NCBI RefSeq assembly: GCF_001610835.1
Contig: NZ_CP011270.1
Span: 2,436,001-2,500,000, forward strand
Reading direction: 5' to 3'
Source of the DNA: Planctomyces sp. SH-PL14
GTDB lineage: Bacteria > Planctomycetota > Planctomycetia > Planctomycetales > Planctomycetaceae
DNA: 64,000 nucleotides
How positions within the stretch are numbered: the first letter of the stretch is position 1; every line of letters begins with the position of its first letter. Below, piece by piece: positions 1 to 64,000 of this stretch. The notes beneath the pieces are model-generated. The model ran no database searches. It saw only the letters and a list, made by a program, of their open reading frames with translations, and was not told the DNA's origin. The translations under genes were made by a program, and so were the position numbers.

Positions 1-1
1 C

Positions 2-580
2 GGCGAGCAGTTCCTGTGTGCCGTTCCGAGCGATCGGGACGGGCTCCGGATTGAGACGCCCTTGCATCTCGTGGCCCTGACCGGCTCCGAGACGGGGCCG
101 ATTTCGCTTGCGAACACCTTTGTGGCGGACGACGAACTGCTGAGTCCCGTCATCCCGCGGATCCTGCAGCAGGGGCAGCCAGGCGGGGCGGGGTCGCTCA
201 TGACCTCGGGGCTGGCGGCGGGGCACGCGCAGGGGTGCGTTGATGCGATCGAGGCGGAGTCGCGGCAGCGCCCGAACCTGGCGGAGATTGTCGGGTCCTT
301 CCGTCGGGAACTCGATGAGCTGCAGGAGACGCTGCTCCGGGTCGCCGACGGTCGCGGAACGCCGGATGAGACGGCGGAGACGCTCCGGACGCGAGCCACG
401 ACGTTGGCCCTCCAGGCGTCGCAGGCCCTGTTGACGGCATCGAAAGGGGCGGGTTTCGTCTCCGGTCATCCGGCCGAGCGGCGGGCGCGGGAGGCGCTGT
501 TCTTCCTGGTCTGGTCCTGTCCGCAGGCGGTGTCGCAGCGGCTGATGCGGGATTTCAGCCAGTGCGACGCTCCCCTGTAA
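2..580 (+). CDS. Acyl-CoA dehydrogenase-like protein, C-terminal part (5' truncated)
   Basis: The reading frame is open from the first base of the window, so the gene begins upstream. About 192 residues are visible and end at a TAA. They are mostly helical, and the stretch ASKGAGFVSGHPAERRAREA followed by FFLVWSCPQ resembles the C-terminal helical domain of acyl-CoA dehydrogenase-family flavoproteins, where the AxKG/GxP region lies near the FAD and subunit interface. If so it would oxidise an acyl-CoA or a related substrate with FAD. The N-terminal and middle domains, with the catalytic base, are outside the window, so neither substrate nor activity can be judged. About 130 bp separate it from the tRNA gene. 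Confidence 0.6.
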   Translation, partial: GEQFLCAVPSDRDGLRIETPLHLVALTGSETGPISLANTFVADDELLSPVIPRILQQGQPGGAGSLMTSGLAAGHAQGCVDAIEAESRQRPNLAEIVGSFRRELDELQETLLRVADGRGTPDETAETLRTRATTLALQASQALLTASKGAGFVSGHPAERRAREALFFLVWSCPQAVSQRLMRDFSQCDAPL

Positions 581-670
581 TCCCGACGCCGCGTGCACTC
601 CCCCCAATCCCGTTAACTGATTCCCCGGGAAGGACTTCCTGCCGCCGGAATGCGATCGTCGGCCGGTTCC

Positions 671-699
671 TTGACGATGCCGGACCCAGGCCGTACCTT
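671..699 (+). promoter_or_regulatory. Candidate sigma70-type promoter of tRNA-Val
   Basis: TTGACG at 671-676 matches a -35 box and is followed after 17 bp by TACCTT at 694-699 as a weak -10 box. Transcription would start about 6-8 bp before the mature tRNA at 713. Inference from spacing and consensus only. Confidence 0.45.
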
Positions 700-712
700 C
701 TTCTTCCCCCAG

Positions 713-786
713 GCACCTGTAGCTCAGTTGGTTAGAGCGCATGCTTGACATGCATGAGGTCGCAGGTTCGAGTCCTGCCAGGTGCA
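713..786 (+). tRNA. tRNA-Val (anticodon GAC)
   Basis: A full cloverleaf can be drawn. The acceptor arm is GCACCTG paired with CAGGTGC and the discriminator is A786. The anticodon stem CATGC/GCATG encloses loop TTGACAT, giving anticodon GAC. The T-arm is GCAGG, loop TTCGAGT, CCTGC. The 3' CCA is not encoded. A strong hairpin terminator follows within 10 bp. Confidence 0.97.
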
Positions 787-791
787 CTTGT

Positions 792-826
792 CGCCCGGCC
801 TTTCTCTGAAAGGCCGGGCGTTTTCG
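792..826 (+). terminator. Rho-independent terminator after tRNA-Val
   Basis: A perfect 13-bp stem (CGCCCGGCCTTTC at 792-804 with GAAAGGCCGGGCG at 808-820) with loop TCT is followed by TTTT. It ends the tRNA transcript and isolates it from the downstream His-rich gene. Confidence 0.9.
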
Positions 827-862
827 TTTACCCCCTTCTCCCCGCCAGCGCTCGGTTCCGCC

Positions 863-1675
863 ATGAACGAATTTACGTACGACGCCGAGGAGGAGACGTG
901 GGTCGGCTACCGGCAGTTCGCCTACCTTCACTGGAGCGATGAGCTCGACGACGAAGAGGGAGACGAGGGGGCTGAAGGGGCCGCGCACGACCACGATCAT
1001 TCGCATGACCACAGCCACGACGGCGAGGCGTGCGGTCATGACCATTCGCACGATCACTCCCATGATCATTCCCACGACCACAGCCATGACCATGGCGGTG
1101 AGCCGTGCGGTCACGACCATGATCACAGTCATGACCACGACTGCGAACATGATCACGACCACGACCACGACCATGACTTTGGGGGCGAGGAAGAGGTGAG
1201 CGAGGAGGAGCTCCTCGCTTACGGGATCTTCCGGATCGACATTCAGGCGAGCGAGGAAGACGGGCCGCAGCCGGACCAGACGCGGGCCCTGGAGCGCTTC
1301 CTGGCGAAGGAAGAGGCTCACAGCGACGCCGTTCTCGAAACCGTCCGCCGTTACTACACGGACAAGATTCAGCCGACGATTGAACACTCGCCGACGATCG
1401 AGTCGGTTGAAGAGCTGGCTGATCTGATCCAGTTCCAGGGGATGGTGGTCCGGAACCGTGCTGCCGACGGCGAGGCAGCGCTGGGACTCGTCTTCGCGAC
1501 GGCTTGGGACGAGGAGCATCACCTCGGTCTGGTCCTGCATCAGGACCGGATCCTCGACATTGGCCCGTGGCAGACGGCGTTTGTCGGTCCGCGGGAAGAG
1601 CCGGAGAAGTGGGTCGTTGATACCTACGGGGCGCAGGTTACGGAGCGGATTGCTCGGCTGCAGGACCTCGACTAG
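863..1675 (+). CDS. His/Asp-rich metal-binding-type protein with DUF6985-like C-terminal domain
   Basis: 270 residues from ATG 863. A longer frame would start inside the tRNA and is unlikely. Residues about 25-40 are acidic. Residues about 42-107 are a low-complexity run of HD, HDHSHD and CGHDHDHS units with three or four cysteines (GEACGHD, GEPCGHD, HDCEHD), a composition expected to bind Zn, Ni or Co. Residues about 120-270 form a compact acidic domain with YGIFRIDI near its start and LGLVFATAWDEEHHLGLV near its end, which resembles DUF6985-type domains. No signal peptide or membrane segment is visible, so it is probably cytosolic. The metal role is inferred from composition alone. The gene stands alone between the tRNA terminator and a dispersed repeat. 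Confidence 0.75.
   Translation: MNEFTYDAEEETWVGYRQFAYLHWSDELDDEEGDEGAEGAAHDHDHSHDHSHDGEACGHDHSHDHSHDHSHDHSHDHGGEPCGHDHDHSHDHDCEHDHDHDHDHDFGGEEEVSEEELLAYGIFRIDIQASEEDGPQPDQTRALERFLAKEEAHSDAVLETVRRYYTDKIQPTIEHSPTIESVEELADLIQFQGMVVRNRAADGEAALGLVFATAWDEEHHLGLVLHQDRILDIGPWQTAFVGPREEPEKWVVDTYGAQVTERIARLQDLD
982..1182 (+). repeat. Coding low-complexity His-Asp repeat
   Basis: Short in-frame units of CAT/CAC and GAC/GAT codons are repeated in tandem within the His-rich gene. Synonymous codons alternate (CATGAC, CACGAT, CACGAC), so the DNA repeat is imperfect while the protein repeat is strict. This fits selection on the protein rather than recent slippage alone. Confidence 0.8.
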
Positions 1676-1740
1676 GGGTAGAGGCTTAAGGCTGAAGACG
1701 GAAGGTAGAGGGCGGGCGGCTGATGCCGCTCTCACGAACC

Positions 1741-2055
1741 GCGTTCTTGCCGCCACGACTCTGATAGCTCGAACCCAACGTGCCACGGCAGCCTGGGGTC
1801 AAGGGGTTTCGACCCCTTGCCGCCGGAGTCACTTCCATGAGGAACCGTGGGACACAACGGACGTCCCCTTTGTGGGACCGGCGTTGAGGACTCACCGCTC
1901 GCTTTGACGACGCTGCGGGTTGGTGAGGGGGCATACGGCACGGTGTTCGCGCTTGGACACGGGTTCCTTCAGACATCTCTCGACGAGAGGGCCTCCGGCG
2001 GGCAAAGGGGCGTTGCCCCTCTGCACTCCCCACCAGGGTGCCCCTGGACCCGGTT
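1741..2055 (-). repeat. Dispersed structured element, full copy 1
   Basis: One of eleven full copies of a roughly 310-bp element. The strand is the direction in which the GGGTCCAGGGG end comes first and the GTTTGAGC / GTGCCGG hairpin comes last. This copy lies between two convergent genes. Its CAAGGGGT...ACCCCTTG hairpin has a TTCG loop and its stem is one pair shorter than in other copies, with pairing intact. Confidence 0.9.
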
Positions 2056-2126
2056 AGGTTGCGCTATGGGTGATCCAACCACCATCCAGCGAACGCACCT
2101 GCCTGAGGCGCCTTCCTGTCCTCGCC

Positions 2127-2915
2127 TCAATACCGCGGCCGCCAGACCGGCACCGGGCGCTCCGCCGCTCGATACGACTCGACCTGCTGTCGTCCGACCA
2201 GCGCGGCCACGATGACCCCGACCGCGAAGCCGCCGATGTGCGCCCACCACGCGACTCCGCCGGATTCCTCCCCTCCGATCGATCCGATCCCGGGCAGGAG
2301 CTGCATCACGAACCAGATACCCAGAAAGATCTGGGCGGGCAGAACGACGATCTGCGTGAAGAAACCGAGCGGAATCAGCGTCCGAACGTTCGAGTGCCGG
2401 AACCAGTAGAAGTAAGCCCCCATCACGCCCGCGATCGCTCCGCTGGCGCCGATCGTCGGGATCATGCTGCCGGGCTGCGAGTAGTAGTGCACGGCGCTCG
2501 CGGCGATTCCGCTCGCTAAGTAGAAGAAGATGTAGCCGATGTGTCCGAGGCGGTCTTCGACGTTGTCGCCGAAGATCATCAGGAACCACGTGTTCCCCAG
2601 GAAGTGCATCCAGCCGCCGTGCAGGAAGATGCAGGTGAGCATGGTGAAGATCGGCGGAAAGGCGGGCGGGGGGAGGGGCTCCTTGATGACTTTGATCTCT
2701 CCCGTTCGGCGGTTGACCTCCGTGTGGACGGGGATCTCGATTTCGACCTGGGGGTTCCGGACGCGGGCGGGAATCATTCCGTAGGTCCCGACCATGTCCG
2801 CCTTGTGGGGCGGTTCTTTGAGCTGGAACAGGAAGACGACGCTGGTGATCGCGATGAACGCGTAGTTCACGTAGGGCGTGGTGCGTGCCTGGATGCTGTC
2901 CTGAATCGGGATCAT
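2127..2915 (-). CDS. Rhomboid-family intramembrane serine protease
   Basis: 262 residues from ATG 2915. The architecture is that of a bacterial rhomboid: a first membrane segment at about 16-31, a long loop, then a six-helix core. Core motifs are present: LHGGWMHFLGN with His99, His104 and Asn108 (oxyanion helix), GASG with the catalytic Ser158 and WAHIGG with the catalytic His226. It would cleave single-pass membrane proteins within the bilayer. The proline-rich tail ends in VPVWRPRY and is not conserved in the family. Copies of the dispersed element flank the gene on both sides. The substrate cannot be guessed. Confidence 0.92.
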   Translation of the reverse strand: MIPIQDSIQARTTPYVNYAFIAITSVVFLFQLKEPPHKADMVGTYGMIPARVRNPQVEIEIPVHTEVNRRTGEIKVIKEPLPPPAFPPIFTMLTCIFLHGGWMHFLGNTWFLMIFGDNVEDRLGHIGYIFFYLASGIAASAVHYYSQPGSMIPTIGASGAIAGVMGAYFYWFRHSNVRTLIPLGFFTQIVVLPAQIFLGIWFVMQLLPGIGSIGGEESGGVAWWAHIGGFAVGVIVAALVGRQQVESYRAAERPVPVWRPRY

Positions 2916-2988
2916 GGGGCCAGACTGTCGGTGGGAGGTCGGGATCTGGAGGGAGGATAGAGCATTGCTGGCCGCGGGAGCGAACACC

Positions 2989-3304
2989 GTCCTCGCCGGC
3001 ACGACTCGTTAGCTCAAACCCAACGTGCCACGGCAGCCGGGGTCAAGGGGGTCTCACCCCCTTGACCCCGGAGGCAGTATGGTGAGGAACCGTGGTACGC
3101 AACGGACGTTCGTTTTGTGGTCCCGGCGTTGAGGATTCCTCGCTCGCCCTGGAATCCCCGCGGGTTGGTGAGGGGGCATACGGCACGGTGTCCGCGCTTG
3201 GACACTCACTCCTTCAGACATCTCCCGACGGCCAGGCCTCCGGCGGGCAAAGGGGCGTTGCCCCTCTGCACTCCCCACCAGGGGTGACCCCCTGGACCCC
3301 GGTT
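2989..3304 (-). repeat. Dispersed structured element, full copy 2
   Basis: Full copy between two divergent genes, so it lies in the 5' region of both. Here the CAAGGGGG hairpin is extended to a perfect 14-bp stem (GGGGTCAAGGGGGT with loop CTC and its complement), the longest version in the window. The other end carries CCAGGGG, loop TGAC, CCCCTGG. Confidence 0.9.
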
Positions 3305-3468
3305 CTTTAGTGCATTACCACGCTTGCGCTTGGTATTGAGGCAAATCCACAATGACGGGTACGATCCGGCGAGTTGTGCCGGTCCTTTCGAATGAAACTC
3401 CCGTCACAACTTGTCTGTCGCGTCGACCCGATTCGTTCGATCTCAAAGGAAGGAGATGGTTCGGACGA

Positions 3469-3960
3469 ATGGACTACCACTTCCGACCACTGGGAAAAAC
3501 CTGCGCCGGAACGGGCAAACCGTTCACGCCAGGCGCCCGCATCGTGTCGGTGCTGGTCGAACAGAACGGCGTCCTGAACCGCCTCGACTTCGCCGCCGAA
3601 GCCTGGCCGGGACCCTCCGACCAGACCGTCGGACACTGGTACATGACCATCCCGGAAGGACCGCCCCAACGACGGCCCCTCGATCCGGAAGCGATGTTCC
3701 GGTACTTCGAACAACTGACGGAAGATGCCAACCCGGGGTTTGAAAAACTCCGGTACGTCCTGGCCCTGTTCCTCCTGCAGAAACGTCGGATGAAACTCGA
3801 CGGTGCCCGGACGGAAGACGGCGTGGATTACCTCGTCCTCGTGGGGAACCACGGGGAGGGGCCCTATGACGTGCGTGATCAGCAGATGAGCCAGGAGGAA
3901 GTGACCCAGCTCCAGGCGGCCCTCCATCAGCAGATGGAAGCCGAATGGCAGGCGGCCTGA
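3469..3960 (+). CDS. Conserved hypothetical protein (163 aa)
   Basis: 163 residues starting at ATG 3469 (MDYHFRPLGKTCAGTGKPF), preceded by a purine-rich AAGGAAGGAGA at about 3445-3455. An upstream in-frame start at 3352 would add 39 arginine-rich residues with no domain look. The N-terminal CAxTGKPFxPG followed by a beta-rich stretch (SVLVEQNGVLNRLDFA) and a C-terminal helical part (FEKLRYVLALFLLQKRRMKLDG) suggests a small soluble folded protein. No catalytic motif or membrane segment is recognised. Function unknown. It is the gene before the lipoprotein at 4050, about 90 bp apart on the same strand, so the two may be co-transcribed. Confidence 0.7.
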   Translation: MDYHFRPLGKTCAGTGKPFTPGARIVSVLVEQNGVLNRLDFAAEAWPGPSDQTVGHWYMTIPEGPPQRRPLDPEAMFRYFEQLTEDANPGFEKLRYVLALFLLQKRRMKLDGARTEDGVDYLVLVGNHGEGPYDVRDQQMSQEEVTQLQAALHQQMEAEWQAA

Positions 3961-4049
3961 GGCGTTGACTCAATCGCCCGTCGAAACGACGGGCACGGAA
4001 ATGATTCCGGCGGCCGGCAGCGGCCGATTTGTCCAGGGAAGGACCAACG

Positions 4050-5195
4050 ATGAGAAAGCACTTTGCGACAGGGGCCCTCGCCGCTGCCGTTGCGCTTTCC
4101 GGGTGCGGTTGCCAGACCTGGAGTCGCTGGCGGAATCCCGATCCCTTCGGCGAAAAGGCTCCGCAGCGCTACTCCGCGGAGCTGACGAAGGATCAGCTCA
4201 TCGAGCATCTGAATCAGAACATCCTCGCGGTGGGCGAGGTCCCGGCCTGGCGATGCGACCGGGTGAAGGTGCAGATGACGGGCATCCCCGCCTCCCTTCC
4301 GGCGACGCTGGCGGTCCGGGCCCCTCACTCCCTGCGGATGCGGGTCGCCAATCCGCTCACCGGCGGTGACGCGCTCGACCTGGGAAGCAACGACCAGTAT
4401 TTCTGGATGTGGATGAAGGACGGCAGCCCCTCGCCGCCGGTCATGACGGTCCGGCACGACGAGGTCGACCTGCTGGCCCAGTCTTCCGTCATGCCGATCC
4501 CGGTTCATCCGCACTGGCTGATGGAAGTTCTGGGAGTCGTTCCGCTGGAGGCCGCGGAGTATTCACTCGTCAAGCCGACTGGCAACCAGCCGTACGTCGA
4601 TCTCGTCGCGGAGCGGACCGCGCCGGACGGCGAGCGGGTGCAACGGATTATCCGGGTCAATCCCCGGCACGGGATCATCGTCGAGCATCGGCTGCAGAAG
4701 CTGAACGGCGACCTCCTCGGCAAGGCGTCGCTGTCGCGGCACTTCCAGGACCCGCAGAGCGGCGCCGTGATGCCCCGCCTGATTTCGATCGACGCGCCGA
4801 TCGAGGGGCGGTCGATGTCGATGACGATGACCTTCGACGCGCCGGAGGTGAATCCGCCGTCGCTCGTCTCGGACGATCACCTGTGGCTGATCCCGGAGAT
4901 CCCCGGCTCGCCGCGGGTTGATCTGGCGGATCTCTTGAGACACCAGGGCCGGCTACCACCGCGCACGGTGCAGGAGCCGAACATCCGGAAGTCCGGGTTC
5001 TCGAGGACCGAAGCGCCTGCGGAAGCCGCCCCCGAGACGGGGCCTGTGGCGCTGAAGCTGGAAGAGGTGGCGGAGCCGGAAGCGGCGAATCCCTTTGCTC
5101 GACGGAATGCCGCGCCGGTGGAGCAGCCGGAGGCTTACCCGTTCGGTGGCGGAAGCGAGCCGCTGGATTCGATCTCCCGTCGGCCGCGGGAATAG
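4050..5195 (+). CDS. Lipoprotein, possibly LolA/LolB-like fold
   Basis: 381 residues from ATG 4050, with AGGGAAGGA about 8 bp upstream. The first 22 residues form a short signal peptide ending in a lipobox (LSGC), so Cys20 is the probable lipidation site and the protein is expected to be membrane-anchored on the periplasmic side. Residues about 50-290 are beta-rich with repeated strands (ATLAVRAPHSLRMRVANPL, RVQRIIRVNPRHGIIVEHRL, RSMSMTMTFDAPEVNPPSL), which suggests a LolA/LolB-type half-barrel. This is inference from strand pattern only. The last 70 residues are Pro/Ala/Glu-rich and probably disordered. Function unknown. Confidence 0.75.
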   Translation: MRKHFATGALAAAVALSGCGCQTWSRWRNPDPFGEKAPQRYSAELTKDQLIEHLNQNILAVGEVPAWRCDRVKVQMTGIPASLPATLAVRAPHSLRMRVANPLTGGDALDLGSNDQYFWMWMKDGSPSPPVMTVRHDEVDLLAQSSVMPIPVHPHWLMEVLGVVPLEAAEYSLVKPTGNQPYVDLVAERTAPDGERVQRIIRVNPRHGIIVEHRLQKLNGDLLGKASLSRHFQDPQSGAVMPRLISIDAPIEGRSMSMTMTFDAPEVNPPSLVSDDHLWLIPEIPGSPRVDLADLLRHQGRLPPRTVQEPNIRKSGFSRTEAPAEAAPETGPVALKLEEVAEPEAANPFARRNAAPVEQPEAYPFGGGSEPLDSISRRPRE

Positions 5196-5251
5196 CGTTT
5201 CGCTTTCAGGAGTGGGTGCATTCGCCGATGGTTGCCGCCAAATAGGCCCCA

Positions 5252-5570
5252 CCGGGTCCAGGGGTATCCTGGTGGGGAGTGCAGAGGGGCAACGCCCCTT
5301 TGCCCGCCGGAGGCCTGGCCGTCGAGAGATGTTTGAAGGTGGGTGTGTCCAAGCGCGGACGCCGTGCCGTATGCGCCCTCACCAACCCGCTGCGATTTCA
5401 GGGCGAGCGGTGAGTCTTCACCGCCGGTACCACAAAGCGGTTGCCCCTTGCCTACCACGGTTCCTCATGGAAGTGCCTCCGGCGGCAAGGGGGTTGAGAA
5501 CCCCCTTGACCCCCAGGCGGCCGTGGCACGTTGGGTTTGAGCGAACAGTGTCGTGCCGGCCAGGACGCGG
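5252..5570 (+). repeat. Dispersed structured element, full copy 3
   Basis: Full copy between two convergent genes. The GGGGCAACGCCCC hairpin is intact and the CAAGGGGG hairpin is extended by a T-A pair (CAAGGGGGTT, loop GAG, AACCCCCTTG). Confidence 0.9.
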
Positions 5571-5611
5571 TTTGAGCCAACGGGACAAGCCATCCGGTCC
5601 CTTGCACCCTC

Positions 5612-6073
5612 TCAGAGCGGGCTCTCCGCCGGGCTTTCGCGGCGGCACTCGTGGCTGGCGGTCAGCGTGACCCCCTGGACGAACTGGCCGGCCCACCAGC
5701 CAGCTTCGCTGTAGGGGAGGCGGATCGTGACCCGGACGAGGTCTTTCGGCCGGCTGGCTTTCAGCGTGTCCGCGGCGGGATGTCCGGCGGCGGGTTCGAC
5801 CGTGATCGTCAGCTCCGCGCGGCCGGATTCGACGCCCGCGTTCTCGACGAGGTAGCTGGAGATCGCGGTCCGGGTTGCGGACTCGTCCGCGTCGGGACGG
5901 GCGGCGAGACGGGCCCCGAAGCGGGCGGCGTCTTCGACGGTCTGCTGGAGGCTGATGGCCCGGCCGAACTCAACGATGCCCCCCACGATGGCGAGAACGA
6001 GGGGGAGCACGAGGGCGATTTCGACCAGAGCGACCCCAAAGCGTCCCTGCGGGGGCTTCACGTCCGTTGGCAT
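5612..6073 (-). CDS. TadE-like pilus assembly protein
   Basis: 153 residues from ATG 6073. After a short polar N-terminus there is one membrane segment at about 12-36 (VALVEIALVLPLVLAIVGGI) followed by VEFGRAISLQQTVEDAARFGARLAA, the typical TadE/TadG signature of minor Flp-type pilins or pseudopilins. The rest is a small periplasmic beta domain. TadE-family proteins work with the Tad secretion machine, but no other tad/cpa gene is in this window, so its partners lie elsewhere or it serves another envelope role. It is a single gene convergent with the lipoprotein, with a dispersed element between them. Confidence 0.85.
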   Translation of the reverse strand: MPTDVKPPQGRFGVALVEIALVLPLVLAIVGGIVEFGRAISLQQTVEDAARFGARLAARPDADESATRTAISSYLVENAGVESGRAELTITVEPAAGHPAADTLKASRPKDLVRVTIRLPYSEAGWWAGQFVQGVTLTASHECRRESPAESPL

Positions 6074-6269
6074 GTTGAGCTCCCTGAAACCACTGCACCA
6101 ACAGCCTACCCCACCGAGCGGGGGATGTTGCCAAATTGAGACGTCGCTCCCCCTTTGTTACGGTCGTCACTGGTAAACTCTGTCCGTCCGGCGAATCGCG
6201 ACGGTTGTGACGCGGGTGCCGGAGATGCCGGGTTCCGGCACAGGAAAAACGACGAGGGGGAGGGGACGC

Positions 6270-6617
6270 ATGAGCTCCGGAAAGACCATCTTCAAGCGGA
6301 TCATCGACAAGGAGATCCCGGCCAAGATTATCTACGAGGACGATCAGGCCCTCGCCTTCCACGACGTCAACCCGCAGGCCCCGGTGCACGTCCTGGTGAT
6401 CCCCCGTAAGGAGATCCGGTCCCTGGCGGAACTCGATCCTGCCGATGCCCCGCTGATCGGCCACCTGTTCACCATCGTCCGGAAGCTCGCAGAGGAACTG
6501 GGGCTGAAGAACGGGTTCCGGACGGTCATCAACAGCGGAGCGGACGGCGGGCAGTCGGTTGACCATCTGCACATTCACATTCTCGGTCAGCGTCCGCTGA
6601 GCTGGCCGCCCGGGTAG
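6270..6617 (+). CDS. HIT family nucleotide hydrolase (HinT-like)
   Basis: 115 residues from ATG 6270, preceded by a purine-rich GAGGGGGAGGGGA. Length and pattern match HinT: TIFKRIIDKEIPAKIIYEDD at the N-terminus, VLVIPRKEI in the middle, then the histidine triad HLHIHILG (His99, His101, His103), with His101 the expected nucleophile. It would hydrolyse purine nucleoside phosphoramidates or aminoacyl-AMP adducts in the cytosol. It is followed after about 100 bp by the pterin dehydratase on the same strand, an arrangement without an obvious pathway link. Confidence 0.93.
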   Translation: MSSGKTIFKRIIDKEIPAKIIYEDDQALAFHDVNPQAPVHVLVIPRKEIRSLAELDPADAPLIGHLFTIVRKLAEELGLKNGFRTVINSGADGGQSVDHLHIHILGQRPLSWPPG

Positions 6618-6718
6618 CACGCGGCGGAGGCGCCACATTCCGGATCGAGCCGGGGACGGGGGCGCGAGGTTCGCTACGAGTAGGATCCCGAGAGGATCGA
6701 CTTGCCAGGAGAGAGATC

Positions 6719-7072
6719 ATGGCTGAGAAGAAGAACGACATCGTACTGACGGCGGACCAGATCGAGGCCGCGCTCAAGGAGTTGCCGGGGTGGGAGGTCC
6801 GGGACGGCTGGCTGCGGCGGAAGTACGTCACCCCCGGCTGGCCGCACACCTTGATGCTGACGAACGCGATCGGGTACGTGGCCGAAGCGGCCTGGCACCA
6901 TCCCGACCTGGAGCTGGGCTACGCGCAGGTCGTGGTGAAGATCCAGACGCACCGCGTCCACTCGATCACCGACAGCGACGTGGCTCTCGCCAAGCAGATT
7001 GAGGTGGTTGCGATGTGGAAGCCCGAGAGCGGTTCGCCGCTGGAAGGGTTCCCGAAGAACTGGGTCCGGTGA
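6719..7072 (+). CDS. phhB: 4a-hydroxytetrahydrobiopterin dehydratase (pterin-4a-carbinolamine dehydratase)
   Basis: 117 residues, with AGGAGAGA a few bases before ATG 6719. The family motif is present: WHHPDLELGYAQVVVKIQTH, with catalytic His60, His61 and His78, then HSITDSDVALAKQIE. The enzyme dehydrates 4a-hydroxytetrahydropterin to regenerate dihydropterin after aromatic amino acid hydroxylation. No phenylalanine hydroxylase is nearby. In bacteria lacking one, the family is also proposed to act in molybdopterin metabolism. The length is slightly above the usual 95-110 residues because of a C-terminal tail (SGSPLEGFPKNWVR). Confidence 0.92.
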   Translation: MAEKKNDIVLTADQIEAALKELPGWEVRDGWLRRKYVTPGWPHTLMLTNAIGYVAEAAWHHPDLELGYAQVVVKIQTHRVHSITDSDVALAKQIEVVAMWKPESGSPLEGFPKNWVR

Positions 7073-7130
7073 CCCTCGGCCCTTTGGCGAACGCCGTCGA
7101 TTGTGATGCGAGGACGGCCTCTACGTTGGA

Positions 7131-7250
7131 TTTGAAACACACAGGCAGGGAGGACACAGAGCAAGAGGCGGAGAGGTTTGATCCATGTTCGAAGAGCAAG
7201 CCGGAAAGGGCTTTCTCTTCGTCTGCGCTCTCTGTGCCTCTGTGTTTCAA
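7131..7250. repeat. CACAGAG-type inverted repeat
   Basis: TTTGAAACACACAGG with further GGACACAGAG on the left faces CTCTCTGTGCCTCTGTGTTTCAA on the right across about 60 bp. The arms are complementary apart from a few changes. A related, longer array lies at 42908-43245. It fills most of the intergenic space between the pterin dehydratase and the kinase-like gene. Confidence 0.7.
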
Positions 7251-7333
7251 CCCTCTGGGCGTCCAACTTCTCTCGCGGCGACGATAGTGAGCCGAGCAAT
7301 CCGACTCTCTCGGTGTGACAACGGTCGGGCGGT

Positions 7334-8281
7334 TTAAGACGGGAGGGCGATGCGATAGGACTCCGGAACGACGAGACGGACGGCCGCTGGCTGGATCTCG
7401 ATGTCGCACGGCGTCGTTCCCGCCGGGTCGCCGTCGGTCTGGACTGCAACCGGACGATCGGAGGAGATCCGGACGCGCTGTCCGCGGGCTTCGATCACGT
7501 GTTCGGACGTTCCCGCGGGATCGAACAGGATGGTCGCCAGTTGCCGCACGAGATCGGCCCGGGTGCTGCCGCGGAAGATCCGGATGTCGAGCACGCCGTC
7601 GTGTCCGTTCGCCCGCGGGACGATCGGCAGGTCGAGCGCATAGCGGGGGAGATTTCCGACGATGACGAAGTGCCCTTCGACTTCGGGCCCGTCGTCGACC
7701 GTGACCCGGAGAGCGGGTGGGGCGTAGCCGGCCAGTTCGCGGAGGAGCGGGATCGCGTAAGCCAGGTGCGAGATATGTCCCGACCGGGCGGCGTGGGTGC
7801 GGTGCAGGACAGCGGCATCGAACCCCAGGCTCGCCATGATGAGGAACTGCCGCGCGTTCAGCGTGGCGGTGTCGAAGGTTTCGACCCGGCCGGCGGCGAT
7901 CATGTCGGCGATCGTCCGTCCGCACCGCGGCAGCTTGAGGTACTTGGCGACGAGGTTCTCGGTCCCCAGCGGAAAGACCGCGATCGGGAGGTCGGGGTGA
8001 CGGTTGAGGAGGTCGAGGAGGGTGCCGTCTCCTCCGGCGGAGACGATCGCCTTGAGGGCCGCGCGGCGGTCGGGGGGGCGGATGGCGGCGTCGAGCTCCG
8101 CCCGGTCGGAGTAGAGCCGCGGACGCAGTCCGTGCCGGCGCAGGTGGCGGATCAGCGTGAGGAGCTCCCGCGCCTGCTTGCCGGAGCCGGACATCGGATT
8201 CCGCTGGATCGCGACCCAAGGCCCGGGCGAAGGCGCCTGAGCGGAAGTGGGGCCGTCGGCGGAACGAGTCGGAGGCGTCAT
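7334..8281 (-). CDS. Diacylglycerol kinase catalytic-domain protein (YegS/LCB5-like lipid kinase)
   Basis: 315 residues from ATG 8281. The N-terminal nucleotide-binding lobe has NPMSGSGK (28-35) and the signature GGDGT (83-87), followed by PLGTENLVAKYL, the usual second glycine/acidic segment of DAGK_cat proteins. The C-terminal beta-sandwich lobe contains the conserved SLGFDAAVLH and the late VQTDGDPAGTTPCDIEI. It would phosphorylate a lipid alcohol such as diacylglycerol or a sphingoid-type base using ATP, at the inner face of the membrane. Substrate cannot be read from sequence. The gene ends about 80 bp from the CACAGAG repeat and starts about 95 bp from the ACT gene, on the same strand. 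Confidence 0.88.
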   Translation of the reverse strand: MTPPTRSADGPTSAQAPSPGPWVAIQRNPMSGSGKQARELLTLIRHLRRHGLRPRLYSDRAELDAAIRPPDRRAALKAIVSAGGDGTLLDLLNRHPDLPIAVFPLGTENLVAKYLKLPRCGRTIADMIAAGRVETFDTATLNARQFLIMASLGFDAAVLHRTHAARSGHISHLAYAIPLLRELAGYAPPALRVTVDDGPEVEGHFVIVGNLPRYALDLPIVPRANGHDGVLDIRIFRGSTRADLVRQLATILFDPAGTSEHVIEARGQRVRISSDRPVAVQTDGDPAGTTPCDIEIQPAAVRLVVPESYRIALPS

Positions 8282-8377
8282 GGCCGGCGGTGCGAACGGA
8301 GAGCGGCGACCGGAGTCGAGAAGGGGGGGACGGCGGAGAGCGGGTGGCGGATCGGCGTCGAACCGATCGCGAGGCGA

Positions 8378-8878
8378 CTACTGGAAGGGGTTCCGCAGGT
8401 CCGCCTCGGTCAGGACTCGGAGTTCCTGAGCCCGCAGGAGTCCGATGGCCGTGTCGACGTTTTCGACCTTGATGACGATGGCCCGCCGTCCCTGTCGTTC
8501 GTAGAGGAGGGGGTAGGTGTAGTCGATGTTGATTTCCCCGCGCAGCAGGGCGGTGAGGACCTGGAGGTAGGGTTGGTTGTCGACGGGGAGTTCGACGCCG
8601 ACGATGTCGTTCTCCATGACCGTGAAGCCGTTGAGGTTGAAGATTTCGCGGGCGAGGTCGGTGTTGTCGACGATGATGCGGGCGACGGCGAAGTCGACGG
8701 AGTCGACGATGCTGAGGGCGGCGACGCGGAGGTCGTCACGTTCGAGGAGTTTCATCAGGTCGCGGAGGCAGCCGACGCGGTTTTCGAGGAAGACGCAGAA
8801 CTGCCGCAGGCAGGGCCAGTCTCGTCCTTCGGCGGTCTCTGGGGGGAGGGGAGCGTTGCTACCGAAGTCCTGCGGCAT
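8378..8878 (-). CDS. ACT-domain protein
   Basis: 166 residues from ATG 8878. Two ACT-like halves are visible: FCVFLENRVGCLRDLMKLLE to about residue 95, with FAVARIIVDNTDLAREIFNLNGFTVMENDIVGVEL as the typical beta-alpha-beta return, and a shorter second half (YTYPLLYERQGRRAIVIKVENVDTAIGLL). ACT modules bind amino acids and regulate metabolic enzymes, and stand-alone tandem ACT proteins of this size occur widely. No enzyme domain is attached. Its direct upstream region is taken up by a copy of the dispersed element. Confidence 0.85.
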   Translation of the reverse strand: MPQDFGSNAPLPPETAEGRDWPCLRQFCVFLENRVGCLRDLMKLLERDDLRVAALSIVDSVDFAVARIIVDNTDLAREIFNLNGFTVMENDIVGVELPVDNQPYLQVLTALLRGEINIDYTYPLLYERQGRRAIVIKVENVDTAIGLLRAQELRVLTEADLRNPFQ

Positions 8879-8997
8879 CAGCGATGTCTCCGTTCGAACG
8901 AGGGGTCGCGGGAAACGGTCCGGTGGGCCTTGTTCGTTTTGGGGAGTCTACAGGATGGGAGCCAGAACCGAGAACTCGACTCAACAGGTCGAACCAC

Positions 8998-9310
8998 GCC
9001 CCTGCCGGCACGACTCTGATAGCTCAAACCCAACGTGCTACGGCTGCTGGGGTCAAGGGGGTCTCACCCCCTTGCCGCCGGAGGCACTTCCATGAGGAAC
9101 CGTGGGACACAACGGACGTCCGCTTTGTGGAACCGGCGTTGAGGACTCACCGCTCGCCCTGGAATCCCTGCGGGTTGGTGAGGGGGCATACGGCACGTTG
9201 TCCGCGTTTGGACACGCCCTCCTTCAGACATCTCTCGACGGCCAGGCCTCCGGCGGGCAAAGGGGCGTTGCCCCCTTGCATCCCCCACCAGGGTGCCCCT
9301 GGACCCGGTT
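8998..9310 (-). repeat. Dispersed structured element, full copy 4
   Basis: Full copy in the tandem gap between the DUF58 gene and the ACT gene. It ends only about 10 bp from the DUF58 stop codon. The hairpin is CAAGGGGGT, loop CTC, ACCCCCTTG. Confidence 0.9.
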
Positions 9311-9319
9311 CTTTTGGCG

Positions 9320-10708
9320 CTAAGCTCCCGATTGTACCCAATCGAACAGCGGCTCCAGCTTCGACCGCGATGCCTCCACAATCCGGATCGCCGGCAGGTT
9401 CAGATCCACCGGCCACTCCGCATTCATCGCCTCCGCACGCGGAGACAAAAACAGAACCTGCGCATTGCTCGGAATCATCGGACCCACCTGCTCCAGCAAC
9501 GGCCGCACCGGCGTCCCCGTCCCCGCCTCCAACGCCGCCAGCATGTCCAGCAGATCGTCCAGCCGCCCCGCACTCCGCCCGCCCCCCCACACCTGCGTCG
9601 TCTTTCCATGGACGCCGAAGAGCAGACTCGCATCCCGACTCTGCCGGAGATGCGAAACACACACCGTCGCCGCAAAACTCAACGCCAGCTCAAACGGCTC
9701 GTCCCACTCCCCAGCCACCGTCCGCGGACTGTAGGCATCGACCAGCACCACCAGCGGCGCATCCCGGTTCTCCCGGAACTCACGGACCATCAGATCGTTG
9801 TGCCGGGCCGTCGACCGCCAGTGCACCGTCCGCGGATCGTCTCCCGGCCGGTACTCCCGGATGCGATGGAACTCGTCGTGAAACGGTCCGCCTCGCGTCA
9901 TCGACCGGCTCACCTGCTCGGCCGCCAGCGACAGCCGCGTCCGCCAGTCCGCCCGCAGGCGCCCGATCCACGGATAGACCAGAAGCTCCCCTGCCGCCGG
10001 CAGGTTCAATCCCCGCTCGACCAACCCGAGCGGGAACTTGGTGTCCGCATAGAACGGCCCGAAGTAATGCTTCCCCCGCCGACGCAACTGGAGCTGATAG
10101 TGCCCCCGCTGCTCGCCCCCCGCCGGACAACGGATGAACAGGACCTCGGGGGCCAGGTTCTCGCGGCAGCCGGTGACATGGTCCCGGACAAGCAGCAGCC
10201 ACACCGCCAGCCACGACTTGCGGTTTTGTAGCGTCAGCTCGACCGAGAAGGGTTCGCCCACCATCGCCCGCGGCGGGAGGTTCCGCGTCACGGTGACCCG
10301 CTTGAGGACGGTGAAGGTGTGCCAGCCGTTCATCACGAACGGCCCCGCCATCAGCGAGAAGACCAGCATCAGCGAGTTCGACCGGCCGATCAGCGCCCCC
10401 ACGAGGAGGAAGAACATGATCACCAGGTACGCCCGCCCCTCCGCCGGAAGGTGGAACCGGTTCCGGATCACGCCGCGGTTGCCGAGCCGCGGGAAGAGGT
10501 TCGCCAGGATCTCCTTCAGTCCCCAGACCGAGAAGGCGGTCCCGCAGAACAGGATGATCCAGTGCCCGCCGTCGCCCAGCCGCTCCCCGATGAAACTGGT
10601 CGCCAGCTCAAAGGCGACCAGCCCCAGGCCGGCGATCATGGCCACGATCCCCCCCGACGACACCTGTCGGGGGAGGGAGGGAGCGCGCGCAGTCGAGGGG
10701 GTGGACAT
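9320..10708 (-). CDS. DUF58 domain membrane protein
   Basis: 462 residues from ATG 10708. The N-terminal 130 residues contain about four hydrophobic segments. A beta-sandwich follows (about 135-260), and then the DUF58 core with the hallmark FHRIREYRPGDDPRTVHWR and LMVREF at about 278-310. The C-terminal third looks like a von Willebrand A-type fold (PLVVLVDAYSP as the first strand, then LFGVHGKTTQVWGGG). DUF58 proteins are usually found beside MoxR AAA+ ATPases and transglutaminase-like proteins and are thought to take part in envelope protein assembly. Neither partner is in the immediate neighbourhood. The next gene upstream on the same strand is the oxidoreductase at 10751, 42 bp away. Confidence 0.88.
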   Translation of the reverse strand: MSTPSTARAPSLPRQVSSGGIVAMIAGLGLVAFELATSFIGERLGDGGHWIILFCGTAFSVWGLKEILANLFPRLGNRGVIRNRFHLPAEGRAYLVIMFFLLVGALIGRSNSLMLVFSLMAGPFVMNGWHTFTVLKRVTVTRNLPPRAMVGEPFSVELTLQNRKSWLAVWLLLVRDHVTGCRENLAPEVLFIRCPAGGEQRGHYQLQLRRRGKHYFGPFYADTKFPLGLVERGLNLPAAGELLVYPWIGRLRADWRTRLSLAAEQVSRSMTRGGPFHDEFHRIREYRPGDDPRTVHWRSTARHNDLMVREFRENRDAPLVVLVDAYSPRTVAGEWDEPFELALSFAATVCVSHLRQSRDASLLFGVHGKTTQVWGGGRSAGRLDDLLDMLAALEAGTGTPVRPLLEQVGPMIPSNAQVLFLSPRAEAMNAEWPVDLNLPAIRIVEASRSKLEPLFDWVQSGA

Positions 10709-10750
10709 GGTGAAAGCGCCGGGACGACGGACGGTCAGGCGACGGGAACC

Positions 10751-11851
10751 TCAATCGAGGTTGAGCTGGACGTCGACCCAGGTCTTCTTCTCGTCCGATT
10801 CCAGCACGGCATCCGCCACGGACTGCGCGAGCGCACCGTGATCGAAGCCCGGAATGGCGGGCCGGTCCTCGACGATCGCCGAGGTCAGCTCGTACACGAG
10901 GTCATAGCGGAAGACGGTGCTCGGGACCCCTTCCTGCGGGTTGCGCGGGCTGCCCGGAAGGACCAGGAACTCCCGCGGAACCGCCACCTGCTTCAGCGAC
11001 TGATGGTGCTGGCCGACGAGGATCGTGTTCGGCTCGGTCAGCTTGTAGACCGCCGACCCTTCCGAGCCGTTGACCTCCGCCCATTCCCAGCCGAAGCCGT
11101 CGTTGTAGTGCCCCTTCATGACAGTGCTCCCCTCCCACACGCCGACCGCGCCGCTCTTGAAGCGGCCGATCAGGGAGGACCAGTCGTCGACCTCGGACGG
11201 CGGACAGGACTGGCCGTCGGCGGTCTTGTCCCGCTTGCAGAACTGGGCGACCGCGCCGCAGATCGACTCGATCGGCCCCATGAGGTCCATCGCGAAGTCG
11301 ATACGGTGGATCGTCATGTCGAACAGGTCGCCGGCGCCGGCCCGCTTCTTGTACTGCCGCCAGCCCCAGCTCGTCTCGGGGAGGTCGAGGAACCGCTGGC
11401 TGCGGAAATGCCGCGGCGTGCCGAGCTTGCCGCTGTCGATCAGGTGCTTGAGGTACCGCATCGACGGGGCGAAGCGGTAGGTGAACGCCGTCATGTGCTT
11501 GACGTTGTTCTTCTTCGCGGCGCGGTACATCTCGGCCGACTCGTGGAAGTTCAGCCCCAGCGGCTTCTCGCACATGATGTGCTTGCCGCCGTTGGCGCAG
11601 GCGATGGCGATGTCTTTGTGGGTGTCGTTCGGCGTGGCGATGATGACCGCGTCGATCCCGGGGTCGGCGGCGATCTCGTTGTAGTCGGTCGTGAGCTTGT
11701 TCAGGCCCCAGTCCGACTTCCGCTGCTTGAGGAGCGCCTCGTTGGGATCACAGACCGCGACGAGCTCGGACCGGGGGTCGAGCCGGATGCCGGGGACGTG
11801 GTGATAATCGGAGACGGCGCCGGCTCCGATGATGGCGTAACGAACAGGCAT
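10751..11851 (-). CDS. Gfo/Idh/MocA family oxidoreductase (cytosolic)
   Basis: 366 residues from ATG 11851. The N-terminal Rossmann fold opens with YAIIGAGAVSDYHH, has AVCDPN as the second strand and the family motif CEKPLGLN around residue 95. The C-terminal alpha/beta domain contains GDLFDMTIHRIDFAMDLMG, with the conserved aspartate and histidine of the substrate site. It would reduce or oxidise a sugar or cyclitol with NAD(P). No export signal is present, unlike the paralogue at 15116. It is followed by the DUF58 gene with a short gap, which may be read-through rather than a functional pair. Substrate unknown. Confidence 0.9.
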   Translation of the reverse strand: MPVRYAIIGAGAVSDYHHVPGIRLDPRSELVAVCDPNEALLKQRKSDWGLNKLTTDYNEIAADPGIDAVIIATPNDTHKDIAIACANGGKHIMCEKPLGLNFHESAEMYRAAKKNNVKHMTAFTYRFAPSMRYLKHLIDSGKLGTPRHFRSQRFLDLPETSWGWRQYKKRAGAGDLFDMTIHRIDFAMDLMGPIESICGAVAQFCKRDKTADGQSCPPSEVDDWSSLIGRFKSGAVGVWEGSTVMKGHYNDGFGWEWAEVNGSEGSAVYKLTEPNTILVGQHHQSLKQVAVPREFLVLPGSPRNPQEGVPSTVFRYDLVYELTSAIVEDRPAIPGFDHGALAQSVADAVLESDEKKTWVDVQLNLD

Positions 11852-12027
11852 GAAAGCATCTCGAAAGGGAACCAGATTCTGCGCCCGGAATGTATTCCGC
11901 CTCACCCGGCCCCGGCAATGAGACGATTCTTTACTCCCGGGGAGATCATAACGGCCCGAGTCGGGGAGCCGCCGGGATTCTCCCGTTGAGTGCGGTGCAA
12001 TCACGGAATTCCCTGTAAGATCTGGAT

Positions 12028-12966
12028 ATGGGGCAGAGCGCCAGAATCGTGATCCACAGCGGGCCGGACCGGGGACGGGTCTTTCCGGTCGAGGGTGACC
12101 TCGTGCACATCGGCCGGGGGACCGACAACGCCATCGTCCTGGCCGACCCGGAGATTCTCGACTACCACTTCTCGGTCTCGTATCGAAACGGCCAGTGCGC
12201 CCTCAACGCCGCCGCCGCCGGTGCGGTGGTCGCCAACGGCCAGCCGCTCCCGCCGGACCAGTGGGTGGCGGTCGTCCCTCCGACAAAGCTCCAGGTAAGC
12301 GGGGCGACGGAACTGGAGATCCTCGCCAACGAGGACCTGACCGCCTCCACGACGAGCAGCGTCACCCAGTCCTGGACGGACGATTCGTCGACGGAAGCGA
12401 AACGGAAAGCGGCCGGGGCAGGAGGGGCCAAGGTCAAGAAGAAGGCCCGCTCCACCGGGGCCCGGCAGGTCGCGAAGTTCATTACCGACCGCCCCGGCGA
12501 CCCGCTCGTGCGGCTCGGGGGGGATGGAAAGCTTCCGGAACTCGCTCTGACCGAGAAGGCCGCCACCCGGCGGGAGGCGAAAGCGCCGTCGCAGTCCTAC
12601 CTGATCTGGGTCGTCATGGCGGTGAGCGTGCTGATGTCCGTCGGGATGCTCCTTATCGACGCCGAGCCGACGACTTTCCGCGGTGATTCCCGGACGACCG
12701 CGAGGAGGGAGCTGGCCTCCTACTATCGCGGCGAGGTGAGCACCCTCCAGCCGTATCAGATCTATCTCCGGAATGCGGTGCTGGCGCATGCCCAGGGGGA
12801 CGCGGCGAACGAGCGGAAGAACTACTTCCGCGTTCTGGACCTCCTGGACGCCGCCGACATCCGCGATCCCGCCAATCTCAACGGGCTGACCGGAAAGCAA
12901 ACCGGCCGCGGCCGCAGCAGCGACATCGATCTCCGCCGCCACCTGGAGATCCTCGTGGCCCGCTGA
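12028..12966 (+). CDS. FHA-domain membrane-anchored protein
   Basis: 312 residues from ATG 12028. Residues 5-105 match a forkhead-associated domain: IHSGPDRGRVFPVEGDLVHIGRG, then AIVLADPEILDYHFSV, where the usual SxxH element appears as LDYHFSV. A linker of about 90 residues is rich in Lys, Ala and Ser. One membrane segment lies at about 192-213 (YLIWVVMAVSVLMSVGMLL), and a short helical, TPR-like C-terminal domain would be outside the cytoplasm (YQIYLRNAVLAHAQGDAANERKNYFRVLDLL). FHA domains bind phosphothreonine, so a link to a Ser/Thr kinase is likely, but none is encoded nearby. Confidence 0.85.
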   Translation: MGQSARIVIHSGPDRGRVFPVEGDLVHIGRGTDNAIVLADPEILDYHFSVSYRNGQCALNAAAAGAVVANGQPLPPDQWVAVVPPTKLQVSGATELEILANEDLTASTTSSVTQSWTDDSSTEAKRKAAGAGGAKVKKKARSTGARQVAKFITDRPGDPLVRLGGDGKLPELALTEKAATRREAKAPSQSYLIWVVMAVSVLMSVGMLLIDAEPTTFRGDSRTTARRELASYYRGEVSTLQPYQIYLRNAVLAHAQGDAANERKNYFRVLDLLDAADIRDPANLNGLTGKQTGRGRSSDIDLRRHLEILVAR

Positions 12967-13064
12967 GGAGCCGCGGTTCTCGTCGAGAGCTGCGGGGGCG
13001 TTTGAGTCCGTACCCATCCCTGGACTCCAAGCCAGGGATGAAAACGGATGTCGAAGGCGCCTCA

Positions 13065-13152
13065 CCCACGCCAGCCCGAAGCGCGAACGAGGGAATTCAC
13101 GCCTCGTCCCTCGCTCGCGCTTCGGGCTAGTATGAGCTTCCAAACAGAACCT
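13065..13152 (+). repeat. Palindromic repeat, family 2, copy A
   Basis: Arms AGCCCGAAGCGCGAACGAGG and beyond (from 13073) and the complementary arm ending at 13128 give a 22-bp stem with one mismatch and a 12-base loop (ATTCACGCCTCG). The right flank GAGCTTCCAAACAGAACCTGG is also shared with copy B at 29018-29103, so the unit is longer than the hairpin. It ends about 30 bp before the start of the NtrC-like gene. Confidence 0.85.
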
Positions 13153-13184
13153 GGTCCCCCGTCCCCCACTTCCGGAGCCCCGAC

Positions 13185-14603
13185 TTGGCTGGCCGCTCTT
13201 CCCGTCGCGGTTTGTCGCAGTGGCTGGCGGAGACCGACCAGCCGGTCTTTGTCGTCGACCGGCGGCGGGTCGTGATCTTCTTCAACCAGGGATGCGAGAC
13301 CCTGACCGGATGGGCGGCTTCGGACGTGATCGGGCAGAAGTGCGAGTTCCGCTCCGATTCCGATGAGCGGAACGTCGATGCCGTCACGGGGGCGCTCTGC
13401 CCGCCGCCCGAGGCCTTCGCCGGCGAGGCGCTGTCGAAGCCGGTCCAGTTCGCCGCGAGGGACGGTGTGCCTCGGCCGTGGGTCGTTCATTTCGTGCCGC
13501 TCACCGCCGCAGAGGCGAAGGCCGACGTGGCGGGGGCGACCCACGATGTTCCCCGCGTCCTGGGGATGATCCTGCCGCCGGCGGCCGCGGTCCGGCTGTC
13601 TGGACCGAACGGGCATTCGCAGCTGCATGTCGAGCTGGCGTCCCTCAAGGCGGAGCTGCGGAAGCGGTACGACTTCGCCGCCTGGATCGCGGTCACGCCG
13701 GAGATGCGGCGGGTCTCGACGCAGATGGAGATCGCCCGCAGCACGGACTGCGCGGTCCTGTTCCTGGGCGAACGGGGAGTCGGCAAGGAGCATGCCGCCC
13801 GGACGATCCACTACGAGGGGCCGCACCGGCTCAAGACCTTCGTGCCGGTCGACTGCCGTCTGCTGGGGGCCGAGGAACTGGGAAACCTGATCCGGCGGTT
13901 CTTCGTGACGGAGGAGGGGGATCCGCATATCCCGATCGTCCAGCCGGGGACGCTGTTCCTGCGGAACGTCGAAAAGCTGCCGCGGGAGCTTCAGCAGTTC
14001 CTGGTCGAACAGTTCCCGAGCGGTCCGCGGAGCGACGGGCGGCGGCTGTTCGTTTCGTCCCGGCAGGCGGATCTCGATGTCGAGGGGGAGCCGTTCCTGG
14101 CCGAGTTCCGGTCCCTTGTTACGCCGGTTGTCATCCGCCTTCCGCCGTTGCGTCAGCGGCAGGAGGAGTTGTCGCTCCTCTCTCAACTGCTGCTGGAGGA
14201 AGGGAACCGGCGGGCGGATTTCCAGATGACGGGTTTCAGCCCCGAAGTCCTCCATGAGTTCCGCCGGTACAACTGGCCGGGGAATGTCGGCGAACTGGCG
14301 GAAGTCATTCTCGCGATTCGCGAGGCGGCCGCCTCCCCTGTGGTCCGGCCGACCGATTTGCCGTTCCGGTTCCGGACCGGGATGCATGCCCAGCGGATTC
14401 CCCCTGCCGAAGAGACGCAGATCGTCCCGCTCGATGAACTGCTGGAGCGGACCGAGCGGGAGCAGATCGAAGCAGCCCTGAGCAGGGCTGGCGGGAACAA
14501 GTCGATTGCGGCCGACCTGCTGCGGATTCCGCGGGCGAAGCTTTATCGGCGGATGGAGGCGCTGGGGCTTGGGGGCGGAGCCGAGAACGCGTCGGAGGAG
14601 TGA
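13185..14603 (+). CDS. NtrC-like regulator with PAS domain and degenerate AAA+ domain
   Basis: 472 residues. The best start is TTG 13185, since the frame is closed by a TAG at 13128-13130 and no in-frame ATG precedes the PAS domain. Residues about 12-110 form a PAS domain (DQPVFVVDRRRVVIFFNQGCETLTGW). Residues about 165-390 follow the sigma54-activator AAA+ pattern with Walker A GERGVGKE (195-202), but the GAFTGA sigma54-contact loop is missing, the Walker B is GTLFLRNVE (Arg in place of Asp), and the late motif reads WPGNVGEL instead of WPGNVREL. A Fis-type helix-turn-helix closes the protein (EQIEAALSRAGGNKSIAADLL). It may bind DNA without being a normal ATP-driven sigma54 activator. Confidence 0.85.
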   Translation: MAGRSSRRGLSQWLAETDQPVFVVDRRRVVIFFNQGCETLTGWAASDVIGQKCEFRSDSDERNVDAVTGALCPPPEAFAGEALSKPVQFAARDGVPRPWVVHFVPLTAAEAKADVAGATHDVPRVLGMILPPAAAVRLSGPNGHSQLHVELASLKAELRKRYDFAAWIAVTPEMRRVSTQMEIARSTDCAVLFLGERGVGKEHAARTIHYEGPHRLKTFVPVDCRLLGAEELGNLIRRFFVTEEGDPHIPIVQPGTLFLRNVEKLPRELQQFLVEQFPSGPRSDGRRLFVSSRQADLDVEGEPFLAEFRSLVTPVVIRLPPLRQRQEELSLLSQLLLEEGNRRADFQMTGFSPEVLHEFRRYNWPGNVGELAEVILAIREAAASPVVRPTDLPFRFRTGMHAQRIPPAEETQIVPLDELLERTEREQIEAALSRAGGNKSIAADLLRIPRAKLYRRMEALGLGGGAENASEE

Positions 14604-14642
14604 AAGCGGCCGCGGACTCGCCGAATGGAGTGTTCGAACGGC

Positions 14643-14967
14643 GCGCTTGCCGGCGAAGCATGCATTGCTCAAACCCAACGTGCCACGGCCGCTGGGGTCA
14701 AGGGGGCCTCGCCCCCTTGCCGCCGGAGGCGCTTTCGATGAGGAACCGAGGGACACAACGGGCGTCCGTTTTGTGGGACCAGCGTTGAGGACTCCCTCAC
14801 ACGACAACGCTGGCTTTGCGATTCCCGCGGGTTGGTGAGGGGGCATACGGCACGGTGTCCGCGTTTGGACACCCATTCCTTCAGACATCTCTCGACGGCC
14901 AGGCCTCCGGCGGGCAAAGGGGCGTTGCCCCTCTGCACTCCCCACCAGGGTGCCCCTGGACCCGGTT
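14643..14967 (-). repeat. Dispersed structured element, full copy 5
   Basis: Full copy between two genes on the plus strand. Its hairpin reads CAAGGGGGC, loop CTC, GCCCCCTTG: relative to copies 2 and 4 the last T-A pair is replaced by C-G, a paired substitution. Confidence 0.9.
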
Positions 14968-15115
14968 CTTAAGAGGCCGTCCGAAAAACGAGGGCGCTTC
15001 CCATCTCACCCATCCTCAGCGAACGTGACAAACCACATCAACGGTGGAATCGACCCCGCCGGGCCAGTTACGCTCGCATCGGCCACACCCACTGTATCGC
15101 TTCGGAGCCGTCCCG

Positions 15116-16195
15116 ATGCCTGACCTCGTCCGCCGCGACTTTCTGAAATGGCTGGCCGCACTGCCGCTGCTCAATCCGGCTCGGACCGGTCTCGCCGACG
15201 ACAAGCCGGCTCCCAAACGCCCGATCCGGATCGGGCAGATCGGCGTCGGTCATCCCCACGCCAGCAAGCTCTCGGTCTACCGCAACTCTCCGGACTACGA
15301 GGTGGTCGGCATCGTCGAGCCTGACGACGCGCTCCGACGCCGGGCCCAGAATCAGAAGCCGTACGACGGACTCCCCTGGGTCACGCAGGAAGAGCTCCTC
15401 AACATGCCGGGCGTGGAGGCGGTGCTGATCGAGACCCGCGTCCGCGACCTGCTCGCCTCCGCAGAGGCGGCGATCGCGGCGGGCAAGCACATCCATCTCG
15501 ACAAGCCGGCCGGCGCGGACTTCCCCCGCTTCCGCCGGATCGTCGAAGAGGCGCGGCGGCAGTCGCTCCTGATCCAACTTGGCTACATGTACCGCTACAA
15601 CCCCGGCATCCTCCTGCTGAACGAGATCCGCAAGGCGGGATGGATCGGCGACCTGTTCGAGGTCCACACCGTCATGAGCAAGGTCGTCGGCGCAAACGAG
15701 CGGAAAGAGCTGGCCGAGTTCCCCGGCGGAATCCTGTTCGAGCTGGGAGGGCACATCACCGACCTCGTCGTGGGGCAGCTCGGCCGCCCGGACAAGGTGA
15801 CGGGGTTCCTCCGGCACTCCGCGGCGCTCGACGACGGCCTGATCGACAATGGCCTGATGGTGTTGGAGTACCCGCGGGCGACTGCCAGTGTGAAGTCGAG
15901 CGCCGTGGAGGTGTCGGGCGGCGACCGGCGGCACTTCGTCGCCTGCGGGACCGGCGGAACGCTGCAGGTCCAGCCGCTCGACAATCCGTCGGTCCGTCTC
16001 ACCTTTGCGGAGCCGCACGGCGAGTACCGCGGGCCGTACCAGGATGTCCGGCTCCCCAAGTATCCGCGTTACGTGGGGGACGCGGCCGACATGGCGAAGA
16101 TCCTTCGCGGGGAGAAAGCGAGCGACTTCTCGTACGACCACGACCTGGCCGTGCAGGAGACGCTCCTGCGGGCCTGCGGGATGCCGCTCACCTGA
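15116..16195 (+). CDS. Tat-exported Gfo/Idh/MocA family oxidoreductase
   Basis: 359 residues from ATG 15116. The N-terminus VRRDFLKWLAALPLLNPARTGLA is a twin-arginine signal, as is frequent in planctomycete members of this family, so the folded NAD(P)-loaded enzyme is probably exported. The Rossmann part follows (RIGQIGVGHPHASKL, VVGIVEPDD) with LDKPAG in place of the common EKP motif. The C-terminal domain contains FELGGHITDLVVGQLG, with the conserved acidic and histidine residues. A role in periplasmic sugar or polysaccharide modification is plausible for exported members. It is followed 11 bp later by the ASCH-domain gene and is probably co-transcribed with it. Confidence 0.9.
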   Translation: MPDLVRRDFLKWLAALPLLNPARTGLADDKPAPKRPIRIGQIGVGHPHASKLSVYRNSPDYEVVGIVEPDDALRRRAQNQKPYDGLPWVTQEELLNMPGVEAVLIETRVRDLLASAEAAIAAGKHIHLDKPAGADFPRFRRIVEEARRQSLLIQLGYMYRYNPGILLLNEIRKAGWIGDLFEVHTVMSKVVGANERKELAEFPGGILFELGGHITDLVVGQLGRPDKVTGFLRHSAALDDGLIDNGLMVLEYPRATASVKSSAVEVSGGDRRHFVACGTGGTLQVQPLDNPSVRLTFAEPHGEYRGPYQDVRLPKYPRYVGDAADMAKILRGEKASDFSYDHDLAVQETLLRACGMPLT

Positions 16196-16206
16196 GAGAC
16201 GACGCC

Positions 16207-16785
16207 ATGCTGATTCCCAGGGCCCTGCTGGACCGAATCGGTGGAGGCGAGGTGACGCTCGCCTTTCGCCGCTGGGTGAAGCCGACCGTGAAGACCGGCG
16301 GAACGCTCAAGACCGCGATCGGTGTTCTCGACATCGTCCGGGTCGAGGAAACGGCAGCGGAGTCGATCACCGAGGCGGATGCCGTGAGCGCCGGGGCTCC
16401 TTCGCTCGCAGTGCTTCTCGGCGAGCTCGAACGGCGCACGGGAACGCTCTATCGCATCGAGCTGGCCTACCGGGAACCGGATCCGCGGATCGCCCTGCGG
16501 GAGGACGACGAGCTGTCCGACGAAGAGTTCCGCGGCCTCGCGAAGCGGCTGCATGGGATGGATCAGCGGGCCGCGGGCGGCGCCTGGACGCGGCGGGTTC
16601 TTACCGGCATCGAACGTCATCCGATGCAGGCGGCCGGCGACTTGGCGGCGCAGCTTGGTTTCGAGAAGGAGTGGCTCAAGACCCACGTCCGCAAGCTCAA
16701 GAACCTCGGTCTGACGGTCAGCCATCACCCCGGGTATACGCTCTCGCCTCGCGGGAGGACGGTTCTGGCGCGATTGGGGCGGTGA
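16207..16785 (+). CDS. ASCH-like (PUA-fold) domain protein with C-terminal winged helix
   Basis: 192 residues from ATG 16207, 11 bp after the Tat oxidoreductase stop. The first 95 residues resemble an ASCH domain, a PUA-like fold linked to RNA binding: VTLAFRRWVKPTVKTGGTLKT, then IGVLDIVRVEE, and ALREDDELSDEEFRGLAKRL. The C-terminal 70 residues look like a winged helix with the pattern LTGIERHPMQAAGDLAAQLG, EKEWLKTHVRKLKNLGLTVSH and a wing-like GYTLSPRG. Such a pairing suggests nucleic-acid sensing or regulation. The operon with an exported oxidoreductase does not explain it. Function unknown. Confidence 0.75.
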   Translation: MLIPRALLDRIGGGEVTLAFRRWVKPTVKTGGTLKTAIGVLDIVRVEETAAESITEADAVSAGAPSLAVLLGELERRTGTLYRIELAYREPDPRIALREDDELSDEEFRGLAKRLHGMDQRAAGGAWTRRVLTGIERHPMQAAGDLAAQLGFEKEWLKTHVRKLKNLGLTVSHHPGYTLSPRGRTVLARLGR

Positions 16786-17111
16786 GGAACTCGCCGGCAG
16801 TGTGTGTCTGGAAGGTCCGTGGTGTGTCTCTCTGGGGCGAAGCCGGATTGTCGCAAGCCGGGAGGAAGAAGCTCCAGCTGAGCCGCGAAGGTTCGCAAAC
16901 GCGTTCCCTCTGTCCCCCTGACGCTGGGGAGCTGGGCAACGGGGACGCCCGAGGAGCCTCCGGCTACCGGTGCCACCTCCGTCCGCCACGACGGGCGTTC
17001 TGCGTGCTCTGTCGAAGAGACGGTTGGCCGCGTTCACCACCGCCGCGGCTCGGCGGGAGCCTCGCCCTCCCGAGGTCTGCCCCACACTCGCATCGGCTTG
17101 CTGCGCCAGCC
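16786..17111. other. Intergenic region with no supported gene
   Basis: About 325 bp between the convergent ASCH-domain and zinc-ribbon genes. Frames here have no recognisable domain and no good ribosome binding site. A GC-rich motif GGCTCGGCGGGAGCCTCGCC at 17045-17064, running on into CTCCCGAGG, can fold back on itself and is similar to interspersed motifs I recall from planctomycete genomes. No T-rich terminator was seen. Confidence 0.5.
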
Positions 17112-18287
17112 TTATCGCTTCTGGAAGGCGATGAAGATTCCGACCGCCGCGACGGCTGCGAGGATTGCGAAGGCGATCTTCCAGGCCGAGTAGGGGCGTT
17201 CTCCCTGGACCTCTCCGGTCGAGGCGTTCACGTAGACGCGGTACGGCTTGTCGTGGAAGCGGTAGACCAGCATCCAGACCGGCAGGAGGATGTGCTTGAA
17301 CGTCACGGCGTCGAACCGCGAGCGGATCTGGTGGATCCGCTGCTGGTCGCCGCCGATCCGCCGCCGCGCGTCCTGCTCCAGCGCCGCTTGCATCCGCGCC
17401 CGGGCGGTCTCGAAGCCGTTGTCGAGGGGAACATCGTAGGTCCGGGCCATGAACCCCGCGAGCGCCTCCTGGTTGAACGGGATCGCTTTGTCCATCGGCC
17501 ACGGTTCGAGCTCGCGGATCACCTCGGCGGGCAGACCGCGGGTGGCCACGATGAACAGGTCGTCGAAGAACCGCTGGAACCGTCCGCTGGCGGGCGACCA
17601 GCGGACGCGGGTTTCGGTCCGGCGGTTGTCGCCTGAACCGACCGTGACCGTGTAATTGTCTCCCCGTTCGCCGCTGTAGACCGTGAACGTGGCGGAGTCG
17701 AACGTCCAGTACGGCAGGTAGACGCCGTTGAACCGTCCTTCGACGCCGCGCTTGAGGAACTCGTTGGGGGCGAACCAGCGGGACGTGACCCATTCCCGGA
17801 GGTTGCCATGGGCCCGCTCGTGGTCGACGAGGAACGGGATCACCGCCTGGACCGGGATGCGGCGGGTCGCCGTGTGGACCTGTTCGCGCTGGATCGGGAT
17901 GCCGCAGAAGGGGCACTCGGAGCTGGTCAGCGTTCCGACGAAGACCGTCGTCCCGCCGCAGCCTCCGCAGCGGACTTCCGATTCACCCGGGACCTCTTCC
18001 TCTCCCCGCTCGCGGAGTTCCGCGAGGCGCTGGAGCATTGCCTCGTAGTCCTGCTCCTCGATGACGGCGTGTTCGGAGATGGCGAGCTGCTTGACGTGTC
18101 CGCAGTAGGGGCACTTCAGCGCCTGGTCGCCGATGTTGAACGCGAGATCGGCCCCGCAGGCTTCGCAGGGGAAGACGCGTCCGCGGCCGTCGTCGACGGT
18201 TTCGCCTGTCTGGCCGACGGGGCCCAGTTCCGGCAGGTCGGAGCGATCCCGCGGCGCACGGTCATCGCTGTCTTCGGAGAATGCCAT
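17112..18287 (-). CDS. Double zinc-ribbon membrane protein, conserved unknown
   Basis: 391 residues from ATG 18287. Two four-cysteine ribbons are present: CEACGADLAF...CPYCGH at about 40-64 and CGGCGGTT...CPFCG at about 107-128. A long middle region includes YLPYWTFDSATFTVYSGERG and a repeated pattern around FDAVTFKHILLPVWMLVYRF. One membrane segment closes the protein (about 370-388, IAFAILAAVAAVGIFIAF), so most of it is cytosolic. Similar zinc-ribbon proteins are sometimes annotated as PriA-like, but there is no helicase motif here. A membrane-tethered metal or nucleic-acid binding role is possible but not shown. Confidence 0.8.
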   Translation of the reverse strand: MAFSEDSDDRAPRDRSDLPELGPVGQTGETVDDGRGRVFPCEACGADLAFNIGDQALKCPYCGHVKQLAISEHAVIEEQDYEAMLQRLAELRERGEEEVPGESEVRCGGCGGTTVFVGTLTSSECPFCGIPIQREQVHTATRRIPVQAVIPFLVDHERAHGNLREWVTSRWFAPNEFLKRGVEGRFNGVYLPYWTFDSATFTVYSGERGDNYTVTVGSGDNRRTETRVRWSPASGRFQRFFDDLFIVATRGLPAEVIRELEPWPMDKAIPFNQEALAGFMARTYDVPLDNGFETARARMQAALEQDARRRIGGDQQRIHQIRSRFDAVTFKHILLPVWMLVYRFHDKPYRVYVNASTGEVQGERPYSAWKIAFAILAAVAAVGIFIAFQKR

Positions 18288-18448
18288 CCCGCGTCTCTCC
18301 CGGTCGGTTGCGCGGATGGTAGCGGAGAGTCTGGGCCGGTTCGACGAAGCCCGGCGGCGTTCCCGAATCCGGTCGGCCGGGAGTTCGGGGCGGGGCGACC
18401 GGGGAACCGGCTTCCTGGCGGCCTACGCTCAGGGGGGACAGATGTGGA

Positions 18449-18889
18449 TCACTCGGCGGCGGGATCGGCGGGTTGCTCGGGGGCGGCGCCGTGGCATTCG
18501 GCCCAGCGTTCCCAGGCGTAGGTCCATTCCATCCACATCCGCATCACGGACCAGAGGCTCCGCATTTTGACGAGCTGTTGCTCGGACATTTTGGACTGCT
18601 GGTGGAGGCTGGCCTCGGCGGCGGTTTTGAGTCCCCACCGCTCGGAGAGTTCGCGGCACAGGCCTTCGGCGCTGAGGTCGGGATCGGCTCCGGCGGCTGT
18701 CAGGCCGGCCCGATCTGCCTGGACGAAGAGGTCGAAGAGTTCCTTCCGATACGGATCGATCTCGATCGGCCGGGTGGCTTCCTCGGTGCGAGAGATCAGG
18801 GCGTCGACTTGTTCGACAATCCGGGTCGCCACTTCGGTGACGGGTTCGGACGAGGGGGTGGCGGCGGCGGCGGTTTCGGTGGGGCTCAT
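18449..18889 (-). CDS. Conserved hypothetical helical protein (146 aa)
   Basis: 146 residues from ATG 18889. The sequence is mainly helical, with a long central helix (IVEQVDALISRTEEATRPIE), a Trp-rich segment (LWSVMRMWMEWTYAWERWAE) and an Ala/Pro-rich tail. No membrane span, signal peptide or enzymatic motif is visible. It precedes the zinc-ribbon membrane protein on the same strand with a gap of about 160 bp. Function unknown, and the gene is only moderately sure because the region is GC-rich enough to hold chance frames. Confidence 0.6.
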   Translation of the reverse strand: MSPTETAAAATPSSEPVTEVATRIVEQVDALISRTEEATRPIEIDPYRKELFDLFVQADRAGLTAAGADPDLSAEGLCRELSERWGLKTAAEASLHQQSKMSEQQLVKMRSLWSVMRMWMEWTYAWERWAECHGAAPEQPADPAAE

Positions 18890-19061
18890 GCGATTGTCGG
18901 GCGAAAAGTCGTGGGCCGGCGGGGAAATGGCGTGGCCGGGGAGAAAGTGTGAGGCGGGGTGTGGCCGCGGGTCAAGGGGGTGGAGTGTTGTGGTGGGGGG
19001 CCGTGGAAAAGATCGGGCGGCTTGCGCGGGGTTCTCCGGTTGCGAAGACTGCCGGGCCTAA

Positions 19062-19343
19062 ACCGGGGTCCAGGGGGTCACCCCTGGTGGGGGATGCAAG
19101 GGGGCAACGCCCTCTTGCCCGCCGGAGGCCTGGCCGTCGAGAAATGTCTGAAGGAGGGCTTATCCAGACGCGGACGACGTGTCGGATGCCCCCACATCAA
19201 CCCGCGGGGAATCCAAAACGGGCGTCCGTTGTGTCCCACGGTTCCTCATGGAAGTGCCTCCGGCGGCAAGAGGGCGGGACCCCCTTGACCCCAGGCTGCC
19301 GTGGCACGTTGGGTTTGACGTAGCAGTGTCGTGCCGGCAAGAA
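19062..19343 (+). repeat. Dispersed structured element, full copy 6
   Basis: Full but slightly shorter copy between divergent genes. The central hairpin is CAAGGGGGC, loop AAC, GCCCTCTTG: its fourth pair is G-C where copies 3 and 11 have A-T. The terminal hairpin is CCAGGGG, loop GTCA, CCCCTGG. The CAAG hairpin has one mismatch. Confidence 0.88.
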
Positions 19344-19540
19344 CATCGACCGGGCAGGAAAGGGTTCTTCCGGATGCGGCGAAACCCCAATCCGGGTAAC
19401 ATGATCCTGCAAAAGTCGCCCCAGGGCTCGTAGCTGGCGGTCCCCGTCGAGCCGAGGCGAATCTGTCGACCGTCCTGCCGGGGACGAGCGAGAGGACGGG
19501 ACCGCCGAGTTGCCTGGATTTGCTGCCAGACAGACCACCC

Positions 19541-22504
19541 ATGAACCCATCGATCGGCTCCCCGGCCACGACGCTCGATGACATCCTGATCACTCCCGAA
19601 CTGGCGCGCCGGACCTCCCGCGCACCCGATTTCGAGGCGGAAGGCCGCGTCCTGGTCGCCCTCGCCCGGGTGATGGCGGAAGCCCCCGAGAGCGTCCTGC
19701 AGGTGCTGTGCGATCGGGCCCTCGAACTCTGCCACGCCGGCTCGGCCGGAGTCAGCGTCTGGGATGACGCCGGTCCCGAGGCGGTCTTCCGCTGGCAGGC
19801 CACCGCCGGAGACTACGCCCCCTACGTCGGCGGGACGATGCCGGGACAGTTCAGCCCGTGCGGCGTGGTTCTCGAACGGAACGCCCCGCTGCTGATGGCG
19901 AACCCGCACCGGTTCTTCCCCTACATCGCCAACCTTTGCTCGCCGGCGCGGGAAGTCCTGCTCGTTCCGTTCCACCAGGGGGGCGTCGTCATCGGGACGG
20001 TATGGGTCGTGGCCCACTCGCCCGACCGGCACTTCGACTCCGAAGACGCGCGGCTCGTCGCCAGCCTGACCCAGTTTGCCGGCGCGGCCGTCCAGATGCT
20101 GAACCGGGTCGCCGCCACGGCAGCGGCCGAGCAGTCGCTTCTGGAAAGCGAAAACCGGTTTCGGGCGCTCGTCACCGCGACGTCGGACGTGGTCTACCGG
20201 ATGAACGCGGACTGGACCGAGATGCGGCAGCTCGTCGGCCGGGAGTTCATTATGGACACCCGCGAGCCCTCCCGCTCCTGGCTCGATGTCTACATCCCCG
20301 CTGAAGAACGGCCCCGCGTCACCCGGGCCGTTCAGGAGGCCATCCGGGCCCGCCACAAGTTCGAGCTGGAGCACCGGGTCGTCCGCCTCGACGGCACCAT
20401 CGGCTGGACGTTTTCCCGGGCGATCCCGATTCTCGACGACGCGGGCCACATCGTGGAGTGGTTCGGAACCGCCACCGACATCACGGAGCGGCGCCGCACA
20501 GAGGCCGAGTCGACGCACCTCGCCGTCACACTCGGTCTCGCGATGGAGGCGGGGAAGCTCGGCTTCTGGGAATGGGATCCGACGATCGACCGGGCGACGC
20601 TCTCCGCACAGGCCCGCGAGATCTTCGGCGTTCCGGACGAGGCCTCCTACGGTCACGAGGACCTGCGGAGCCTGCTCCATGCCGATGACCGGCAGCGGGC
20701 CCGCGACACGGTGGCCCGCGCGGTTGCCGCCCGGAAGGACTACGACATCGAGTACCGGCTGAACCCGCGCGACGGCGAGTCCCGGTGGATCGCCGTCCGG
20801 GGACGGGGGATCTACGACGACGACGGCCACCTCCTGCGGATGCACGGCGTCGTTCAGGACGTTCACGAGCGGCGGGAGGTCGAGGAGGGGCTGCGGCAGC
20901 AGTCGGACCGGATGCGGCTCCTGTGGGAAGCGGCCGCGGTGCTGCTGACGACCGAGGAGCCGGACTCGATGATCCGCCGGCTGTTCAGCAAGATCGCTCC
21001 GCACTTCGGCCTCGATACCTACTTCAACTTCATGGTCGACGAATCCGGCCAGTTCCTGCGGCTGGAGTCGTGCGCCGGGATTCCGGACGTCGTCGCGAAC
21101 TCGATCCGCCGGCTGGAGTTCGGCCAGGCGATCTGCGGAGCGGTCGCGGTCAGCCGCGAGCCGATCACCGCCACCTGCATTCAGCAGTCCGCCGATCCGC
21201 GGGTGCAGCTCGTCAAAGGGTTCGGGATCCAAGTCTATGCCTGCAACCCGCTCCTCGCTGGCGACCGGCTGCTCGGCACGCTGTCGTTTGCCAGCCGGAC
21301 GCGGGAGACGTTCGATCCGGATGAGCTCGAGTTCCTGAAGACGATCTGCCACTACGTCACCGCCGCCTACGACCGGCTGCGTCTGATCCGGCAGCTCCGC
21401 GACGCCGACCGCAAGAAGGACGACTTCATCGCCCTGTTGGCGCATGAGCTCCGCAACCCGCTCGCTCCCATCCGCAACGGCCTGCAGGTGATCCGCCTGG
21501 CGGACAACGACCGCGACACGCTGGCCTGGGCCCGGGAGATGATGGACCGGCAGCTCTCCCACATGGTGCGGCTGATCGACGACCTTCTCGACATGTCCCG
21601 CATCAACCGCAACAAGATGGAGCTGCGGCGAGCGCGAGTGAGCCTCACCGAGATCGTCGCGAGCGCCGTCGAGACCGCGCGGCCCCAGCTCGACGCGGCC
21701 GGGCACGAGCTGATCATCGCCCTCCCCGCCGCCGTCGTGATTCTCGACGCGGACCTGACCCGGCTGGCCCAGGTCTTCTCGAACCTGCTGACGAACAGCG
21801 CCAAGTACACCCCGGCCGGGGGACGGATCTGGCTGTCGGCGGAACGGGCCAACGGGCAGATCGTGGTTTCGGTCCGCGACACCGGGATCGGCATTCCGGC
21901 GAACGCGCACCCGACGATCTTCGACATGTTCAGCCAGGTCGATCGGACCGTGGAGCGGAACAGCGGAGGTCTGGGGATCGGCCTGGCGCTCGTGAAAGGC
22001 CTCGTCGAGATGCACGGCGGTACCGTGGCGGTCGCCAGCGACGGCGAAGGGGAGGGGACGACGTTCACCGTCACCCTGCCCGAAGCGGAGCGGACCACGT
22101 CCGATGAGGCCGTCCTTTCCGAAGTCTCCGCCCCCGGGGGCTCACGCCGGATCCTGATCGTGGATGACAGTCACGACGGGGCCCGGTCGCTGGCCGAGAT
22201 GCTCCGCCGGCTCGGCAATGAAGTCGACACGGCGCACGACGGACTGGCCGCGGTGGCGACGGCCGAGACGTTCCGGCCCGACGTGATCCTGATGGACGTG
22301 GGGATGCCGCTTCTGAACGGTCTTGACGCGACGCGTCGGATCCGGCAACAGCCCTGGGGCCGCGCGGTCCGGATCGTGGCGCTCACCGGATGGGGCCAGG
22401 AGAATGATCGGGAACGCTCCCGGGCCGCCGGCTGTGACGGCCATCTCGTGAAACCGGTCGAGCTGACCGATCTACAGAAGATGCTGCGGCACCTGGAGGT
22501 CTGA
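19541..22504 (+). CDS. Hybrid sensor histidine kinase (GAF-PAS-PAS-GAF-HisKA-HATPase-REC)
   Basis: 987 residues from ATG 19541. Order of domains: GAF at about 40-195 (LVALARVMAEAPESVLQVLCDRAL), PAS at about 205-325, PAS with PAC at about 330-450 (LGLAMEAGKLGFWEWDP), a second GAF at about 465-610, then HisKA with phosphoacceptor His635 in LLAHELRNPLAPIRN, HATPase_c at about 735-850 with N, G1 (DTGIGI) and G2 (GLGIGLALVKGL) boxes, and a receiver domain at about 870-985 with Asp919 in DVILMDVGMP. No membrane segment is seen, so it senses cytosolic signals. No separate response regulator is adjacent, so the phosphate probably goes to its own receiver or to a phosphotransfer protein elsewhere. Confidence 0.95.
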   Translation: MNPSIGSPATTLDDILITPELARRTSRAPDFEAEGRVLVALARVMAEAPESVLQVLCDRALELCHAGSAGVSVWDDAGPEAVFRWQATAGDYAPYVGGTMPGQFSPCGVVLERNAPLLMANPHRFFPYIANLCSPAREVLLVPFHQGGVVIGTVWVVAHSPDRHFDSEDARLVASLTQFAGAAVQMLNRVAATAAAEQSLLESENRFRALVTATSDVVYRMNADWTEMRQLVGREFIMDTREPSRSWLDVYIPAEERPRVTRAVQEAIRARHKFELEHRVVRLDGTIGWTFSRAIPILDDAGHIVEWFGTATDITERRRTEAESTHLAVTLGLAMEAGKLGFWEWDPTIDRATLSAQAREIFGVPDEASYGHEDLRSLLHADDRQRARDTVARAVAARKDYDIEYRLNPRDGESRWIAVRGRGIYDDDGHLLRMHGVVQDVHERREVEEGLRQQSDRMRLLWEAAAVLLTTEEPDSMIRRLFSKIAPHFGLDTYFNFMVDESGQFLRLESCAGIPDVVANSIRRLEFGQAICGAVAVSREPITATCIQQSADPRVQLVKGFGIQVYACNPLLAGDRLLGTLSFASRTRETFDPDELEFLKTICHYVTAAYDRLRLIRQLRDADRKKDDFIALLAHELRNPLAPIRNGLQVIRLADNDRDTLAWAREMMDRQLSHMVRLIDDLLDMSRINRNKMELRRARVSLTEIVASAVETARPQLDAAGHELIIALPAAVVILDADLTRLAQVFSNLLTNSAKYTPAGGRIWLSAERANGQIVVSVRDTGIGIPANAHPTIFDMFSQVDRTVERNSGGLGIGLALVKGLVEMHGGTVAVASDGEGEGTTFTVTLPEAERTTSDEAVLSEVSAPGGSRRILIVDDSHDGARSLAEMLRRLGNEVDTAHDGLAAVATAETFRPDVILMDVGMPLLNGLDATRRIRQQPWGRAVRIVALTGWGQENDRERSRAAGCDGHLVKPVELTDLQKMLRHLEV

Positions 22505-22599
22505 GTCCGCCGCGGATTGCCTGCGTGTGCCAGCAAGGGTGGACTTCGCGCGGAGGTCCGTCGGCCGGGGACGGTGTTCAAGCGGTGTCGGACGGACAG

Positions 22600-23124
22600 C
22601 TACTTCGGCTTGCCCGGCGTCTCGGTATTCGGCGCCCAGCGGACGAGTTCTTCGAGCAGCGTCCGCAGTTCCGCGTGCTGCCGGACTCCGGCGATCAGCG
22701 AATACGGATCGATCCGCCGCCGTCGAAGCTCGACCCGCAGCGCCGGGAGGATCTCGGTCTGGAAGACGATCTCCTGCCGCCAGCGGATCCAGTGGAAACA
22801 GATGCAGAGCGAAAAGACGAGAAGGAGCGGGAACAGGTACCACACCTGCCACGACCCCGAGAGCGTGGCGTGCCCGAGCACGCAGAGCGTCACGAACGAC
22901 ACCCCGGTGACCCACAGCGGCAGGGCCCCGAGCGAATTGAGCTGCTCGTTGGCCTGGACGAGCCGGCCGTAGAGGTACGCTTCGTCGATGCCGTCGCGGA
23001 GTTCATCCGGACGGAACGGTTCGTAGACCAGCTCGCCGTCCCGCCGGGACACGAGGAGCGATTCCCCTTCGTCCGGGAGGTGTTCGGCCAGCTGCTCGAG
23101 TTCCTCGAAGGGACTGCTGTACAT
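22600..23124 (-). CDS. Conserved membrane protein (174 aa, two membrane segments)
   Basis: 174 residues from ATG 23124. A cytosolic N-terminal half (FEELEQLAEHLPDEGESLLV, AYLYGRLVQANEQLNSLG) is followed by two membrane helices at about 66-90 (LPLWVTGVSFVTLCVLGHA) and 94-113 (WYLFPLLLVFSLCICFHWI), then a basic cytosolic tail. No enzymatic motif is recognised. The gene lies between the histidine kinase (convergent) and threonine synthase (about 110 bp upstream, same strand), without a clear functional link. Confidence 0.7.
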   Translation of the reverse strand: MYSSPFEELEQLAEHLPDEGESLLVSRRDGELVYEPFRPDELRDGIDEAYLYGRLVQANEQLNSLGALPLWVTGVSFVTLCVLGHATLSGSWQVWYLFPLLLVFSLCICFHWIRWRQEIVFQTEILPALRVELRRRRIDPYSLIAGVRQHAELRTLLEELVRWAPNTETPGKPK

Positions 23125-23235
23125 GAGGGGGAGCCTTCGAACCTGAGACGGAACCCGCTTTCATGGCGGGATTTCCGTTCCCTGTCCGACGACAGGGGTT
23201 CGGCAGGCCGTCCGTGGCACTACCAACGAAAAATT

Positions 23236-24642
23236 CTATCCGACGCGCCCGATGACTTCCAGAATTTGGGCCAGATCGTTGTCCACAACGATCGGGCCAT
23301 TCTGGTAGGGCCGCGTCACAATGCCTCGCTTTGCCAGTTTCTGAGCCTCCTCCGCAGCCGCATCGGAGTGATACCCGACCGTGGCCGTCGGGTCCTTGAG
23401 CTGGTGTCCGGTCAGAATACAGACGACACGGTCGCTGGGGGCAATAATTCCCTGCTGACGTAGCATTTTTGCACCAGCGACGCTGGCACCGCTCGCAGGC
23501 TCACATCCAAACCCGCCAGCCCCAACCTGCGCCTTCGCGTCGAGGATTTCCTCGTCCGTCACTTCCCGGACGACGCCGTTGCAGGCGTCGAGTGCCCTTA
23601 AGCATTTCTTGAGGTTGACCGGCCGGTTGATCTCGATGGCGCTGGCCAGCGTGTCGGCCCGGTGGTTGCGGGCGTCCATGTCGCGGTAGAAGGAGTCGAC
23701 GAGTTCCTTCTGCGGGCGGCCGTTGTTCCACCGCAGGCCCTGGTGCTCGTACAGCTCGTAGAGGGTGTTCGCGCCGGAGGCATTGATTACCGCCAGCCGC
23801 GGGATGCGGTCGATGAGGCCGAGCTGTTTCAGTTCGAGGAACGCCTTTCCGAAGGCGCTGGAGTTCCCGAGGTTTCCGCCGGGGACGACGATCCAGTCCG
23901 GGACTTCCCAGCCGAGTCCTTCGAGGACCCGGTACATGATCGACTTCTGACCTTCGAGGCGGAACGGGTTGACGCTGTTGCAGAGGTAGATGTTCTGCTG
24001 TTCGCAGACGGCCCGGACCTGCTGGAGGGCGTCGTCGAAGTCGCCGCGGATCTGGATCGTCACCGCGCCGTAGTCGAGCGCCTGGGAGAGTTTGCCGTAG
24101 GAGATCTTGCCGCTGCCGACGAAGACGACGCAGCGGAAGTGTCCCGAGACGCCGGCGTAGATGGCGAGCGAGGCACTGGTATTTCCGGTCGAGGCGCAGG
24201 CGGTCATTTTGGCGCCGACCATCCGGGCGTGGGTCGACGCGGCGGTCATGCCGTTGTCTTTGAAGCTTCCGGAGGGGTTGAGGCCTTCGTACTGCAGGAA
24301 GAGTTGGCCGGGCTTCATCCCGACGTACTTGGCGACGGGATCGCACTTCTGGAGGTAGGTCTGTCCTTCGCCGATGGTGACGATCTGGTCATCGGGGGCG
24401 AACGGGAGGAGTTCGCGGAATCGCCAGACGCCGCTGTAGTCGAGCGGGTTGTGGCGGGTCATCCACCGCTTTTCAAACTCTTTGAGCGAGGACGGGACGG
24501 GGACGCGGTCCCAGTCGTAGTGGACGTCGAGGAGGTCGTGGCTTTCCGGGCAGACCGTGAGGACCTGATCGATGCCGTAGCGGGTCTGGCAGTCGGGTGA
24601 AATGCTCTTTTGGAAGGCGATCTCGGCCACGGCGTACGACAC
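23236..24642 (-). CDS. thrC: Threonine synthase
   Basis: 468 residues from the likely GTG start at 24642; GTG 24630 is an alternative, and no ATG occurs in the right place. The PLP-binding motif GSFKDNGM carries Lys128, inside [20 protein letters not shown]. Other family features are [15 protein letters not shown] and the phosphate-binding [17 protein letters not shown]. It converts O-phosphohomoserine to threonine. The N-terminus has a zinc-ribbon-like layout in which cysteines are partly lost ([20 protein letters not shown]). The C-terminal [18 protein letters not shown] is as in other plctomycete-type enzymes. No other threonine-pathway gene is nearby. A dispersed element occupies the DNA just upstream. 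Confidence 0.93.
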
Positions 24643-24710
24643 TTCTTGATCGGGAGGGAGAGGGCAAAGTGGAATTGTGATGGGGGGCGGGGGCGGAGTC
24701 GAGTGTAAGG

Positions 24711-25022
24711 CGCTCTTGCCGGCAAAGCGCTGTTTGCTCAAACTCAATGTGCTACGGCAGCTGGGGTCAAGGGGGCCTCGCCCCCTTGCCGCCGGAGGCG
24801 CTTCCATGAGGAACCATGGGACACAACGGACGTCGGCTTTGTGGGACCGGCGTTGAGGACTCCTCGCTCGCTCTGGACTCCCTGCGGGTTGGTGAGGGGG
24901 CATACGGCACGGTGTCCGCGCTTGGACACTCACTCCTTCAGACATCTTCCGACGAGACGGCCTCCGGCGGGCAAAGGGGCCTTGCCCCTCTGCACTCCCC
25001 ACCAGGGGTGCCCCCTGGACCC
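24711..25022 (-). repeat. Dispersed structured element, full copy 7
   Basis: Full copy between the DUF4112 and threonine synthase genes, both on the minus strand. Its outer end directly abuts the DUF4112 stop codon (25023-25025). Hairpins: CAAGGGGGC, loop CTC, GCCCCCTTG and CCAGGGG, loop TGC, CCCCTGG. Confidence 0.9.
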
Positions 25023-25595
25023 CTATCCTCCAAACAACCATGTGCCGACCCAACGGATCGCCGTGAACGCCACGAACAGGCTTACCGTCAGACACGTCAG
25101 CACGATCACGATCAGGAGAGCAAAGAATGCGCGATCACTGAACTCCGCCCGGCGGACCGTCCGGGGATCGGCCGCCGCATGCCGACGAAGCAACTCCACA
25201 TTCCGGTTGTTCGCCTTCCAGTACACATCAAACGCATCACCCAGAATCGGAATCGAACCCATCGCGGCGTCGACCAGCAGGTTCGTCGTCATCCGGGTCA
25301 TCGTCACCTTCGAAACACCCCGCCGCTGCGCCTCCCGCAGAATCAGAATCGACAGGAGCGAAGTCCCAACATCCCCCAGCCCGGGGATGACACCCAGCAG
25401 AGCGTCGAGACCAATCCGGATGTTGGTTCCGGGAATCTTGAGGACGCTGTCGAGCAGATGCGCCAACACCTCCAGTCCAGCCAGCTCCATACCGGGACCG
25501 GTGGTCGGTCCCCTGCCACGAGGGGCCGATTCCCCAGGAAGGATGACCACGGGGTCGGCAGCGGACTCGGCGCGCGGATGAGATGCGTCGGACAA
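25023..25595 (-). CDS. DUF4112 domain membrane protein
   Basis: 190 residues from TTG 25595, chosen because GAGGAG lies 7 bp upstream; the first in-frame ATG (25490) would cut the start but keep the domain. The DUF4112 signature is clear: [36 protein letters not shown], then [24 protein letters not shown] at about 45-135. A single strong membrane span closes the protein (about 160-182, [21 protein letters not shown]). The family is of unknown function. The start is divergent from the next gene (25678) across 82 bp, so both may share a regulatory region. Confidence 0.85.
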
Positions 25596-25677
25596 GGAAG
25601 ACTCCTCAGGGGCGATGCGTCGAATTCTACACGCCGCCGCGGATATAGTGACCGGTTGCCACCCGGGAGAGACAAGA

Positions 25678-26091
25678 ATGGCCATCGCCTTGACCGTGCG
25701 GGACGAGACAACCATGGGAAAGACGACGAACGAATTCGTCGTCGAGTTCCTGACGGAAGAGATCACGGTCCGCGAACTGATCCGGGCCCGCGTCTACCAG
25801 GAAGTCCAGGACTACAACACCCGGCAGCCCGGCGAGTACCGGGGCCTCGTCCAGCCCAGCGATGCCGAACGGACGCTGAACGGCGGCAAGCTCAAGACCG
25901 GCCGGCAGATCGACTGGAAACAGCAGTTCGAACAGGCCTGCGAGGCCTTCGACCAGGCCCGGGTCCTCGTCCTCGTCGACGACCAGCAGGTCGAGTCCCT
26001 GGAACAACAGGTCGTCCTCCGCCCCAAGACCCCCCAGCATGAGGCGACGTCGGTCACGTTCCTCAAGCTGACTCCACTTGTGGGGGGCTGA
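25678..26091 (+). CDS. Conserved hypothetical protein, partner of DUF4132 gene
   Basis: 137 residues from ATG 25678 with GGGAGAGA upstream. A ubiquitin-like or beta-grasp look at the start (FVVEFLTEEITVRELIRARV) is followed by YQEVQDYN, GLVQPSDAERTLNGGKLKTG, a helix (WKQQFEQACEAFDQARVLVLVDDQQV) and a C-terminal strand ending FLKLTPLVGG. The ending with Gly-Gly after a hydrophobic strand is similar to ubiquitin-like tails, but this is only a visual resemblance. Its stop TGA is 1 bp from the start of the DUF4132 gene, so translation is probably coupled. Confidence 0.75.
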   Translation: MAIALTVRDETTMGKTTNEFVVEFLTEEITVRELIRARVYQEVQDYNTRQPGEYRGLVQPSDAERTLNGGKLKTGRQIDWKQQFEQACEAFDQARVLVLVDDQQVESLEQQVVLRPKTPQHEATSVTFLKLTPLVGG

Positions 26092-26092
26092 G

Positions 26093-28153
26093 ATGCCCCG
26101 AGGGGAGGGGGACCAGCGGGACGGTCTCTGGGACCGGCTGATTCCAGCGGACGCCTGGGCCGTGGCCGTGCGCGAGGAAATGGCCGCGGCGCCCGAGATC
26201 GATCGCTGGCGGTGGGCCGGGATCTTCGAACTCGCCTTCACCGCGTCCGCCTCGACACCGTCGGCCAAGTGGAAAAAGACCGCCGCCGCGCTCCTTGAAG
26301 AGATCTCGATCTCCCGATTCTCCGAGGCGGTCCAGCGCTGGTTCCCACAGGCGGACCGCCTGCGGCTCGGCGAGGCGGCCGGCGAAATGACGTTTCCGAT
26401 TCCGCAGAACGATACGGCTCTGAAGGGGCTCTGCTGGATCGCCGGATTGATCGATGATCCCGAGATGGCCCGGCTTCTGGGCCGGCTGGCTCTTTCGGCC
26501 TACAAGAAGCTGCCGGGGATCGGGCCGCGGGCCGTGAGCGTCGGGAACGCCGCGGTCTACGCCTTGAGTCAGATGCCGAACGAAGCGGCGGTCGGCCAGC
26601 TCGCGATGCTCAAGATCAAGGTCAAGGCGGGGAACGCGCAGAAAGGGATCGAAAAGGCCCTCGGGACCACGGCGGAACGGCTCGGTGTTCCGCGGGAAGA
26701 GATCGAGGAGATGGGGGTTCCGGGTTACGGGCTCACCGGTGTCGGCCGACTGGAAGAGACCTTCGGCGACGTCACGGCCCGGCTCGAAGTCGACTCCCGC
26801 GGCAAAGGAGAAATCCTCTGGATCAAAGGGAGCGGCAAACCGCAGAAGTCCGTCCCGGCGCAGGTGAAGTCCGACTTCCCCGAGGAGCTGAAGGATCTCA
26901 AAGGAGCAGCCAAGGACATTGAGAAAATGGTCCCAGCCCAGCGGGACCGGATCGACAACCTGTTCCTGCAGCGGAAGGCGTGGCCCTTCTCGATCTGGAA
27001 GGAGCGGTATCTCGACCATCCGGTCGTGGGCCTGATCGCCCGCCGGCTCGTGTGGCGGTTCGCGTTCGGCAAGGAGTCTCGCGACGGCATCTGGCACGAC
27101 GGCCGGATCGTGAACGTCGATGACGAGCCGCTTCCGGGGCTCGATGGGGCGGATGTCGGTCCGGACGTGACCGTCGAACTGTGGCATCCGGTCGGCCGCC
27201 CGCTCGACGACGTTCTCGCCTGGCGGAACTGGCTCGAGCGGCATGAGGTCCGCCAGCCGTTCAAGCAGGCGCACCGCGAGGTGTACCTGCTGACCGACGC
27301 CGAGCGGCGGACGAACACCTACTCCAACCGCTTTGCCGCGCATGTCCTCCGTCAGCACCAGTTTCATGCCCTGTGCGGTGTGCGGAACTGGAAGAACAAG
27401 CTGCGGCTGATGGTCGACGACATCTACGCCCCGCCGACGAAGGACCTGCCGCAGTGGGGGCTGCGGGCGGAGTTCTGGGTCGAGGGGATCGGCGATCAGT
27501 ACGGCCGCGACACGACTGACAGCGGCAGCTTTCTCTACCTCTCGACGGACCAGGTCCGGTTCTACCGGATCAATGCCGACCGGCGCTATGCCCATGCCTT
27601 TGGCGGCGGCTACGAGATTCACGGCGAGGAGCACCCCGCCAACGAACCGCTGCCGCTCGATCTCATCCCGCCGCTTGTCTTCTCCGAGATCCTGCGGGAC
27701 GTCGACCTGTTCGTGGGGGTCTGCAGCGTCGGGAACGATCCGACGTGGGCGGACGGCGGGCCCGAGGGGACGTATGCCAACTACTGGACGAACTTTTCCT
27801 TCGGCGATCTGACCGCCTCGGCGACGACGCGGAAGGAAGTCCTGCAGCGGCTCATCCCGCGGCTGAAGATCGCCTCCCGCTGCTCCTTCGACGAGAAGTT
27901 CCTCAAGGTCCGGGGGGACCTGCGGACGTACAAGATCCATCTCGGGAGCGGCAACATCCTGATGGAGCCGAACGACCAGTACCTGTGCATCGTCCCCGAC
28001 GGCCGGATGGAGAAGACGGCGGGGAACGACGGCATGTTCCTCCCCTTCGAGGGAGACCGGACGCTGTCGATCATCCTCAGCAAGGCCCTCCTCCTGGCGG
28101 CGGACACGAAGATCACCGACACGACGATCACCCGGCAGATCCAGCTCGCATGA
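26093..28153 (+). CDS. DUF4132 family protein (MolR-like)
   Basis: 686 residues from ATG 26093. Middle and C-terminal regions match DUF4132: FKQAHREVYLLTDAERRTNT followed by YSNRFAAHVLRQHQFHALC, LVFSEILRDVDLFVGVCSVGNDP, and a terminal domain with RTYKIHLGSGNILMEPNDQY, the region also called DUF7737. The N-terminal 250 residues are helical, with repeat-like segments. In enterobacteria the related MolR/YehI has an extra WGR domain and is encoded with MoxR, VWA and SWIM genes; none of these is present here. Instead it is flanked by the 137-aa protein (1 bp gap) and by ComF (4-bp ATGA overlap). Function unknown. Confidence 0.88.
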   Translation: MPRGEGDQRDGLWDRLIPADAWAVAVREEMAAAPEIDRWRWAGIFELAFTASASTPSAKWKKTAAALLEEISISRFSEAVQRWFPQADRLRLGEAAGEMTFPIPQNDTALKGLCWIAGLIDDPEMARLLGRLALSAYKKLPGIGPRAVSVGNAAVYALSQMPNEAAVGQLAMLKIKVKAGNAQKGIEKALGTTAERLGVPREEIEEMGVPGYGLTGVGRLEETFGDVTARLEVDSRGKGEILWIKGSGKPQKSVPAQVKSDFPEELKDLKGAAKDIEKMVPAQRDRIDNLFLQRKAWPFSIWKERYLDHPVVGLIARRLVWRFAFGKESRDGIWHDGRIVNVDDEPLPGLDGADVGPDVTVELWHPVGRPLDDVLAWRNWLERHEVRQPFKQAHREVYLLTDAERRTNTYSNRFAAHVLRQHQFHALCGVRNWKNKLRLMVDDIYAPPTKDLPQWGLRAEFWVEGIGDQYGRDTTDSGSFLYLSTDQVRFYRINADRRYAHAFGGGYEIHGEEHPANEPLPLDLIPPLVFSEILRDVDLFVGVCSVGNDPTWADGGPEGTYANYWTNFSFGDLTASATTRKEVLQRLIPRLKIASRCSFDEKFLKVRGDLRTYKIHLGSGNILMEPNDQYLCIVPDGRMEKTAGNDGMFLPFEGDRTLSIILSKALLLAADTKITDTTITRQIQLA

Positions 28154-29001
28154 CGACCCCCGATTCCGCATCGCCCGGTCTGTCGAACGCCTGGTCGCGC
28201 GTCGCGGGCGGGCTGCGTTATTACGGAGCGAAGCTCGCCGCCGGGGCGCGATGGGCGGCTGAGGCGGGAGTCGACACGCTCTATCCCCACACCTGCGCGG
28301 CCTGCGAGACGGAGCTGCCGGACGGCCGGTCCGCGCGACTGCTATGCGACGGCTGCCGTTCGCGACTCGTTCGCCTCGATCAAGCCTGGTGTCCCCGCTG
28401 CGCGGCGCCGGCCGGACCCTATGCCGCCTCGGAGACCGGCTGCCGGGAGTGTCTCAACGAAGCGTTTCCGTTCGAGTCGGCGGTGACGCTCGGCGGCTAT
28501 CGGGAGCAGGCGGGGCCGGCCGATGGCCACGGCTCTCTCCTGCGATCGCTCATCCTGCAGGCCAAGGCGAGCGGCGGACCGCGGCTGACGGAAGCCCTGA
28601 CGCAGGAACTGCTCGAGGTGCGTCGTGGCTGGTTTCAGAACCTCGCTCCTGATGCAGTTGTTCCCGTCCCCCACTTCTGGGCGCAGCGGCTGGTCCGCGG
28701 GGATCTGACCCCGCAGACGATCGGGGCGGTCCTGGCCCGGCAGCTTCGGCGGCCGCTCCAGCATGACGCCGTCCGCAAGACCCGCTGGACCAGGCGGCAG
28801 ACTCGATTGCCGGGGTCGACGCGGCGGGTCAACCTGCGAAGCGCCTTTGCCTGGACCGGCCGCCCCGTCGCCGGACTGCGGCTGCTCCTCGTCGACGATG
28901 TCATGACGACCGGCGCGACGGTAAAGGGAGTCGCGAAGGTTCTGTTGGAGGCGGGCGCGAAAGAGGTTCACGTCGCCGTGCTGGCGCGGTCCACGGGCTG
29001 A
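28150..29001 (+). CDS. comF: ComF-type phosphoribosyltransferase
   Basis: 283 residues from ATG 28150, overlapping the DUF4132 stop by 4 bp (ATGA). The N-terminal zinc finger has CAACE, CDGC and CPRC...CREC cysteine pairs (about 48-98). The phosphoribosyltransferase domain follows with AVVPVPHFWAQRLVRG and the PRPP loop LLLVDDVMTTGATVKG (about 252-267). ComF proteins are needed for late steps of DNA uptake in naturally competent bacteria, though many carriers are not known to be competent. The coupling to DUF4132 is unusual and may mean a different role here. Confidence 0.9.
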   Translation: MTTPDSASPGLSNAWSRVAGGLRYYGAKLAAGARWAAEAGVDTLYPHTCAACETELPDGRSARLLCDGCRSRLVRLDQAWCPRCAAPAGPYAASETGCRECLNEAFPFESAVTLGGYREQAGPADGHGSLLRSLILQAKASGGPRLTEALTQELLEVRRGWFQNLAPDAVVPVPHFWAQRLVRGDLTPQTIGAVLARQLRRPLQHDAVRKTRWTRRQTRLPGSTRRVNLRSAFAWTGRPVAGLRLLLVDDVMTTGATVKGVAKVLLEAGAKEVHVAVLARSTG

Positions 29002-29017
29002 GCGGTCCGTCCGGGGC

Positions 29018-29103
29018 TAGGTTCTGTCTGGAAACGCTCACCAGCCCGATGCGCCAGCGAGGGACGACGCGTGAATTCCCTCGCTGGCGCTTCGGGCTAG
29101 TGT
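29018..29103 (-). repeat. Palindromic repeat, family 2, copy B
   Basis: Inverted relative to copy A at 13065. The 22-bp stem runs from 29043 to 29098 with one mismatch and the loop CGACGCGTGAAT is the near complement of copy A's loop. Position 13 of the stem is C-G here and G-C in copy A, a paired change. It lies in the short gap between convergent comF and truD. Confidence 0.85.
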
Positions 29104-29140
29104 GGACGGAACGCCTCCGAAATCCGCTTTCATACAGGCC

Positions 29141-30325
29141 CTAAGTTTCCTCTTCGAGCCCCACCGCCCCTTCGGTGATCCGCTTCACGAGGATCGTGGC
29201 GTACGAACCGCGGGGGAGGCGGAACGACAGGGAGAGCTTCCGCCGGCCGGCGTAGAGCTCGTCGTCGCCGGAGGAGTGGGTCATCCCCTGGAAGTCGATA
29301 AAGGCCTTGCGATCGCCCTTCGAGAAGAAGCTGTCGCGGTGGTGCTTGACCTTGATCTGTTCCAGCGTGAGCCCCATGTCCATCAGCACGTCGCGGATCT
29401 CGTCCGCCTGCGGGTGGCCGTCGAGGCGGGTGCGGCCGGAGGGGAGCGGGATCAGCATCTCGCGGAACTCCTGCCGCTGCTCGTCCGTCAGGCGGGGGAA
29501 GGCGAGAGGGCCGGTCACGAGGCGGACTTCCGCGATCTGCTCGGCCGGGCAGCGGCGGCGGATGAGGCGGTTGAGGACCTGGTTCCAGAGGTCGCTCTGA
29601 AAGGCGGAGAGATAGAGGCTCCGCAGGTCGGCCCGCACGCAGCCCCAGGCTCCGCGAAAATCGCCCGGGCGGTCGGCCAGGAACGTGATGATGCTGCGGC
29701 GGTGGGACTTTTCGAGACGGGCTTTGCACTCGGGCCACTGGCCCCAGTGGTCGCGGAGGATCTGCTTCTGTTTCTTCTCGCCGCTGCGGTCGAGGGGGTG
29801 GGGTTCCGCGAGGGCGAGCCAGAGGCAGCGTTCGTAGTTCTCTTCGATCCAGGCGCGGCCGATGAATTCGCCGTCCTGCGAGACGGAGCCGAACCGCTGG
29901 TCGTCGAAGTAGTTCGGCAGGCCGTCCGCGGCGACGTTCTGGAGAGCGGCGGTCGCGGTTGCGAGTTCGGCGTCGCTCATGTCCCGCATCACGAGGCTGA
30001 ACTGGTTCTCGGTGATGTCGATCGGCTTGTAGGGGCGGATCGCCTGTCCGAGGTAGCGGAGGGAGAGGTTGGTCTGGATCAGTTCCCGTTTGGGTCCGCG
30101 GAAGACGGTGAGGAACTGGCTGGTCAGAGCGTGGCGGTCTTTGAGGCCGCCGTAGCTCAGGCGTTGGCGGTCGAGTTTCCAGCGGCGTGCGATGGCGTCG
30201 ATGGCATCTGGTGTTGTGAGTCCGCGTTTGGACATGCGGTAGACGGCGAAGTTCCCTTCCTGGCCGATGGGGAAATCGGTCAGTTCATCGACCTGGAAGT
30301 CTTCGGGGGTGCACTTCAGTTTCAT
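29141..30325 (-). CDS. truD: tRNA pseudouridine(13) synthase TruD
   Basis: 394 residues from ATG 30325. The catalytic motif YGGLKDRHA carries the nucleophile Asp63, and NYFDDQRFGS is the second typical TruD element. A large insertion domain follows (RSLYLSAFQSDLWNQVLN), then the return to the catalytic core with GLTLEQIKVKHHRDSFF. Length and layout agree with bacterial TruD. It converts uridine 13 of certain tRNAs to pseudouridine. A dispersed element sits 67 bp upstream of the start, between truD and the divergent cyclophilin gene. Confidence 0.93.
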   Translation of the reverse strand: MKLKCTPEDFQVDELTDFPIGQEGNFAVYRMSKRGLTTPDAIDAIARRWKLDRQRLSYGGLKDRHALTSQFLTVFRGPKRELIQTNLSLRYLGQAIRPYKPIDITENQFSLVMRDMSDAELATATAALQNVAADGLPNYFDDQRFGSVSQDGEFIGRAWIEENYERCLWLALAEPHPLDRSGEKKQKQILRDHWGQWPECKARLEKSHRRSIITFLADRPGDFRGAWGCVRADLRSLYLSAFQSDLWNQVLNRLIRRRCPAEQIAEVRLVTGPLAFPRLTDEQRQEFREMLIPLPSGRTRLDGHPQADEIRDVLMDMGLTLEQIKVKHHRDSFFSKGDRKAFIDFQGMTHSSGDDELYAGRRKLSLSFRLPRGSYATILVKRITEGAVGLEEET

Positions 30326-30391
30326 GCGGTTCTCGTGGGAAACCGGAAGTTTAGTGGTTCGAGGGGCGAGGAGAGAGCGTCCCCTGTTCAT

Positions 30392-30720
30392 CGGGTCCAG
30401 GGGTACCCTGGTCAGGGAGTGCAGAGGGGAGAATCCCCTTTGCCCGCCGGAGGCCTGGCCGTCGAGAGATGTCTGAAGGAGATCGTGTCCAAGCGCGGAC
30501 ACCGTGTCATGTGCCCCCTCACCAACCCGCGGGGACTGCAAAGCAAGCGGTTGTCGATTGAAGGAGTCCTCAACGCCGGCCCCAAAAGGGGACGCCCGTT
30601 GTGTGCCACGGTTCCTCACAGGAGTGCCTCCGGCGGCAAGGGGGTAGGACCCCCTTGACCCCCGGCGGCCGTGGCACATTGGGTTTGAGCGGGCATCGCC
30701 GTGCCGGCCAGAACGAGGTT
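30392..30720 (+). repeat. Dispersed structured element, full copy 8
   Basis: Full copy between divergent genes. The central hairpin is GGGGA, loop GAA, TCCCC here, against GGGGC, AAC, GCCCC in most copies: the closing C-G pair is replaced by A-T and the loop changes too, with pairing kept. The other hairpin is CAAGGGGGT, loop AGG, ACCCCCTTG. Confidence 0.9.
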
Positions 30721-30852
30721 CGAGCGGAACGTCCGCTCCCCGCCGCGCTTCTCGTTTCCCCGGCCCGCACCTAAACTTGATCGATTCCGCCTGATGCGTC
30801 GTGGCCAACCGCGCCACGGAGGCGGCAACGACGGATTCGTCAGGAGCGAGAG

Positions 30853-32019
30853 ATGGTGTTTCGTGCAATGGCCTGGGCCACCGTGATGGCCCTCGGACTG
30901 GCGACCATGCCGACGGTCGGACAGGCTCAGGGAGCCAGGCCGAAGATCAACGGAGCAAATCCGGCCGCAGAGCCCGAAGTCAAGCTGGACAGCAAGACCG
31001 ACTGGCCTCCCATGCACGCCAAGTTCAAGAAGAACCGCGAAAAACTCGAACAGATGCAGAAGGAGTTCGAGACCGCGGACGCAAAGAAACAGCTGGAAAT
31101 CCAGCAGCAGGCGGGCGGACTGATCCAGGAAATCAACGCCGTCTACCCGGCCCTCCGCCAGATGGCGCCGGAGGTCTTCAAGGCCGATCCGACCAACGTC
31201 GACGCTGCCGAGATCTGCCTCGAAATCGACTTCCAGAAGAACCGCTACGCCGACGCCGTCAAGGCGGCCGACCTGATCCTGACCCGGGACCCGACGAACC
31301 AGCTCGCGCTGAACCTCGGAGCGGTCTCCCACTTCGCCACGCACGACTTCGCCGGCGCCAAGGCGCTCTTCGAGAAGGCGCAGGCCGCCAACGTCCTGAT
31401 CGGCCAACTCGCCCAGTATGCCGAGAACTGCGAGCCCTACGCCGCCTACTGGGCCAAGGAAGCGAAGATCCGCGAGAAGGAAGACGCCGCCCAGGGAGAC
31501 GAGCAGCTTCCGATCGTCGAGTTCGAGACGACCAAGGGGAAGGTCGCCTTCCTCCTCCTGGAGAACGAAGCCCCCAACACCGTGGCCAACTTCGTCAGCC
31601 TCGTCGAGAAGAAGTACTACGACGGCCTCCAGTTCCACCGCGTCATCCCGCAGTTCATGGCCCAGGGGGGCTGCCCGAACAGCCGTCCCGGCAGCACCGA
31701 GCCGCCGGGAACCGGCGGGCCGGGCTACAACATCAAGTGCGAGTGCTACCAGCCGAACGCCCGCATGCACTTCATGGGAAGCCTGAGCATGGCCCACGCC
31801 GGCAAGGACACCGGCGGGTCGCAGTTCTTCATCACGCACCTGCCGACCGCCCACCTCAACCCGAACCCCGCCGCCCAGCGGGGGCACACGGTCTTCGGCC
31901 GCGTGATCGAAGGACAGGACGTCGTCGCCTCGATCGAGAAGGGGGACACGATCACCTCCGCCAAGGTCGTCCGGAAGCGGAACCACGAGTACAAGCCGGA
32001 AACGCAGCCGGAGCGGTAG
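30853..32019 (+). CDS. Secreted peptidyl-prolyl isomerase (cyclophilin) with N-terminal helical repeat domain
   Basis: 388 residues from ATG 30853. A signal peptide (about 1-26, cleavage after VGQAQ) is followed by a charged coiled region (about 48-90) and a TPR-like part (about 100-195, [21 protein letters not shown] and [20 protein letters not shown]). Residues about 210-380 are a cyclophilin domain: [36 protein letters not shown] with the catalytic [20 protein letters not shown] and [11 protein letters not shown]. It would speed Pro isomerisation in exported proteins. A hairpin terminator follows the gene. Confidence 0.92.
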
Positions 32020-32067
32020 TCCCCCCTCCCCCCGGGACCGCCTCCTCTTCTTTCCGTGACCTCATCC

Positions 32068-32103
32068 CGGCACCGGCCCTTGTGAAAAGGCCGGTGCCGT
32101 TTT
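32068..32103 (+). terminator. Rho-independent terminator after the cyclophilin gene
   Basis: Stem CGGCACCGGCC (32068-32078) pairs perfectly with GGCCGGTGCCG (32089-32099), followed by TTTT. It separates the cyclophilin gene from the amidohydrolase 20 bp downstream. Confidence 0.88.
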
Positions 32104-32124
32104 CGTCTCCCGCGCGAGGTTCCT

Positions 32125-33357
32125 TTGGACGCTCCCGGCGATTCCGCGACGACGCACTACCGGGTCCGCTGGCTCTTTCCGAGCGATGCCGATCCGTTCG
32201 CCGACGCCACGCTGGAAGTCCAGGACGGGCGGATCGCGGGGTGGTCGGGCCGGCCGCATCCCGCGGCGATCGACCTCGGGAACGTCGCGGTCATCCCGGG
32301 CCTGGTGAACGCCCACACGCATCTGGAGTTCAGTCACCTGGCGCAGCCGATCCCCGCGGGGAACTCGTTCGCCGAGTGGATCGGCGCGGTGATCCAGGAG
32401 CGGAGGACCCGCACCGCGACCGGCGGGGAATCGCTGCAGGCGGGGCTCGATGAGCTGCGCCGGTGCGGGACGGTCGCCGCCGGGGAGATCGCCACGCGCT
32501 CCTGGCCGCGCGACGCCTCGGTCGAGCGCGGCGCCGCGCTGACGGTCTTCCGGGAGGTGCTCGGCCTCAGCCCCGACGCGGTCCCGCTCCGTCTGGCGGA
32601 ACTGCAGGAGCATCTCGATGCGGGGGAGACGGGCGACGGTCTCCGCCGCGGCATCAGCCCGCATGCCCCCTACAGCGTTCATCCGGATCTCTTCCACGGG
32701 GCGGTCGCGCTCGCTCGCGAGCGGGATGTGCCCGTGGCGATGCACCTCGCCGAGACGCGGGAGGAACTCGAACTGCTGCGGTCCGGTTCGGGGCCGCTCG
32801 TGGAGCTGTTCACGCGGATGGGGATCTGGCGTCCGGAAGTCGTTCCTCGCGGGACCCGGATCCTCGACTCCCTGCGCGGCCTCGCCGAGGTGGGGCACGC
32901 CCTCGTCGTTCACGGCAACTACCTCGATGACGACGAGATCGCCTTCCTGGCGGACCGGCCGAACATGACGGTCGTCTACTGTCCCCGGACGCACCGCCAC
33001 TTCGGGCACGCTCGGCACCCTCTTTCGCGTCTGCGGGAGCGGGGGATCCGCGTTGCTCTCGGAACGGACAGCCGGGCCTCGTCTCCGTCGCTCGATCTGT
33101 GGGACGACGTGACGCTCGTGCGGGAGCTCTTTCCCGAGGTCTCCCCCCCCTCCCTTCTGCGGATGGCGACCGCCGACGGAGCCGCGGCGCTGGGGAGCGA
33201 CGCCGCTGCGGAGGTGGGCCTGCGAATCGCGACGCCGGTCACGGGGCTGAGCGTGGTAGAACTCGCCGACGGTTCCGCGAGCGACCCCTGGAAGGCGCTC
33301 TTCGCCGGCGGGACGCGGTCGCGCCCGTTTCCCGCGGGGCGTTCCGTCAGTCCCTAG
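32125..33357 (+). CDS. Amidohydrolase family protein (Mta/SAH or aminofutalosine deaminase type)
   Basis: 410 residues from TTG 32125 with GCGAGG upstream. The family metal motif is NAHTHLEFSH (His64, His66); others are PHAPYSV, VAMHLAETREE, VVHGNYLDDDEI and LGTDSRASS with the late Asp. This set matches the chlorohydrolase/deaminase branch (TrzN/MtaD and aminodeoxyfutalosine deaminase). A role in the futalosine route to menaquinone is a reasonable guess but no mqn gene is nearby to support it. The last codons overlap the end of the convergent substrate-binding gene by 11 bp. Confidence 0.85.
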   Translation: MDAPGDSATTHYRVRWLFPSDADPFADATLEVQDGRIAGWSGRPHPAAIDLGNVAVIPGLVNAHTHLEFSHLAQPIPAGNSFAEWIGAVIQERRTRTATGGESLQAGLDELRRCGTVAAGEIATRSWPRDASVERGAALTVFREVLGLSPDAVPLRLAELQEHLDAGETGDGLRRGISPHAPYSVHPDLFHGAVALARERDVPVAMHLAETREELELLRSGSGPLVELFTRMGIWRPEVVPRGTRILDSLRGLAEVGHALVVHGNYLDDDEIAFLADRPNMTVVYCPRTHRHFGHARHPLSRLRERGIRVALGTDSRASSPSLDLWDDVTLVRELFPEVSPPSLLRMATADGAAALGSDAAAEVGLRIATPVTGLSVVELADGSASDPWKALFAGGTRSRPFPAGRSVSP

Positions 33358-34390
33358 AGGGGGCTTCCGCCGGCTCTGGACGATCCTTGCCGAGAGAGTG
33401 GATTCCGGCGGCGGTGAGCGCTGCGACCGGCAACGGCGGCTCCGGTTCGTCCCAGAGCGGACGGACGTCTTCGGGCACGTCCATGGCGTGAATCCTTCCG
33501 ACCGGGACATCGCCCAAGCCTGCCTTCACCAGCCGCACCTCGATCACCTCGGAGAGCAGGAAGGCGGCGAACCGCTGCGCCAGCTCCGGCCGGTCCGTCT
33601 GCCTGTGGATCGCAACGACATTCGGAATCGCGACCGGACGTCCGCCGTCGAGGTAGGACGCGACGAAGCCGCGAGGGCCGGTCCCCGATCGTTCCGCGAC
33701 GACGTTCGTGAAGGTCAGGAGCAGGGGCGTTCCGGCGAGATCGGAATCGGGAATCCCGGAGACCGACTTCATCGAGACCTTGGCCCCCCGGCTGCCCCAG
33801 TCCCGCAGTCGCTCGCCGAGGACGTCCGGTCCTCCGCTGGCCGCTTCGATCACCCAGGCGGCAAACCGCGGCGACCCGCCGTCGATCACGATCGACACTC
33901 CGCTCAGGTCCTCTCCCGCATGGATCGCCTCGACCTGCTTCCGGATCGTCTCAGGATCTCCCTTGGGGGACCACCAGACCTGACGCACGCCGGCGAACGC
34001 CGCCCATGTCTGCTGCGGACCGCGGAACGCCTCCGGGATGCGGGACAGGGCGGCGGGGGCGAGCGGCACGAGCTCTCCGACCGCCGCCAGCCGAACCGCG
34101 TCCAGCGGCGAGGTGTCCCACAGGACGTCGCACCGCGGCGGCGTGCCGCGGGCGATCCGATTCGCGATCCAGCCCTCCGTCGGGAGCGGATCGGTCACGA
34201 CGAGGCACCGGACGCCGCTCCGCTGCTCGAATTCCGCCGCGAAGGCATTTGCGACCGGCGACTCCCGGCTGCAGAAGACGACGAGGGCGTCCGGCTCATT
34301 GCGGCGCGTGAGGCTCCAGCCTGCCAGCAGGGTCGCGGTCAGGACGATCGCCATGGAGAGCAGCTGGCGGGGAATCGATCGATAGGACAT
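33347..34390 (-). CDS. Iron(III)-type ABC transporter substrate-binding protein
   Basis: 347 residues from ATG 34390. A hydrophobic N-terminal segment (about 9-26, LLSMAIVLTATLLAGWS) acts as signal or anchor and no lipobox cysteine is present. The rest follows bacterial type 2 binding proteins of the iron/2-aminoethylphosphonate class: ALVVFCSRESPVANAFAAEFEQ, CDVLWDTSPLDAVRL and later FVASYLDGGRPVAIPNVVAIH. It probably binds a metal or small anion in the periplasm. No permease or ATPase gene is next to it, so the transporter is either elsewhere or the protein has another role. The 3' end overlaps the amidohydrolase gene by 11 bp. Confidence 0.82.
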   Translation of the reverse strand: MSYRSIPRQLLSMAIVLTATLLAGWSLTRRNEPDALVVFCSRESPVANAFAAEFEQRSGVRCLVVTDPLPTEGWIANRIARGTPPRCDVLWDTSPLDAVRLAAVGELVPLAPAALSRIPEAFRGPQQTWAAFAGVRQVWWSPKGDPETIRKQVEAIHAGEDLSGVSIVIDGGSPRFAAWVIEAASGGPDVLGERLRDWGSRGAKVSMKSVSGIPDSDLAGTPLLLTFTNVVAERSGTGPRGFVASYLDGGRPVAIPNVVAIHRQTDRPELAQRFAAFLLSEVIEVRLVKAGLGDVPVGRIHAMDVPEDVRPLWDEPEPPLPVAALTAAGIHSLGKDRPEPAEAPSRD

Positions 34391-34556
34391 CCGGAGAAAC
34401 GAAGCTCCCAGGTTCGACGTGGCGATGACGGATGGACAAGCTGCCGGCGGCCGTGGTGCCGGGTCCGGCCTGAAGGGGAGGAGGCAGCGGGACGAGGGGG
34501 AGGGGAGGGACGGTGTGACGTGGCAGTGTGGCGCGCCACTGCGGCGCGACGCCGCC

Positions 34557-34586
34557 TTGTTCCGTTGCTGGGCAACACCTAAACTT
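34557..34586 (+). promoter_or_regulatory. Candidate promoter of tRNA-Gln
   Basis: TTGTTT at 34557-34562 and TAAACT at 34581-34586 are separated by 18 bp and placed so that transcription would start a few bases before the tRNA at 34598. Inference from consensus only. Confidence 0.35.
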
Positions 34587-34597
34587 CGCCGCGCATT

Positions 34598-34669
34598 ACC
34601 CGATAGTGTAACGGTTAGCACTAGAGATTTTGATTCTCTCAGTCGAGGTTCGAATCCTCGTCGGGTAAT
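34598..34669 (+). tRNA. tRNA-Gln (anticodon TTG)
   Basis: Acceptor stem TACCCGA/TCGGGTA with discriminator A34669, anticodon stem AGAGA/TCTCT with loop TTTTGAT giving anticodon TTG, and T-arm CGAGG, loop TTCGAAT, CCTCG. CCA is not encoded. The first pair is U-A rather than G-C, a common trait of tRNA-Gln. Confidence 0.96.
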
Positions 34670-34875
34670 TTTCTGTGGCGGGCCGGCGGCCCGCCGAGCG
34701 GGCGACTCGCAAATGAAGTGCCTGGGAGCACGATCCGGGATCGCGATTGGAACGAGCGCCGTGATGCCTCCGGCTTGAGGCCGTCCGGATCCGAGTTCCG
34801 GAATCCTCTTTCGTTCCTCTTCCCTCCTGCCGCGGCGGTTGAAATCATCCGCTCGAACATTGGCTGGAGAGACGA

Positions 34876-35970
34876 ATGCTGCATACGGTCATTATGGCGG
34901 GGGGGAGCGGGACGCGGTTCTGGCCCGCCAGTCGGGCGCGGCGCCCCAAGCAGTTTCTGACCCTTCTGGGAGGCCGGTCGCTGATCCAGCGAAGCTGGGA
35001 CCGCTGCCGGCTCCTGACCCCTCCCGAGCGGTGCTGGGTCGTCACCGGGGAGGCCCATGTGGAGCTGGTCCGGGAGCATCTTCCGGAGCTCCCGGCGAAG
35101 AACCTGCTCGTCGAGCCCGCGCCGCGGAACACCGCGCCCGCCATTGGCCTGGCCGCGCTGCACATCCGGGAGTCCGATCCCGACGCCACGATGGCGGTCT
35201 TCCCGTCGGATCATCTCATCGATCCGTTCGACCGCTTTGTCCTGGCGATCCGCGCCGCCGAGGCCGCTCTCGTCCGCGAACCGGACAGCCTGATCCTGTT
35301 CGGCATCCGGCCGACCTTTCCGTCGACCGGGTTCGGATACATCGAGGCGGGTGAGTCCGCGCCCTCGTCCACCGGAGCGACGCCGGCGGCGCCGGCGATG
35401 GTGGCTCGCCCCGTGGCGAGCTTCCGGGAGAAACCCGATCGGCCGACCGCCGAGACGTTTCTCGCCTCCGGTCGGTTCCTGTGGAACAGCGGGATCTTCG
35501 TGTGGCGGGCCGCGCGGCTGCTGGATCTGCTGGCCGCCCACGAGCCGGAGATGGCCGCCGGACTGGAACGAATCCGAGAGACCGGCGACCGGGCCGCCGC
35601 GATTCGGACGGAGTTCCCGAGCCTGCGGTCGATCTCGATCGACTACGCGGTGCTGGAGCGGGAAGCCCCGAGCGCCCGCGTCATCGCCGCCGAGTTCGAG
35701 TGGGACGACGTCGGCAGCTGGGAGGCGCTGGCCCGCCGGATCGCCGCCGATCCCGAGGGGAACCGGACCGCCGGCCCGCACATCGGGATCGAGACGTCGA
35801 ACTGCCTCGTCCAGACCGAGGGGGACCACCTCGTCGCCACGATCGGGGTCGAGAACCTGCTGATCGTCCACTCGCCGGACGCCACGCTCGTCGCCCGCCG
35901 CGACGACGAGGCGGGGATGAAGCGGCTCATCGAGCAGCTTCGAGCGCGGGGGCTGGACCGCTATCTCTGA
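34876..35970 (+). CDS. manC: Mannose-1-phosphate guanylyltransferase
   Basis: 364 residues from ATG 34876 with GGAGAG upstream. The nucleotidyltransferase signature is complete: IMAGGSGTRFWPASRARRPK near the N-terminus, EPAPRNTAPAIGLAA, VFPSDHLI, STGFGYIEAG, VASFREKPDRPTAETFL, WNSGIFVWR and EWDDVGSWEAL. It makes GDP-mannose from mannose-1-phosphate and GTP for polysaccharide and glycoprotein synthesis. It lacks the C-terminal isomerase domain of bifunctional forms. It could supply the glycosyltransferases further right in the window, but it is not in an operon with them. Confidence 0.94.
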   Translation: MLHTVIMAGGSGTRFWPASRARRPKQFLTLLGGRSLIQRSWDRCRLLTPPERCWVVTGEAHVELVREHLPELPAKNLLVEPAPRNTAPAIGLAALHIRESDPDATMAVFPSDHLIDPFDRFVLAIRAAEAALVREPDSLILFGIRPTFPSTGFGYIEAGESAPSSTGATPAAPAMVARPVASFREKPDRPTAETFLASGRFLWNSGIFVWRAARLLDLLAAHEPEMAAGLERIRETGDRAAAIRTEFPSLRSISIDYAVLEREAPSARVIAAEFEWDDVGSWEALARRIAADPEGNRTAGPHIGIETSNCLVQTEGDHLVATIGVENLLIVHSPDATLVARRDDEAGMKRLIEQLRARGLDRYL

Positions 35971-36237
35971 GGTCCAAAGCGGATCCGATTGTTCGTCTGC
36001 AATCGAAACGTCTCCGACCGGCGGCATCCTGCCACCCGCACAGACGGCACAACCCGCAAAGTCCCAACATCGGGTCTTCCCTGATTGAACCCGGTTGCCT
36101 AACCGGCAAAGGTTCTCACCCGCCCGGACTATGTTTCCGATGATGGGAGTGAGGTGTCCCCGCAGGACCGCGCCCATGTCGCGCCGTGACATCGGTGCGT
36201 CGAGACAGGATCGCTGCGGGAATACCTCGGGAGCCGA

Positions 36238-39200
36238 GTGGAACGCCCTTCCGGCCCCTTGTCCGTCCGGATGGCGACTGAAGACGGCTCCGCGGGACTC
36301 TTCATGGCGACTGCATTGGAATCTTCGACGACGGTTCTCGAAGGGGGAATCGAGCTCATCCGCCGGCGACGGGGGACCGGCCCCGCCGCGCTCGCCCTGG
36401 GACCGGGCCGGCATACGATCGGCTCCGATCCGGCGTGCGACGTTCCGGTCGACGCCGCCGGCGTCCAGCCGCAGCACTGCCTGCTGATCGTCTCCCCCCA
36501 CCGGACGATCGCCAAGGCGCTGTCTCCCCTGACCTGGATCAATGACGGCCCGTTTACGGAGGCGGCCCTTCGTCCGGGAGACCGGCTGATCGTGGGACCG
36601 GTCGAGTTCACCGTCCGGAAGTGCCAGGACGAGGGGAAAGCCGATCGCGTCGATGCGGCGGCGCGGCCGGAGGCTCCCTCCCGCCGCGACCTTCCGCAGA
36701 CGGAAGAGGCCGCGGGATTCGGACTGCCCTCGTCCGAGGAGCCCGCCGCTCCGCTGCTGCGGCTCCGGACCGAGACCGCCGAGGCCGATCCAGAGCGGGA
36801 TCTCGGGATCCTCAAGATCCTGCGCGACGCGACTCCGTTCGCGCCCGCGTCCACCTTCTCGATCGCCGGCTTCCTGACGCCGGCCGCACCGGCTCCCGTT
36901 CCGGCACCAGAGGTCGGGACTTCGTCGGCGGAGATGTCGGGCCTGCGGGACGAGATCGCGCGGCAGGCGGCGGACATCGCCGCGCTGCGGGCGGAGCGGG
37001 ACGAGATCGCCCGGACCCTTGAAGGGGTGCTGGCGGAACGGGACCGGGCCCGCGATCTGGAAAGCGATCTCGTGATCTCGCGACGGGAGGTCGACCGCCT
37101 CCTGTCCGCCCTCGCCGAGGCTCAGGCCGAAGCCCAGACCGAGGCACGGGGAGCGGCGGCGGCCGTCTCCGAGCGGTCGCAGCTCGCGGGGCGGATCGCG
37201 GAGCTCGAGACGACCGTCCGGAACCAGCAGCAGGCGTCGACCGTGACCCGCTCGGCTTCGCTGGAGCGGGAGAAGTCCGCCCTGCTGCAGCAGCGGGCGG
37301 AACTGCTTTCGACGCGCCGCGAAGTCCAGGAGAAGCTGAACGAGCAGCACCGCCTGGCGCTCGACATCGAGGAGGCCCGCCGCGCCCTCCAGGCCGATGC
37401 CGACGAGTCACGGAACCGGCATCGGGAAGTCGAGGAGGAGCTGGCGCGGGTGGAGCGGCTCGTCCAGCAGGTGGCGGACGAGCGGGAAGAGGTGGCGGCG
37501 GGGAAACGCAGCCTGGCGGACGAGCGGACGGCGCTCGAGACGCGCGAGTCGGATGTCGCCTCCCGGCACGAGGCGGCGGGAGCGCTGCTGTGGGAGATCG
37601 ACGAGAAGCGTCGCGCGCTGGAGGAGGCGGAGCGGCAGGCGCAGGAGGTGATCGGCCGCGCCGACAGCATCCGCAGCGAAGCGCAGGAGCTGGAGGAGTC
37701 GCGGCGGGCGTATGACGTCCATGCCCGCCATGTGGAATCGGAGATGTCGCGGCTCGAGTCGGTCGGCGAGGAGCACGCCCGGCTGCAGGCCGAGATGGAG
37801 AACCGTCTCTCCGAGATCCTGGGGCGCGAGGCCGCGCTGTCGGCGGAACGCGAGACCTGGCTCGAGCGGCTGGCGGGAGTCGACGTGCGGGAGGCGGCGC
37901 TGAACTCCCGCGACGGCGAAGTCCGGCAGCAGCAGACGCTGCTGGAGTCGGCCCAGGCGGACTATGCGTCGCGTGACCGGGAGCTGCAGGAGCGGCATTC
38001 CGCGATCGAGGCCGCGCGGGAAGAGCTGCGGCTGCGCCTGAGCGAGTTCGACGACCGGACGCAGCAGATCGAAGAGGAAGAGACGCGGGTCGGAGAGGGA
38101 CGTGAGGCTCTGCGCCGCGCCAGCGAAGAGCTCGCCTCCCAGCGGCAGCAGCTCCTGGACGGCGAGCAGGAGAGCGACCGGCTCCGCGCCGAGACGGAGC
38201 GGCTACTGGCCGACATCGACGCCCGGGAGGCGAAGCTGACCGGCATCGCGGCCCGGGAAGCGGCCCTGCGGACGCAGTGGGAGTCGTACGAGTCCGCGGT
38301 CCGGGAACTGGAGGCCGTGCGAGCGGACCTCGGCCGCCGCGAGGACGAAGTCGCTGCCGCATTGGCCGCCCGCGTCGACGTTCCTTCGCCACCTCCGCTG
38401 TCGTTGCTTCTGTCGTCCTCGCCCGTCGCGACGGCTGATCAGGAGAACCGGAACGGCGATACGGACCTCGAGATCGACATGCTCGGGCTGAGCCGCGAAT
38501 CGCTCGGGCAGCGGGAGCGCGAGCTCGACGATCGTCGCGACGCCCTGTCGACGCGCGAGGACCGGCTGGAGCGGCGGGAAGCGGAGCTGCGCACCCGCGA
38601 ACAGCACCTCTCCGATCGGGAAGAGGAACTGGCGGACCAGGTGGTGCACCCGGCACCGGCGCCGGCATCCGTCACGGCGGACGAGGAAGTGGCGTCGGCC
38701 CGCCTGTCCGAGCAGGAGGACGAGCTGCGGCTCCGGACCGAAGAGGCGGATCGGCGGGAGTACGAGCTCGATTCCCGTGACGCCGAGCTGCGGAGCTTCG
38801 AGCGGCGGCTGATGGAACGGGAAGAGCGGTTGCATGCCCCCGCCGCCGCGTCCGCCCCCCCGTCGGCGGCCGTGTCCGTCTCCCCCGCGGTTCCGGACGA
38901 CCTGGATCAGGAGCGGCGGGAACTGGACGAACGCGCGGCCCGGCTGACCGCCCAGGAATGCGAGCTGGAACGGCTGCAGCAGCAGCTCGGCGAATACAGG
39001 TCCGAGTTCCTCTCCCAGTACGAGACGCTGGAGAAGGAGCGCGAGGAACTGGCGGCCGAGCGGCAGGCGCTTGCCGAGCAGCAGCAGGAACTGGCGACCG
39101 AGCGGCAGCAGGAACTGGCCGGTCATCGCCAGGAGCGGGCGGACGAGACCGCTCCGCCGACGGAGGAGTTCGATCGGCCGTCGTTCCGGGGGACTCGGGA

Positions 39201-40584
39201 CTGGGACGAGCCGCAGGCGGAGGCGATCGCGCCGGACGACTCGGCGGTGCTCGACGCCTCGACGCACGCCCCCGGCGCCTTCTCGTCGGGGCTGTTCGGT
39301 GCCGCGGCCGCCGGCGGCGAACGGCGGAAGGATTTCGATTGGAAGGCGCTCCGCGAGAACCTTCGCGGCCCCTCCGAGGATCAGTGGACGGCGGAGGCGG
39401 ACGAGCCTTCCGACAGCCAGCCGCCTGCCGGTTCGGGGCCGACGGCTGGTCCGGGTTCGCTCGCTGACGCCCTCTCGCGACGGCCTGAGTCGCGGATCAG
39501 TTCTCCGCTGTTTCCGAACCACCGGCACGAGACCGACGCGCCGCATGTGAACGACGGCGAATCGCGGAAGGACTGGAAGGCGGAGGTCGCCGCAGGAGCG
39601 AACGGAGCCGGTGGGGCGGCGGCGGTTTTGGAAGAGGGGGAGACGACCTCGGAGCAGACAGGCGAGGCCGCCCCCTCGGCGGATGCGCTCGAGCTGCGGG
39701 CTCACCTGGCGGACCTGTTCGGAATCGATCTGTCCCGCCGTGCCGCACCGACCCCCGTCGAGTACGACGACGTCGAGACGACGGCGGGTGCTGAGGCGGA
39801 CGAAGAGGACGATCTGTCGCGCCGGGCGGCGGAACGTCAGGAAACGGTGTCCCAGCCGTCGTACCGGAGCGCCGCGATCTCGTCTTCGCCCGGCCCAGTG
39901 GCCGAGCCGCCGGCGGTCGAGCCGCACGATGATGACATCGCCTCCTATATGGAGCGGCTGATTGCCCGGACACGGCGGGCCGCGGCGGCGGAGCAGCCCC
40001 CGGCGATCCTCCCCTCCGCACCGTCCCCCGCGTCGGCAGCCGGTTCGGCTGCTTCCGGCGGGACTGGCGGGGCTTCGGCCGCCGCTCCGGGGACGGGCGG
40101 GATGTCGTCGATCAATCTGGCTCTGTTGAGGTCTGCGGCGCCGCGGCCGGTGGAAGAAGAGGTGGTGGCCCCCGTCGTGGAGGAGGAGGCGAAGCCGCAG
40201 CGGCGTCCGCTCCAGCGGGAGGAGCTCGACGCGATTCGCGGGTCGATGGATTCCTTCCGGGAGCTGGCGAACCGGACCGCCCGTGCGGCGGTGGCCCGGC
40301 ATCAGCTGGTGAAGTTGCGGCAGGGGGTTTCGACGAAGGCGATGACGCTGGGACTCAGCGGCGTGATCTCCGCCGTGCTGCTGTTGCCCGAGTTGTTCGG
40401 GAGCGACCGGTACCGTCATGCCGCGATCGGTTGTCTCTGCGTGACGATCATTGCCGCGCTGGAGTGGTTCCGCACGCGGGTGCGGATCCGGAAGCTGGAT
40501 CACTTCATTGCGGATGCGGATCAGTCGCGGCAGCTGACGGAGGAGGGGGCTGTGGATGACGGCAAGGGAGAGCCCGGCGTCTGA
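36238..40584 (+). CDS. Giant FHA / coiled-coil protein with C-terminal membrane hairpin
   Basis: Up to 1448 residues from GTG 36238 (GGGAG upstream); ATG 36271 or 36304 are possible starts and would remove 11 or 22 residues. An FHA-like domain lies at about 30-130 (ALGPGRHTIGSDPACDVPVD, PQHCLLIVSPHR). From about 230 to 980 the protein is almost entirely charged heptad-like sequence, rich in Glu, Arg, Leu and Gln (LEREKSALLQQRAELLSTRR), predicting a very long coiled coil broken by short linkers. The part from about 1000 to 1330 is disordered and acidic. Two membrane spans lie near the end (about 1370-1420, MTLGLSGVISAVLLLPELFG and AIGCLCVTIIAALEWF). It looks like a membrane-tethered cytosolic scaffold. 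Function unknown. Confidence 0.85.
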   Translation: MERPSGPLSVRMATEDGSAGLFMATALESSTTVLEGGIELIRRRRGTGPAALALGPGRHTIGSDPACDVPVDAAGVQPQHCLLIVSPHRTIAKALSPLTWINDGPFTEAALRPGDRLIVGPVEFTVRKCQDEGKADRVDAAARPEAPSRRDLPQTEEAAGFGLPSSEEPAAPLLRLRTETAEADPERDLGILKILRDATPFAPASTFSIAGFLTPAAPAPVPAPEVGTSSAEMSGLRDEIARQAADIAALRAERDEIARTLEGVLAERDRARDLESDLVISRREVDRLLSALAEAQAEAQTEARGAAAAVSERSQLAGRIAELETTVRNQQQASTVTRSASLEREKSALLQQRAELLSTRREVQEKLNEQHRLALDIEEARRALQADADESRNRHREVEEELARVERLVQQVADEREEVAAGKRSLADERTALETRESDVASRHEAAGALLWEIDEKRRALEEAERQAQEVIGRADSIRSEAQELEESRRAYDVHARHVESEMSRLESVGEEHARLQAEMENRLSEILGREAALSAERETWLERLAGVDVREAALNSRDGEVRQQQTLLESAQADYASRDRELQERHSAIEAAREELRLRLSEFDDRTQQIEEEETRVGEGREALRRASEELASQRQQLLDGEQESDRLRAETERLLADIDAREAKLTGIAAREAALRTQWESYESAVRELEAVRADLGRREDEVAAALAARVDVPSPPPLSLLLSSSPVATADQENRNGDTDLEIDMLGLSRESLGQRERELDDRRDALSTREDRLERREAELRTREQHLSDREEELADQVVHPAPAPASVTADEEVASARLSEQEDELRLRTEEADRREYELDSRDAELRSFERRLMEREERLHAPAAASAPPSAAVSVSPAVPDDLDQERRELDERAARLTAQECELERLQQQLGEYRSEFLSQYETLEKEREELAAERQALAEQQQELATERQQELAGHRQERADETAPPTEEFDRPSFRGTRDWDEPQAEAIAPDDSAVLDASTHAPGAFSSGLFGAAAAGGERRKDFDWKALRENLRGPSEDQWTAEADEPSDSQPPAGSGPTAGPGSLADALSRRPESRISSPLFPNHRHETDAPHVNDGESRKDWKAEVAAGANGAGGAAAVLEEGETTSEQTGEAAPSADALELRAHLADLFGIDLSRRAAPTPVEYDDVETTAGAEADEEDDLSRRAAERQETVSQPSYRSAAISSSPGPVAEPPAVEPHDDDIASYMERLIARTRRAAAAEQPPAILPSAPSPASAAGSAASGGTGGASAAAPGTGGMSSINLALLRSAAPRPVEEEVVAPVVEEEAKPQRRPLQREELDAIRGSMDSFRELANRTARAAVARHQLVKLRQGVSTKAMTLGLSGVISAVLLLPELFGSDRYRHAAIGCLCVTIIAALEWFRTRVRIRKLDHFIADADQSRQLTEEGAVDDGKGEPGV

Positions 40585-40588
40585 ATGG

Positions 40589-40903
40589 CGTTCTCGCCGG
40601 CACAGCTATGCCAGCTCAAGCCCAACGTGCCCCGGCAGCCTGGGGTCAAGGGGGCCACGCCCCCTTGCCGCCGGAGGCACTTCCCTGAGGAACCGTGGTG
40701 CGCCACGGATGTCCCCTTTGTGGGACCGGCGCTGAGAACTCACGGCTCGCTTTGCAATCCCCGCGAGTTGGTGAGGGGGCATACGGCACCTTGTCCGCGC
40801 TTGGACCCTCGCTCCTTCAGAGAGATCGAGACGAGACGGGCCTCCGGCGGGCAAAGGGGCGTTGCCCCTCTGCACTCCCCACCAGGGTGCCCCTGGACCC
40901 GGT
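40589..40903 (-). repeat. Dispersed structured element, full copy 9
   Basis: Full copy filling the whole gap between two convergent genes: it starts 5 bp after the FHA/coiled-coil stop and ends 15 bp from the nitroreductase stop. Hairpin CAAGGGGGC, loop CAC, GCCCCCTTG. Confidence 0.9.
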
Positions 40904-40917
40904 GAAGGGGGAAGTGA

Positions 40918-41565
40918 CTACCGCCGTAGAATGACTTGCTCGTTTCCGTAACGGACCTTCGCCAGCGCCGCATACCGATCCGACTCTGCCCGGTAACCGA
41001 CAGCACACGCCACACACGTCGTGTACCCCGTTCCCCCCAGACCCAGGATATCGTCGTACTTCTGCGGCTCGATCCCCTCCATCGGACACGTGTCGACACC
41101 CAGCAACGCCGCCGAAGTCATCAGGTTCCCGAGCGCAATATACGCCTGCCGGATCGCCCACTCCGCCCGCGCCGCCGCCGGCATCCCCTGAATGATCGTC
41201 CCGAGAAGCATCTTGCGGAACCCCGCCAGCGACTCCGCCGTGACCTGCCGGACATTCGCAATCCGGGCAATGTAACCGTCGATGTCCCCCTCACTCAGGT
41301 CCTGGCTGACGGCGAAGACGACGTGATGAGAGCAATCCGCCGGCTGCTTCTGCCTCCAGGAAGCGGTCACCAGCTGCTCCTTGAGCTCCTGCGTCGTCAC
41401 AACCACGAACCGCCACGGCTGGAGACCGTAAGAGGACGGCGTGAGGATCAGCGACTCTTCGAGCGCCTCCCAGACGTCCGCCGCGATCTTGCGATTCGGG
41501 TCGAACTGCTTGGTGGCATAGCGCCAGCGAAGACTGGAGACGAGGTCGGAGGGGGCAACAGGCAT
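40918..41565 (-). CDS. Nitroreductase family NAD(P)H oxidoreductase
   Basis: 215 residues from ATG 41565. The FMN-binding pattern of the NfsB/NfnB-like family is clear: SLRWRYATKQFDPNRKI, LTPSSYGLQPWRFVVV, and the late GIEPQKYDDILGL, CVACAVGYRAESD. It would reduce nitro compounds, quinones or flavins with NAD(P)H in the cytosol. It is transcribed alone, convergent to the FHA/coiled-coil gene. The start is divergent from the polysaccharide deacetylase across 268 bp. Confidence 0.92.
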   Translation of the reverse strand: MPVAPSDLVSSLRWRYATKQFDPNRKIAADVWEALEESLILTPSSYGLQPWRFVVVTTQELKEQLVTASWRQKQPADCSHHVVFAVSQDLSEGDIDGYIARIANVRQVTAESLAGFRKMLLGTIIQGMPAAARAEWAIRQAYIALGNLMTSAALLGVDTCPMEGIEPQKYDDILGLGGTGYTTCVACAVGYRAESDRYAALAKVRYGNEQVILRR

Positions 41566-41833
41566 GATCGGATTCCGGAAAGTGACCTTCGGACTGTAGC
41601 AGGCGGGCGGGGGAAGAAGGGACTGTCGGCCCGCGATCCGCCCCGGTTCGCCGAAAGCCTCCCATTCCGCAGAACCGTTTCCCGCCGCACAACCCGCTCG
41701 ATCCGTACCGCGCCGGAAAGTTGGACCGAATCGCCCCCCAGGTCGACTGCCGACAGGCCGGCCACGGACGGAGCGTCCCATCTTTGGAGAGCGACCGTTC
41801 ACCACAGGATTCTTCGCGGGGCCTGACCGTCCG

Positions 41834-42844
41834 ATGGGAATTTCACCGAAACGCCGGATCCTCGCCCATGTGGCCGACGCCACCGGACTCGCCCGGATCG
41901 CCTCCCTGGCCTGCGCCTGGCGGGGCCTGCTCGTCCTGAACTACCACCGCGTTGGCCTCCCCGGCGACTCCCCCTTCGATCACGGCCTGTGGAGCGCCTC
42001 CGCGGAGGATTTCGATGCTCAGGTCGGGTTCCTCAAGAAAAACTTCGACGTTGTCGGCCTGAGCGATCTCGACGGCCTCCTGTCCCGCCCGCAGCGGGCG
42101 CGGGGGGTGATGATCACCTTCGACGACGGATACCGCGACAACTACGACCTCGCCTTTCCAGTCCTGAAGCAGCACGGCGTTCCGGGCGTCTTCTTCATCA
42201 CGACGGGATTCCTCGATCAGCGCCGCGTGGCATGGTGGGACGACATCTCCTGGATGGTGAAGACCAGCTCCCGGACCTCGATCGGACCGGGCCCCGGCCT
42301 GACGGAATCCGTCTCGTGGACCGCCGGTGAGCCGGGAGCCGCGATCGATCGTCTCCTGCGGACCTTCAAGAAGCTCGGCGGTCATGAGACCGCGGCCTTC
42401 CTGGACCACATCGCCGACCAGACCGGGACGGGCCGTTGCCCGCAGTCGCTGGCGGACGAGGTCTGGATGACCTGGGACATGGCGCGGGAGATGGTCCGGG
42501 GGGGGATGCAGATCGGCGCGCACACCGTGAACCATCCGGTTCTCTCGCGCCTGAAGGACGACGAGATCCGCTACGAGGTCGCAGAGTCCCGGCGGCGGCT
42601 CGAAGAGGTTCTGGGGCTGCGGATCGACTCCATGAGCTACCCGGTCGGCCAGCGGGATTCGTTCGACCCCCGCTGCATGGCGGCGCTCGATGCGGCCGGA
42701 TACCGCTGGGCTTTCAGCTACTACGGCGGGCTGGCTGGCCCGCAGGCGAACCGCTTCGACGTTCCCCGGATGGCGGTCGAATCCGACTGCTCCCTCCCCA
42801 CGTTCCGCTCAATGACGCGGATTCCGCGGTACGTCCACACCTGA
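41834..42844 (+). CDS. Polysaccharide deacetylase family protein
   Basis: 336 residues from ATG 41834. The NodB homology motifs are MITFDDGYRDNYD (about 93-105), with the metal-binding aspartate pair, GAHTVNHPVLSRL with the two histidines, and SYPVGQRDSF. The start has a hydrophobic helix (about 13-35, ADATGLARIASLACAWRGLL), which is not a clear signal peptide. It would remove acetyl groups from an N-acetylated sugar polymer or glycolipid. No other polysaccharide genes are adjacent. Confidence 0.9.
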   Translation: MGISPKRRILAHVADATGLARIASLACAWRGLLVLNYHRVGLPGDSPFDHGLWSASAEDFDAQVGFLKKNFDVVGLSDLDGLLSRPQRARGVMITFDDGYRDNYDLAFPVLKQHGVPGVFFITTGFLDQRRVAWWDDISWMVKTSSRTSIGPGPGLTESVSWTAGEPGAAIDRLLRTFKKLGGHETAAFLDHIADQTGTGRCPQSLADEVWMTWDMAREMVRGGMQIGAHTVNHPVLSRLKDDEIRYEVAESRRRLEEVLGLRIDSMSYPVGQRDSFDPRCMAALDAAGYRWAFSYYGGLAGPQANRFDVPRMAVESDCSLPTFRSMTRIPRYVHT

Positions 42845-43466
42845 GCTGCCGAGCCGACGAGAGGCTTCGTACCGGAGTCCGCTTTGCGAGCGGGGGGGCG
42901 GAAGAGGTTTGAAACACAGAGGGCGCAGAGGACACGGAGAGGGAAGGGCGGAGAGGGGATGGTCGTGAAGCGTTTCCGGGCGAGGAGAAGCCACAGATAA
43001 ACACAGATGGACACAGATCAAGACAGGGGCAGCCCGACAGCCTCATCTGACCTCCGTGTCCTCTGTGCCCACTGTGTTTCAAAACCCGAAGGCTCACGAA
43101 GCGCACCGGCGACACTTTTTTTGACCGCGCACCGTTCAGTCTTTCACTCGGTGATATTCATCAATCCGCGGGCAGGACCGGCCGCGGCTGCGATGTCGGC
43201 GTTCTCCGCTCTGATCCGTGTCCATCCGTGTTCATCTGTGGCCCCCTCCCTCCTCCGTGCCTCAGTCCTTGGTGGCGGCTTCTTCGCCGGTGCGGGCAGA
43301 TTTTCGCCTCCCGGGCGAGCCTGCGGGGAGTAGACTTCGCTGGGACGTGCAGAGGCGGGCGAGACTTTGGTCTGGCAGATCGGTGATGGGACCTGGCGCC
43401 TGCGATAGAATCGCGGGCAACAGTTCATCGTCCCGTTCCCAGCTCGGTGCCAGGAGTTCGCTCGCC
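42845..43466. other. Intergenic region filled with CACAGA-type repeats
   Basis: About 620 bp without a supported gene. It holds two interlaced inverted pairs: TTTGAAACACAGAGG (from about 42908) against a CCTCTGTGCCC...TGTTTCAA arm near 43052-43082, and CCACAGATAAACACAGATGG (from about 42990) against CATCCGTGTTCATCTGTGG near 43225. The last 60 bp hold the likely leader of the prenyltransferase-repeat gene, with CAGGAG at 43451-43456. Confidence 0.7.
42908..43245. repeat. Interlaced CACAGA-type inverted repeats
   Basis: Four arms in the order A, B, A', B'. A/A' is the same family as the pair at 7131-7250; B/B' is a second family (ACACAGATGGACACAGATC against GATCCGTGTCCATCCGTGT). Because the pairs interlace they cannot both form simple hairpins at once. 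Confidence 0.7.
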
Positions 43467-44588
43467 ATGCGGAAGTTGAGGCCTCTTCTCATTCTGACCG
43501 TTCTCTGTTCGCTGGCGACAGCGTTCCTCCCGGCGGCCCGTGCGGCGGACGTGGTTGGCCCGGATGCCGCCAAGCTCAAGGCCGCGATCGACAAGGGGGC
43601 GGCGTTCCTCAAGGCGAGCCAGGCCCAGGACGGGACCTGGACCTCTCCCGATCAGCCCGGCATCACGGCTATCGCCACCTACGCCCTCCTCCGCAGCGGC
43701 GTTTCGGCGGACGACCCGGCGGTCCAGAAGGGGCTCAAGTACCTCGAAACCCTCAAGCGGCCCGACGGCGGGATCTATCGCGAAGGGACGTTCCACAAGA
43801 ACTACGAGACGGCGATCGCGCTGATGGCCTTCCAGGCGGCCAACAGCAAGGGGCAGTACGACGACGTCGTCAAGAAGGCGGCCGACTCGCTGCGGGCCGT
43901 GCAGTGGGGGACCGACGGCAAGACCGCCAAGACCGAGCCTGCGTTCGGCGGCGCCGGCTACGGCCGCAGCCAGCGGCCCGACCTCTCGAACACGACCTTC
44001 TTCCTGGAAGCCCTTAAGGCCTCGGGAGCCAAGTCGGACGATCCGGCGATTCAGAACGCCCTCGTCTTTGTCTCCCGTTGCCAGAACCTGGAGTCCGCGG
44101 ACAACACCACTCCGTTCGCTGCCCTCGTGAATGATGGCGGCTTCTACTACACGCCGGCCGCGGGAGGGAGCTCGATGGCGGGCAAGAACGCGGATGGCGG
44201 CCTGCGGTCGTATGCCAGCATGACCTACGCCGGCCTCAAGAGCATGATCTACGCCGGGCTGAAGGCGGACGATCCGCGGGTCAAGGCGGCCCGTGAGTGG
44301 ATCGCGAAGTTCTACACGGTCAGTGAGAACCCGGGTCTCGATCAGCAGGGGATTTACTACTACTACCAGACGTTCGGCAAGACGCTCTCGGTGATCGGCG
44401 ATGACCACTTCACCGACGCCGCGGGAGCGAAGCATGATTGGCGGAAGGACCTCGGCGACAAGCTGTTCTCGCTGCAGAAGGAGAACGGGAGCTGGGTCAA
44501 CACGGCTGATCGCTGGATGGAAGGGGACCCGAACCTGACGACCTCGTACGCGCTGATGGCGCTGGAGTTCTGCCGGCCGGCCAAGTGA
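43467..44588 (+). CDS. Secreted prenyltransferase/squalene-oxidase-repeat protein
   Basis: 373 residues from ATG 43467 with CAGGAG upstream. A signal peptide (about 1-26, ending ARAA) is followed by several alpha-alpha repeats of the squalene-hopene cyclase barrel type: IDKGAAFLKASQAQDGTW, VQKGLKYLETLKRPDGGI, and later SYASMTYAGLKSMIYAGL and KLFSLQKENGSWVN. The QDGTW/DGGI/NGSW signatures are the QW-like motifs. No DXDD cyclase motif is visible, so it is probably a non-cyclase barrel protein of the type common in planctomycetes, with unknown function. A hairpin terminator follows. Confidence 0.88.
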   Translation: MRKLRPLLILTVLCSLATAFLPAARAADVVGPDAAKLKAAIDKGAAFLKASQAQDGTWTSPDQPGITAIATYALLRSGVSADDPAVQKGLKYLETLKRPDGGIYREGTFHKNYETAIALMAFQAANSKGQYDDVVKKAADSLRAVQWGTDGKTAKTEPAFGGAGYGRSQRPDLSNTTFFLEALKASGAKSDDPAIQNALVFVSRCQNLESADNTTPFAALVNDGGFYYTPAAGGSSMAGKNADGGLRSYASMTYAGLKSMIYAGLKADDPRVKAAREWIAKFYTVSENPGLDQQGIYYYYQTFGKTLSVIGDDHFTDAAGAKHDWRKDLGDKLFSLQKENGSWVNTADRWMEGDPNLTTSYALMALEFCRPAK

Positions 44589-44630
44589 CGTTCGGGTTGG
44601 GACTATGAGTCCTGCGTAACAGCCTTACGA

Positions 44631-44663
44631 GACCGCACGGTGGAAACGCCGTGCGGTCTTTTT
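44631..44663 (+). terminator. Rho-independent terminator after the prenyltransferase-repeat gene
   Basis: Stem GACCGCACGG (44631-44640) pairs with CCGTGCGGTC (44649-44658), followed by TTTTT. It ends 40-70 bp after the stop codon. Confidence 0.88.
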
Positions 44664-44736
44664 GCATTTTGTCGTGCTGACGACGGTCGGGTGTGTCCGC
44701 TGGATGGTGTGGCGGGACGATTCCTCACGAGAGTGA

Positions 44737-45050
44737 ACCGGGGTCCAGGGGGTCACCCCTGGTGGGGGATGCAAGGGGGCAACGCCCTTTGCCCGCCGGA
44801 GGCCTGGCCGTCGAGAGATAATCTGAAGGAGCACGTGTCCGAGCGCGGACACCGTGCCGGATGCCCCTCACCAACCCGCGAGGATTGCAAAGCGAGCGGT
44901 GAGTCCTCAACGCCGGTACCACAAAGGGGATATCCGTTGTGTCCCACGGTTCGTCATGGAAGCGCCTCCGGCGGCAAGGGGTCGCCCCCTTGACCCCGGC
45001 TGCCGTGGCACATTGGGTTTGAGCTATCGAGCCGTGCCGGCAAGGACGTG
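44737..45050 (+). repeat. Dispersed structured element, full copy 10
   Basis: Full copy between two plus-strand genes, after the terminator. The CAAGGGG stem has loop TCGC and is shortened on both sides by the same amount. The central hairpin has lost one base on the right arm. Confidence 0.9.
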
Positions 45051-45189
45051 CATTCAGAAACCGGGATCAAGCCCCACTCCGATCCACCGGGGCACGAGCG
45101 CGTGGCATCCGTCCTCCAGCGGCGACTACAACTCGATAGGCGCCGCGCGGTGAATCGTCCCCGAGCCCGGCGCCAGGGAGTGACGACAC

Positions 45190-46011
45190 GTGATCACCGT
45201 TTGCAGCCTGGAAAGTCGCCGCGGCGACGAAATGCGAGGACTCATCGAACGCGCCGGCGGCCGTGCCGTCATCGCCCCCTCGATGAAGGAAGTCCCGCTC
45301 GACGACCGCGCGCCGGTCTTCACCTTCCTCGACCGCCTCCTCGCCGGCGAGGTCGACCTGTTCATCTTCCTGACCGGCGTCGGCGCCCGGGCGCTCCTCG
45401 AAGCGGCGGCCACCCGCCACGAGCCCGCTCGAGTCACCGAGTCGATCAACAGGACCAAGGTCCTCGTCCGCGGCCCCAAGCCGGTGCCGGTCCTCAAGGA
45501 GGCGGGGATCCGGATCGACCTGCGGGCCCCCGAGCCCAATACGTGGCGGGAGATCCTCGCCGTCCTCGCCGAAGCGGGATACGAGCTGAGCGGGCGACGC
45601 GTCGTGATCCAGGAGTACGGCGCGCCGAATCGCGAGCTGGAAGCCGCCCTCCGCAGCCGCGGGGCGAGCGTCGAAACCGTGGCGGTCTACCGCTGGGGCC
45701 TTCCCGACGACCTCGCGCCCCTCAAAGCAGCCATCGAGTCCACCATCCGCGGCGAGTTCCAGGGGTTGCTGTTCACGAGCGCCCAGCAGGCGGTCCATGT
45801 GCTGCGCGTGGCGGAACAGCTCGGGCTCCGCGACCAGTGGCTCGAAGCGGCCAACCGCTGTGTCATCGGAAGCATCGGCCCGACCGCGACCGAGACGCTC
45901 GTGCACCACGGCCTCACCCCCGACGTGGAGCCGGAGCACGGAAAGATGGGACACCTCGTGCGGGCCTTCTTCGAAGAGGGGCCTCGGTCTCCGAAGTGGC
46001 CAGCCGGCTGA
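45190..46011 (+). CDS. hemD: Uroporphyrinogen-III synthase
   Basis: 273 residues from GTG 45190, with AGGGAG about 10 bp upstream. Two lobes of the HemD fold are visible: the first with ITVCSLESRRGDEMRGLIE, DLFIFLTGVGARALLEA and KVLVRGPKPVPVLKEAGI, the second with GRRVVIQEYGAPNRELEAAL, GLLFTSAQQAVHVLRVAEQL and RCVIGSIGPTATETLVHHGL. It closes hydroxymethylbilane to uroporphyrinogen III in heme and cobalamin synthesis. It is not next to hemC. A truncated copy of the dispersed element begins 3 bp after the stop codon. Confidence 0.88.
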   Translation: MITVCSLESRRGDEMRGLIERAGGRAVIAPSMKEVPLDDRAPVFTFLDRLLAGEVDLFIFLTGVGARALLEAAATRHEPARVTESINRTKVLVRGPKPVPVLKEAGIRIDLRAPEPNTWREILAVLAEAGYELSGRRVVIQEYGAPNRELEAALRSRGASVETVAVYRWGLPDDLAPLKAAIESTIRGEFQGLLFTSAQQAVHVLRVAEQLGLRDQWLEAANRCVIGSIGPTATETLVHHGLTPDVEPEHGKMGHLVRAFFEEGPRSPKWPAG

Positions 46012-46013
46012 GG

Positions 46014-46166
46014 CGGATTGGGTGAGGGGGCATCCGGCACGGTGTCCGCGCTTGGACACTCGCTCCTTCAGATATCTCTCGACGGCCAAGCCTCCGGCGG
46101 GCAAGGGGCCTGTGTTGTTCTTCTGGGCCCCCTGCACCCCCAGACCAGGGTCCCCCTGGACCCGGC
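46014..46166 (-). repeat. Dispersed structured element, truncated copy
   Basis: About half of the element: the outer part from the GTGAGGGGGCAT motif to the CCTGGACCCGG end. The CAAG / GTGCCGG half is missing and the gene stop lies 3 bp from the break. The central hairpin is rebuilt as a long imperfect one with CAAGGGGCC and GGGCCCCCTG arms. Confidence 0.8.
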
Positions 46167-46259
46167 ATCTGAGCATTCCTCCAAAAAAACAACCCGGCCG
46201 ACACAGGCTCTAGCCCACGTCGACCGGGAAAGGGATTCTTACTCGCCGTCTGAAGCCGA

Positions 46260-47360
46260 TTACCGCTTCTTCGGAACCAGCATCAGCTGCGGATTCGGAT
46301 CGAACACCCACATCCGGTACTGATCGCGCCCCTTGCCGTAACCATCCACCGCCAGGAACCGCAGCTCCTGCCGCGTCCCGTTCCGGCCGTCGACAATGTC
46401 CTTGGCCCCGAACGTCGACTTGTACTTCTTGATCATCGGATCGGTCGGCGAGTCGAACTGGCCGACGGTGACGATCGACCGGAACTCGTCATGCCAGACG
46501 AAGGCGTCGATGCTCTTGTGCCGGATCTCTTCGTTCGGGGCACAGCGGATCGTCACCTCGCCCCGCAGATGCTCGGCCAGATGGTGTGCGCTCTCCCCCG
46601 CATCGTCCAGGTTCGTTTCGTTCTCCTGCGTCCGCTTCAGGAAGTCGTCGACGCTCGGGATCGGATCGCCGGGCTTCACCGCCACGTTCTTGCCGCTGAA
46701 GCTGGCGATGACGAGCGTGTACTTCCCCTTGTTCTCGAACAGGCTGTTCCGCATCCCCGTGTTGAGGTTGATCGCCAGCGGATCGAGCGACTGGCTCTGG
46801 ATGTCCTGCGCGGACAGGAGGGGGTTCGTTGCCAGGAACGCGCTCGCCAGCGGTCCGCGGTCCTTCTTGGTCCGGACCACGACCCCTTCGTCAAACGCCT
46901 TGGGGGTGTACTTCTTGACCCACTTCAGCGTCGCCTGAGCCTTCTCGTCGCTGAGCGAGGGATAGTTCCCCGCGAAGACGCAGACGGTGGTCACGCGGCG
47001 GAGCGGCTTGCGGATCTCTTCCCGTCCCTGACGGTCCGTCGTCCGGATCCGCTCCGACTTCCCTTCGGAGGTGTAGACGTAGGCGGGGATCCCCTTCTGC
47101 CGCAGCTCGATGATCAGGTCGTGAGCCGCCTGCTCCGGCGTCTTCCCTTCATCGGTCTCGCCGTCGCCGGTGGCGTGGAACGTCGCCACCATGATCATCC
47201 AGGGGCCGTGTTCCTTGCCGAGGATGTACTCCTGGCTCGGATCGGCGGAGATCTTGGACGTCTGCCGGCCCAGCGAGCGCTGCGCAGTCGCAGGGGCGGC
47301 CAGCAGAGTGGCGATCGCGAGAGCGGCGACCGGGGCGAGGGCGGAAATTCGACGAATCAT
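46260..47360 (-). CDS. Secreted protein with SPOR-like region, unknown function
   Basis: 366 residues from ATG 47360, with GGAG 7 bp upstream (GTG 47366 is a second choice). A signal peptide is clear (about 1-26, ending PATA). Two segments with the look of SPOR-type beta-alpha repeats follow: EHGPWMIMVATFHATGD with LIIELRQKGIPAYVYTSEG, and later KYTLVIASFSGKNV and EHLRGEVTIRCAPN, also followed by a strand pair. SPOR domains bind denuded peptidoglycan, but the match is by pattern only. Function unknown. The gene stands alone. Confidence 0.72.
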   Translation of the reverse strand: MIRRISALAPVAALAIATLLAAPATAQRSLGRQTSKISADPSQEYILGKEHGPWMIMVATFHATGDGETDEGKTPEQAAHDLIIELRQKGIPAYVYTSEGKSERIRTTDRQGREEIRKPLRRVTTVCVFAGNYPSLSDEKAQATLKWVKKYTPKAFDEGVVVRTKKDRGPLASAFLATNPLLSAQDIQSQSLDPLAINLNTGMRNSLFENKGKYTLVIASFSGKNVAVKPGDPIPSVDDFLKRTQENETNLDDAGESAHHLAEHLRGEVTIRCAPNEEIRHKSIDAFVWHDEFRSIVTVGQFDSPTDPMIKKYKSTFGAKDIVDGRNGTRQELRFLAVDGYGKGRDQYRMWVFDPNPQLMLVPKKR

Positions 47361-47746
47361 TCGCACACTCCATTGTGCGGACAGCGGAAGTTCCTGCCGA
47401 CGTTCAACGCGGCGGAACCGTGAGACAGGCCGCTTTTAGCCGGGGCCGCCGACGAAGGTCCAGACGCATCCCGCCGAATGGCCCGCGGCCCTTGAGAGAA
47501 AATTGGCGATCGGCACATTCCGCCGTCCGACGGCTCCTGCCGGGGGCCGGAGAGGGCTCGCGGCTCCGGCGTGAAGCCGCGTCCCTCCCGGATTATTTCC
47601 TTGCCCTGCCACCGTTTGAGTCCCGTTAAGAACAGGACAATGTTCGGAACTTCTCAGGACTGACTCCCCGCCGTCAGGAAATGGCGACCGTCTCCGGGCG
47701 GGGGTAGGATCGCCGCCGCGCGCCGTCTGTTCCGGCTCGCCAGTCC
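47361..47746. other. Divergent intergenic region, no gene seen
   Basis: About 385 bp between two divergent genes. An imperfect hairpin with arms GCGGCT (47560-47565) and AGCCGC (47575-47580) lies in the middle, with no T-run. Promoters for both genes must be here but no clear boxes stand out. Confidence 0.4.
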
Positions 47747-48583
47747 ATGACCCGCTCCTTTCCCCCACCCCTGATGTTCGGATCTCTTGTCCGCCGCCTC
47801 TCCCTGAGCCCCACGGCGCAGGGCATCATCAAAAGCCTTGGGCTGATCCATCTGGGGAACGGCGTCCTCCGGATGGCGGGGGTTGTGCGGCAGGTGCCGC
47901 AGTCGCGGTGGAAGTACCGTGTCCGGTTTGTTGACACGCCGGTCCTGGCCGATGGGATCTTTCGCGATGGGGAGTACAGGCTCCTTGCCGGGGATGCCGA
48001 CCGGATCCGGACGTTCATCGACCTGGGCTGCAACGTCGGTCTGTTTCCGCTGTACCTCAGTTCGATCAAGTCGCGGGACGAGCTGACGGGGATCCTGGTT
48101 GACGCGAACTCGCGGGTCGTGGCCGAGGCCCGGGAGAACATGCGGCTGAATGGGCTGTCGGACCGGATCTCGGTCATTCATGGCCTGGCCGGCGCGGCGG
48201 GTGAAGGAGAGGGGGAGGTCCGCGAGTTCTGGATTGCTCAGAACAGCCTTTCGTCGACGGCACATCCGGAGTTGCTGACGAGTCGCGTTGGTCTTTCGAC
48301 GGAGAAGGTCGCCGTGGTGGATGTCCTCAAGGAGTTTCGGAAGGCGTGTGGTGACGACGCTCGGGTCGATCTGTTGAAGCTCGATATTGAGGGATGTGAG
48401 ATTGAGTTCCTGAAGACGAACCGGCCGCTGCTGGACCTGTGCGAGCGGGTGATTCTGGAGTTTCATAAACCGCAGGTGACGCTGGCGGATGCGGAGAGTG
48501 CGCTTGGTCCGGGGGGGTTCCGTCTTGTTGGTGTTCATGACGATGCGGGCCGCCCGTGGGGTGTTGCGTACTTCAGGCGTTGA
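47747..48583 (+). CDS. FkbM family SAM-dependent methyltransferase
   Basis: 278 residues from ATG 47747. The SAM-binding motif is FIDLGCNVGLFPLYL (about 91-105), followed by the family region VREFWIAQNSLSSTAHPELL and the FkbM signature VDLLKLDIEGCEIEFLKTN, which includes the acidic motif. It would O-methylate a sugar or polyketide hydroxyl. The N-terminal 60 residues include a basic helix. It is the last gene before the surface-glycan region, convergent with a GT2 gene and separated from it by a dispersed element. Confidence 0.9.
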   Translation: MTRSFPPPLMFGSLVRRLSLSPTAQGIIKSLGLIHLGNGVLRMAGVVRQVPQSRWKYRVRFVDTPVLADGIFRDGEYRLLAGDADRIRTFIDLGCNVGLFPLYLSSIKSRDELTGILVDANSRVVAEARENMRLNGLSDRISVIHGLAGAAGEGEGEVREFWIAQNSLSSTAHPELLTSRVGLSTEKVAVVDVLKEFRKACGDDARVDLLKLDIEGCEIEFLKTNRPLLDLCERVILEFHKPQVTLADAESALGPGGFRLVGVHDDAGRPWGVAYFRR

Positions 48584-48620
48584 GTGATAGTGGTGGAGGT
48601 CCCGGCTAGCGCCTCCTCAA

Positions 48621-48930
48621 CCGGGTCCAGGGGTACCCTGGTGGGGAGTGCAGAGGGGCAACGCCCCTTTGCCCGCCGGAGGCCTGGCCGTCGAGAGACG
48701 TCTGAAGGAGATAGTGTCCAAGCGCGGACACCATGTCGTATGCCCCCTCACCAACCCGCGGGGATTCCAAAGCGAGCGGTGAGTCCTCAGCGCCGGTTCC
48801 ACAAAGGGGACGTCCGTTGCCTACCACGGTTCCTCATTGAAGCGCCTCCGGCGGCAAGGGGTTGCCCCCTTGACCCCGGCTGCCGTGGCACATTGGGTTT
48901 GAGCGAGCACAGTCGTGCCGGCAAGGACAT
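48621..48930 (+). repeat. Dispersed structured element, full copy 11
   Basis: Full copy between two convergent genes, ending 18 bp from the GT2 stop. Central hairpin GGGGC, loop AAC, GCCCC; second hairpin CAAGGGG, loop TTGC, CCCCTTG. Confidence 0.9.
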
Positions 48931-48947
48931 CTTTCGAGCCAGCGGGA

Positions 48948-49919
48948 TCAGCCTTCCTCTCCCTCACCAAGCACCGTCCGAACCACGAACTGCGGCTTGC
49001 GATTGATATTGAGATGCACGCGCCCAACGTACTCCCCCAACACCCCCAGCGACAGAAGCTGCAAGCCGCCGAGCACAAGGACCGCCACGATGATCGACGC
49101 GTAACCGCTCACCGAGATCCAGCCCGCCAGCCCGGCAACAAGATAGTAAAGCCCCAGCAGCAGCCCCAGACCGGCCGCCACCATCCCCGTGATCGACACC
49201 GCCTGGAGCGGAATCAGCGAGAAGTTCGTGAACATGTTGATCGCCAGCGTCAACAGCTTCATGAACGAGTACCCCGACCGCCCCTCCGCCCGCTCGTCAT
49301 GCCGCACCGGAACGGTGCTCACCCGCTGCGTGTTCCAAGCCAGGAGGCCATCGATGAACGTGAAGTTCAGGTTGTACGTAAGGATGCTCCGAACCAGCTC
49401 CCGGCGCATGATCCGGTACGAGCTCCCCTTGATCGACGACTGAAAAACGAGCTGGCCGAAACGGATCAGAACCCACGATCCCAGGTTGCGGAACCAGCCG
49501 TGCTTCTTCTTCTCGACGATCGTTCCATAGACGAGGTCGTCATCGCGGGTCCGGATCGCCTCCAGAAGGTGGGGAAGCTCTTCGGGCGGGTTCTGGAGAT
49601 CGTCGTCCATCGTCGCAACGAACTCGCCGCGGGCGTGATGGAACCCGCACATGAGGGCATTGTGCTGGCCGAAATTCCGCATCAACCGGATCGCCCGGAC
49701 GTGCTCCGGATGCTGACGCCGCAGCTCCTGGAGGACCGTCCACGAGCGGGAGTCGACACCGCTGTCGTCGACGAAGACGACCTCCCAGGTCGTTCCCCCG
49801 GGACGCAGCGCTTCGCCGACACGGCGGACGAGCTCCGGAAGAGTGTCGGTCGACTTATAAACCGGCACGACGACGGAGAGCTGAGGCGCGGACGGGGTGG
49901 TGGAGGGGGGAGCGGACAT
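48948..49919 (-). CDS. Family 2 glycosyltransferase with C-terminal membrane hairpin
   Basis: 323 residues from ATG 49919. The GT-A fold begins LSVVVPVYKSTDTLPELV, has VVFVDDSGVDSRSW as the nucleotide-sugar strand and the metal-binding MDDDLQNPPEELPHLL. Two membrane helices follow at about 240-265 and 275-300 (SITGMVAAGLGLLLGLYYLV and ASIIVAVLVLGGLQLLSLGVL). This is the layout of polyprenyl-phosphate glycosyltransferases such as DPM/GtrB-type enzymes, which load a sugar on a lipid carrier for later transfer outside. It opens the run of surface-related genes on the minus strand. Confidence 0.92.
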   Translation of the reverse strand: MSAPPSTTPSAPQLSVVVPVYKSTDTLPELVRRVGEALRPGGTTWEVVFVDDSGVDSRSWTVLQELRRQHPEHVRAIRLMRNFGQHNALMCGFHHARGEFVATMDDDLQNPPEELPHLLEAIRTRDDDLVYGTIVEKKKHGWFRNLGSWVLIRFGQLVFQSSIKGSSYRIMRRELVRSILTYNLNFTFIDGLLAWNTQRVSTVPVRHDERAEGRSGYSFMKLLTLAINMFTNFSLIPLQAVSITGMVAAGLGLLLGLYYLVAGLAGWISVSGYASIIVAVLVLGGLQLLSLGVLGEYVGRVHLNINRKPQFVVRTVLGEGEEG

Positions 49920-50287
49920 GCGAATCAGGCGGTGCGGGACGGAGTTCGATGAGCCATCCGGAGTGGCTGGCAAGGAGACGGCGGCTTCGAGGACCGGATC
50001 AGGCGGAGTGGAAGGTCTGCTGGAAGCCGGTCTCGAGGCGCGGTGACGTCGCCTTCGGTCAGCGCGGGTTCACCGGACAGGGACGGCAAAGCGTTCCGAG
50101 AGCGTAACGCGGCGTGAGGCGAAAACAATTTTCGCGAAGCTCCGAAACCGGCCGTCGTTCTCGTCCGCAGATCCATTCCGAGTTTTGTGTGAAAACGATG
50201 TGAGAATTCTGCAAGGGAGCCCTCTGGCGCAAGGGACCCGGTCTCCCTGCCTCGATCCCGCGCTGGAGGACGCCGATCGTGGCCCGG
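49920..50287. other. Intergenic region in the surface-glycan run
   Basis: About 370 bp between two genes on the same strand with no supported reading frame, repeat of the described families or terminator. Confidence 0.4.
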
Positions 50288-51709
50288 CTACGCAGACTGC
50301 GCGGTCCGGGTCTTCCGTCGCCGTTCCTGACGGGTGAGGGGGCGCGAGTTTGCCTTCCCGAAGCCGGCGAAGGTCGCCAGCTTCCAGTTCCGTTGCCGCG
50401 TCCGGGCTGTTGAGGCGCGCCACCCGTCCCAGCACAGCACGACAAACGAGACGAGGAGCAGAAGCGGGTTCACCACGACGGCGATCGAGCTGTCCATGGC
50501 GCCGGAGTCGGTCACGACATAGGGAAAGAACCAGTACTTCTTGGGAATGGTCAGGAGGGCGAGCAGGACCGTCACCAGCCGGTCCCCTGGTCGGCGGGTC
50601 GAAAGGCAGATCGACCAGACCAGGATCGGCGTCACATGCAGCAGCTTGTAGTCGACGCCTCCGGGGGCCGAGATGACCATGTAGATCAGCAGGATCATCA
50701 GCTTCCGGCGGAGCTCCGTCTCGACAATCGTGACATGCCACGTCACCAGCCCTGCGAGTGCCACCATGACGTAGCCATAGACCTTCAGCATCTGATGTTG
50801 ATGGCTGATCAGGACCCGCGGATCGGGCAATGGCTGATCGGCCCACGTGGCATAGCCGAGCATTCCGTACATGTACGCGAGCTTCATCGGCGTCCACAGG
50901 CTGGCGCTCGCCCCCATGCCGTGGTCGCCGATCAGGTACTGGTTGCGAAACTTGGAAAGCTGGGCCTGCCACAGGGCCAGGTCGATCTGCCACGAGTGCT
51001 GGAAGCTGGCGAGGCTGGCGAACGTGACGACGGCGAAGATCGCCCCGGCGATGAGCGGATAGCGGATCCGTCCCAGCCGGCAATAGATGCCGAGGAGGGC
51101 GGCGGGATACAGCTTCAGACAGATGGCCGGCAGCAGGCACAGCAGGGCCGCGGTGTGTCGTCGCCGGTCCGCGAAGTACAGGAACCAGCAGACGAGGGCC
51201 ACGAGGCCGACCTCGATGTTCCCTCGGTCGATGCAGAGCCAGAGCGGATAGGAAGTCCCCAGGATCACCGCGGCTCCGGTGGCGGCGAGCGGGAGCGATC
51301 GGGTCGCCCGGGTGAGGGCCTGGCAGATCCAGCCCCACAGCGCGACGATCGAGATCACGTCGAAGACGACGAGCGTCCAGCCCCAGGAGAGCTTCGACAG
51401 GGGGTGGAACGCGACATAGGTAAACGGGAAGTACAGAGACCAGATCGTGTACGGATCCCCAAGGCTGGCCGACCGCAGGACGTCGTAGAAGTCCGTGTAC
51501 TTGAGATCGGCCCGCCACAGGAACGAGTTCCATGGATAGCCGCGGTGGAGGACGGAGCCCTGGAAGGCGTGAAAGGCGATCGCGGCCAGCATTCCAGTCA
51601 GCCCGATCGCCAGGACGAGTCGGAGTCGCCCGCGAACCGACAGGGCCGCCTTCGAGAGGGCGTTTCGGTCGGCGGTTGCAGGGACGGGCGGGTCGGCGGC
51701 GGACGTCAT
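50288..51709 (-). CDS. GT87-like multi-spanning membrane glycosyltransferase (DUF2029-like)
   Basis: 473 residues from ATG 51709. About nine hydrophobic segments span residues 30-430, beginning with LRLVLAIGLTGMLAAIAFHA. A periplasmic loop contains DFYDVLRSASLGDPYTIW, and CIDRGNIEVGLVALV matches the family's polar motif in a membrane segment. GT87 enzymes use polyprenyl-phosphate sugars, which suits the neighbouring GT2 enzyme. The tail is basic and cytosolic (RQERRRKTRT). Function is inferred from architecture. Confidence 0.78.
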   Translation of the reverse strand: MTSAADPPVPATADRNALSKAALSVRGRLRLVLAIGLTGMLAAIAFHAFQGSVLHRGYPWNSFLWRADLKYTDFYDVLRSASLGDPYTIWSLYFPFTYVAFHPLSKLSWGWTLVVFDVISIVALWGWICQALTRATRSLPLAATGAAVILGTSYPLWLCIDRGNIEVGLVALVCWFLYFADRRRHTAALLCLLPAICLKLYPAALLGIYCRLGRIRYPLIAGAIFAVVTFASLASFQHSWQIDLALWQAQLSKFRNQYLIGDHGMGASASLWTPMKLAYMYGMLGYATWADQPLPDPRVLISHQHQMLKVYGYVMVALAGLVTWHVTIVETELRRKLMILLIYMVISAPGGVDYKLLHVTPILVWSICLSTRRPGDRLVTVLLALLTIPKKYWFFPYVVTDSGAMDSSIAVVVNPLLLLVSFVVLCWDGWRASTARTRQRNWKLATFAGFGKANSRPLTRQERRRKTRTAQSA

Positions 51710-51781
51710 GAGCGGGCTCTGGATCGGGATCCGACAATCGGCATGCGAATCGGGGGGCGGAGGAACGGGGGGCGTCGCGTG

Positions 51782-53458
51782 CTATCGCCGGGCGGCGAAG
51801 AGCCAGCCCCACAATCTCAGGCGGAGGGAAACCGGCAGCCAGTCGGACAGGGTGACCAGGATCCGGGACTTCCAGCCCAGAAGCCGATGCCGCCGTTCTC
51901 TGCGGACCGTGTCGAGGATGTCCCGGGCCACCGCTTCGGGAGTGAGGAGCTCGGCGGAGTTCGCCCCGCGGACTCCCCCCGACGCCTGGAAGTTGGTTCG
52001 CGTCCCCGAGGGCGAATAGGTCACGACGAGGTTCGTCTCCCGGAGTTCCTCGGAGAACGCCAAGGACCAGTTCAGCAGGAACGCCTTCGAAGCGGCATAG
52101 ACCGACATGCCGGGCAGGGGGTGATAGGCGACGCTGCTGGCGATGTTCACGATCACGCTCCCTTCGCGGGTGAGCTGTTCCTTCAGCAGATGTGTCAGGT
52201 GCATGGTCCCCAGTACGTTGATCCGGACCGTTCGCTCGGAAGCTTCCCACGGAAGATCGAAGAGCCCCCCGCGAATGCCGATCCCCGCGTTGTTGATGAG
52301 GCCCCCCAGGCAGAGCGGCTCGACGGCCTTGCGGAGCCGCTGGAGATCGGCCTCCTGCGTCAGGTCGGCGGCGATCACTTTGAGCCCGGGATCTTCCGAC
52401 AGGCGATCGACGGCGCGGTCGACCGCCACGACCGGATGCCCCGCCTCACGCAACGCGGCCGTCAGCGCGAAGCCGATACCGCTGTTGGCGCCGGTCACGA
52501 TCCACCAGCTCCCCTCGGGACGATGGCGCGCGGCCACGTCCCGCGCTCCCTCCTCCAGCCGGATCGGTCGCTCAGCCAGGAGGTCGCGCCGGAAATCCGG
52601 GTCGTCCGCCGCGAGGTAGTCCAGGAACAGATTGTTGACCGTGAGCGGGAGCCGGGAATGGAGCCGTCCCAGCACGCTGCGGAGGGAAGGAAACCGGAAC
52701 TGGCGGGGGCGCCGGCCCCGCAGCGTCTCGTGCAGGAGCGACCAGACCTCGGCGAGCGAGCGGTTCTCCGTGACGGCGAAGTAGGTCTTCCCGCGAGCCG
52801 CTGGGGAGTTCAGGCAACGGACCAGCGCTGGGGCGAGATCCTCGACATGGATCAGCGGCACGCGCCCGGGAAAGCCGAGCCGCGCCGTCCACGGCTTGCG
52901 GCGGATCATGCGGGCCATGACGTTGAGGTGCGACCCGGCCCGCATCCCGCTTCCGTAGACCCAGCCGGGGCGGAGGATCGTATAGGGAAGCCCGCTGCGC
53001 TCCACGAGCTCTTCCGCGCCCCGCTTGGACCGGCCGTAGTCCGACGTCGGATGCGGCGCGGACTGGAGGGTGAGAGGCTGTCGGACGTCGTCGGCCGGCG
53101 CCCGATCGACCGCCCCCACCGTGCTGACGAGGATGAAGCCCCGCAGCGTGTCCGAAGTCCGGAGCCGCGACAGCATCGCTTCGACCGGCGCGACGTTGAC
53201 GCCGTGGTAGTGAGTCCCCTGTCCGAAGCGGGCATCGGCGGCGATGTGGAAGACATATGCGACGCCGTCCAGAGCGTCGATCCAGCGGTCCGGCGTTTCG
53301 AGGTCCCCGGCGATGGGGCGGATCCGTCGATCGGTGGGCCCGGCAGCCGGTCCCCGGCTGAGCACGCGGATCTCGTCGTCTGCAGACAGCGCTTCGAGCA
53401 GTTGCGGCAGGAACGCCCGCCCGACGAACCCGGTCCCCCCGGTGACAAAGACAATCAT
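51782..53458 (-). CDS. Fusion of NAD-dependent epimerase and classical SDR
   Basis: 558 residues from ATG 53458. The first half (about 1-290) is an extended SDR: IVFVTGGTGFVGRAFLPQLL, LVSTVGAVDRA, and the catalytic pair in SDYGRSKRGAEELV. The second half (about 310-558) is a complete classical SDR: WWIVTGANSGIGFALTAAL, LGGLINNAGIGI, IVNIASSVAYHPLPGM and SVYAASKAFLLN with the YxxxK pair, and a C-terminal hydrophobic helix. Both halves keep their catalytic residues. Such double proteins could carry out two successive oxidoreductions on one substrate. Neighbours suggest a sugar or lipid carrier substrate. Confidence 0.88.
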   Translation of the reverse strand: MIVFVTGGTGFVGRAFLPQLLEALSADDEIRVLSRGPAAGPTDRRIRPIAGDLETPDRWIDALDGVAYVFHIAADARFGQGTHYHGVNVAPVEAMLSRLRTSDTLRGFILVSTVGAVDRAPADDVRQPLTLQSAPHPTSDYGRSKRGAEELVERSGLPYTILRPGWVYGSGMRAGSHLNVMARMIRRKPWTARLGFPGRVPLIHVEDLAPALVRCLNSPAARGKTYFAVTENRSLAEVWSLLHETLRGRRPRQFRFPSLRSVLGRLHSRLPLTVNNLFLDYLAADDPDFRRDLLAERPIRLEEGARDVAARHRPEGSWWIVTGANSGIGFALTAALREAGHPVVAVDRAVDRLSEDPGLKVIAADLTQEADLQRLRKAVEPLCLGGLINNAGIGIRGGLFDLPWEASERTVRINVLGTMHLTHLLKEQLTREGSVIVNIASSVAYHPLPGMSVYAASKAFLLNWSLAFSEELRETNLVVTYSPSGTRTNFQASGGVRGANSAELLTPEAVARDILDTVRRERRHRLLGWKSRILVTLSDWLPVSLRLRLWGWLFAARR

Positions 53459-53605
53459 GATGGGCGATATCCCGCCGCGATTCGGTCGCGCCTCGGGGCC
53501 GCGGAGGTGCAGACTCGGGGGCGTTCAAGGGAGGGCATGATCAGGTCGGGCACGAGAGAAGAGGGTGGGGGGCCGGATTTCCGATGGGGGGCCGCGGACG
53601 ATTCC

Positions 53606-55753
53606 TCAGCGGGACACTGGGCGATAAAGGACGGTGTGGACGGAGGTCGGGGCTCCGGAGAGCCGTTCCATGGCAGCCCAGAGACCCCCGAGGAACGCCG
53701 CCGGCAGGAGCCAGAGTGCCGCCGCCAGATCGACGGCGAGCGTCGTCGCGCGGTTCCAGCCAAAGTCGGTCCGGCGCTTGAGGCGGTAGTAAATGTAGTT
53801 GTGCGGGAACGGTCCCAGATTGGCGAGGCTCTGAATGCATGCGAACAGGGTGTAGGCGAAGACTCGCTCTTCCCGCACCGGTTCGAATCCCCCCTGGGCC
53901 AGCAACAGGTCGAGCGACCGGTGGCTGAACTCGTGGCAATGCGCGCTCCGGTCGCGGAAGGCCCAGGCGGACCCGAGCCATCGGGCCAGCCGGCAGTCGG
54001 GATTCGGAACGCAGACGAGGAACACGGAGTTCGGTCCGCACCGCTCGCGGACGTCGCGGACGACCTGCGGGAGTTCCGCGCCGGGGATGTGCTCGAGAGC
54101 GTGCCACGACGTCACGAGATCGAAGGGCCCGGCGAGATCGGTGACGCGGGGCACGACCTGCAGGCCGAGGTCGACGGTCGCGAATCGCAGCGAGGCGGAG
54201 CTGACCTCGACCCCCGCCACGGACGAGAAGACTGATCTCGCGTGATTCAGGAACTTTCCGGTCCCCGATCCGAGATCGAGCAGGGCTCCCCGTCCCGGGG
54301 CGACGGCACTCGCCAGCGCCAGTTGTGACCGCGTCAGGCCGTCCGAGCGGTCGGCCGAAGAGCGATCGAGATGGCCGTTGTCGACGATGCCGTCGACCGC
54401 GAGGCCCGCGGTGTCGCGGTGACCGCATTGGGGGCAGACCAGATAGCCGTCGCTCACCGCGTCGCGCGGCGCCTGGCAGATCGAGCACCGCCGCGGCGCA
54501 GGAGCGGACGGAGCGCGGCGGGGCTTCGGTCCGCGGGCGATGATCACGACGTTCCAGCAGAGCGGGCCGAAGAAGGGGAAGACGGTGAGCAGAATCCGGT
54601 CGAGCCAGGCGAGCGGTCGATAGAGCCAGGCCCACTGGTCCGCTTCCTCGATCACTTTCTTCCAGTACCGTTCCTTGTTGGGGCTGCGGCGCTGTACGAC
54701 CGCCATGAGGATGAAGATCGCGAGCGTCGTCAGCCAGAACCAGCGGATGTGCGACGATCCGAAGCGAGAGCGGATGCGGCGGATCTCCGCCAGCCGCAGC
54801 GGATGCTCGTCCTCGGTCCGGACGGCGGTCGCCATCCGGCGGTAGACGTTGATGACCGGGTTGTACGCGACCGGATCCCAGCTGACGAAGAGGCCGTCCG
54901 GCTTCAGGTGCGGGAGCAGGCGGTCGAGCGTCGTCTCGATGTCGACATGGTGCAGCGTGTTCCCGGTGTAGATCACGTCGAACGGCTCGATCCCGTCGAG
55001 CCCGAGATCCTCCGCGGCGGAGAGGGCCGTGCGGACCGTCACCTGGTTCGCCTCCGCGAGACGCCGCGTCGTGTCCAGCATGCCGGGGGAGATGTCGCTG
55101 GCGGTGACGTCCGCCCCCTCCATCGCGAAGTACACGCTCGCTTCGCCCAACCCGCAGCCGACGTCGAGCAGCCGGACTCCCCGGAGATTGCCGAGCTGGC
55201 CGCGGATGTAACGCATCTCCGGGGCGGTGCAGGCCTCGTTCATCTGCCGCACCGGAATGGCCTGGACATCGACCGTCGCCGCCCACTCGTCGTGAAACAG
55301 CTCTTCGGCCCGCTTTCGCGAGCCGGCGGCGTCGCGGACCTCCGCCAGCCAGCGTGCCAGCTGCGAGGGCTCGAACAGCCCGGACAGCTCCAGCACGCGG
55401 CGGAACTGCTCGTCGAAGGTCTCGCGGTTCTGCAGCTCGACCGGGTCGTCCGTTCCCCGCTCCCCGTCCCCGTCCCCTTGCCCGTCCGCGGTCTCTGTCG
55501 GCCGGCCCGGAGAGGTCTGGTCGCCGCGGGTGTAGAACTTCGCTCCGTCCGTCGTGACGATGCACTGCCCTGGAGCCGGACTGGGCCAGGAGACCTGAAA
55601 CCGGGAGCCGGGATAGTCGAGCGACAGGGCCGAGGTCCACTCGGTCAACCGCCGCGCGTCCGCGGGGGCCACGGTCGACAGCTCCGTCGCCAGCCGCGCG
55701 CCCGCCGCCAGGAAGTGATGCACGGCGCTTTCGAACAGGATCTTCTTGGGCAT
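53606..55753 (-). CDS. Double SAM-dependent methyltransferase with internal zinc ribbon
   Basis: 715 residues from ATG 55753. A first methyltransferase domain (about 190-310) has RLLDVGCGLGEASVYFAMEG and DVIYTGNTLHHVDIETTL. A membrane-like segment follows at about 350-370 (FWLTTLAIFILMAVVQ) and another at about 405-420. A zinc ribbon lies at about 435-460 (CSICQAPRD...CPQCGH). The second methyltransferase domain (about 485-600) has ALLDLGSGTGKFLNHA and FDLVTSWHALEHIPGAEL. A terminal pair of hydrophobic segments closes the protein. The first 150 residues are of unknown type. It may methylate two positions of one glycan or lipid. A fused, partly membrane-attached form like this is unusual. Confidence 0.82.
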   Translation of the reverse strand: MPKKILFESAVHHFLAAGARLATELSTVAPADARRLTEWTSALSLDYPGSRFQVSWPSPAPGQCIVTTDGAKFYTRGDQTSPGRPTETADGQGDGDGERGTDDPVELQNRETFDEQFRRVLELSGLFEPSQLARWLAEVRDAAGSRKRAEELFHDEWAATVDVQAIPVRQMNEACTAPEMRYIRGQLGNLRGVRLLDVGCGLGEASVYFAMEGADVTASDISPGMLDTTRRLAEANQVTVRTALSAAEDLGLDGIEPFDVIYTGNTLHHVDIETTLDRLLPHLKPDGLFVSWDPVAYNPVINVYRRMATAVRTEDEHPLRLAEIRRIRSRFGSSHIRWFWLTTLAIFILMAVVQRRSPNKERYWKKVIEEADQWAWLYRPLAWLDRILLTVFPFFGPLCWNVVIIARGPKPRRAPSAPAPRRCSICQAPRDAVSDGYLVCPQCGHRDTAGLAVDGIVDNGHLDRSSADRSDGLTRSQLALASAVAPGRGALLDLGSGTGKFLNHARSVFSSVAGVEVSSASLRFATVDLGLQVVPRVTDLAGPFDLVTSWHALEHIPGAELPQVVRDVRERCGPNSVFLVCVPNPDCRLARWLGSAWAFRDRSAHCHEFSHRSLDLLLAQGGFEPVREERVFAYTLFACIQSLANLGPFPHNYIYYRLKRRTDFGWNRATTLAVDLAAALWLLPAAFLGGLWAAMERLSGAPTSVHTVLYRPVSR

Positions 55754-55794
55754 GGGACGGAGGAATGGGCCGCGGCGATGGCCGAGCGAGGCGC

Positions 55795-57021
55795 TCAGGC
55801 GATGGCCGCGGAATCGGCGTCGGTACTCGTCAACGTCAGATGCTGGGGACTCGACGGCAGGGCGATGCGGTCCCGCGCCTCGGTGCGGATCCGTTCGGCC
55901 TTGGCGACCAGGTCGTCGTAGCTCACGGGCCACGGCTTCCTGGGGGGCGCGGCGAGAAACAGTTTGACCCGATCCCACTTCGCCGCGAGGTACCGCATCG
56001 AAATCGTCATCTCGGGATAGCTGCCGTACATGCAGCCGGAGCAGGCCCCGGTCACCTCGCGGACCCGCTCCCGGAAGACGCTGTCGCGGTAGACACGCGG
56101 AAAGTCTGCGGCGTATGTGAAGACCTTGGGGCCTGCCAGGCGGAGGTCGCAGCAGGGGGCGAAGGCTCCGTTGGGCAAGACCGCGAAATACAGGTTCGGA
56201 CTGTCGCAGACGCCGCCGTTCTTCGTCCGCCACGTCGTCGGCTGGTCAGCGACGAACCGCAGGATGTCGTCGAGATACTGGTCGCTGTCGTACAGGAGGT
56301 AGCCCTCCCGCCGCATCGTCCGGACCCGCTCGACCAGGGCGTTCACGACCGGCAGTTCCTCCGGCCGCCACCGCTTGGACTGATCGAAAGTCCGGAAGCT
56401 CATCGGTTTGTCGAGCGTCGTCACGTGGATCGGGACGAGCGACGTGAGCCAGCCGATCTCCGTGCCGAAGCGGATCACGTCCTCGATGTCGCCGACGTTG
56501 TCCCGCTGGAGGACGCAGCCGAGCGATGCGAAGCTCTTCTCCCGCGGCAGGTGCTGCATGAACGACGCCATCGCCCGCAGCGCCGCGTACCAGGACTTGC
56601 GAAACCCGCCGTTGATGTCGTCCTGATTGCCGGGCCAGAGCGAGTCGAGCGAGATCGAGATGTCCCGTCCCCCCTTCTCGATGACCCGCTGGATCGTCTC
56701 GTCGCTCGCCAGGCCGTTCGTCTGCATCCGGACGTGGACGCCGCGGGACTCGAAGGCCTCGATGATCTCCGGAAGATCGGTCCGGGCGAACGGCTCCCCC
56801 CCCGTCAGGAGGACCATCGCCACCTTCATCGCCTGGAAGTTGTCGGCGATCCGCTTCACCTCATCGAGCGTGCATTCCCGCACGTCCGAGTTGGCGTAGA
56901 TGATGTTGCACTGCTGGCACGTCAGGTTGCAGCGGGCCGTGATATAGAACTGCACGTAGACCGGGGCGTCCTGAAAGAGGGCGGCCTGGGCCAGCGTCGA
57001 TTTGGAGAGAGTCGAGAACAT
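55795..57021 (-). CDS. Radical SAM/SPASM-type protein
   Basis: 408 residues from ATG 57021. The radical SAM cluster motif is CNLTCQQC (Cys31, Cys35, Cys38), followed by VLLTGGEPFARTDLPEIIE and QTNGL. The C-terminal part has a SPASM-like cysteine set (CDSPNLYFAVLPNGAFAPCCDLRLA, CSGCMYG), which usually holds an additional iron-sulfur cluster. Such enzymes modify peptides, lipids or sugars. No precursor peptide was found next to it. It is followed by a GT2 glycosyltransferase gene 9 bp away on the same strand, and the double methyltransferase starts 41 bp downstream, so the three probably form one operon. Confidence 0.9.
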   Translation of the reverse strand: MFSTLSKSTLAQAALFQDAPVYVQFYITARCNLTCQQCNIIYANSDVRECTLDEVKRIADNFQAMKVAMVLLTGGEPFARTDLPEIIEAFESRGVHVRMQTNGLASDETIQRVIEKGGRDISISLDSLWPGNQDDINGGFRKSWYAALRAMASFMQHLPREKSFASLGCVLQRDNVGDIEDVIRFGTEIGWLTSLVPIHVTTLDKPMSFRTFDQSKRWRPEELPVVNALVERVRTMRREGYLLYDSDQYLDDILRFVADQPTTWRTKNGGVCDSPNLYFAVLPNGAFAPCCDLRLAGPKVFTYAADFPRVYRDSVFRERVREVTGACSGCMYGSYPEMTISMRYLAAKWDRVKLFLAAPPRKPWPVSYDDLVAKAERIRTEARDRIALPSSPQHLTLTSTDADSAAIA

Positions 57022-57030
57022 GGTCGCCTG

Positions 57031-57996
57031 TCACCGTGACTTCAGATTCGAGGTGGTGGCGATCAGATACAGCGGGCGGTCCTTGTCCTGTTCGAAGATC
57101 CGCGAGATGTACTCTCCCATGATCCCCAGGATCAGGAACTGGACCCCGCCGATGAGCAGGACCACGAACAGCACGGCCGAAATTCCAGGGACGGTCCACG
57201 GCGTGAAAAGCCGCAGGCAGGCGACGAGGACCATCCCGAAGAGCGTGAGCGTCGTCATCCCCAGCCCGAGATAGGTCGAGATCCGCAGCGGCAGGTTCGA
57301 GAACGAGAGGATGGCGTCGGTCGCGAAGCGGACCATCTTGAACAGCGGGTACTTCGTCGTCCCCGCGTGCCGCTCTTGCCGATCGTATACGTACGGCGCG
57401 CTCTTGAATCCGACCCACGCCACCATGCCGCGAATGAAACGGTGCGTCTCCCGCATCTGGCGCACGGCCAGGACGACGGAGCGACTCATGAGCCGGAAGT
57501 CCCCCGCGTCTGCCGGGATGTCGACGCGGCAGATCCGCCGCAGCATCCGGTAGAAGATCGCGGCGGTCGCCTTCTTGAACAGGGTTTCGCCCGACCGGCT
57601 TCGCCGCTTGCCGTAGACGAGGTCATGCCCTTCGAGGGCCAGCGCCAGCATGTCCGGAATGACTTCCGGGGGATCCTGCAGGTCGGCGTCGATGATGCAG
57701 ACGAAGTCGCCATCAGCGTGATCGATCCCCGCGGTCACCGCTGCCTGGTGACCGAAGTTGCGGCTGAACTGCACGACTTTCACGTGGCAATGCGCCGCCG
57801 CCGCCTCTTCGAGAAGCACGCCGGTCCGGTCGACCGATCCGTCGTTCACGAACAGCAGCTCAAGGCGGCAGTTCGGCATGCGGGACTGGATCGCCAGGAC
57901 CCGCTGCAACAGCGCCGGCAGACAGTCTTCTTCATTGAAGACGGGAATGACGACCGTCAAGGTCGTTTCGTCGCCCGTCGAAGCAGCTTCCCGCAT
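57031..57996 (-). CDS. Family 2 glycosyltransferase, polyprenyl-phosphate type
   Basis: 321 residues from ATG 57996. GT-A motifs: LTVVIPVFNEEDCLPALLQ, LLFVNDGSVDRTG, the metal-binding IDADLQDPPEVIPDML and the later FRLMSRSVVLAVRQM. Two membrane helices near the C-terminus (about 232-256 and 266-290) place it with DPM/GtrB-like enzymes, which transfer a sugar to undecaprenyl phosphate. It is 36-40% like-patterned to the GT2 at 48948 by eye only, so the two may act on different sugars. It precedes the radical SAM gene by 9 bp. Confidence 0.92.
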   Translation of the reverse strand: MREAASTGDETTLTVVIPVFNEEDCLPALLQRVLAIQSRMPNCRLELLFVNDGSVDRTGVLLEEAAAAHCHVKVVQFSRNFGHQAAVTAGIDHADGDFVCIIDADLQDPPEVIPDMLALALEGHDLVYGKRRSRSGETLFKKATAAIFYRMLRRICRVDIPADAGDFRLMSRSVVLAVRQMRETHRFIRGMVAWVGFKSAPYVYDRQERHAGTTKYPLFKMVRFATDAILSFSNLPLRISTYLGLGMTTLTLFGMVLVACLRLFTPWTVPGISAVLFVVLLIGGVQFLILGIMGEYISRIFEQDKDRPLYLIATTSNLKSR

Positions 57997-58364
57997 GGCT
58001 GTGAACGTTTCGAAGACCTTGCCGGCCGTCTCGGGCCGGCTCCGTGCCGTTCTTTCCGTGGGTCAGACAATGCTTCACCGCCATTAATATCTCGCCAATG
58101 CCGTGCAAAGATTCCGGCCGCTCGCAGCGTGTCATTCCGCTCCGATCCGCCGGCTGGCGAGGGCCGCGGAATCGACTTGTCGCGGACCGGTCTTGTCGCC
58201 GGAACGTTCGACTTCGGCCGCCGGGCGCGCTGCTTGACTTCGCGATGATCGACCGATCAGACTGCCGCCCCCGTGCCCCCCGCCCCGTCCCCTTTGACGC
58301 CGGTCTCGGGCGCGACCGCAGGCTCGGAGGCCCGTCGCGGCCCACCTGAGAGGATGCCGAACCG
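57997..58364. other. Divergent intergenic region
   Basis: About 370 bp between the GT2 gene and the LPG-synthase-like gene. A hairpin GCCGGCC/GGCCGGC at 58021-58040 has no T-run after it. No gene is supported. Confidence 0.4.
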
Positions 58365-59297
58365 ATGACGCGATCGCTGACGTTCGCGGCGGGGTTGGCG
58401 GTCGTGGGCGTCGCTCTCTACCTGAACCGCGGGGCGCTGGAGCAGGTCTGGACGCGGGGCGCCGACTGGGGGGACCTCGCCTGTGGCACGGTCCTGCTCT
58501 TCTTCGAACTGGCAGTGGCGTCCTTCCGCTGGCGAACGGTCCTTCAGAGCGCCGGCGTGTCGCTGGCCTATCTCGACACCGTTCGTCTCGTGGTCTTCGC
58601 ACGGGCGTCGCAGCTGCTTCTGCCGCTGCCGTCGGGGAACGACCTGGCCCTCCTGGGGCTCGTCGCGTCGACGGTCCCCGATCGAACGGCCGCGATGGGG
58701 TCGGTGCTGATCGATCGGCTGATCGGCGTGACCGGGCTGTTCACCGTGGCGGCTCTGATGGGGACGCTCAATCGGGTCGTCCTTCGAGAGCCGAACCTCC
58801 TGCTCGGTCGCCTCCACCTGCTGGCGATCGCGTTCGCCGTCGGGCTCTGGATCCTGCTCGGGATTCTTCTCAGGTCGTCCGTCAGGGACGCGGCGATTCG
58901 CCTCGTCCCGACCGAGCGGGCGAAGCGGATCGCGCTCGAACTCTCACGCGGCCTGCAGGGGCTGGCGGCGCGGCCCTCCGTATTCCTGACGACGATGGGT
59001 CTGTCGTTGGTGACGCACCTGCTCGCGATTTCGGCCTTCTTCTTTGCCTGCCGGGCGCTGCGGCTTGTCCAGGGCGAAGGGGGATGGCTGCAGCTCTTCG
59101 TCGTCGTGCCGTTCATCCTCATCACGACGGTCCTGCCGATTCCGGTCGGGGCCATGGTGGCGACGCTGAGCGTCAGCGACCAGCTGTTCCGCCTGATGGG
59201 GATCGAGGGCGGCGCCCTTGCGTTCCTGAGCTACAACGCGATCGTCATCCTGGCCGTCTACGTGGCCCTTCCGTTCGTGCTGCGACGGGCCCGCTGA
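58365..59297 (+). CDS. LPG-synthase-like integral membrane protein (UPF0104 type)
   Basis: 310 residues from ATG 58365 with GAGAGGA upstream. Seven or eight membrane helices are visible from residue 5 to 305. Family features include FFELAVASFRWRTVLQSAG, RASQLLLPLPSGNDLALLGL (the conserved polar loop) and IPVGAMVATLSVSDQLFRLMG. This is the transmembrane domain of lysylphosphatidylglycerol synthases without the cytosolic aminoacyltransferase domain. Stand-alone members are often flippase-like or part of glycolipid gene clusters, which agrees with its neighbours here. Confidence 0.88.
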   Translation: MTRSLTFAAGLAVVGVALYLNRGALEQVWTRGADWGDLACGTVLLFFELAVASFRWRTVLQSAGVSLAYLDTVRLVVFARASQLLLPLPSGNDLALLGLVASTVPDRTAAMGSVLIDRLIGVTGLFTVAALMGTLNRVVLREPNLLLGRLHLLAIAFAVGLWILLGILLRSSVRDAAIRLVPTERAKRIALELSRGLQGLAARPSVFLTTMGLSLVTHLLAISAFFFACRALRLVQGEGGWLQLFVVVPFILITTVLPIPVGAMVATLSVSDQLFRLMGIEGGALAFLSYNAIVILAVYVALPFVLRRAR

Positions 59298-59325
59298 CGG
59301 TCGCCATCACGGCTCCCCTGGCTTC

Positions 59326-59390
59326 GAACCGCGTCCTTGCCGGCACGATGTCCGTTGCGCAAACCCGACGTGCCACGGCCGCTCGGAGCC
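59326..59390 (-). repeat. Dispersed structured element, end fragment
   Basis: Only the GCCGGCACG...CGTGCCACGGC hairpin end is left, with the loop TGTCCGTTGCGCAAACCCGA. The DNA after it (59391-59480) is a patchwork including CGTGCCTCCGTGGTTCAAGA, which recalls the CACAGA family. Confidence 0.75.
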
Positions 59391-59520
59391 AGGCTACCCC
59401 TCTGGCCCTGTGCCTGGAGCTGGACCTGGGCCGGCGTGCCGGGTGCGATCCGCGTGCCTCCGTGGTTCAAGAGCCATCGGATTGAAGCTGCGGCACAACA
59501 GGCTCTGCGGCTCAGGAGCT

Positions 59521-60705
59521 TCACGCACGGTTGCCGAGGTCGGGACTGTGCCGGATGAGCGCCTCGTGGAAGACACGGATTCGACCTTCGTTGATCCCCA
59601 GCGTCGCCCGGCGGCAGGCATGCCGAAGCCCCTGCTGCGCAAGCTCAGACGCGACCCGATCCTCACTCAGGATCGTCCGGTTGGAGTCCACGATCGAATC
59701 GGCCACGGAACGCGCGACCGCCCCGTCGACCGGCATATCCGGGAGGACGTTCGCGAGGAGCATCTGGTAGCGGAGCACCGATCGGGTCGCCGTGACCGGT
59801 TCATAGGTCTGGAGGCTCATCAGGCTCCCGCGCGTCAAGCCGATGGCCAGATTCGGAAAGATCGAGAAGTGATCGTAGTTCTCGAATCGGGGCGAGCGAT
59901 GGAGCTTCAGTCGGCGGGCCGCCTTGTCCCACCATTGGCAGACCTCGTCGCGGAGCAGGGAGATCGTGGAGGTGTGATCTCCCTGGCGCTCGTGATGCAG
60001 CGTGGCCGCGAGCAACGGTTGAAACGAATCGTGGTGGACGGTCGCCACATGGTAGGCCTCCAGCACGCTCTCCACTCCGATCTTCCAGTTCGTCTCCCAG
60101 GGGATCGACTGCTCGTCGATGGGGGCGGTCTGTCCGAAGTGCTCGCTCAGGTGCGACAACAGTTCCGCGTACGATCCCAGGTGCTCCGACAGGCTGTTTC
60201 CATCAGGCGAGAGCCGGACAAAGAGAAACTCGCCGCACGGCTCCAGTTCAAACCGGCGAAGGGCCCGCTCGACCTTCTGTTCCTCCGAAAAGCCGAAGTG
60301 CTCGCGGTTGCCTGGAATCCCGACCGGCACGCCCCGCGCATCGTAGGTCCACCCGTGATAAGGACACTGCAGCGGACCGCAACCGGAATCCGCGGTGCGG
60401 ATCCGACTGTGGCGATGAGAACAGACATTGTGCAGCGCCCGCAGCTCGCCGTGGAAGTTCTGGATCACGATCGGCACTCCGCCGATCGTCCGAGCCAGAT
60501 AATCCTGGTGCCCGGAAACCTGCCGCTTCAGACCGACAAAGATCCATTGCTTCCGAAAGATGTCTTCCATCTCCCGAGCGTGGAGCGACTCATCGAAATA
60601 GCAGTCCGGCGGCAGGCCGGCCGTCACGCTGCGATCGCTCCCACCGACCCCCTCCGGAACGCCGGGAGAATCGTCCGATGCCGCAGTCGATGGATCAGGT
60701 GTCAT
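59521..60705 (-). CDS. Rieske non-heme iron oxygenase, alpha subunit type
   Basis: 394 residues from ATG 60705. The Rieske [2Fe-2S] site is CSH (Cys95, His97) followed by CPYHGW (Cys114, His117). The mononuclear iron site is in NWKIGVESVLEAYHVATVHH, with His219 and His224 (or 225) plus a later acidic residue. This is the layout of aromatic-ring hydroxylating and related oxygenases. The substrate is open: in this operon, an acyl chain held on the ACP or a lipid is more likely than a free aromatic. No reductase or ferredoxin gene is adjacent. It is the last gene of the operon, 31 bp after the SDR. Confidence 0.92.
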   Translation of the reverse strand: MTPDPSTAASDDSPGVPEGVGGSDRSVTAGLPPDCYFDESLHAREMEDIFRKQWIFVGLKRQVSGHQDYLARTIGGVPIVIQNFHGELRALHNVCSHRHSRIRTADSGCGPLQCPYHGWTYDARGVPVGIPGNREHFGFSEEQKVERALRRFELEPCGEFLFVRLSPDGNSLSEHLGSYAELLSHLSEHFGQTAPIDEQSIPWETNWKIGVESVLEAYHVATVHHDSFQPLLAATLHHERQGDHTSTISLLRDEVCQWWDKAARRLKLHRSPRFENYDHFSIFPNLAIGLTRGSLMSLQTYEPVTATRSVLRYQMLLANVLPDMPVDGAVARSVADSIVDSNRTILSEDRVASELAQQGLRHACRRATLGINEGRIRVFHEALIRHSPDLGNRA

Positions 60706-60736
60706 GGGGAGCCGGGAGAACGAGCCGGGAAGGGAC

Positions 60737-61498
60737 TCACGGTGCCGTCAGGCCGCCATCGACGACGAGCGTCGTTCCGGTGATCCATCGCCCCGTCCCC
60801 GCCAGCAGGAACACGATCGCGTTCGCGACGTCCTCCGGCTCGCCCAGGCCGAGGGGGTGGACCGCCTCGTAGCGCTGTCGTTGTTCCTCGGAGACCGATT
60901 GCCGATAGCGCTCGAACATCTCGGTCCGCACGAGAGCCGGGGCGACGCAGTTGACCCGGATCTTCTTCGGAACGAGTTCCATCGCCAGGGCCCGGGCCAG
61001 GGAGATGACGGCCCCCTTGCTGGCGGCATACACGGAGTTGCCCGGAACGCCCGCCAGAGCGGCGGTCGACGCTAGGAGCACCACGCTCGATCCCGCGGGA
61101 TTGAAACACCCCGCCTGCTGGAATCCGCGGATCAGCATCCCGGCCGCATGGACATTGATGTCCATGTGCTTGTCAAACAGCCGCGAGTCCATGACGCGGA
61201 TCGGGACGGTGATCTGATTGCCCGCGCTATGCACCAATCCGTCGAGCGGACCGGACTCCGCGACGACGGTGTGCATCCAGGCCGGAATCGAGTCCGCCTG
61301 GCGCAGATCGGTTTCGAAAACGAGATGTCCCGTCCCCTCCATGGCGGAGAGTGTTTCGTCCAGTCTCGTCCGGTCGCGCCCCACGAGGACGACGCGACCG
61401 CCGACCCGGCTGAGGAGGATCGCCGCCGCCCGTCCGATCCCCGACGAAGCGCCGGTCACAAGGACGGTCCGCCCCGCCATCCCCATCGGATTTGTCAT
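60737..61498 (-). CDS. SDR family oxidoreductase (FabG-like)
   Basis: 253 residues from ATG 61498, which overlaps the KASIII stop by 4 bp (ATGA). The Rossmann motif is LVTGASSGIGRAAAILL, followed by GLVHSAGN, LLASTAALAGVPGN and the catalytic SVYAASKGAVISL. The end WITGTTLVVDGGLTAP is that of FabG-like 3-oxoacyl-ACP reductases. Next to a ketosynthase III and an ACP it would reduce the 3-keto group made by condensation. Confidence 0.93.
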   Translation of the reverse strand: MTNPMGMAGRTVLVTGASSGIGRAAAILLSRVGGRVVLVGRDRTRLDETLSAMEGTGHLVFETDLRQADSIPAWMHTVVAESGPLDGLVHSAGNQITVPIRVMDSRLFDKHMDINVHAAGMLIRGFQQAGCFNPAGSSVVLLASTAALAGVPGNSVYAASKGAVISLARALAMELVPKKIRVNCVAPALVRTEMFERYRQSVSEEQRQRYEAVHPLGLGEPEDVANAIVFLLAGTGRWITGTTLVVDGGLTAP

Positions 61499-62598
61499 TG
61501 CGGCACCGAATACAGCGGTTCCTGAATCACGGATTCGTCCACCTCCACGATGGGCGGGACGACAACGTTTGCGGTCTTGAGCGACGCGGCCCCCCAGGAG
61601 AGGCCGACGCCGAACCCCGCCAGGATCAGGTTCAGCGGTTCCTGCGACAACCGTTCTCCCAGCGTCGCCGTCAACGCCAGCGGAATCGAGGCGGACGAGG
61701 TGTTTCCGTAGTCTTTCAGGATCAGGGGGACCTTCTCCGCCGGAAGAGCCATGTTCTTCATCAGGTGCTTCAGCATGAATTCATTGGCCTGATGAAACAC
61801 GAAGGCATCGACCTCGTTGCGAGAGACCTGCGCCGCCTGTTCGATCCCGGAGAGCAGTTGCGGAACACGATTCAGGGTGAACAGGAAGATTTCCGACCCG
61901 TTCATGTACAGGTCGTTGAGGGATCGCGGGTTCCCGTCGTCGTAGGTTCGCACGACGTCGTTCTGGACTCCCGGCAGAAGTCGCGTCCCGCCGGCCGGAA
62001 CGATCAGGTGCTTTCCGCCGGATCCATCGGTTCCCAGGTCAAATGTCCAGGAGGTCTCCCGGTCCTCGGTCGGTTCCAGAGCGGTGACGGTCCCGGCGTC
62101 GCCAAAGAGCATGACGGCGGATCGATCCCGCGGACCGATTCGCCGGGAGGCGACTTCGCCCACGGCCAGCAGGCAGCGGCGACTGGCTCCGGATGCCACC
62201 AGATGCGAAGCGACCCACAGGCCGTAGATGTAGCCGGAGCAGCCGAGATTCAGGTCGAGCGCGGCGCACGTCGTGGGAAGCCGCAGACGGTCCTGCAGCA
62301 GGCAGCTCGTTGCCGGAAGCACGTAGTCCGCCGTCTGGGAGACGAACACCAGAGAGTCGACGGAGTCGCGTTCCCAGCCGAGATCGTCAAGCAGCCGTTC
62401 CCCGGCGGCGAAGCACAGATCCGAGGTGCACATCCCGTCGGGAGCGACCCGGCGGCGCTGCACGCCGGTGGCTCGAATCACCTTGGCGATCTCCGCGGCC
62501 CCGAAAACCGCTTCGTAGTCCGAGGTCGGTACGATGCGCTGTGGAACGGCGGATGCCAATCCCGCCATCCGCACTCCGCGAATCCGACTGACGCTCAT
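61495..62598 (-). CDS. Beta-ketoacyl-ACP synthase III-like protein
   Basis: 367 residues from ATG 62598. The KASIII catalytic triad is complete: Cys120 in LNLGCSGYIYGLW, His269 in FVFHQANEFMLKH and Asn299 in GNTSSASIPLAL. The rest of the thiolase fold is normal for FabH-like enzymes. It would condense an acyl-CoA starter with a malonyl-ACP or act as an acyl transfer enzyme of the KASIII superfamily. Together with the neighbouring ACP and SDR it forms a minimal chain-building set separate from housekeeping fatty acid synthesis. Confidence 0.93.
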   Translation of the reverse strand: MSVSRIRGVRMAGLASAVPQRIVPTSDYEAVFGAAEIAKVIRATGVQRRRVAPDGMCTSDLCFAAGERLLDDLGWERDSVDSLVFVSQTADYVLPATSCLLQDRLRLPTTCAALDLNLGCSGYIYGLWVASHLVASGASRRCLLAVGEVASRRIGPRDRSAVMLFGDAGTVTALEPTEDRETSWTFDLGTDGSGGKHLIVPAGGTRLLPGVQNDVVRTYDDGNPRSLNDLYMNGSEIFLFTLNRVPQLLSGIEQAAQVSRNEVDAFVFHQANEFMLKHLMKNMALPAEKVPLILKDYGNTSSASIPLALTATLGERLSQEPLNLILAGFGVGLSWGAASLKTANVVVPPIVEVDESVIQEPLYSVPQ

Positions 62599-62716
62599 TT
62601 CATTGTTCTTTACGGGGACCGGGGAAAGTCCGTCTCTGCGACGGTTCGTCGAAGGATCGCCGGTCTCGAGGAGTCGCGCAGCCTGATTTGCGGCTTCCGG
62701 TGAGGCGCTCCACAAG

Positions 62717-62950
62717 TCAATCTGCGAGATGATCCGAAACGAGCTTCATCAGGTCGTCGACGGTCTTGCAGGCGGCCAACTGCGGCCCCGCGACACGTTG
62801 ACTGAACTCACTGTCGACCAGCGCGATAAAGCCCATCAGGGTCAGCGAATCCCACGCTTCCATCTGCTCCAGAACTTCGTCCGGACGGGTCGTTCCGGGG
62901 GGCCGTTCCATCAGGGAGTCCAGCTTCAACAAAAAAACTTTGCGAGTCAT
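62717..62950 (-). CDS. Acyl carrier protein
   Basis: 77 residues from ATG 62950, overlapping the stop of the acetyltransferase gene by 4 bp. The phosphopantetheine motif is AWDSLTLMGFI with Ser35, preceded by the acidic helix RPDEVLEQMEAW. The length matches a discrete ACP. The motif is DSL followed by T-L-M-G, as in carrier proteins of specialised pathways rather than the housekeeping ACP (DSLDTVE). It is expected to hold the intermediates handled by the KASIII, SDR and possibly Rieske proteins. Confidence 0.9.
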   Translation of the reverse strand: MTRKVFLLKLDSLMERPPGTTRPDEVLEQMEAWDSLTLMGFIALVDSEFSQRVAGPQLAACKTVDDLMKLVSDHLAD

Positions 62951-63678
62951 AAACCGTTGAAACTCCTGGACTTCCACGCCCGCAACCGGGCCGCTTCAAA
63001 GCACTGTCGATCGCAGCCAAGGTATCGGAGCATTTCCCCGGTCGCAACGGCCCCCGATGTTGAAATCTCTGTGAAGACGGGCCCGCTGGCCGTCTCGACG
63101 CGGTAGAGCGGCACGTCTCCCAGGATGCGATATCCCAGCGTCCGGGTCGACTCCATGGCCAGGTCATTCGTGACGAGGACCTTCGAATACATCGTCGACA
63201 GATCGAGGTGTTCGAAGTCCCAGGCCATGCATGCAAAGTTGACGAAGTGCATGAAATTCATCCCGCCCCCGCGCTCTCCGCGAACAATGCCGTCGCTCAT
63301 GTTTCCACGTCGGCCGAGATCGACGAACCCGGTCCGGCCGATGAGGCGGTCATCGCCGACATACACCAGGCGGTTGAGGCGGCGGTCATCGCCCAGCGCG
63401 TGCTCCAGCCATTGCCGAGTCCCCTCCAGCGTGACCTGCCGCTGATCGAGCCAGCCCGTTCGGATCTGGTTTCTCCATCGGACGAACGTCTCCACGAGTG
63501 GCTCGCGGTCCGGCCGCGTTGCGGTCAGGGTCAGGACTCGTCCCAGCGGGCGATCGTCAAAGTCGAGAACGGGAATGTCCGCGGCCGCCTCGCCGGATTT
63601 CAGTTTTCGCACCCGTTCCAACTGCCAGGGCTCCGGCGCTCCCAGGGACTCCGGATCGAAACCCAAAAAGCCGCTCAC
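62947..63678 (-). CDS. GNAT-like acyltransferase
   Basis: 243 residues from GTG 63678, with GGAGGA 3 bp before the start. The middle part, about 60-200, resembles RimJ/PseH-like GNAT proteins: FVRWRNQIRTGWLDQRQVTL, VYVGDDRLIGRTGFVDLG, LDLSTMYSKVLVTNDLAMES and TLGYRILGDVPLYRVE. It probably transfers an acyl group from acyl-CoA or ACP to an amino group. It is the first gene of the operon and its stop overlaps the ACP start. Confidence 0.78.
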   Translation of the reverse strand: MSGFLGFDPESLGAPEPWQLERVRKLKSGEAAADIPVLDFDDRPLGRVLTLTATRPDREPLVETFVRWRNQIRTGWLDQRQVTLEGTRQWLEHALGDDRRLNRLVYVGDDRLIGRTGFVDLGRRGNMSDGIVRGERGGGMNFMHFVNFACMAWDFEHLDLSTMYSKVLVTNDLAMESTRTLGYRILGDVPLYRVETASGPVFTEISTSGAVATGEMLRYLGCDRQCFEAARLRAWKSRSFNGL

Positions 63679-63924
63679 GGATCCTCCGGCAAGACAACAG
63701 GGGCCATCGAACGACCGCTCGCTCGCAGACGGCAGAGTTAACTCCGCTCTGTTAAGGAATGGCGAGGGGGAACGCCTGCCGGGAATCGTTCTCTTCGAAC
63801 GGAGAACTTCCCCGCGAATGTCCGGATGGGAATGGAGACCTCTTCATTTCGCCTTTACAGAACCCCGTCATCGTTTCGAGACGGTGACCGCGACCTGACG
63901 CCCGGCGATTGAAGAAACGTTCCT
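63679..63924. promoter_or_regulatory. Divergent control region of the acyl/Rieske operon
   Basis: About 245 bp between the GTG of the GNAT gene (minus strand) and ATG 63925 (plus strand). It must hold promoters for both directions. No clear operator palindrome was recognised by eye. Confidence 0.5.
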
Positions 63925-64000
63925 ATGTTCGTGAACTCCGGCAGCCTGCCGCATCTGTTGCCTCCGGCCGCGTACACCGACGCCGATTGGTTCGCCAGGG
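63925..64000 (+). CDS. Start of a probable second Rieske-type oxygenase (cut by the window end)
   Basis: 25 residues from ATG 63925 are visible (LPHLLPPAAYTDADWFAR is the clear part). A start of the type LPxxxYTDxxWFAxE is typical for ring-hydroxylating dioxygenase alpha subunits and related Rieske proteins, where a helix with a conserved Trp/Phe follows. The stretch is short, so this is a guess. Its divergent place next to the operon would fit a second oxygenase of the same pathway. Confidence 0.45.
   Translation, partial: MFVNSGSLPHLLPPAAYTDADWFAR

Follow-up and report, generated by a model that had tools for sequence, protein, structure and literature searches.

Two divergent gene arms of Planctomyces sp. 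SH-PL14 likely to form a cassette for the acylation of an amino sugar

In pseudaminic acid biosynthesis, a 4-amino sugar nucleotide is the acceptor of the N-acetyltransferase PseH. In Pseudomonas syringae, an ACP, a KASIII ketosynthase, a reductase and an N-acyltransferase provide flagellin viosamine with a 3-hydroxybutyryl amide. The viosamine island of P. syringae pv. tabaci 6605 comprises vioA, vioB, vioS, vioR, acp, vioM and vioT and has a counterpart in P. aeruginosa PAK; a vioR mutant lacks the modified viosamine (PMC3927599). For the O antigen of Flavobacterium psychrophilum, the published account assigns wfpC-G to the N-3,5-dihydroxyhexanoyl amide on Qui2NAc4N (PMC6519341).

The locus described here is on the single 8.44-Mb contig of the host genome, at the right edge of a 64,000-nucleotide stretch (the window, to which all positions refer). 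Its minus-strand arm encodes a GNAT-family N-acyltransferase (62947..63678, 243 residues), a discrete ACP (62717..62977), a KS1-type KASIII (61495..62715), a FabG-like SDR predicted to be a 3-ketoacyl-ACP reductase (60737..61498) and Rieske oxygenase 1 (59521..60705). In agreement with an initial annotation of this DNA, all five lie on one strand. Their reading frames are open, and each has protein-like codon-position GC. That annotation also reported 4-bp overlaps at two junctions. The KS1/SDR overlap is exactly that (ATGA, 61495-61498), and the GNAT/ACP overlap has this length only with ATG 62950, the probable start codon of the ACP; with GTG 62977 it is 31 bp. KS1 probably starts at ATG 62598. 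A divergent spacer of 246 bp (63679..63924), in which no sigma-70-like promoter was found, separates this arm from a plus-strand arm. The second Rieske start suspected at the window edge belongs to a real, divergent gene, Rieske oxygenase 2 (63925..65091 in window-equivalent positions, with 63925..64000 inside the window). Reading the DNA to the right, as the annotation had advised, showed that this gene is followed by a second KASIII, KS2 (plus strand, 65088-66137, window-equivalent), with a 4-bp overlap. The earlier description of a single ketosynthase therefore had to be given up, KS2 having been outside that reader's view. A further group on the minus strand, at 51782-57996, encodes a glycosyltransferase, a radical SAM protein, methyltransferases and an SDR. 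It was left out of the cassette because a gene on the opposite strand (58365-59297) intervenes, its third-position GC is mostly higher and no matching set was seen in the related loci that were read.

All seven genes are intact, with translational overlaps and with the catalytic residues that had been claimed for the ketosynthase and the oxygenase. KS1 (ACP_syn_III/ACP_syn_III_C) has the Cys-His-Asn triad C159/H308/N338, KS2 has an equivalent triad, and the SDR (adh_short_C2) has the active site Y157-x3-K161. Rieske 1 (Rieske and Ring_hydroxyl_A domains) carries C95-x-H97, C114-x2-H117 and E216-A-Y-H219-(4)-H224, and equivalent motifs are found in Rieske 2. The C-x-H/C-x2-H cluster motif, the pair of iron-binding histidines and a C-terminal domain of the RHO alpha type place Rieske 1 in the superfamily of Rieske non-heme iron oxygenases. 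The Pfam matches of the ACP (PP-binding, 19.9 bits) and the GNAT (Acetyltransf_3, 21.4 bits) lie just below and below their respective cut-offs of 20.8 and 25.4 bits; the ACP carries a W-D-S-L site, conserved in relatives as W-D/S-S-L.

The locus combines a KASIII, a 3-ketoacyl-ACP reductase and a discrete ACP. Judged by gene-set description, it shares these and an N-acyltransferase with the viosamine island, but its acyltransferase is a GNAT rather than of the VioB type, it has two KASIII and two Rieske genes, and there is no vioA-like gene or flagellin gene nearby. By the same measure, wfpC-G likewise contain two different KAS, an ACP, one reductase and an N-acyltransferase; the acyltransferase there is PglD-like, however, and no oxygenase is named in the account cited, whereas the window locus lacks amino-sugar genes. 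The initial annotation did not recognize the gene set as a known pathway, yet its ACP-KASIII-reductase-acyltransferase core is known from the viosamine of P. syringae flagellin (PMC3927599) and, with two KAS enzymes, from the F. psychrophilum O antigen (PMC6519341). The core chemistry is ordinary; the predicted oxygenase step appears to be new.

We searched other genomes for conserved neighborhoods, as had also been proposed, and found the same gene set in several phyla, which indicates that the grouping is more than chance. Occurrences of the Rieske-bearing set are scattered over Azospirillum, several Burkholderiales and a Vampirovibrionales MAG, and in most cases its neighbors are VioA-type aminotransferases, pse genes, flagellin genes or glycosyltransferases. 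It is accompanied by VioA and flagellin genes on pBGF3 of B. glumae, by pseI/pseG in Azospirillum, and by a VioA-like DegT and a PglD-like acyltransferase in Paraburkholderia, Polaromonas, Undibacterium and the Vampirovibrionales MAG; in Acidovorax it adjoins two flagellin genes. The Burkholderiales and Azospirillum loci share with the window locus a KASIII, an SDR, an N-acyltransferase, a Rieske oxygenase, usually an ACP, and a glycan context, and some have two KASIII or, as in Acidovorax and Paraburkholderia, two Rieskes. They differ in containing or adjoining aminotransferase, pse or flagellin genes and in having an acyltransferase mostly of the hexapeptide type, as in B. glumae. The core without a Rieske gene occurs in three genomes of the same family. 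The locus of one same-family genome, G025, reads sugar transferase-ACP-KS1-SDR-PglD-like acyltransferase-KS2-DegT, so that a hexapeptide-type (PglD-like) acyltransferase and an amino-sugar gene stand in one locus.

By sequence, KS1 is 50% identical to the KASIII of genome G026, the SDR 44-55% identical to SDRs of related loci, and Rieske 1 44% identical to the Rieske of the Azospirillum cluster; in the tree, Rieske 1 forms a clade with Kiloniellaceae and Azospirillum (support 100/99). Among 80 Rieske loci, the DNA retrieved around the gene contains a KASIII in 6 of the 7 closest and in 1 of the 73 others (Fisher p 1.6e-7). All four two-KS loci (the window locus, G025, B. glumae and Undibacterium) have one KS from each of two KASIII clades (99/97). 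The Rieske-bearing variant is rare, since the Paraburkholderia Rieske was found in its own genome alone among 300 genomes of that family.

Only two relatives of the GNAT were detectable among 392 genomes of the phylum. Each is part of a fusion with a DegT sugar aminotransferase, one fusion having the reverse order of the other, which links the GNAT functionally to such enzymes. Comparison with the GNATs of the Azospirillum clusters gave 96% in hhalign. The GNAT-family profile matches PseH (4xpk, E 3.6e-8), which would place both in the GNAT fold family, but diamine/polyamine acetyltransferases score equally; a single-sequence search against PseH returned no significant match, and a tblastn search of plasmids returned none. 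A single-sequence AlphaFold model of the GNAT was unusable (pLDDT 34). Because the two phylum relatives are DegT fusions, and because the cluster relatives adjoin vioA/pse, flagellin and glycosyltransferase genes, the acceptor amine most probably belongs to an amino sugar, to which the GNAT is predicted to transfer an ACP-bound acyl group, longer than that used by PseH. From the discrete ACP, a single ketosynthase and an oxygenase, the initial annotation had suggested an oxidized short acyl or amino-acyl product, perhaps linked to an amine by the GNAT protein. These results support a short acyl chain that ketosynthase and reductase build on the ACP, that a Rieske enzyme probably oxidizes and that the GNAT transfers to an amine, in all likelihood that of an amino sugar.

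What the analysis shows is which genes are present, their catalytic motifs, the repeated company of amino-sugar and flagellin genes, the pairing of KS from two clades and the GNAT-DegT fusions. We consider it likely that the locus is a two-arm cassette in which a short hydroxylated acyl chain is assembled on a dedicated ACP and then joined, in amide linkage, to an amino sugar destined for a surface or secreted glycan. Going by family chemistry, KS1 would condense a short acyl-CoA with malonyl-ACP, and the SDR would reduce the 3-keto product to 3-hydroxy. Being a KASIII of a different clade, KS2 could perform a second elongation (giving a 3,5-dihydroxyhexanoyl-type chain) or use another starter. 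Transfer of the acyl group from its carrier to the amine of a nucleotide-activated amino sugar would fall to the GNAT. Both Rieske oxygenases, we infer, would hydroxylate the acyl group, either on its ACP carrier or on the finished N-acyl sugar. The puzzling mini fatty-acid operon is thereby placed in a concrete pathway class.

Several observations weigh against this amino-sugar model. Neither arm encodes a VioA-type or other sugar aminotransferase, a nucleotide-sugar enzyme or a redox partner that could serve the Rieskes. In the host genome, the DegT proteins that match best (28-35% identical) and the flagellin genes (8.43 and 6.94 Mb) are encoded far from the locus. The weak ACP match and the equally good fit of the GNAT profile to polyamine acetyltransferases also count against it, as do the nearest relatives of the plus-strand arm. 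Rieske 2 groups with planctomycete Rieskes, two of which have a PKS and a condensation-type protein as neighbors, and the KASIII closest to KS2 adjoins a condensation enzyme in an ACP-KS-condensation operon; the Rieske2-KS2 arm may therefore serve another purpose. On that reading, the minus arm alone would decorate an amino sugar and a small polyketide or lipid pathway would adjoin it by chance. We regard this as unlikely, given that three other loci (G025, B. glumae and Undibacterium) pair both KS clades in one sugar locus, that Rieske pairs recur in Acidovorax and Paraburkholderia, and that the two arms share one spacer and a similarly lowered GC.

The product could instead be a free small molecule, in which case the GNAT would act as an N-acyl amino acid synthase and the Rieskes would tailor the product. 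Planctomycetes make N-acyl tyrosines, the stieleriacines, by ligation of acyl-ACP and an amino acid (PMC12479983), and a short-chain N-acyl amino acid or N-acyl amine would suit both the polyamine acetyltransferase matches and the PKS-linked relatives of Rieske 2. Neither a Rieske nor a ketosynthase nor a GNAT is mentioned in the work on stieleriacines, however, and we set that pathway aside (PMC12479983); with the only detectable phylum relatives of the GNAT being sugar-aminotransferase fusions and the related clusters accompanying sugar and flagellin genes, a free product seems rather improbable. Recent acquisition of the locus, as a fragment with no working role in this host, would fit its GC (62-65% against 66.6% for the window), third-position GC (0.71-0.83, below most neighboring genes), lack of an aminotransferase and absence of any Rieske 1 relative above 34% identity, other than its own match, from a class sample of 199 genomes, but is very improbable for seven intact genes with catalytic residues and translational overlaps.

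Within the amino-sugar model, the Rieske steps appear to be the sole undescribed part of the pathway. A full-text search that covered few subscription journals yielded no relevant paper on a Rieske enzyme with flagellin, viosamine, O antigen or an amino sugar. Glycine betaine monooxygenase GbcA was rejected as an identity for these enzymes, which score 102.6 and 73.5 bits against an NCBIfam equivalog cut-off of 670 bits. CMP-N-acetylneuraminate hydroxylase (CMAH) is a Rieske-type enzyme whose target is the N-acyl group of a nucleotide sugar. A Rieske domain has been noted in CMAH (PMC9219854). Pfam and NCBIfam scans gave no match of the window Rieskes to the CMAH family; the likeness is an analogy of function only. 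We tentatively suggest, at slightly less than even confidence, that a patchy, multi-phylum Rieske family, with two copies in the window cassette, adds a hydroxyl group to the acyl part of N-acylated amino sugars, either while it is still ACP-bound or once it is on the sugar nucleotide; we found no description of such a glycan-tailoring step in bacteria. If so, surface sugars bearing extra-hydroxylated short acyl amides are predicted, and the step would be a bacterial functional counterpart to animal CMP-sialic acid hydroxylation, tuning N-acyl groups of flagellin or surface sugars that hosts and phages can recognize. Because the set is also found in Azospirillum and several Burkholderiales, this can be tested in strains with purifiable flagellin.

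We also read the neighborhoods of the DegT genes in the host genome. At about 1.84 Mb, a LegB/LegC/CBS-nucleotidyltransferase-like set lies together with a sugar transferase. Nothing ties this set directly to the locus; it could be the source of the acceptor amino sugar.

The cassette consists of two arms, GNAT-ACP-KS1-SDR-Rieske1 and Rieske2-KS2, that diverge from a 246-bp spacer. The window (G000:C1:2436001-2500000) is part of one 8.44-Mb contig, and gene content and relatives point to a planctomycete as the probable source. All five genes named in the initial annotation are intact and lie on the minus strand: GNAT (62947-63678), ACP (62717-62977), the KASIII gene KS1 (61495-62715), SDR (60737-61498) and Rieske1 (59521-60705). 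Their products match the GNAT, PP-binding, KASIII, SDR and Rieske oxygenase families, with the ACP at 19.9 bits (cut-off 20.8) and a weak GNAT match at 21.4 bits (cut-off 25.4), and the catalytic residues of KS1, SDR, ACP and Rieske1 are present. Two 4-bp junctions had also been claimed; the KASIII/SDR overlap (ATGA) is there, and the GNAT/ACP overlap holds only if the ACP starts at ATG 62950. The divergent Rieske suspected at the window edge proved to be a complete plus-strand gene once the DNA to the right was read. This gene, Rieske2 (window-equivalent 63925-65091), overlaps by 4 bp a second KASIII gene on the same strand, KS2 (65088-66137), beyond which phosphate butyryltransferase-like and enoyl-CoA hydratase-like genes lie on the opposite strand. 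Third-position GC is 0.71-0.83 in the seven genes and higher in most neighbors, and GC content is 62-65% for the locus compared to 66.6% for the window. The lower GC is compatible with acquisition by transfer, though it does not prove it.

Outside its own genome, the GNAT has relatives in two of 392 genomes of the phylum, both of them fusions with a DegT/DnrJ/EryC1/StrS aminotransferase, in which the GNAT domain is N-terminal in one and C-terminal in the other. These two fusions of opposite order are strong evidence that the substrate of this GNAT family is the amino group installed by a sugar aminotransferase. By inspection, both fusion loci encode glucose-1-phosphate cytidylyltransferase-like and CDP-glucose dehydratase-like enzymes, and in one of them a KASIII and an ACP-like ORF occur at a distance of a few genes. 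The two genomes share a locus (L124:7577-14420 and L125:5125-13051) with cytidylyltransferase-like, dehydratase-like, DegT, split transketolase-like and GNAT/DegT fusion genes, possibly an undescribed CDP-amino-sugar pathway. A three-sequence GNAT profile matched PseH (4xpk, E 3.6e-8), with diamine and spermidine acetyltransferases matching about as well, and aligned with the GNATs of the Azospirillum cluster at an hhalign probability of 96%. A search for plasmid-encoded relatives of the window's ACYLTRANSFERASE found none. The predicted acceptor sugar has to come from genes outside the locus, for which a LegB/LegC-like locus at ~1.84 Mb is a candidate only.

Scanning genome contigs with Rieske1 gave 80 loci. 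A KASIII was present in the fetched DNA of six of the seven closest loci (E<=1e-40) versus one of the other 73, from Undibacterium (Fisher p 1.6e-7, a value qualified by the relatedness of the two Azospirillum loci and by the short length of some contigs). The one close locus lacking a KASIII, in a Kiloniellaceae MAG, is on a contig that ends 0.8 kb past the Rieske gene; other short contigs of this MAG carry KS1-type genes with an SDR, one together with a GNAT and an ACP-like ORF. The Azospirillum brasilense Sp7 KASIII accompanies a GNAT, two SDRs and a Rieske, flanked by pseI and pseG. Paraburkholderia, Polaromonas, Undibacterium and a Vampirovibrionales MAG combine a VioA-like DegT with ACP, KS, SDR, PglD-like acyltransferase and Rieske, and Acidovorax has the same set without DegT, adjoining two flagellin genes; Acidovorax and Paraburkholderia each have two Rieskes. 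On Burkholderia glumae plasmid pBGF3, reached by tblastn of KS1 against plasmids, the row is flagellin, fliD, fliT, a GT41-type TPR protein, vioA, KASIII, ACP, second KASIII, SDR, hexapeptide acyltransferase and Rieske. Its second KASIII (L021:8031-9132) escaped annotation because it is split over two frames (8031-8861 and 8677-9132), representing either a pseudogene or a sequencing error. Three genomes of the window's family (G025, G026 and G031) contain the ACP-KS-SDR core without a Rieske. In G025 this core is joined by KS2, DegT, a sugar transferase and an acyltransferase of the PglD-like type.

A maximum-likelihood tree of 28 KASIIIs resolved two clades (99/97), and all four two-KS loci contribute one KS to each. 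The pair therefore reflects two recurring roles and no recent duplication. This pairing agrees with the Flavobacterium psychrophilum wfp set, which is assigned to a 3,5-dihydroxyhexanoyl group and in which wfpC and wfpE have been described as distinct 3-ketoacyl-ACP synthases (PMC6519341). In the tree, KS2 is closest to a G025 KASIII from an ACP-KS-condensation-enzyme operon, so the history of the KS2 arm could differ from that of the other arm.

Rieske1 and Rieske2 score far under every equivalog cut-off. In a 31-sequence tree, Rieske1 groups with the Kiloniellaceae and Azospirillum enzymes (100/99) and Rieske2 with planctomycete enzymes (100/99), two of which are encoded next to genes for a condensation-type protein and a polyketide synthase. 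The order in two same-family genomes (L110:7140-18744 and L111:1349-12889) is type I polyketide synthase, Rieske, SDR and condensation-type protein, and these Rieskes group with Rieske2. Both groups, together with KS- and flagellin-linked Rieskes, split from 14 other Rieskes (98/96). This repeated association with KS/ACP systems suggests that the Rieske substrate is an acyl group, either ACP-bound or already on the sugar. CMAH, a Rieske-type enzyme that hydroxylates the N-acyl group on a nucleotide sugar, is a precedent by function only. The locus encodes no electron-transfer partner.

The analysis itself shows which genes are present and that their motifs are intact, as well as the repeated occurrence of the set alongside amino-sugar and flagellin genes, the pairing of the KSs and the GNAT-DegT fusions; the chain length, acceptor sugar, glycan and Rieske reaction of this cassette are what we infer. 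The GNAT would place the acyl group on an amine, a guess of the initial annotation that we consider a good one. In one published gene set that is comparable, KASIII, reductase, ACP and acyltransferase yield a 3-hydroxybutyryl amide (PMC3927599); another, in which an ACP and a reductase accompany two KAS, has been assigned to a 3,5-dihydroxyhexanoyl amide (PMC6519341). The observation itself holds. The neighbors place the genes in a known pathway class, which goes part of the way toward an outcome that the initial annotation had named as refuting it. The Rieske-bearing variant, which is rare and patchy in distribution, is new; our literature search found no published description of it.

Adjacent minus-strand genes at 51782-57996 encode a two-domain SDR protein, a two-domain methyltransferase, a radical SAM protein and an ArnC/PgfS-like glycosyltransferase, and may form a separate glycan or lipid locus. 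Approximately 18-30 kb right of the window (L004:1784-8000 and 13021-14304), visual inspection alone picked out ORFs of phage-like appearance (tape-measure-like and protease-like) and an ORF resembling an integrase. A dispersed repeat of ~320 bp, with copies ~80-90% identical, occurs on both strands in at least 10 near-full copies in the 64 kb (1718-2066, 2981-3308, 5250-5602, 8989-9314, 14634-14970, 24710-25023, 30389-30725, 40588-40904, 44735-45073 and 48607-48964) and as partial copies (19057-19344 and 46013-46109). It was found in every other compared stretch of the source genome, which would hold well over a thousand copies if this density is maintained.
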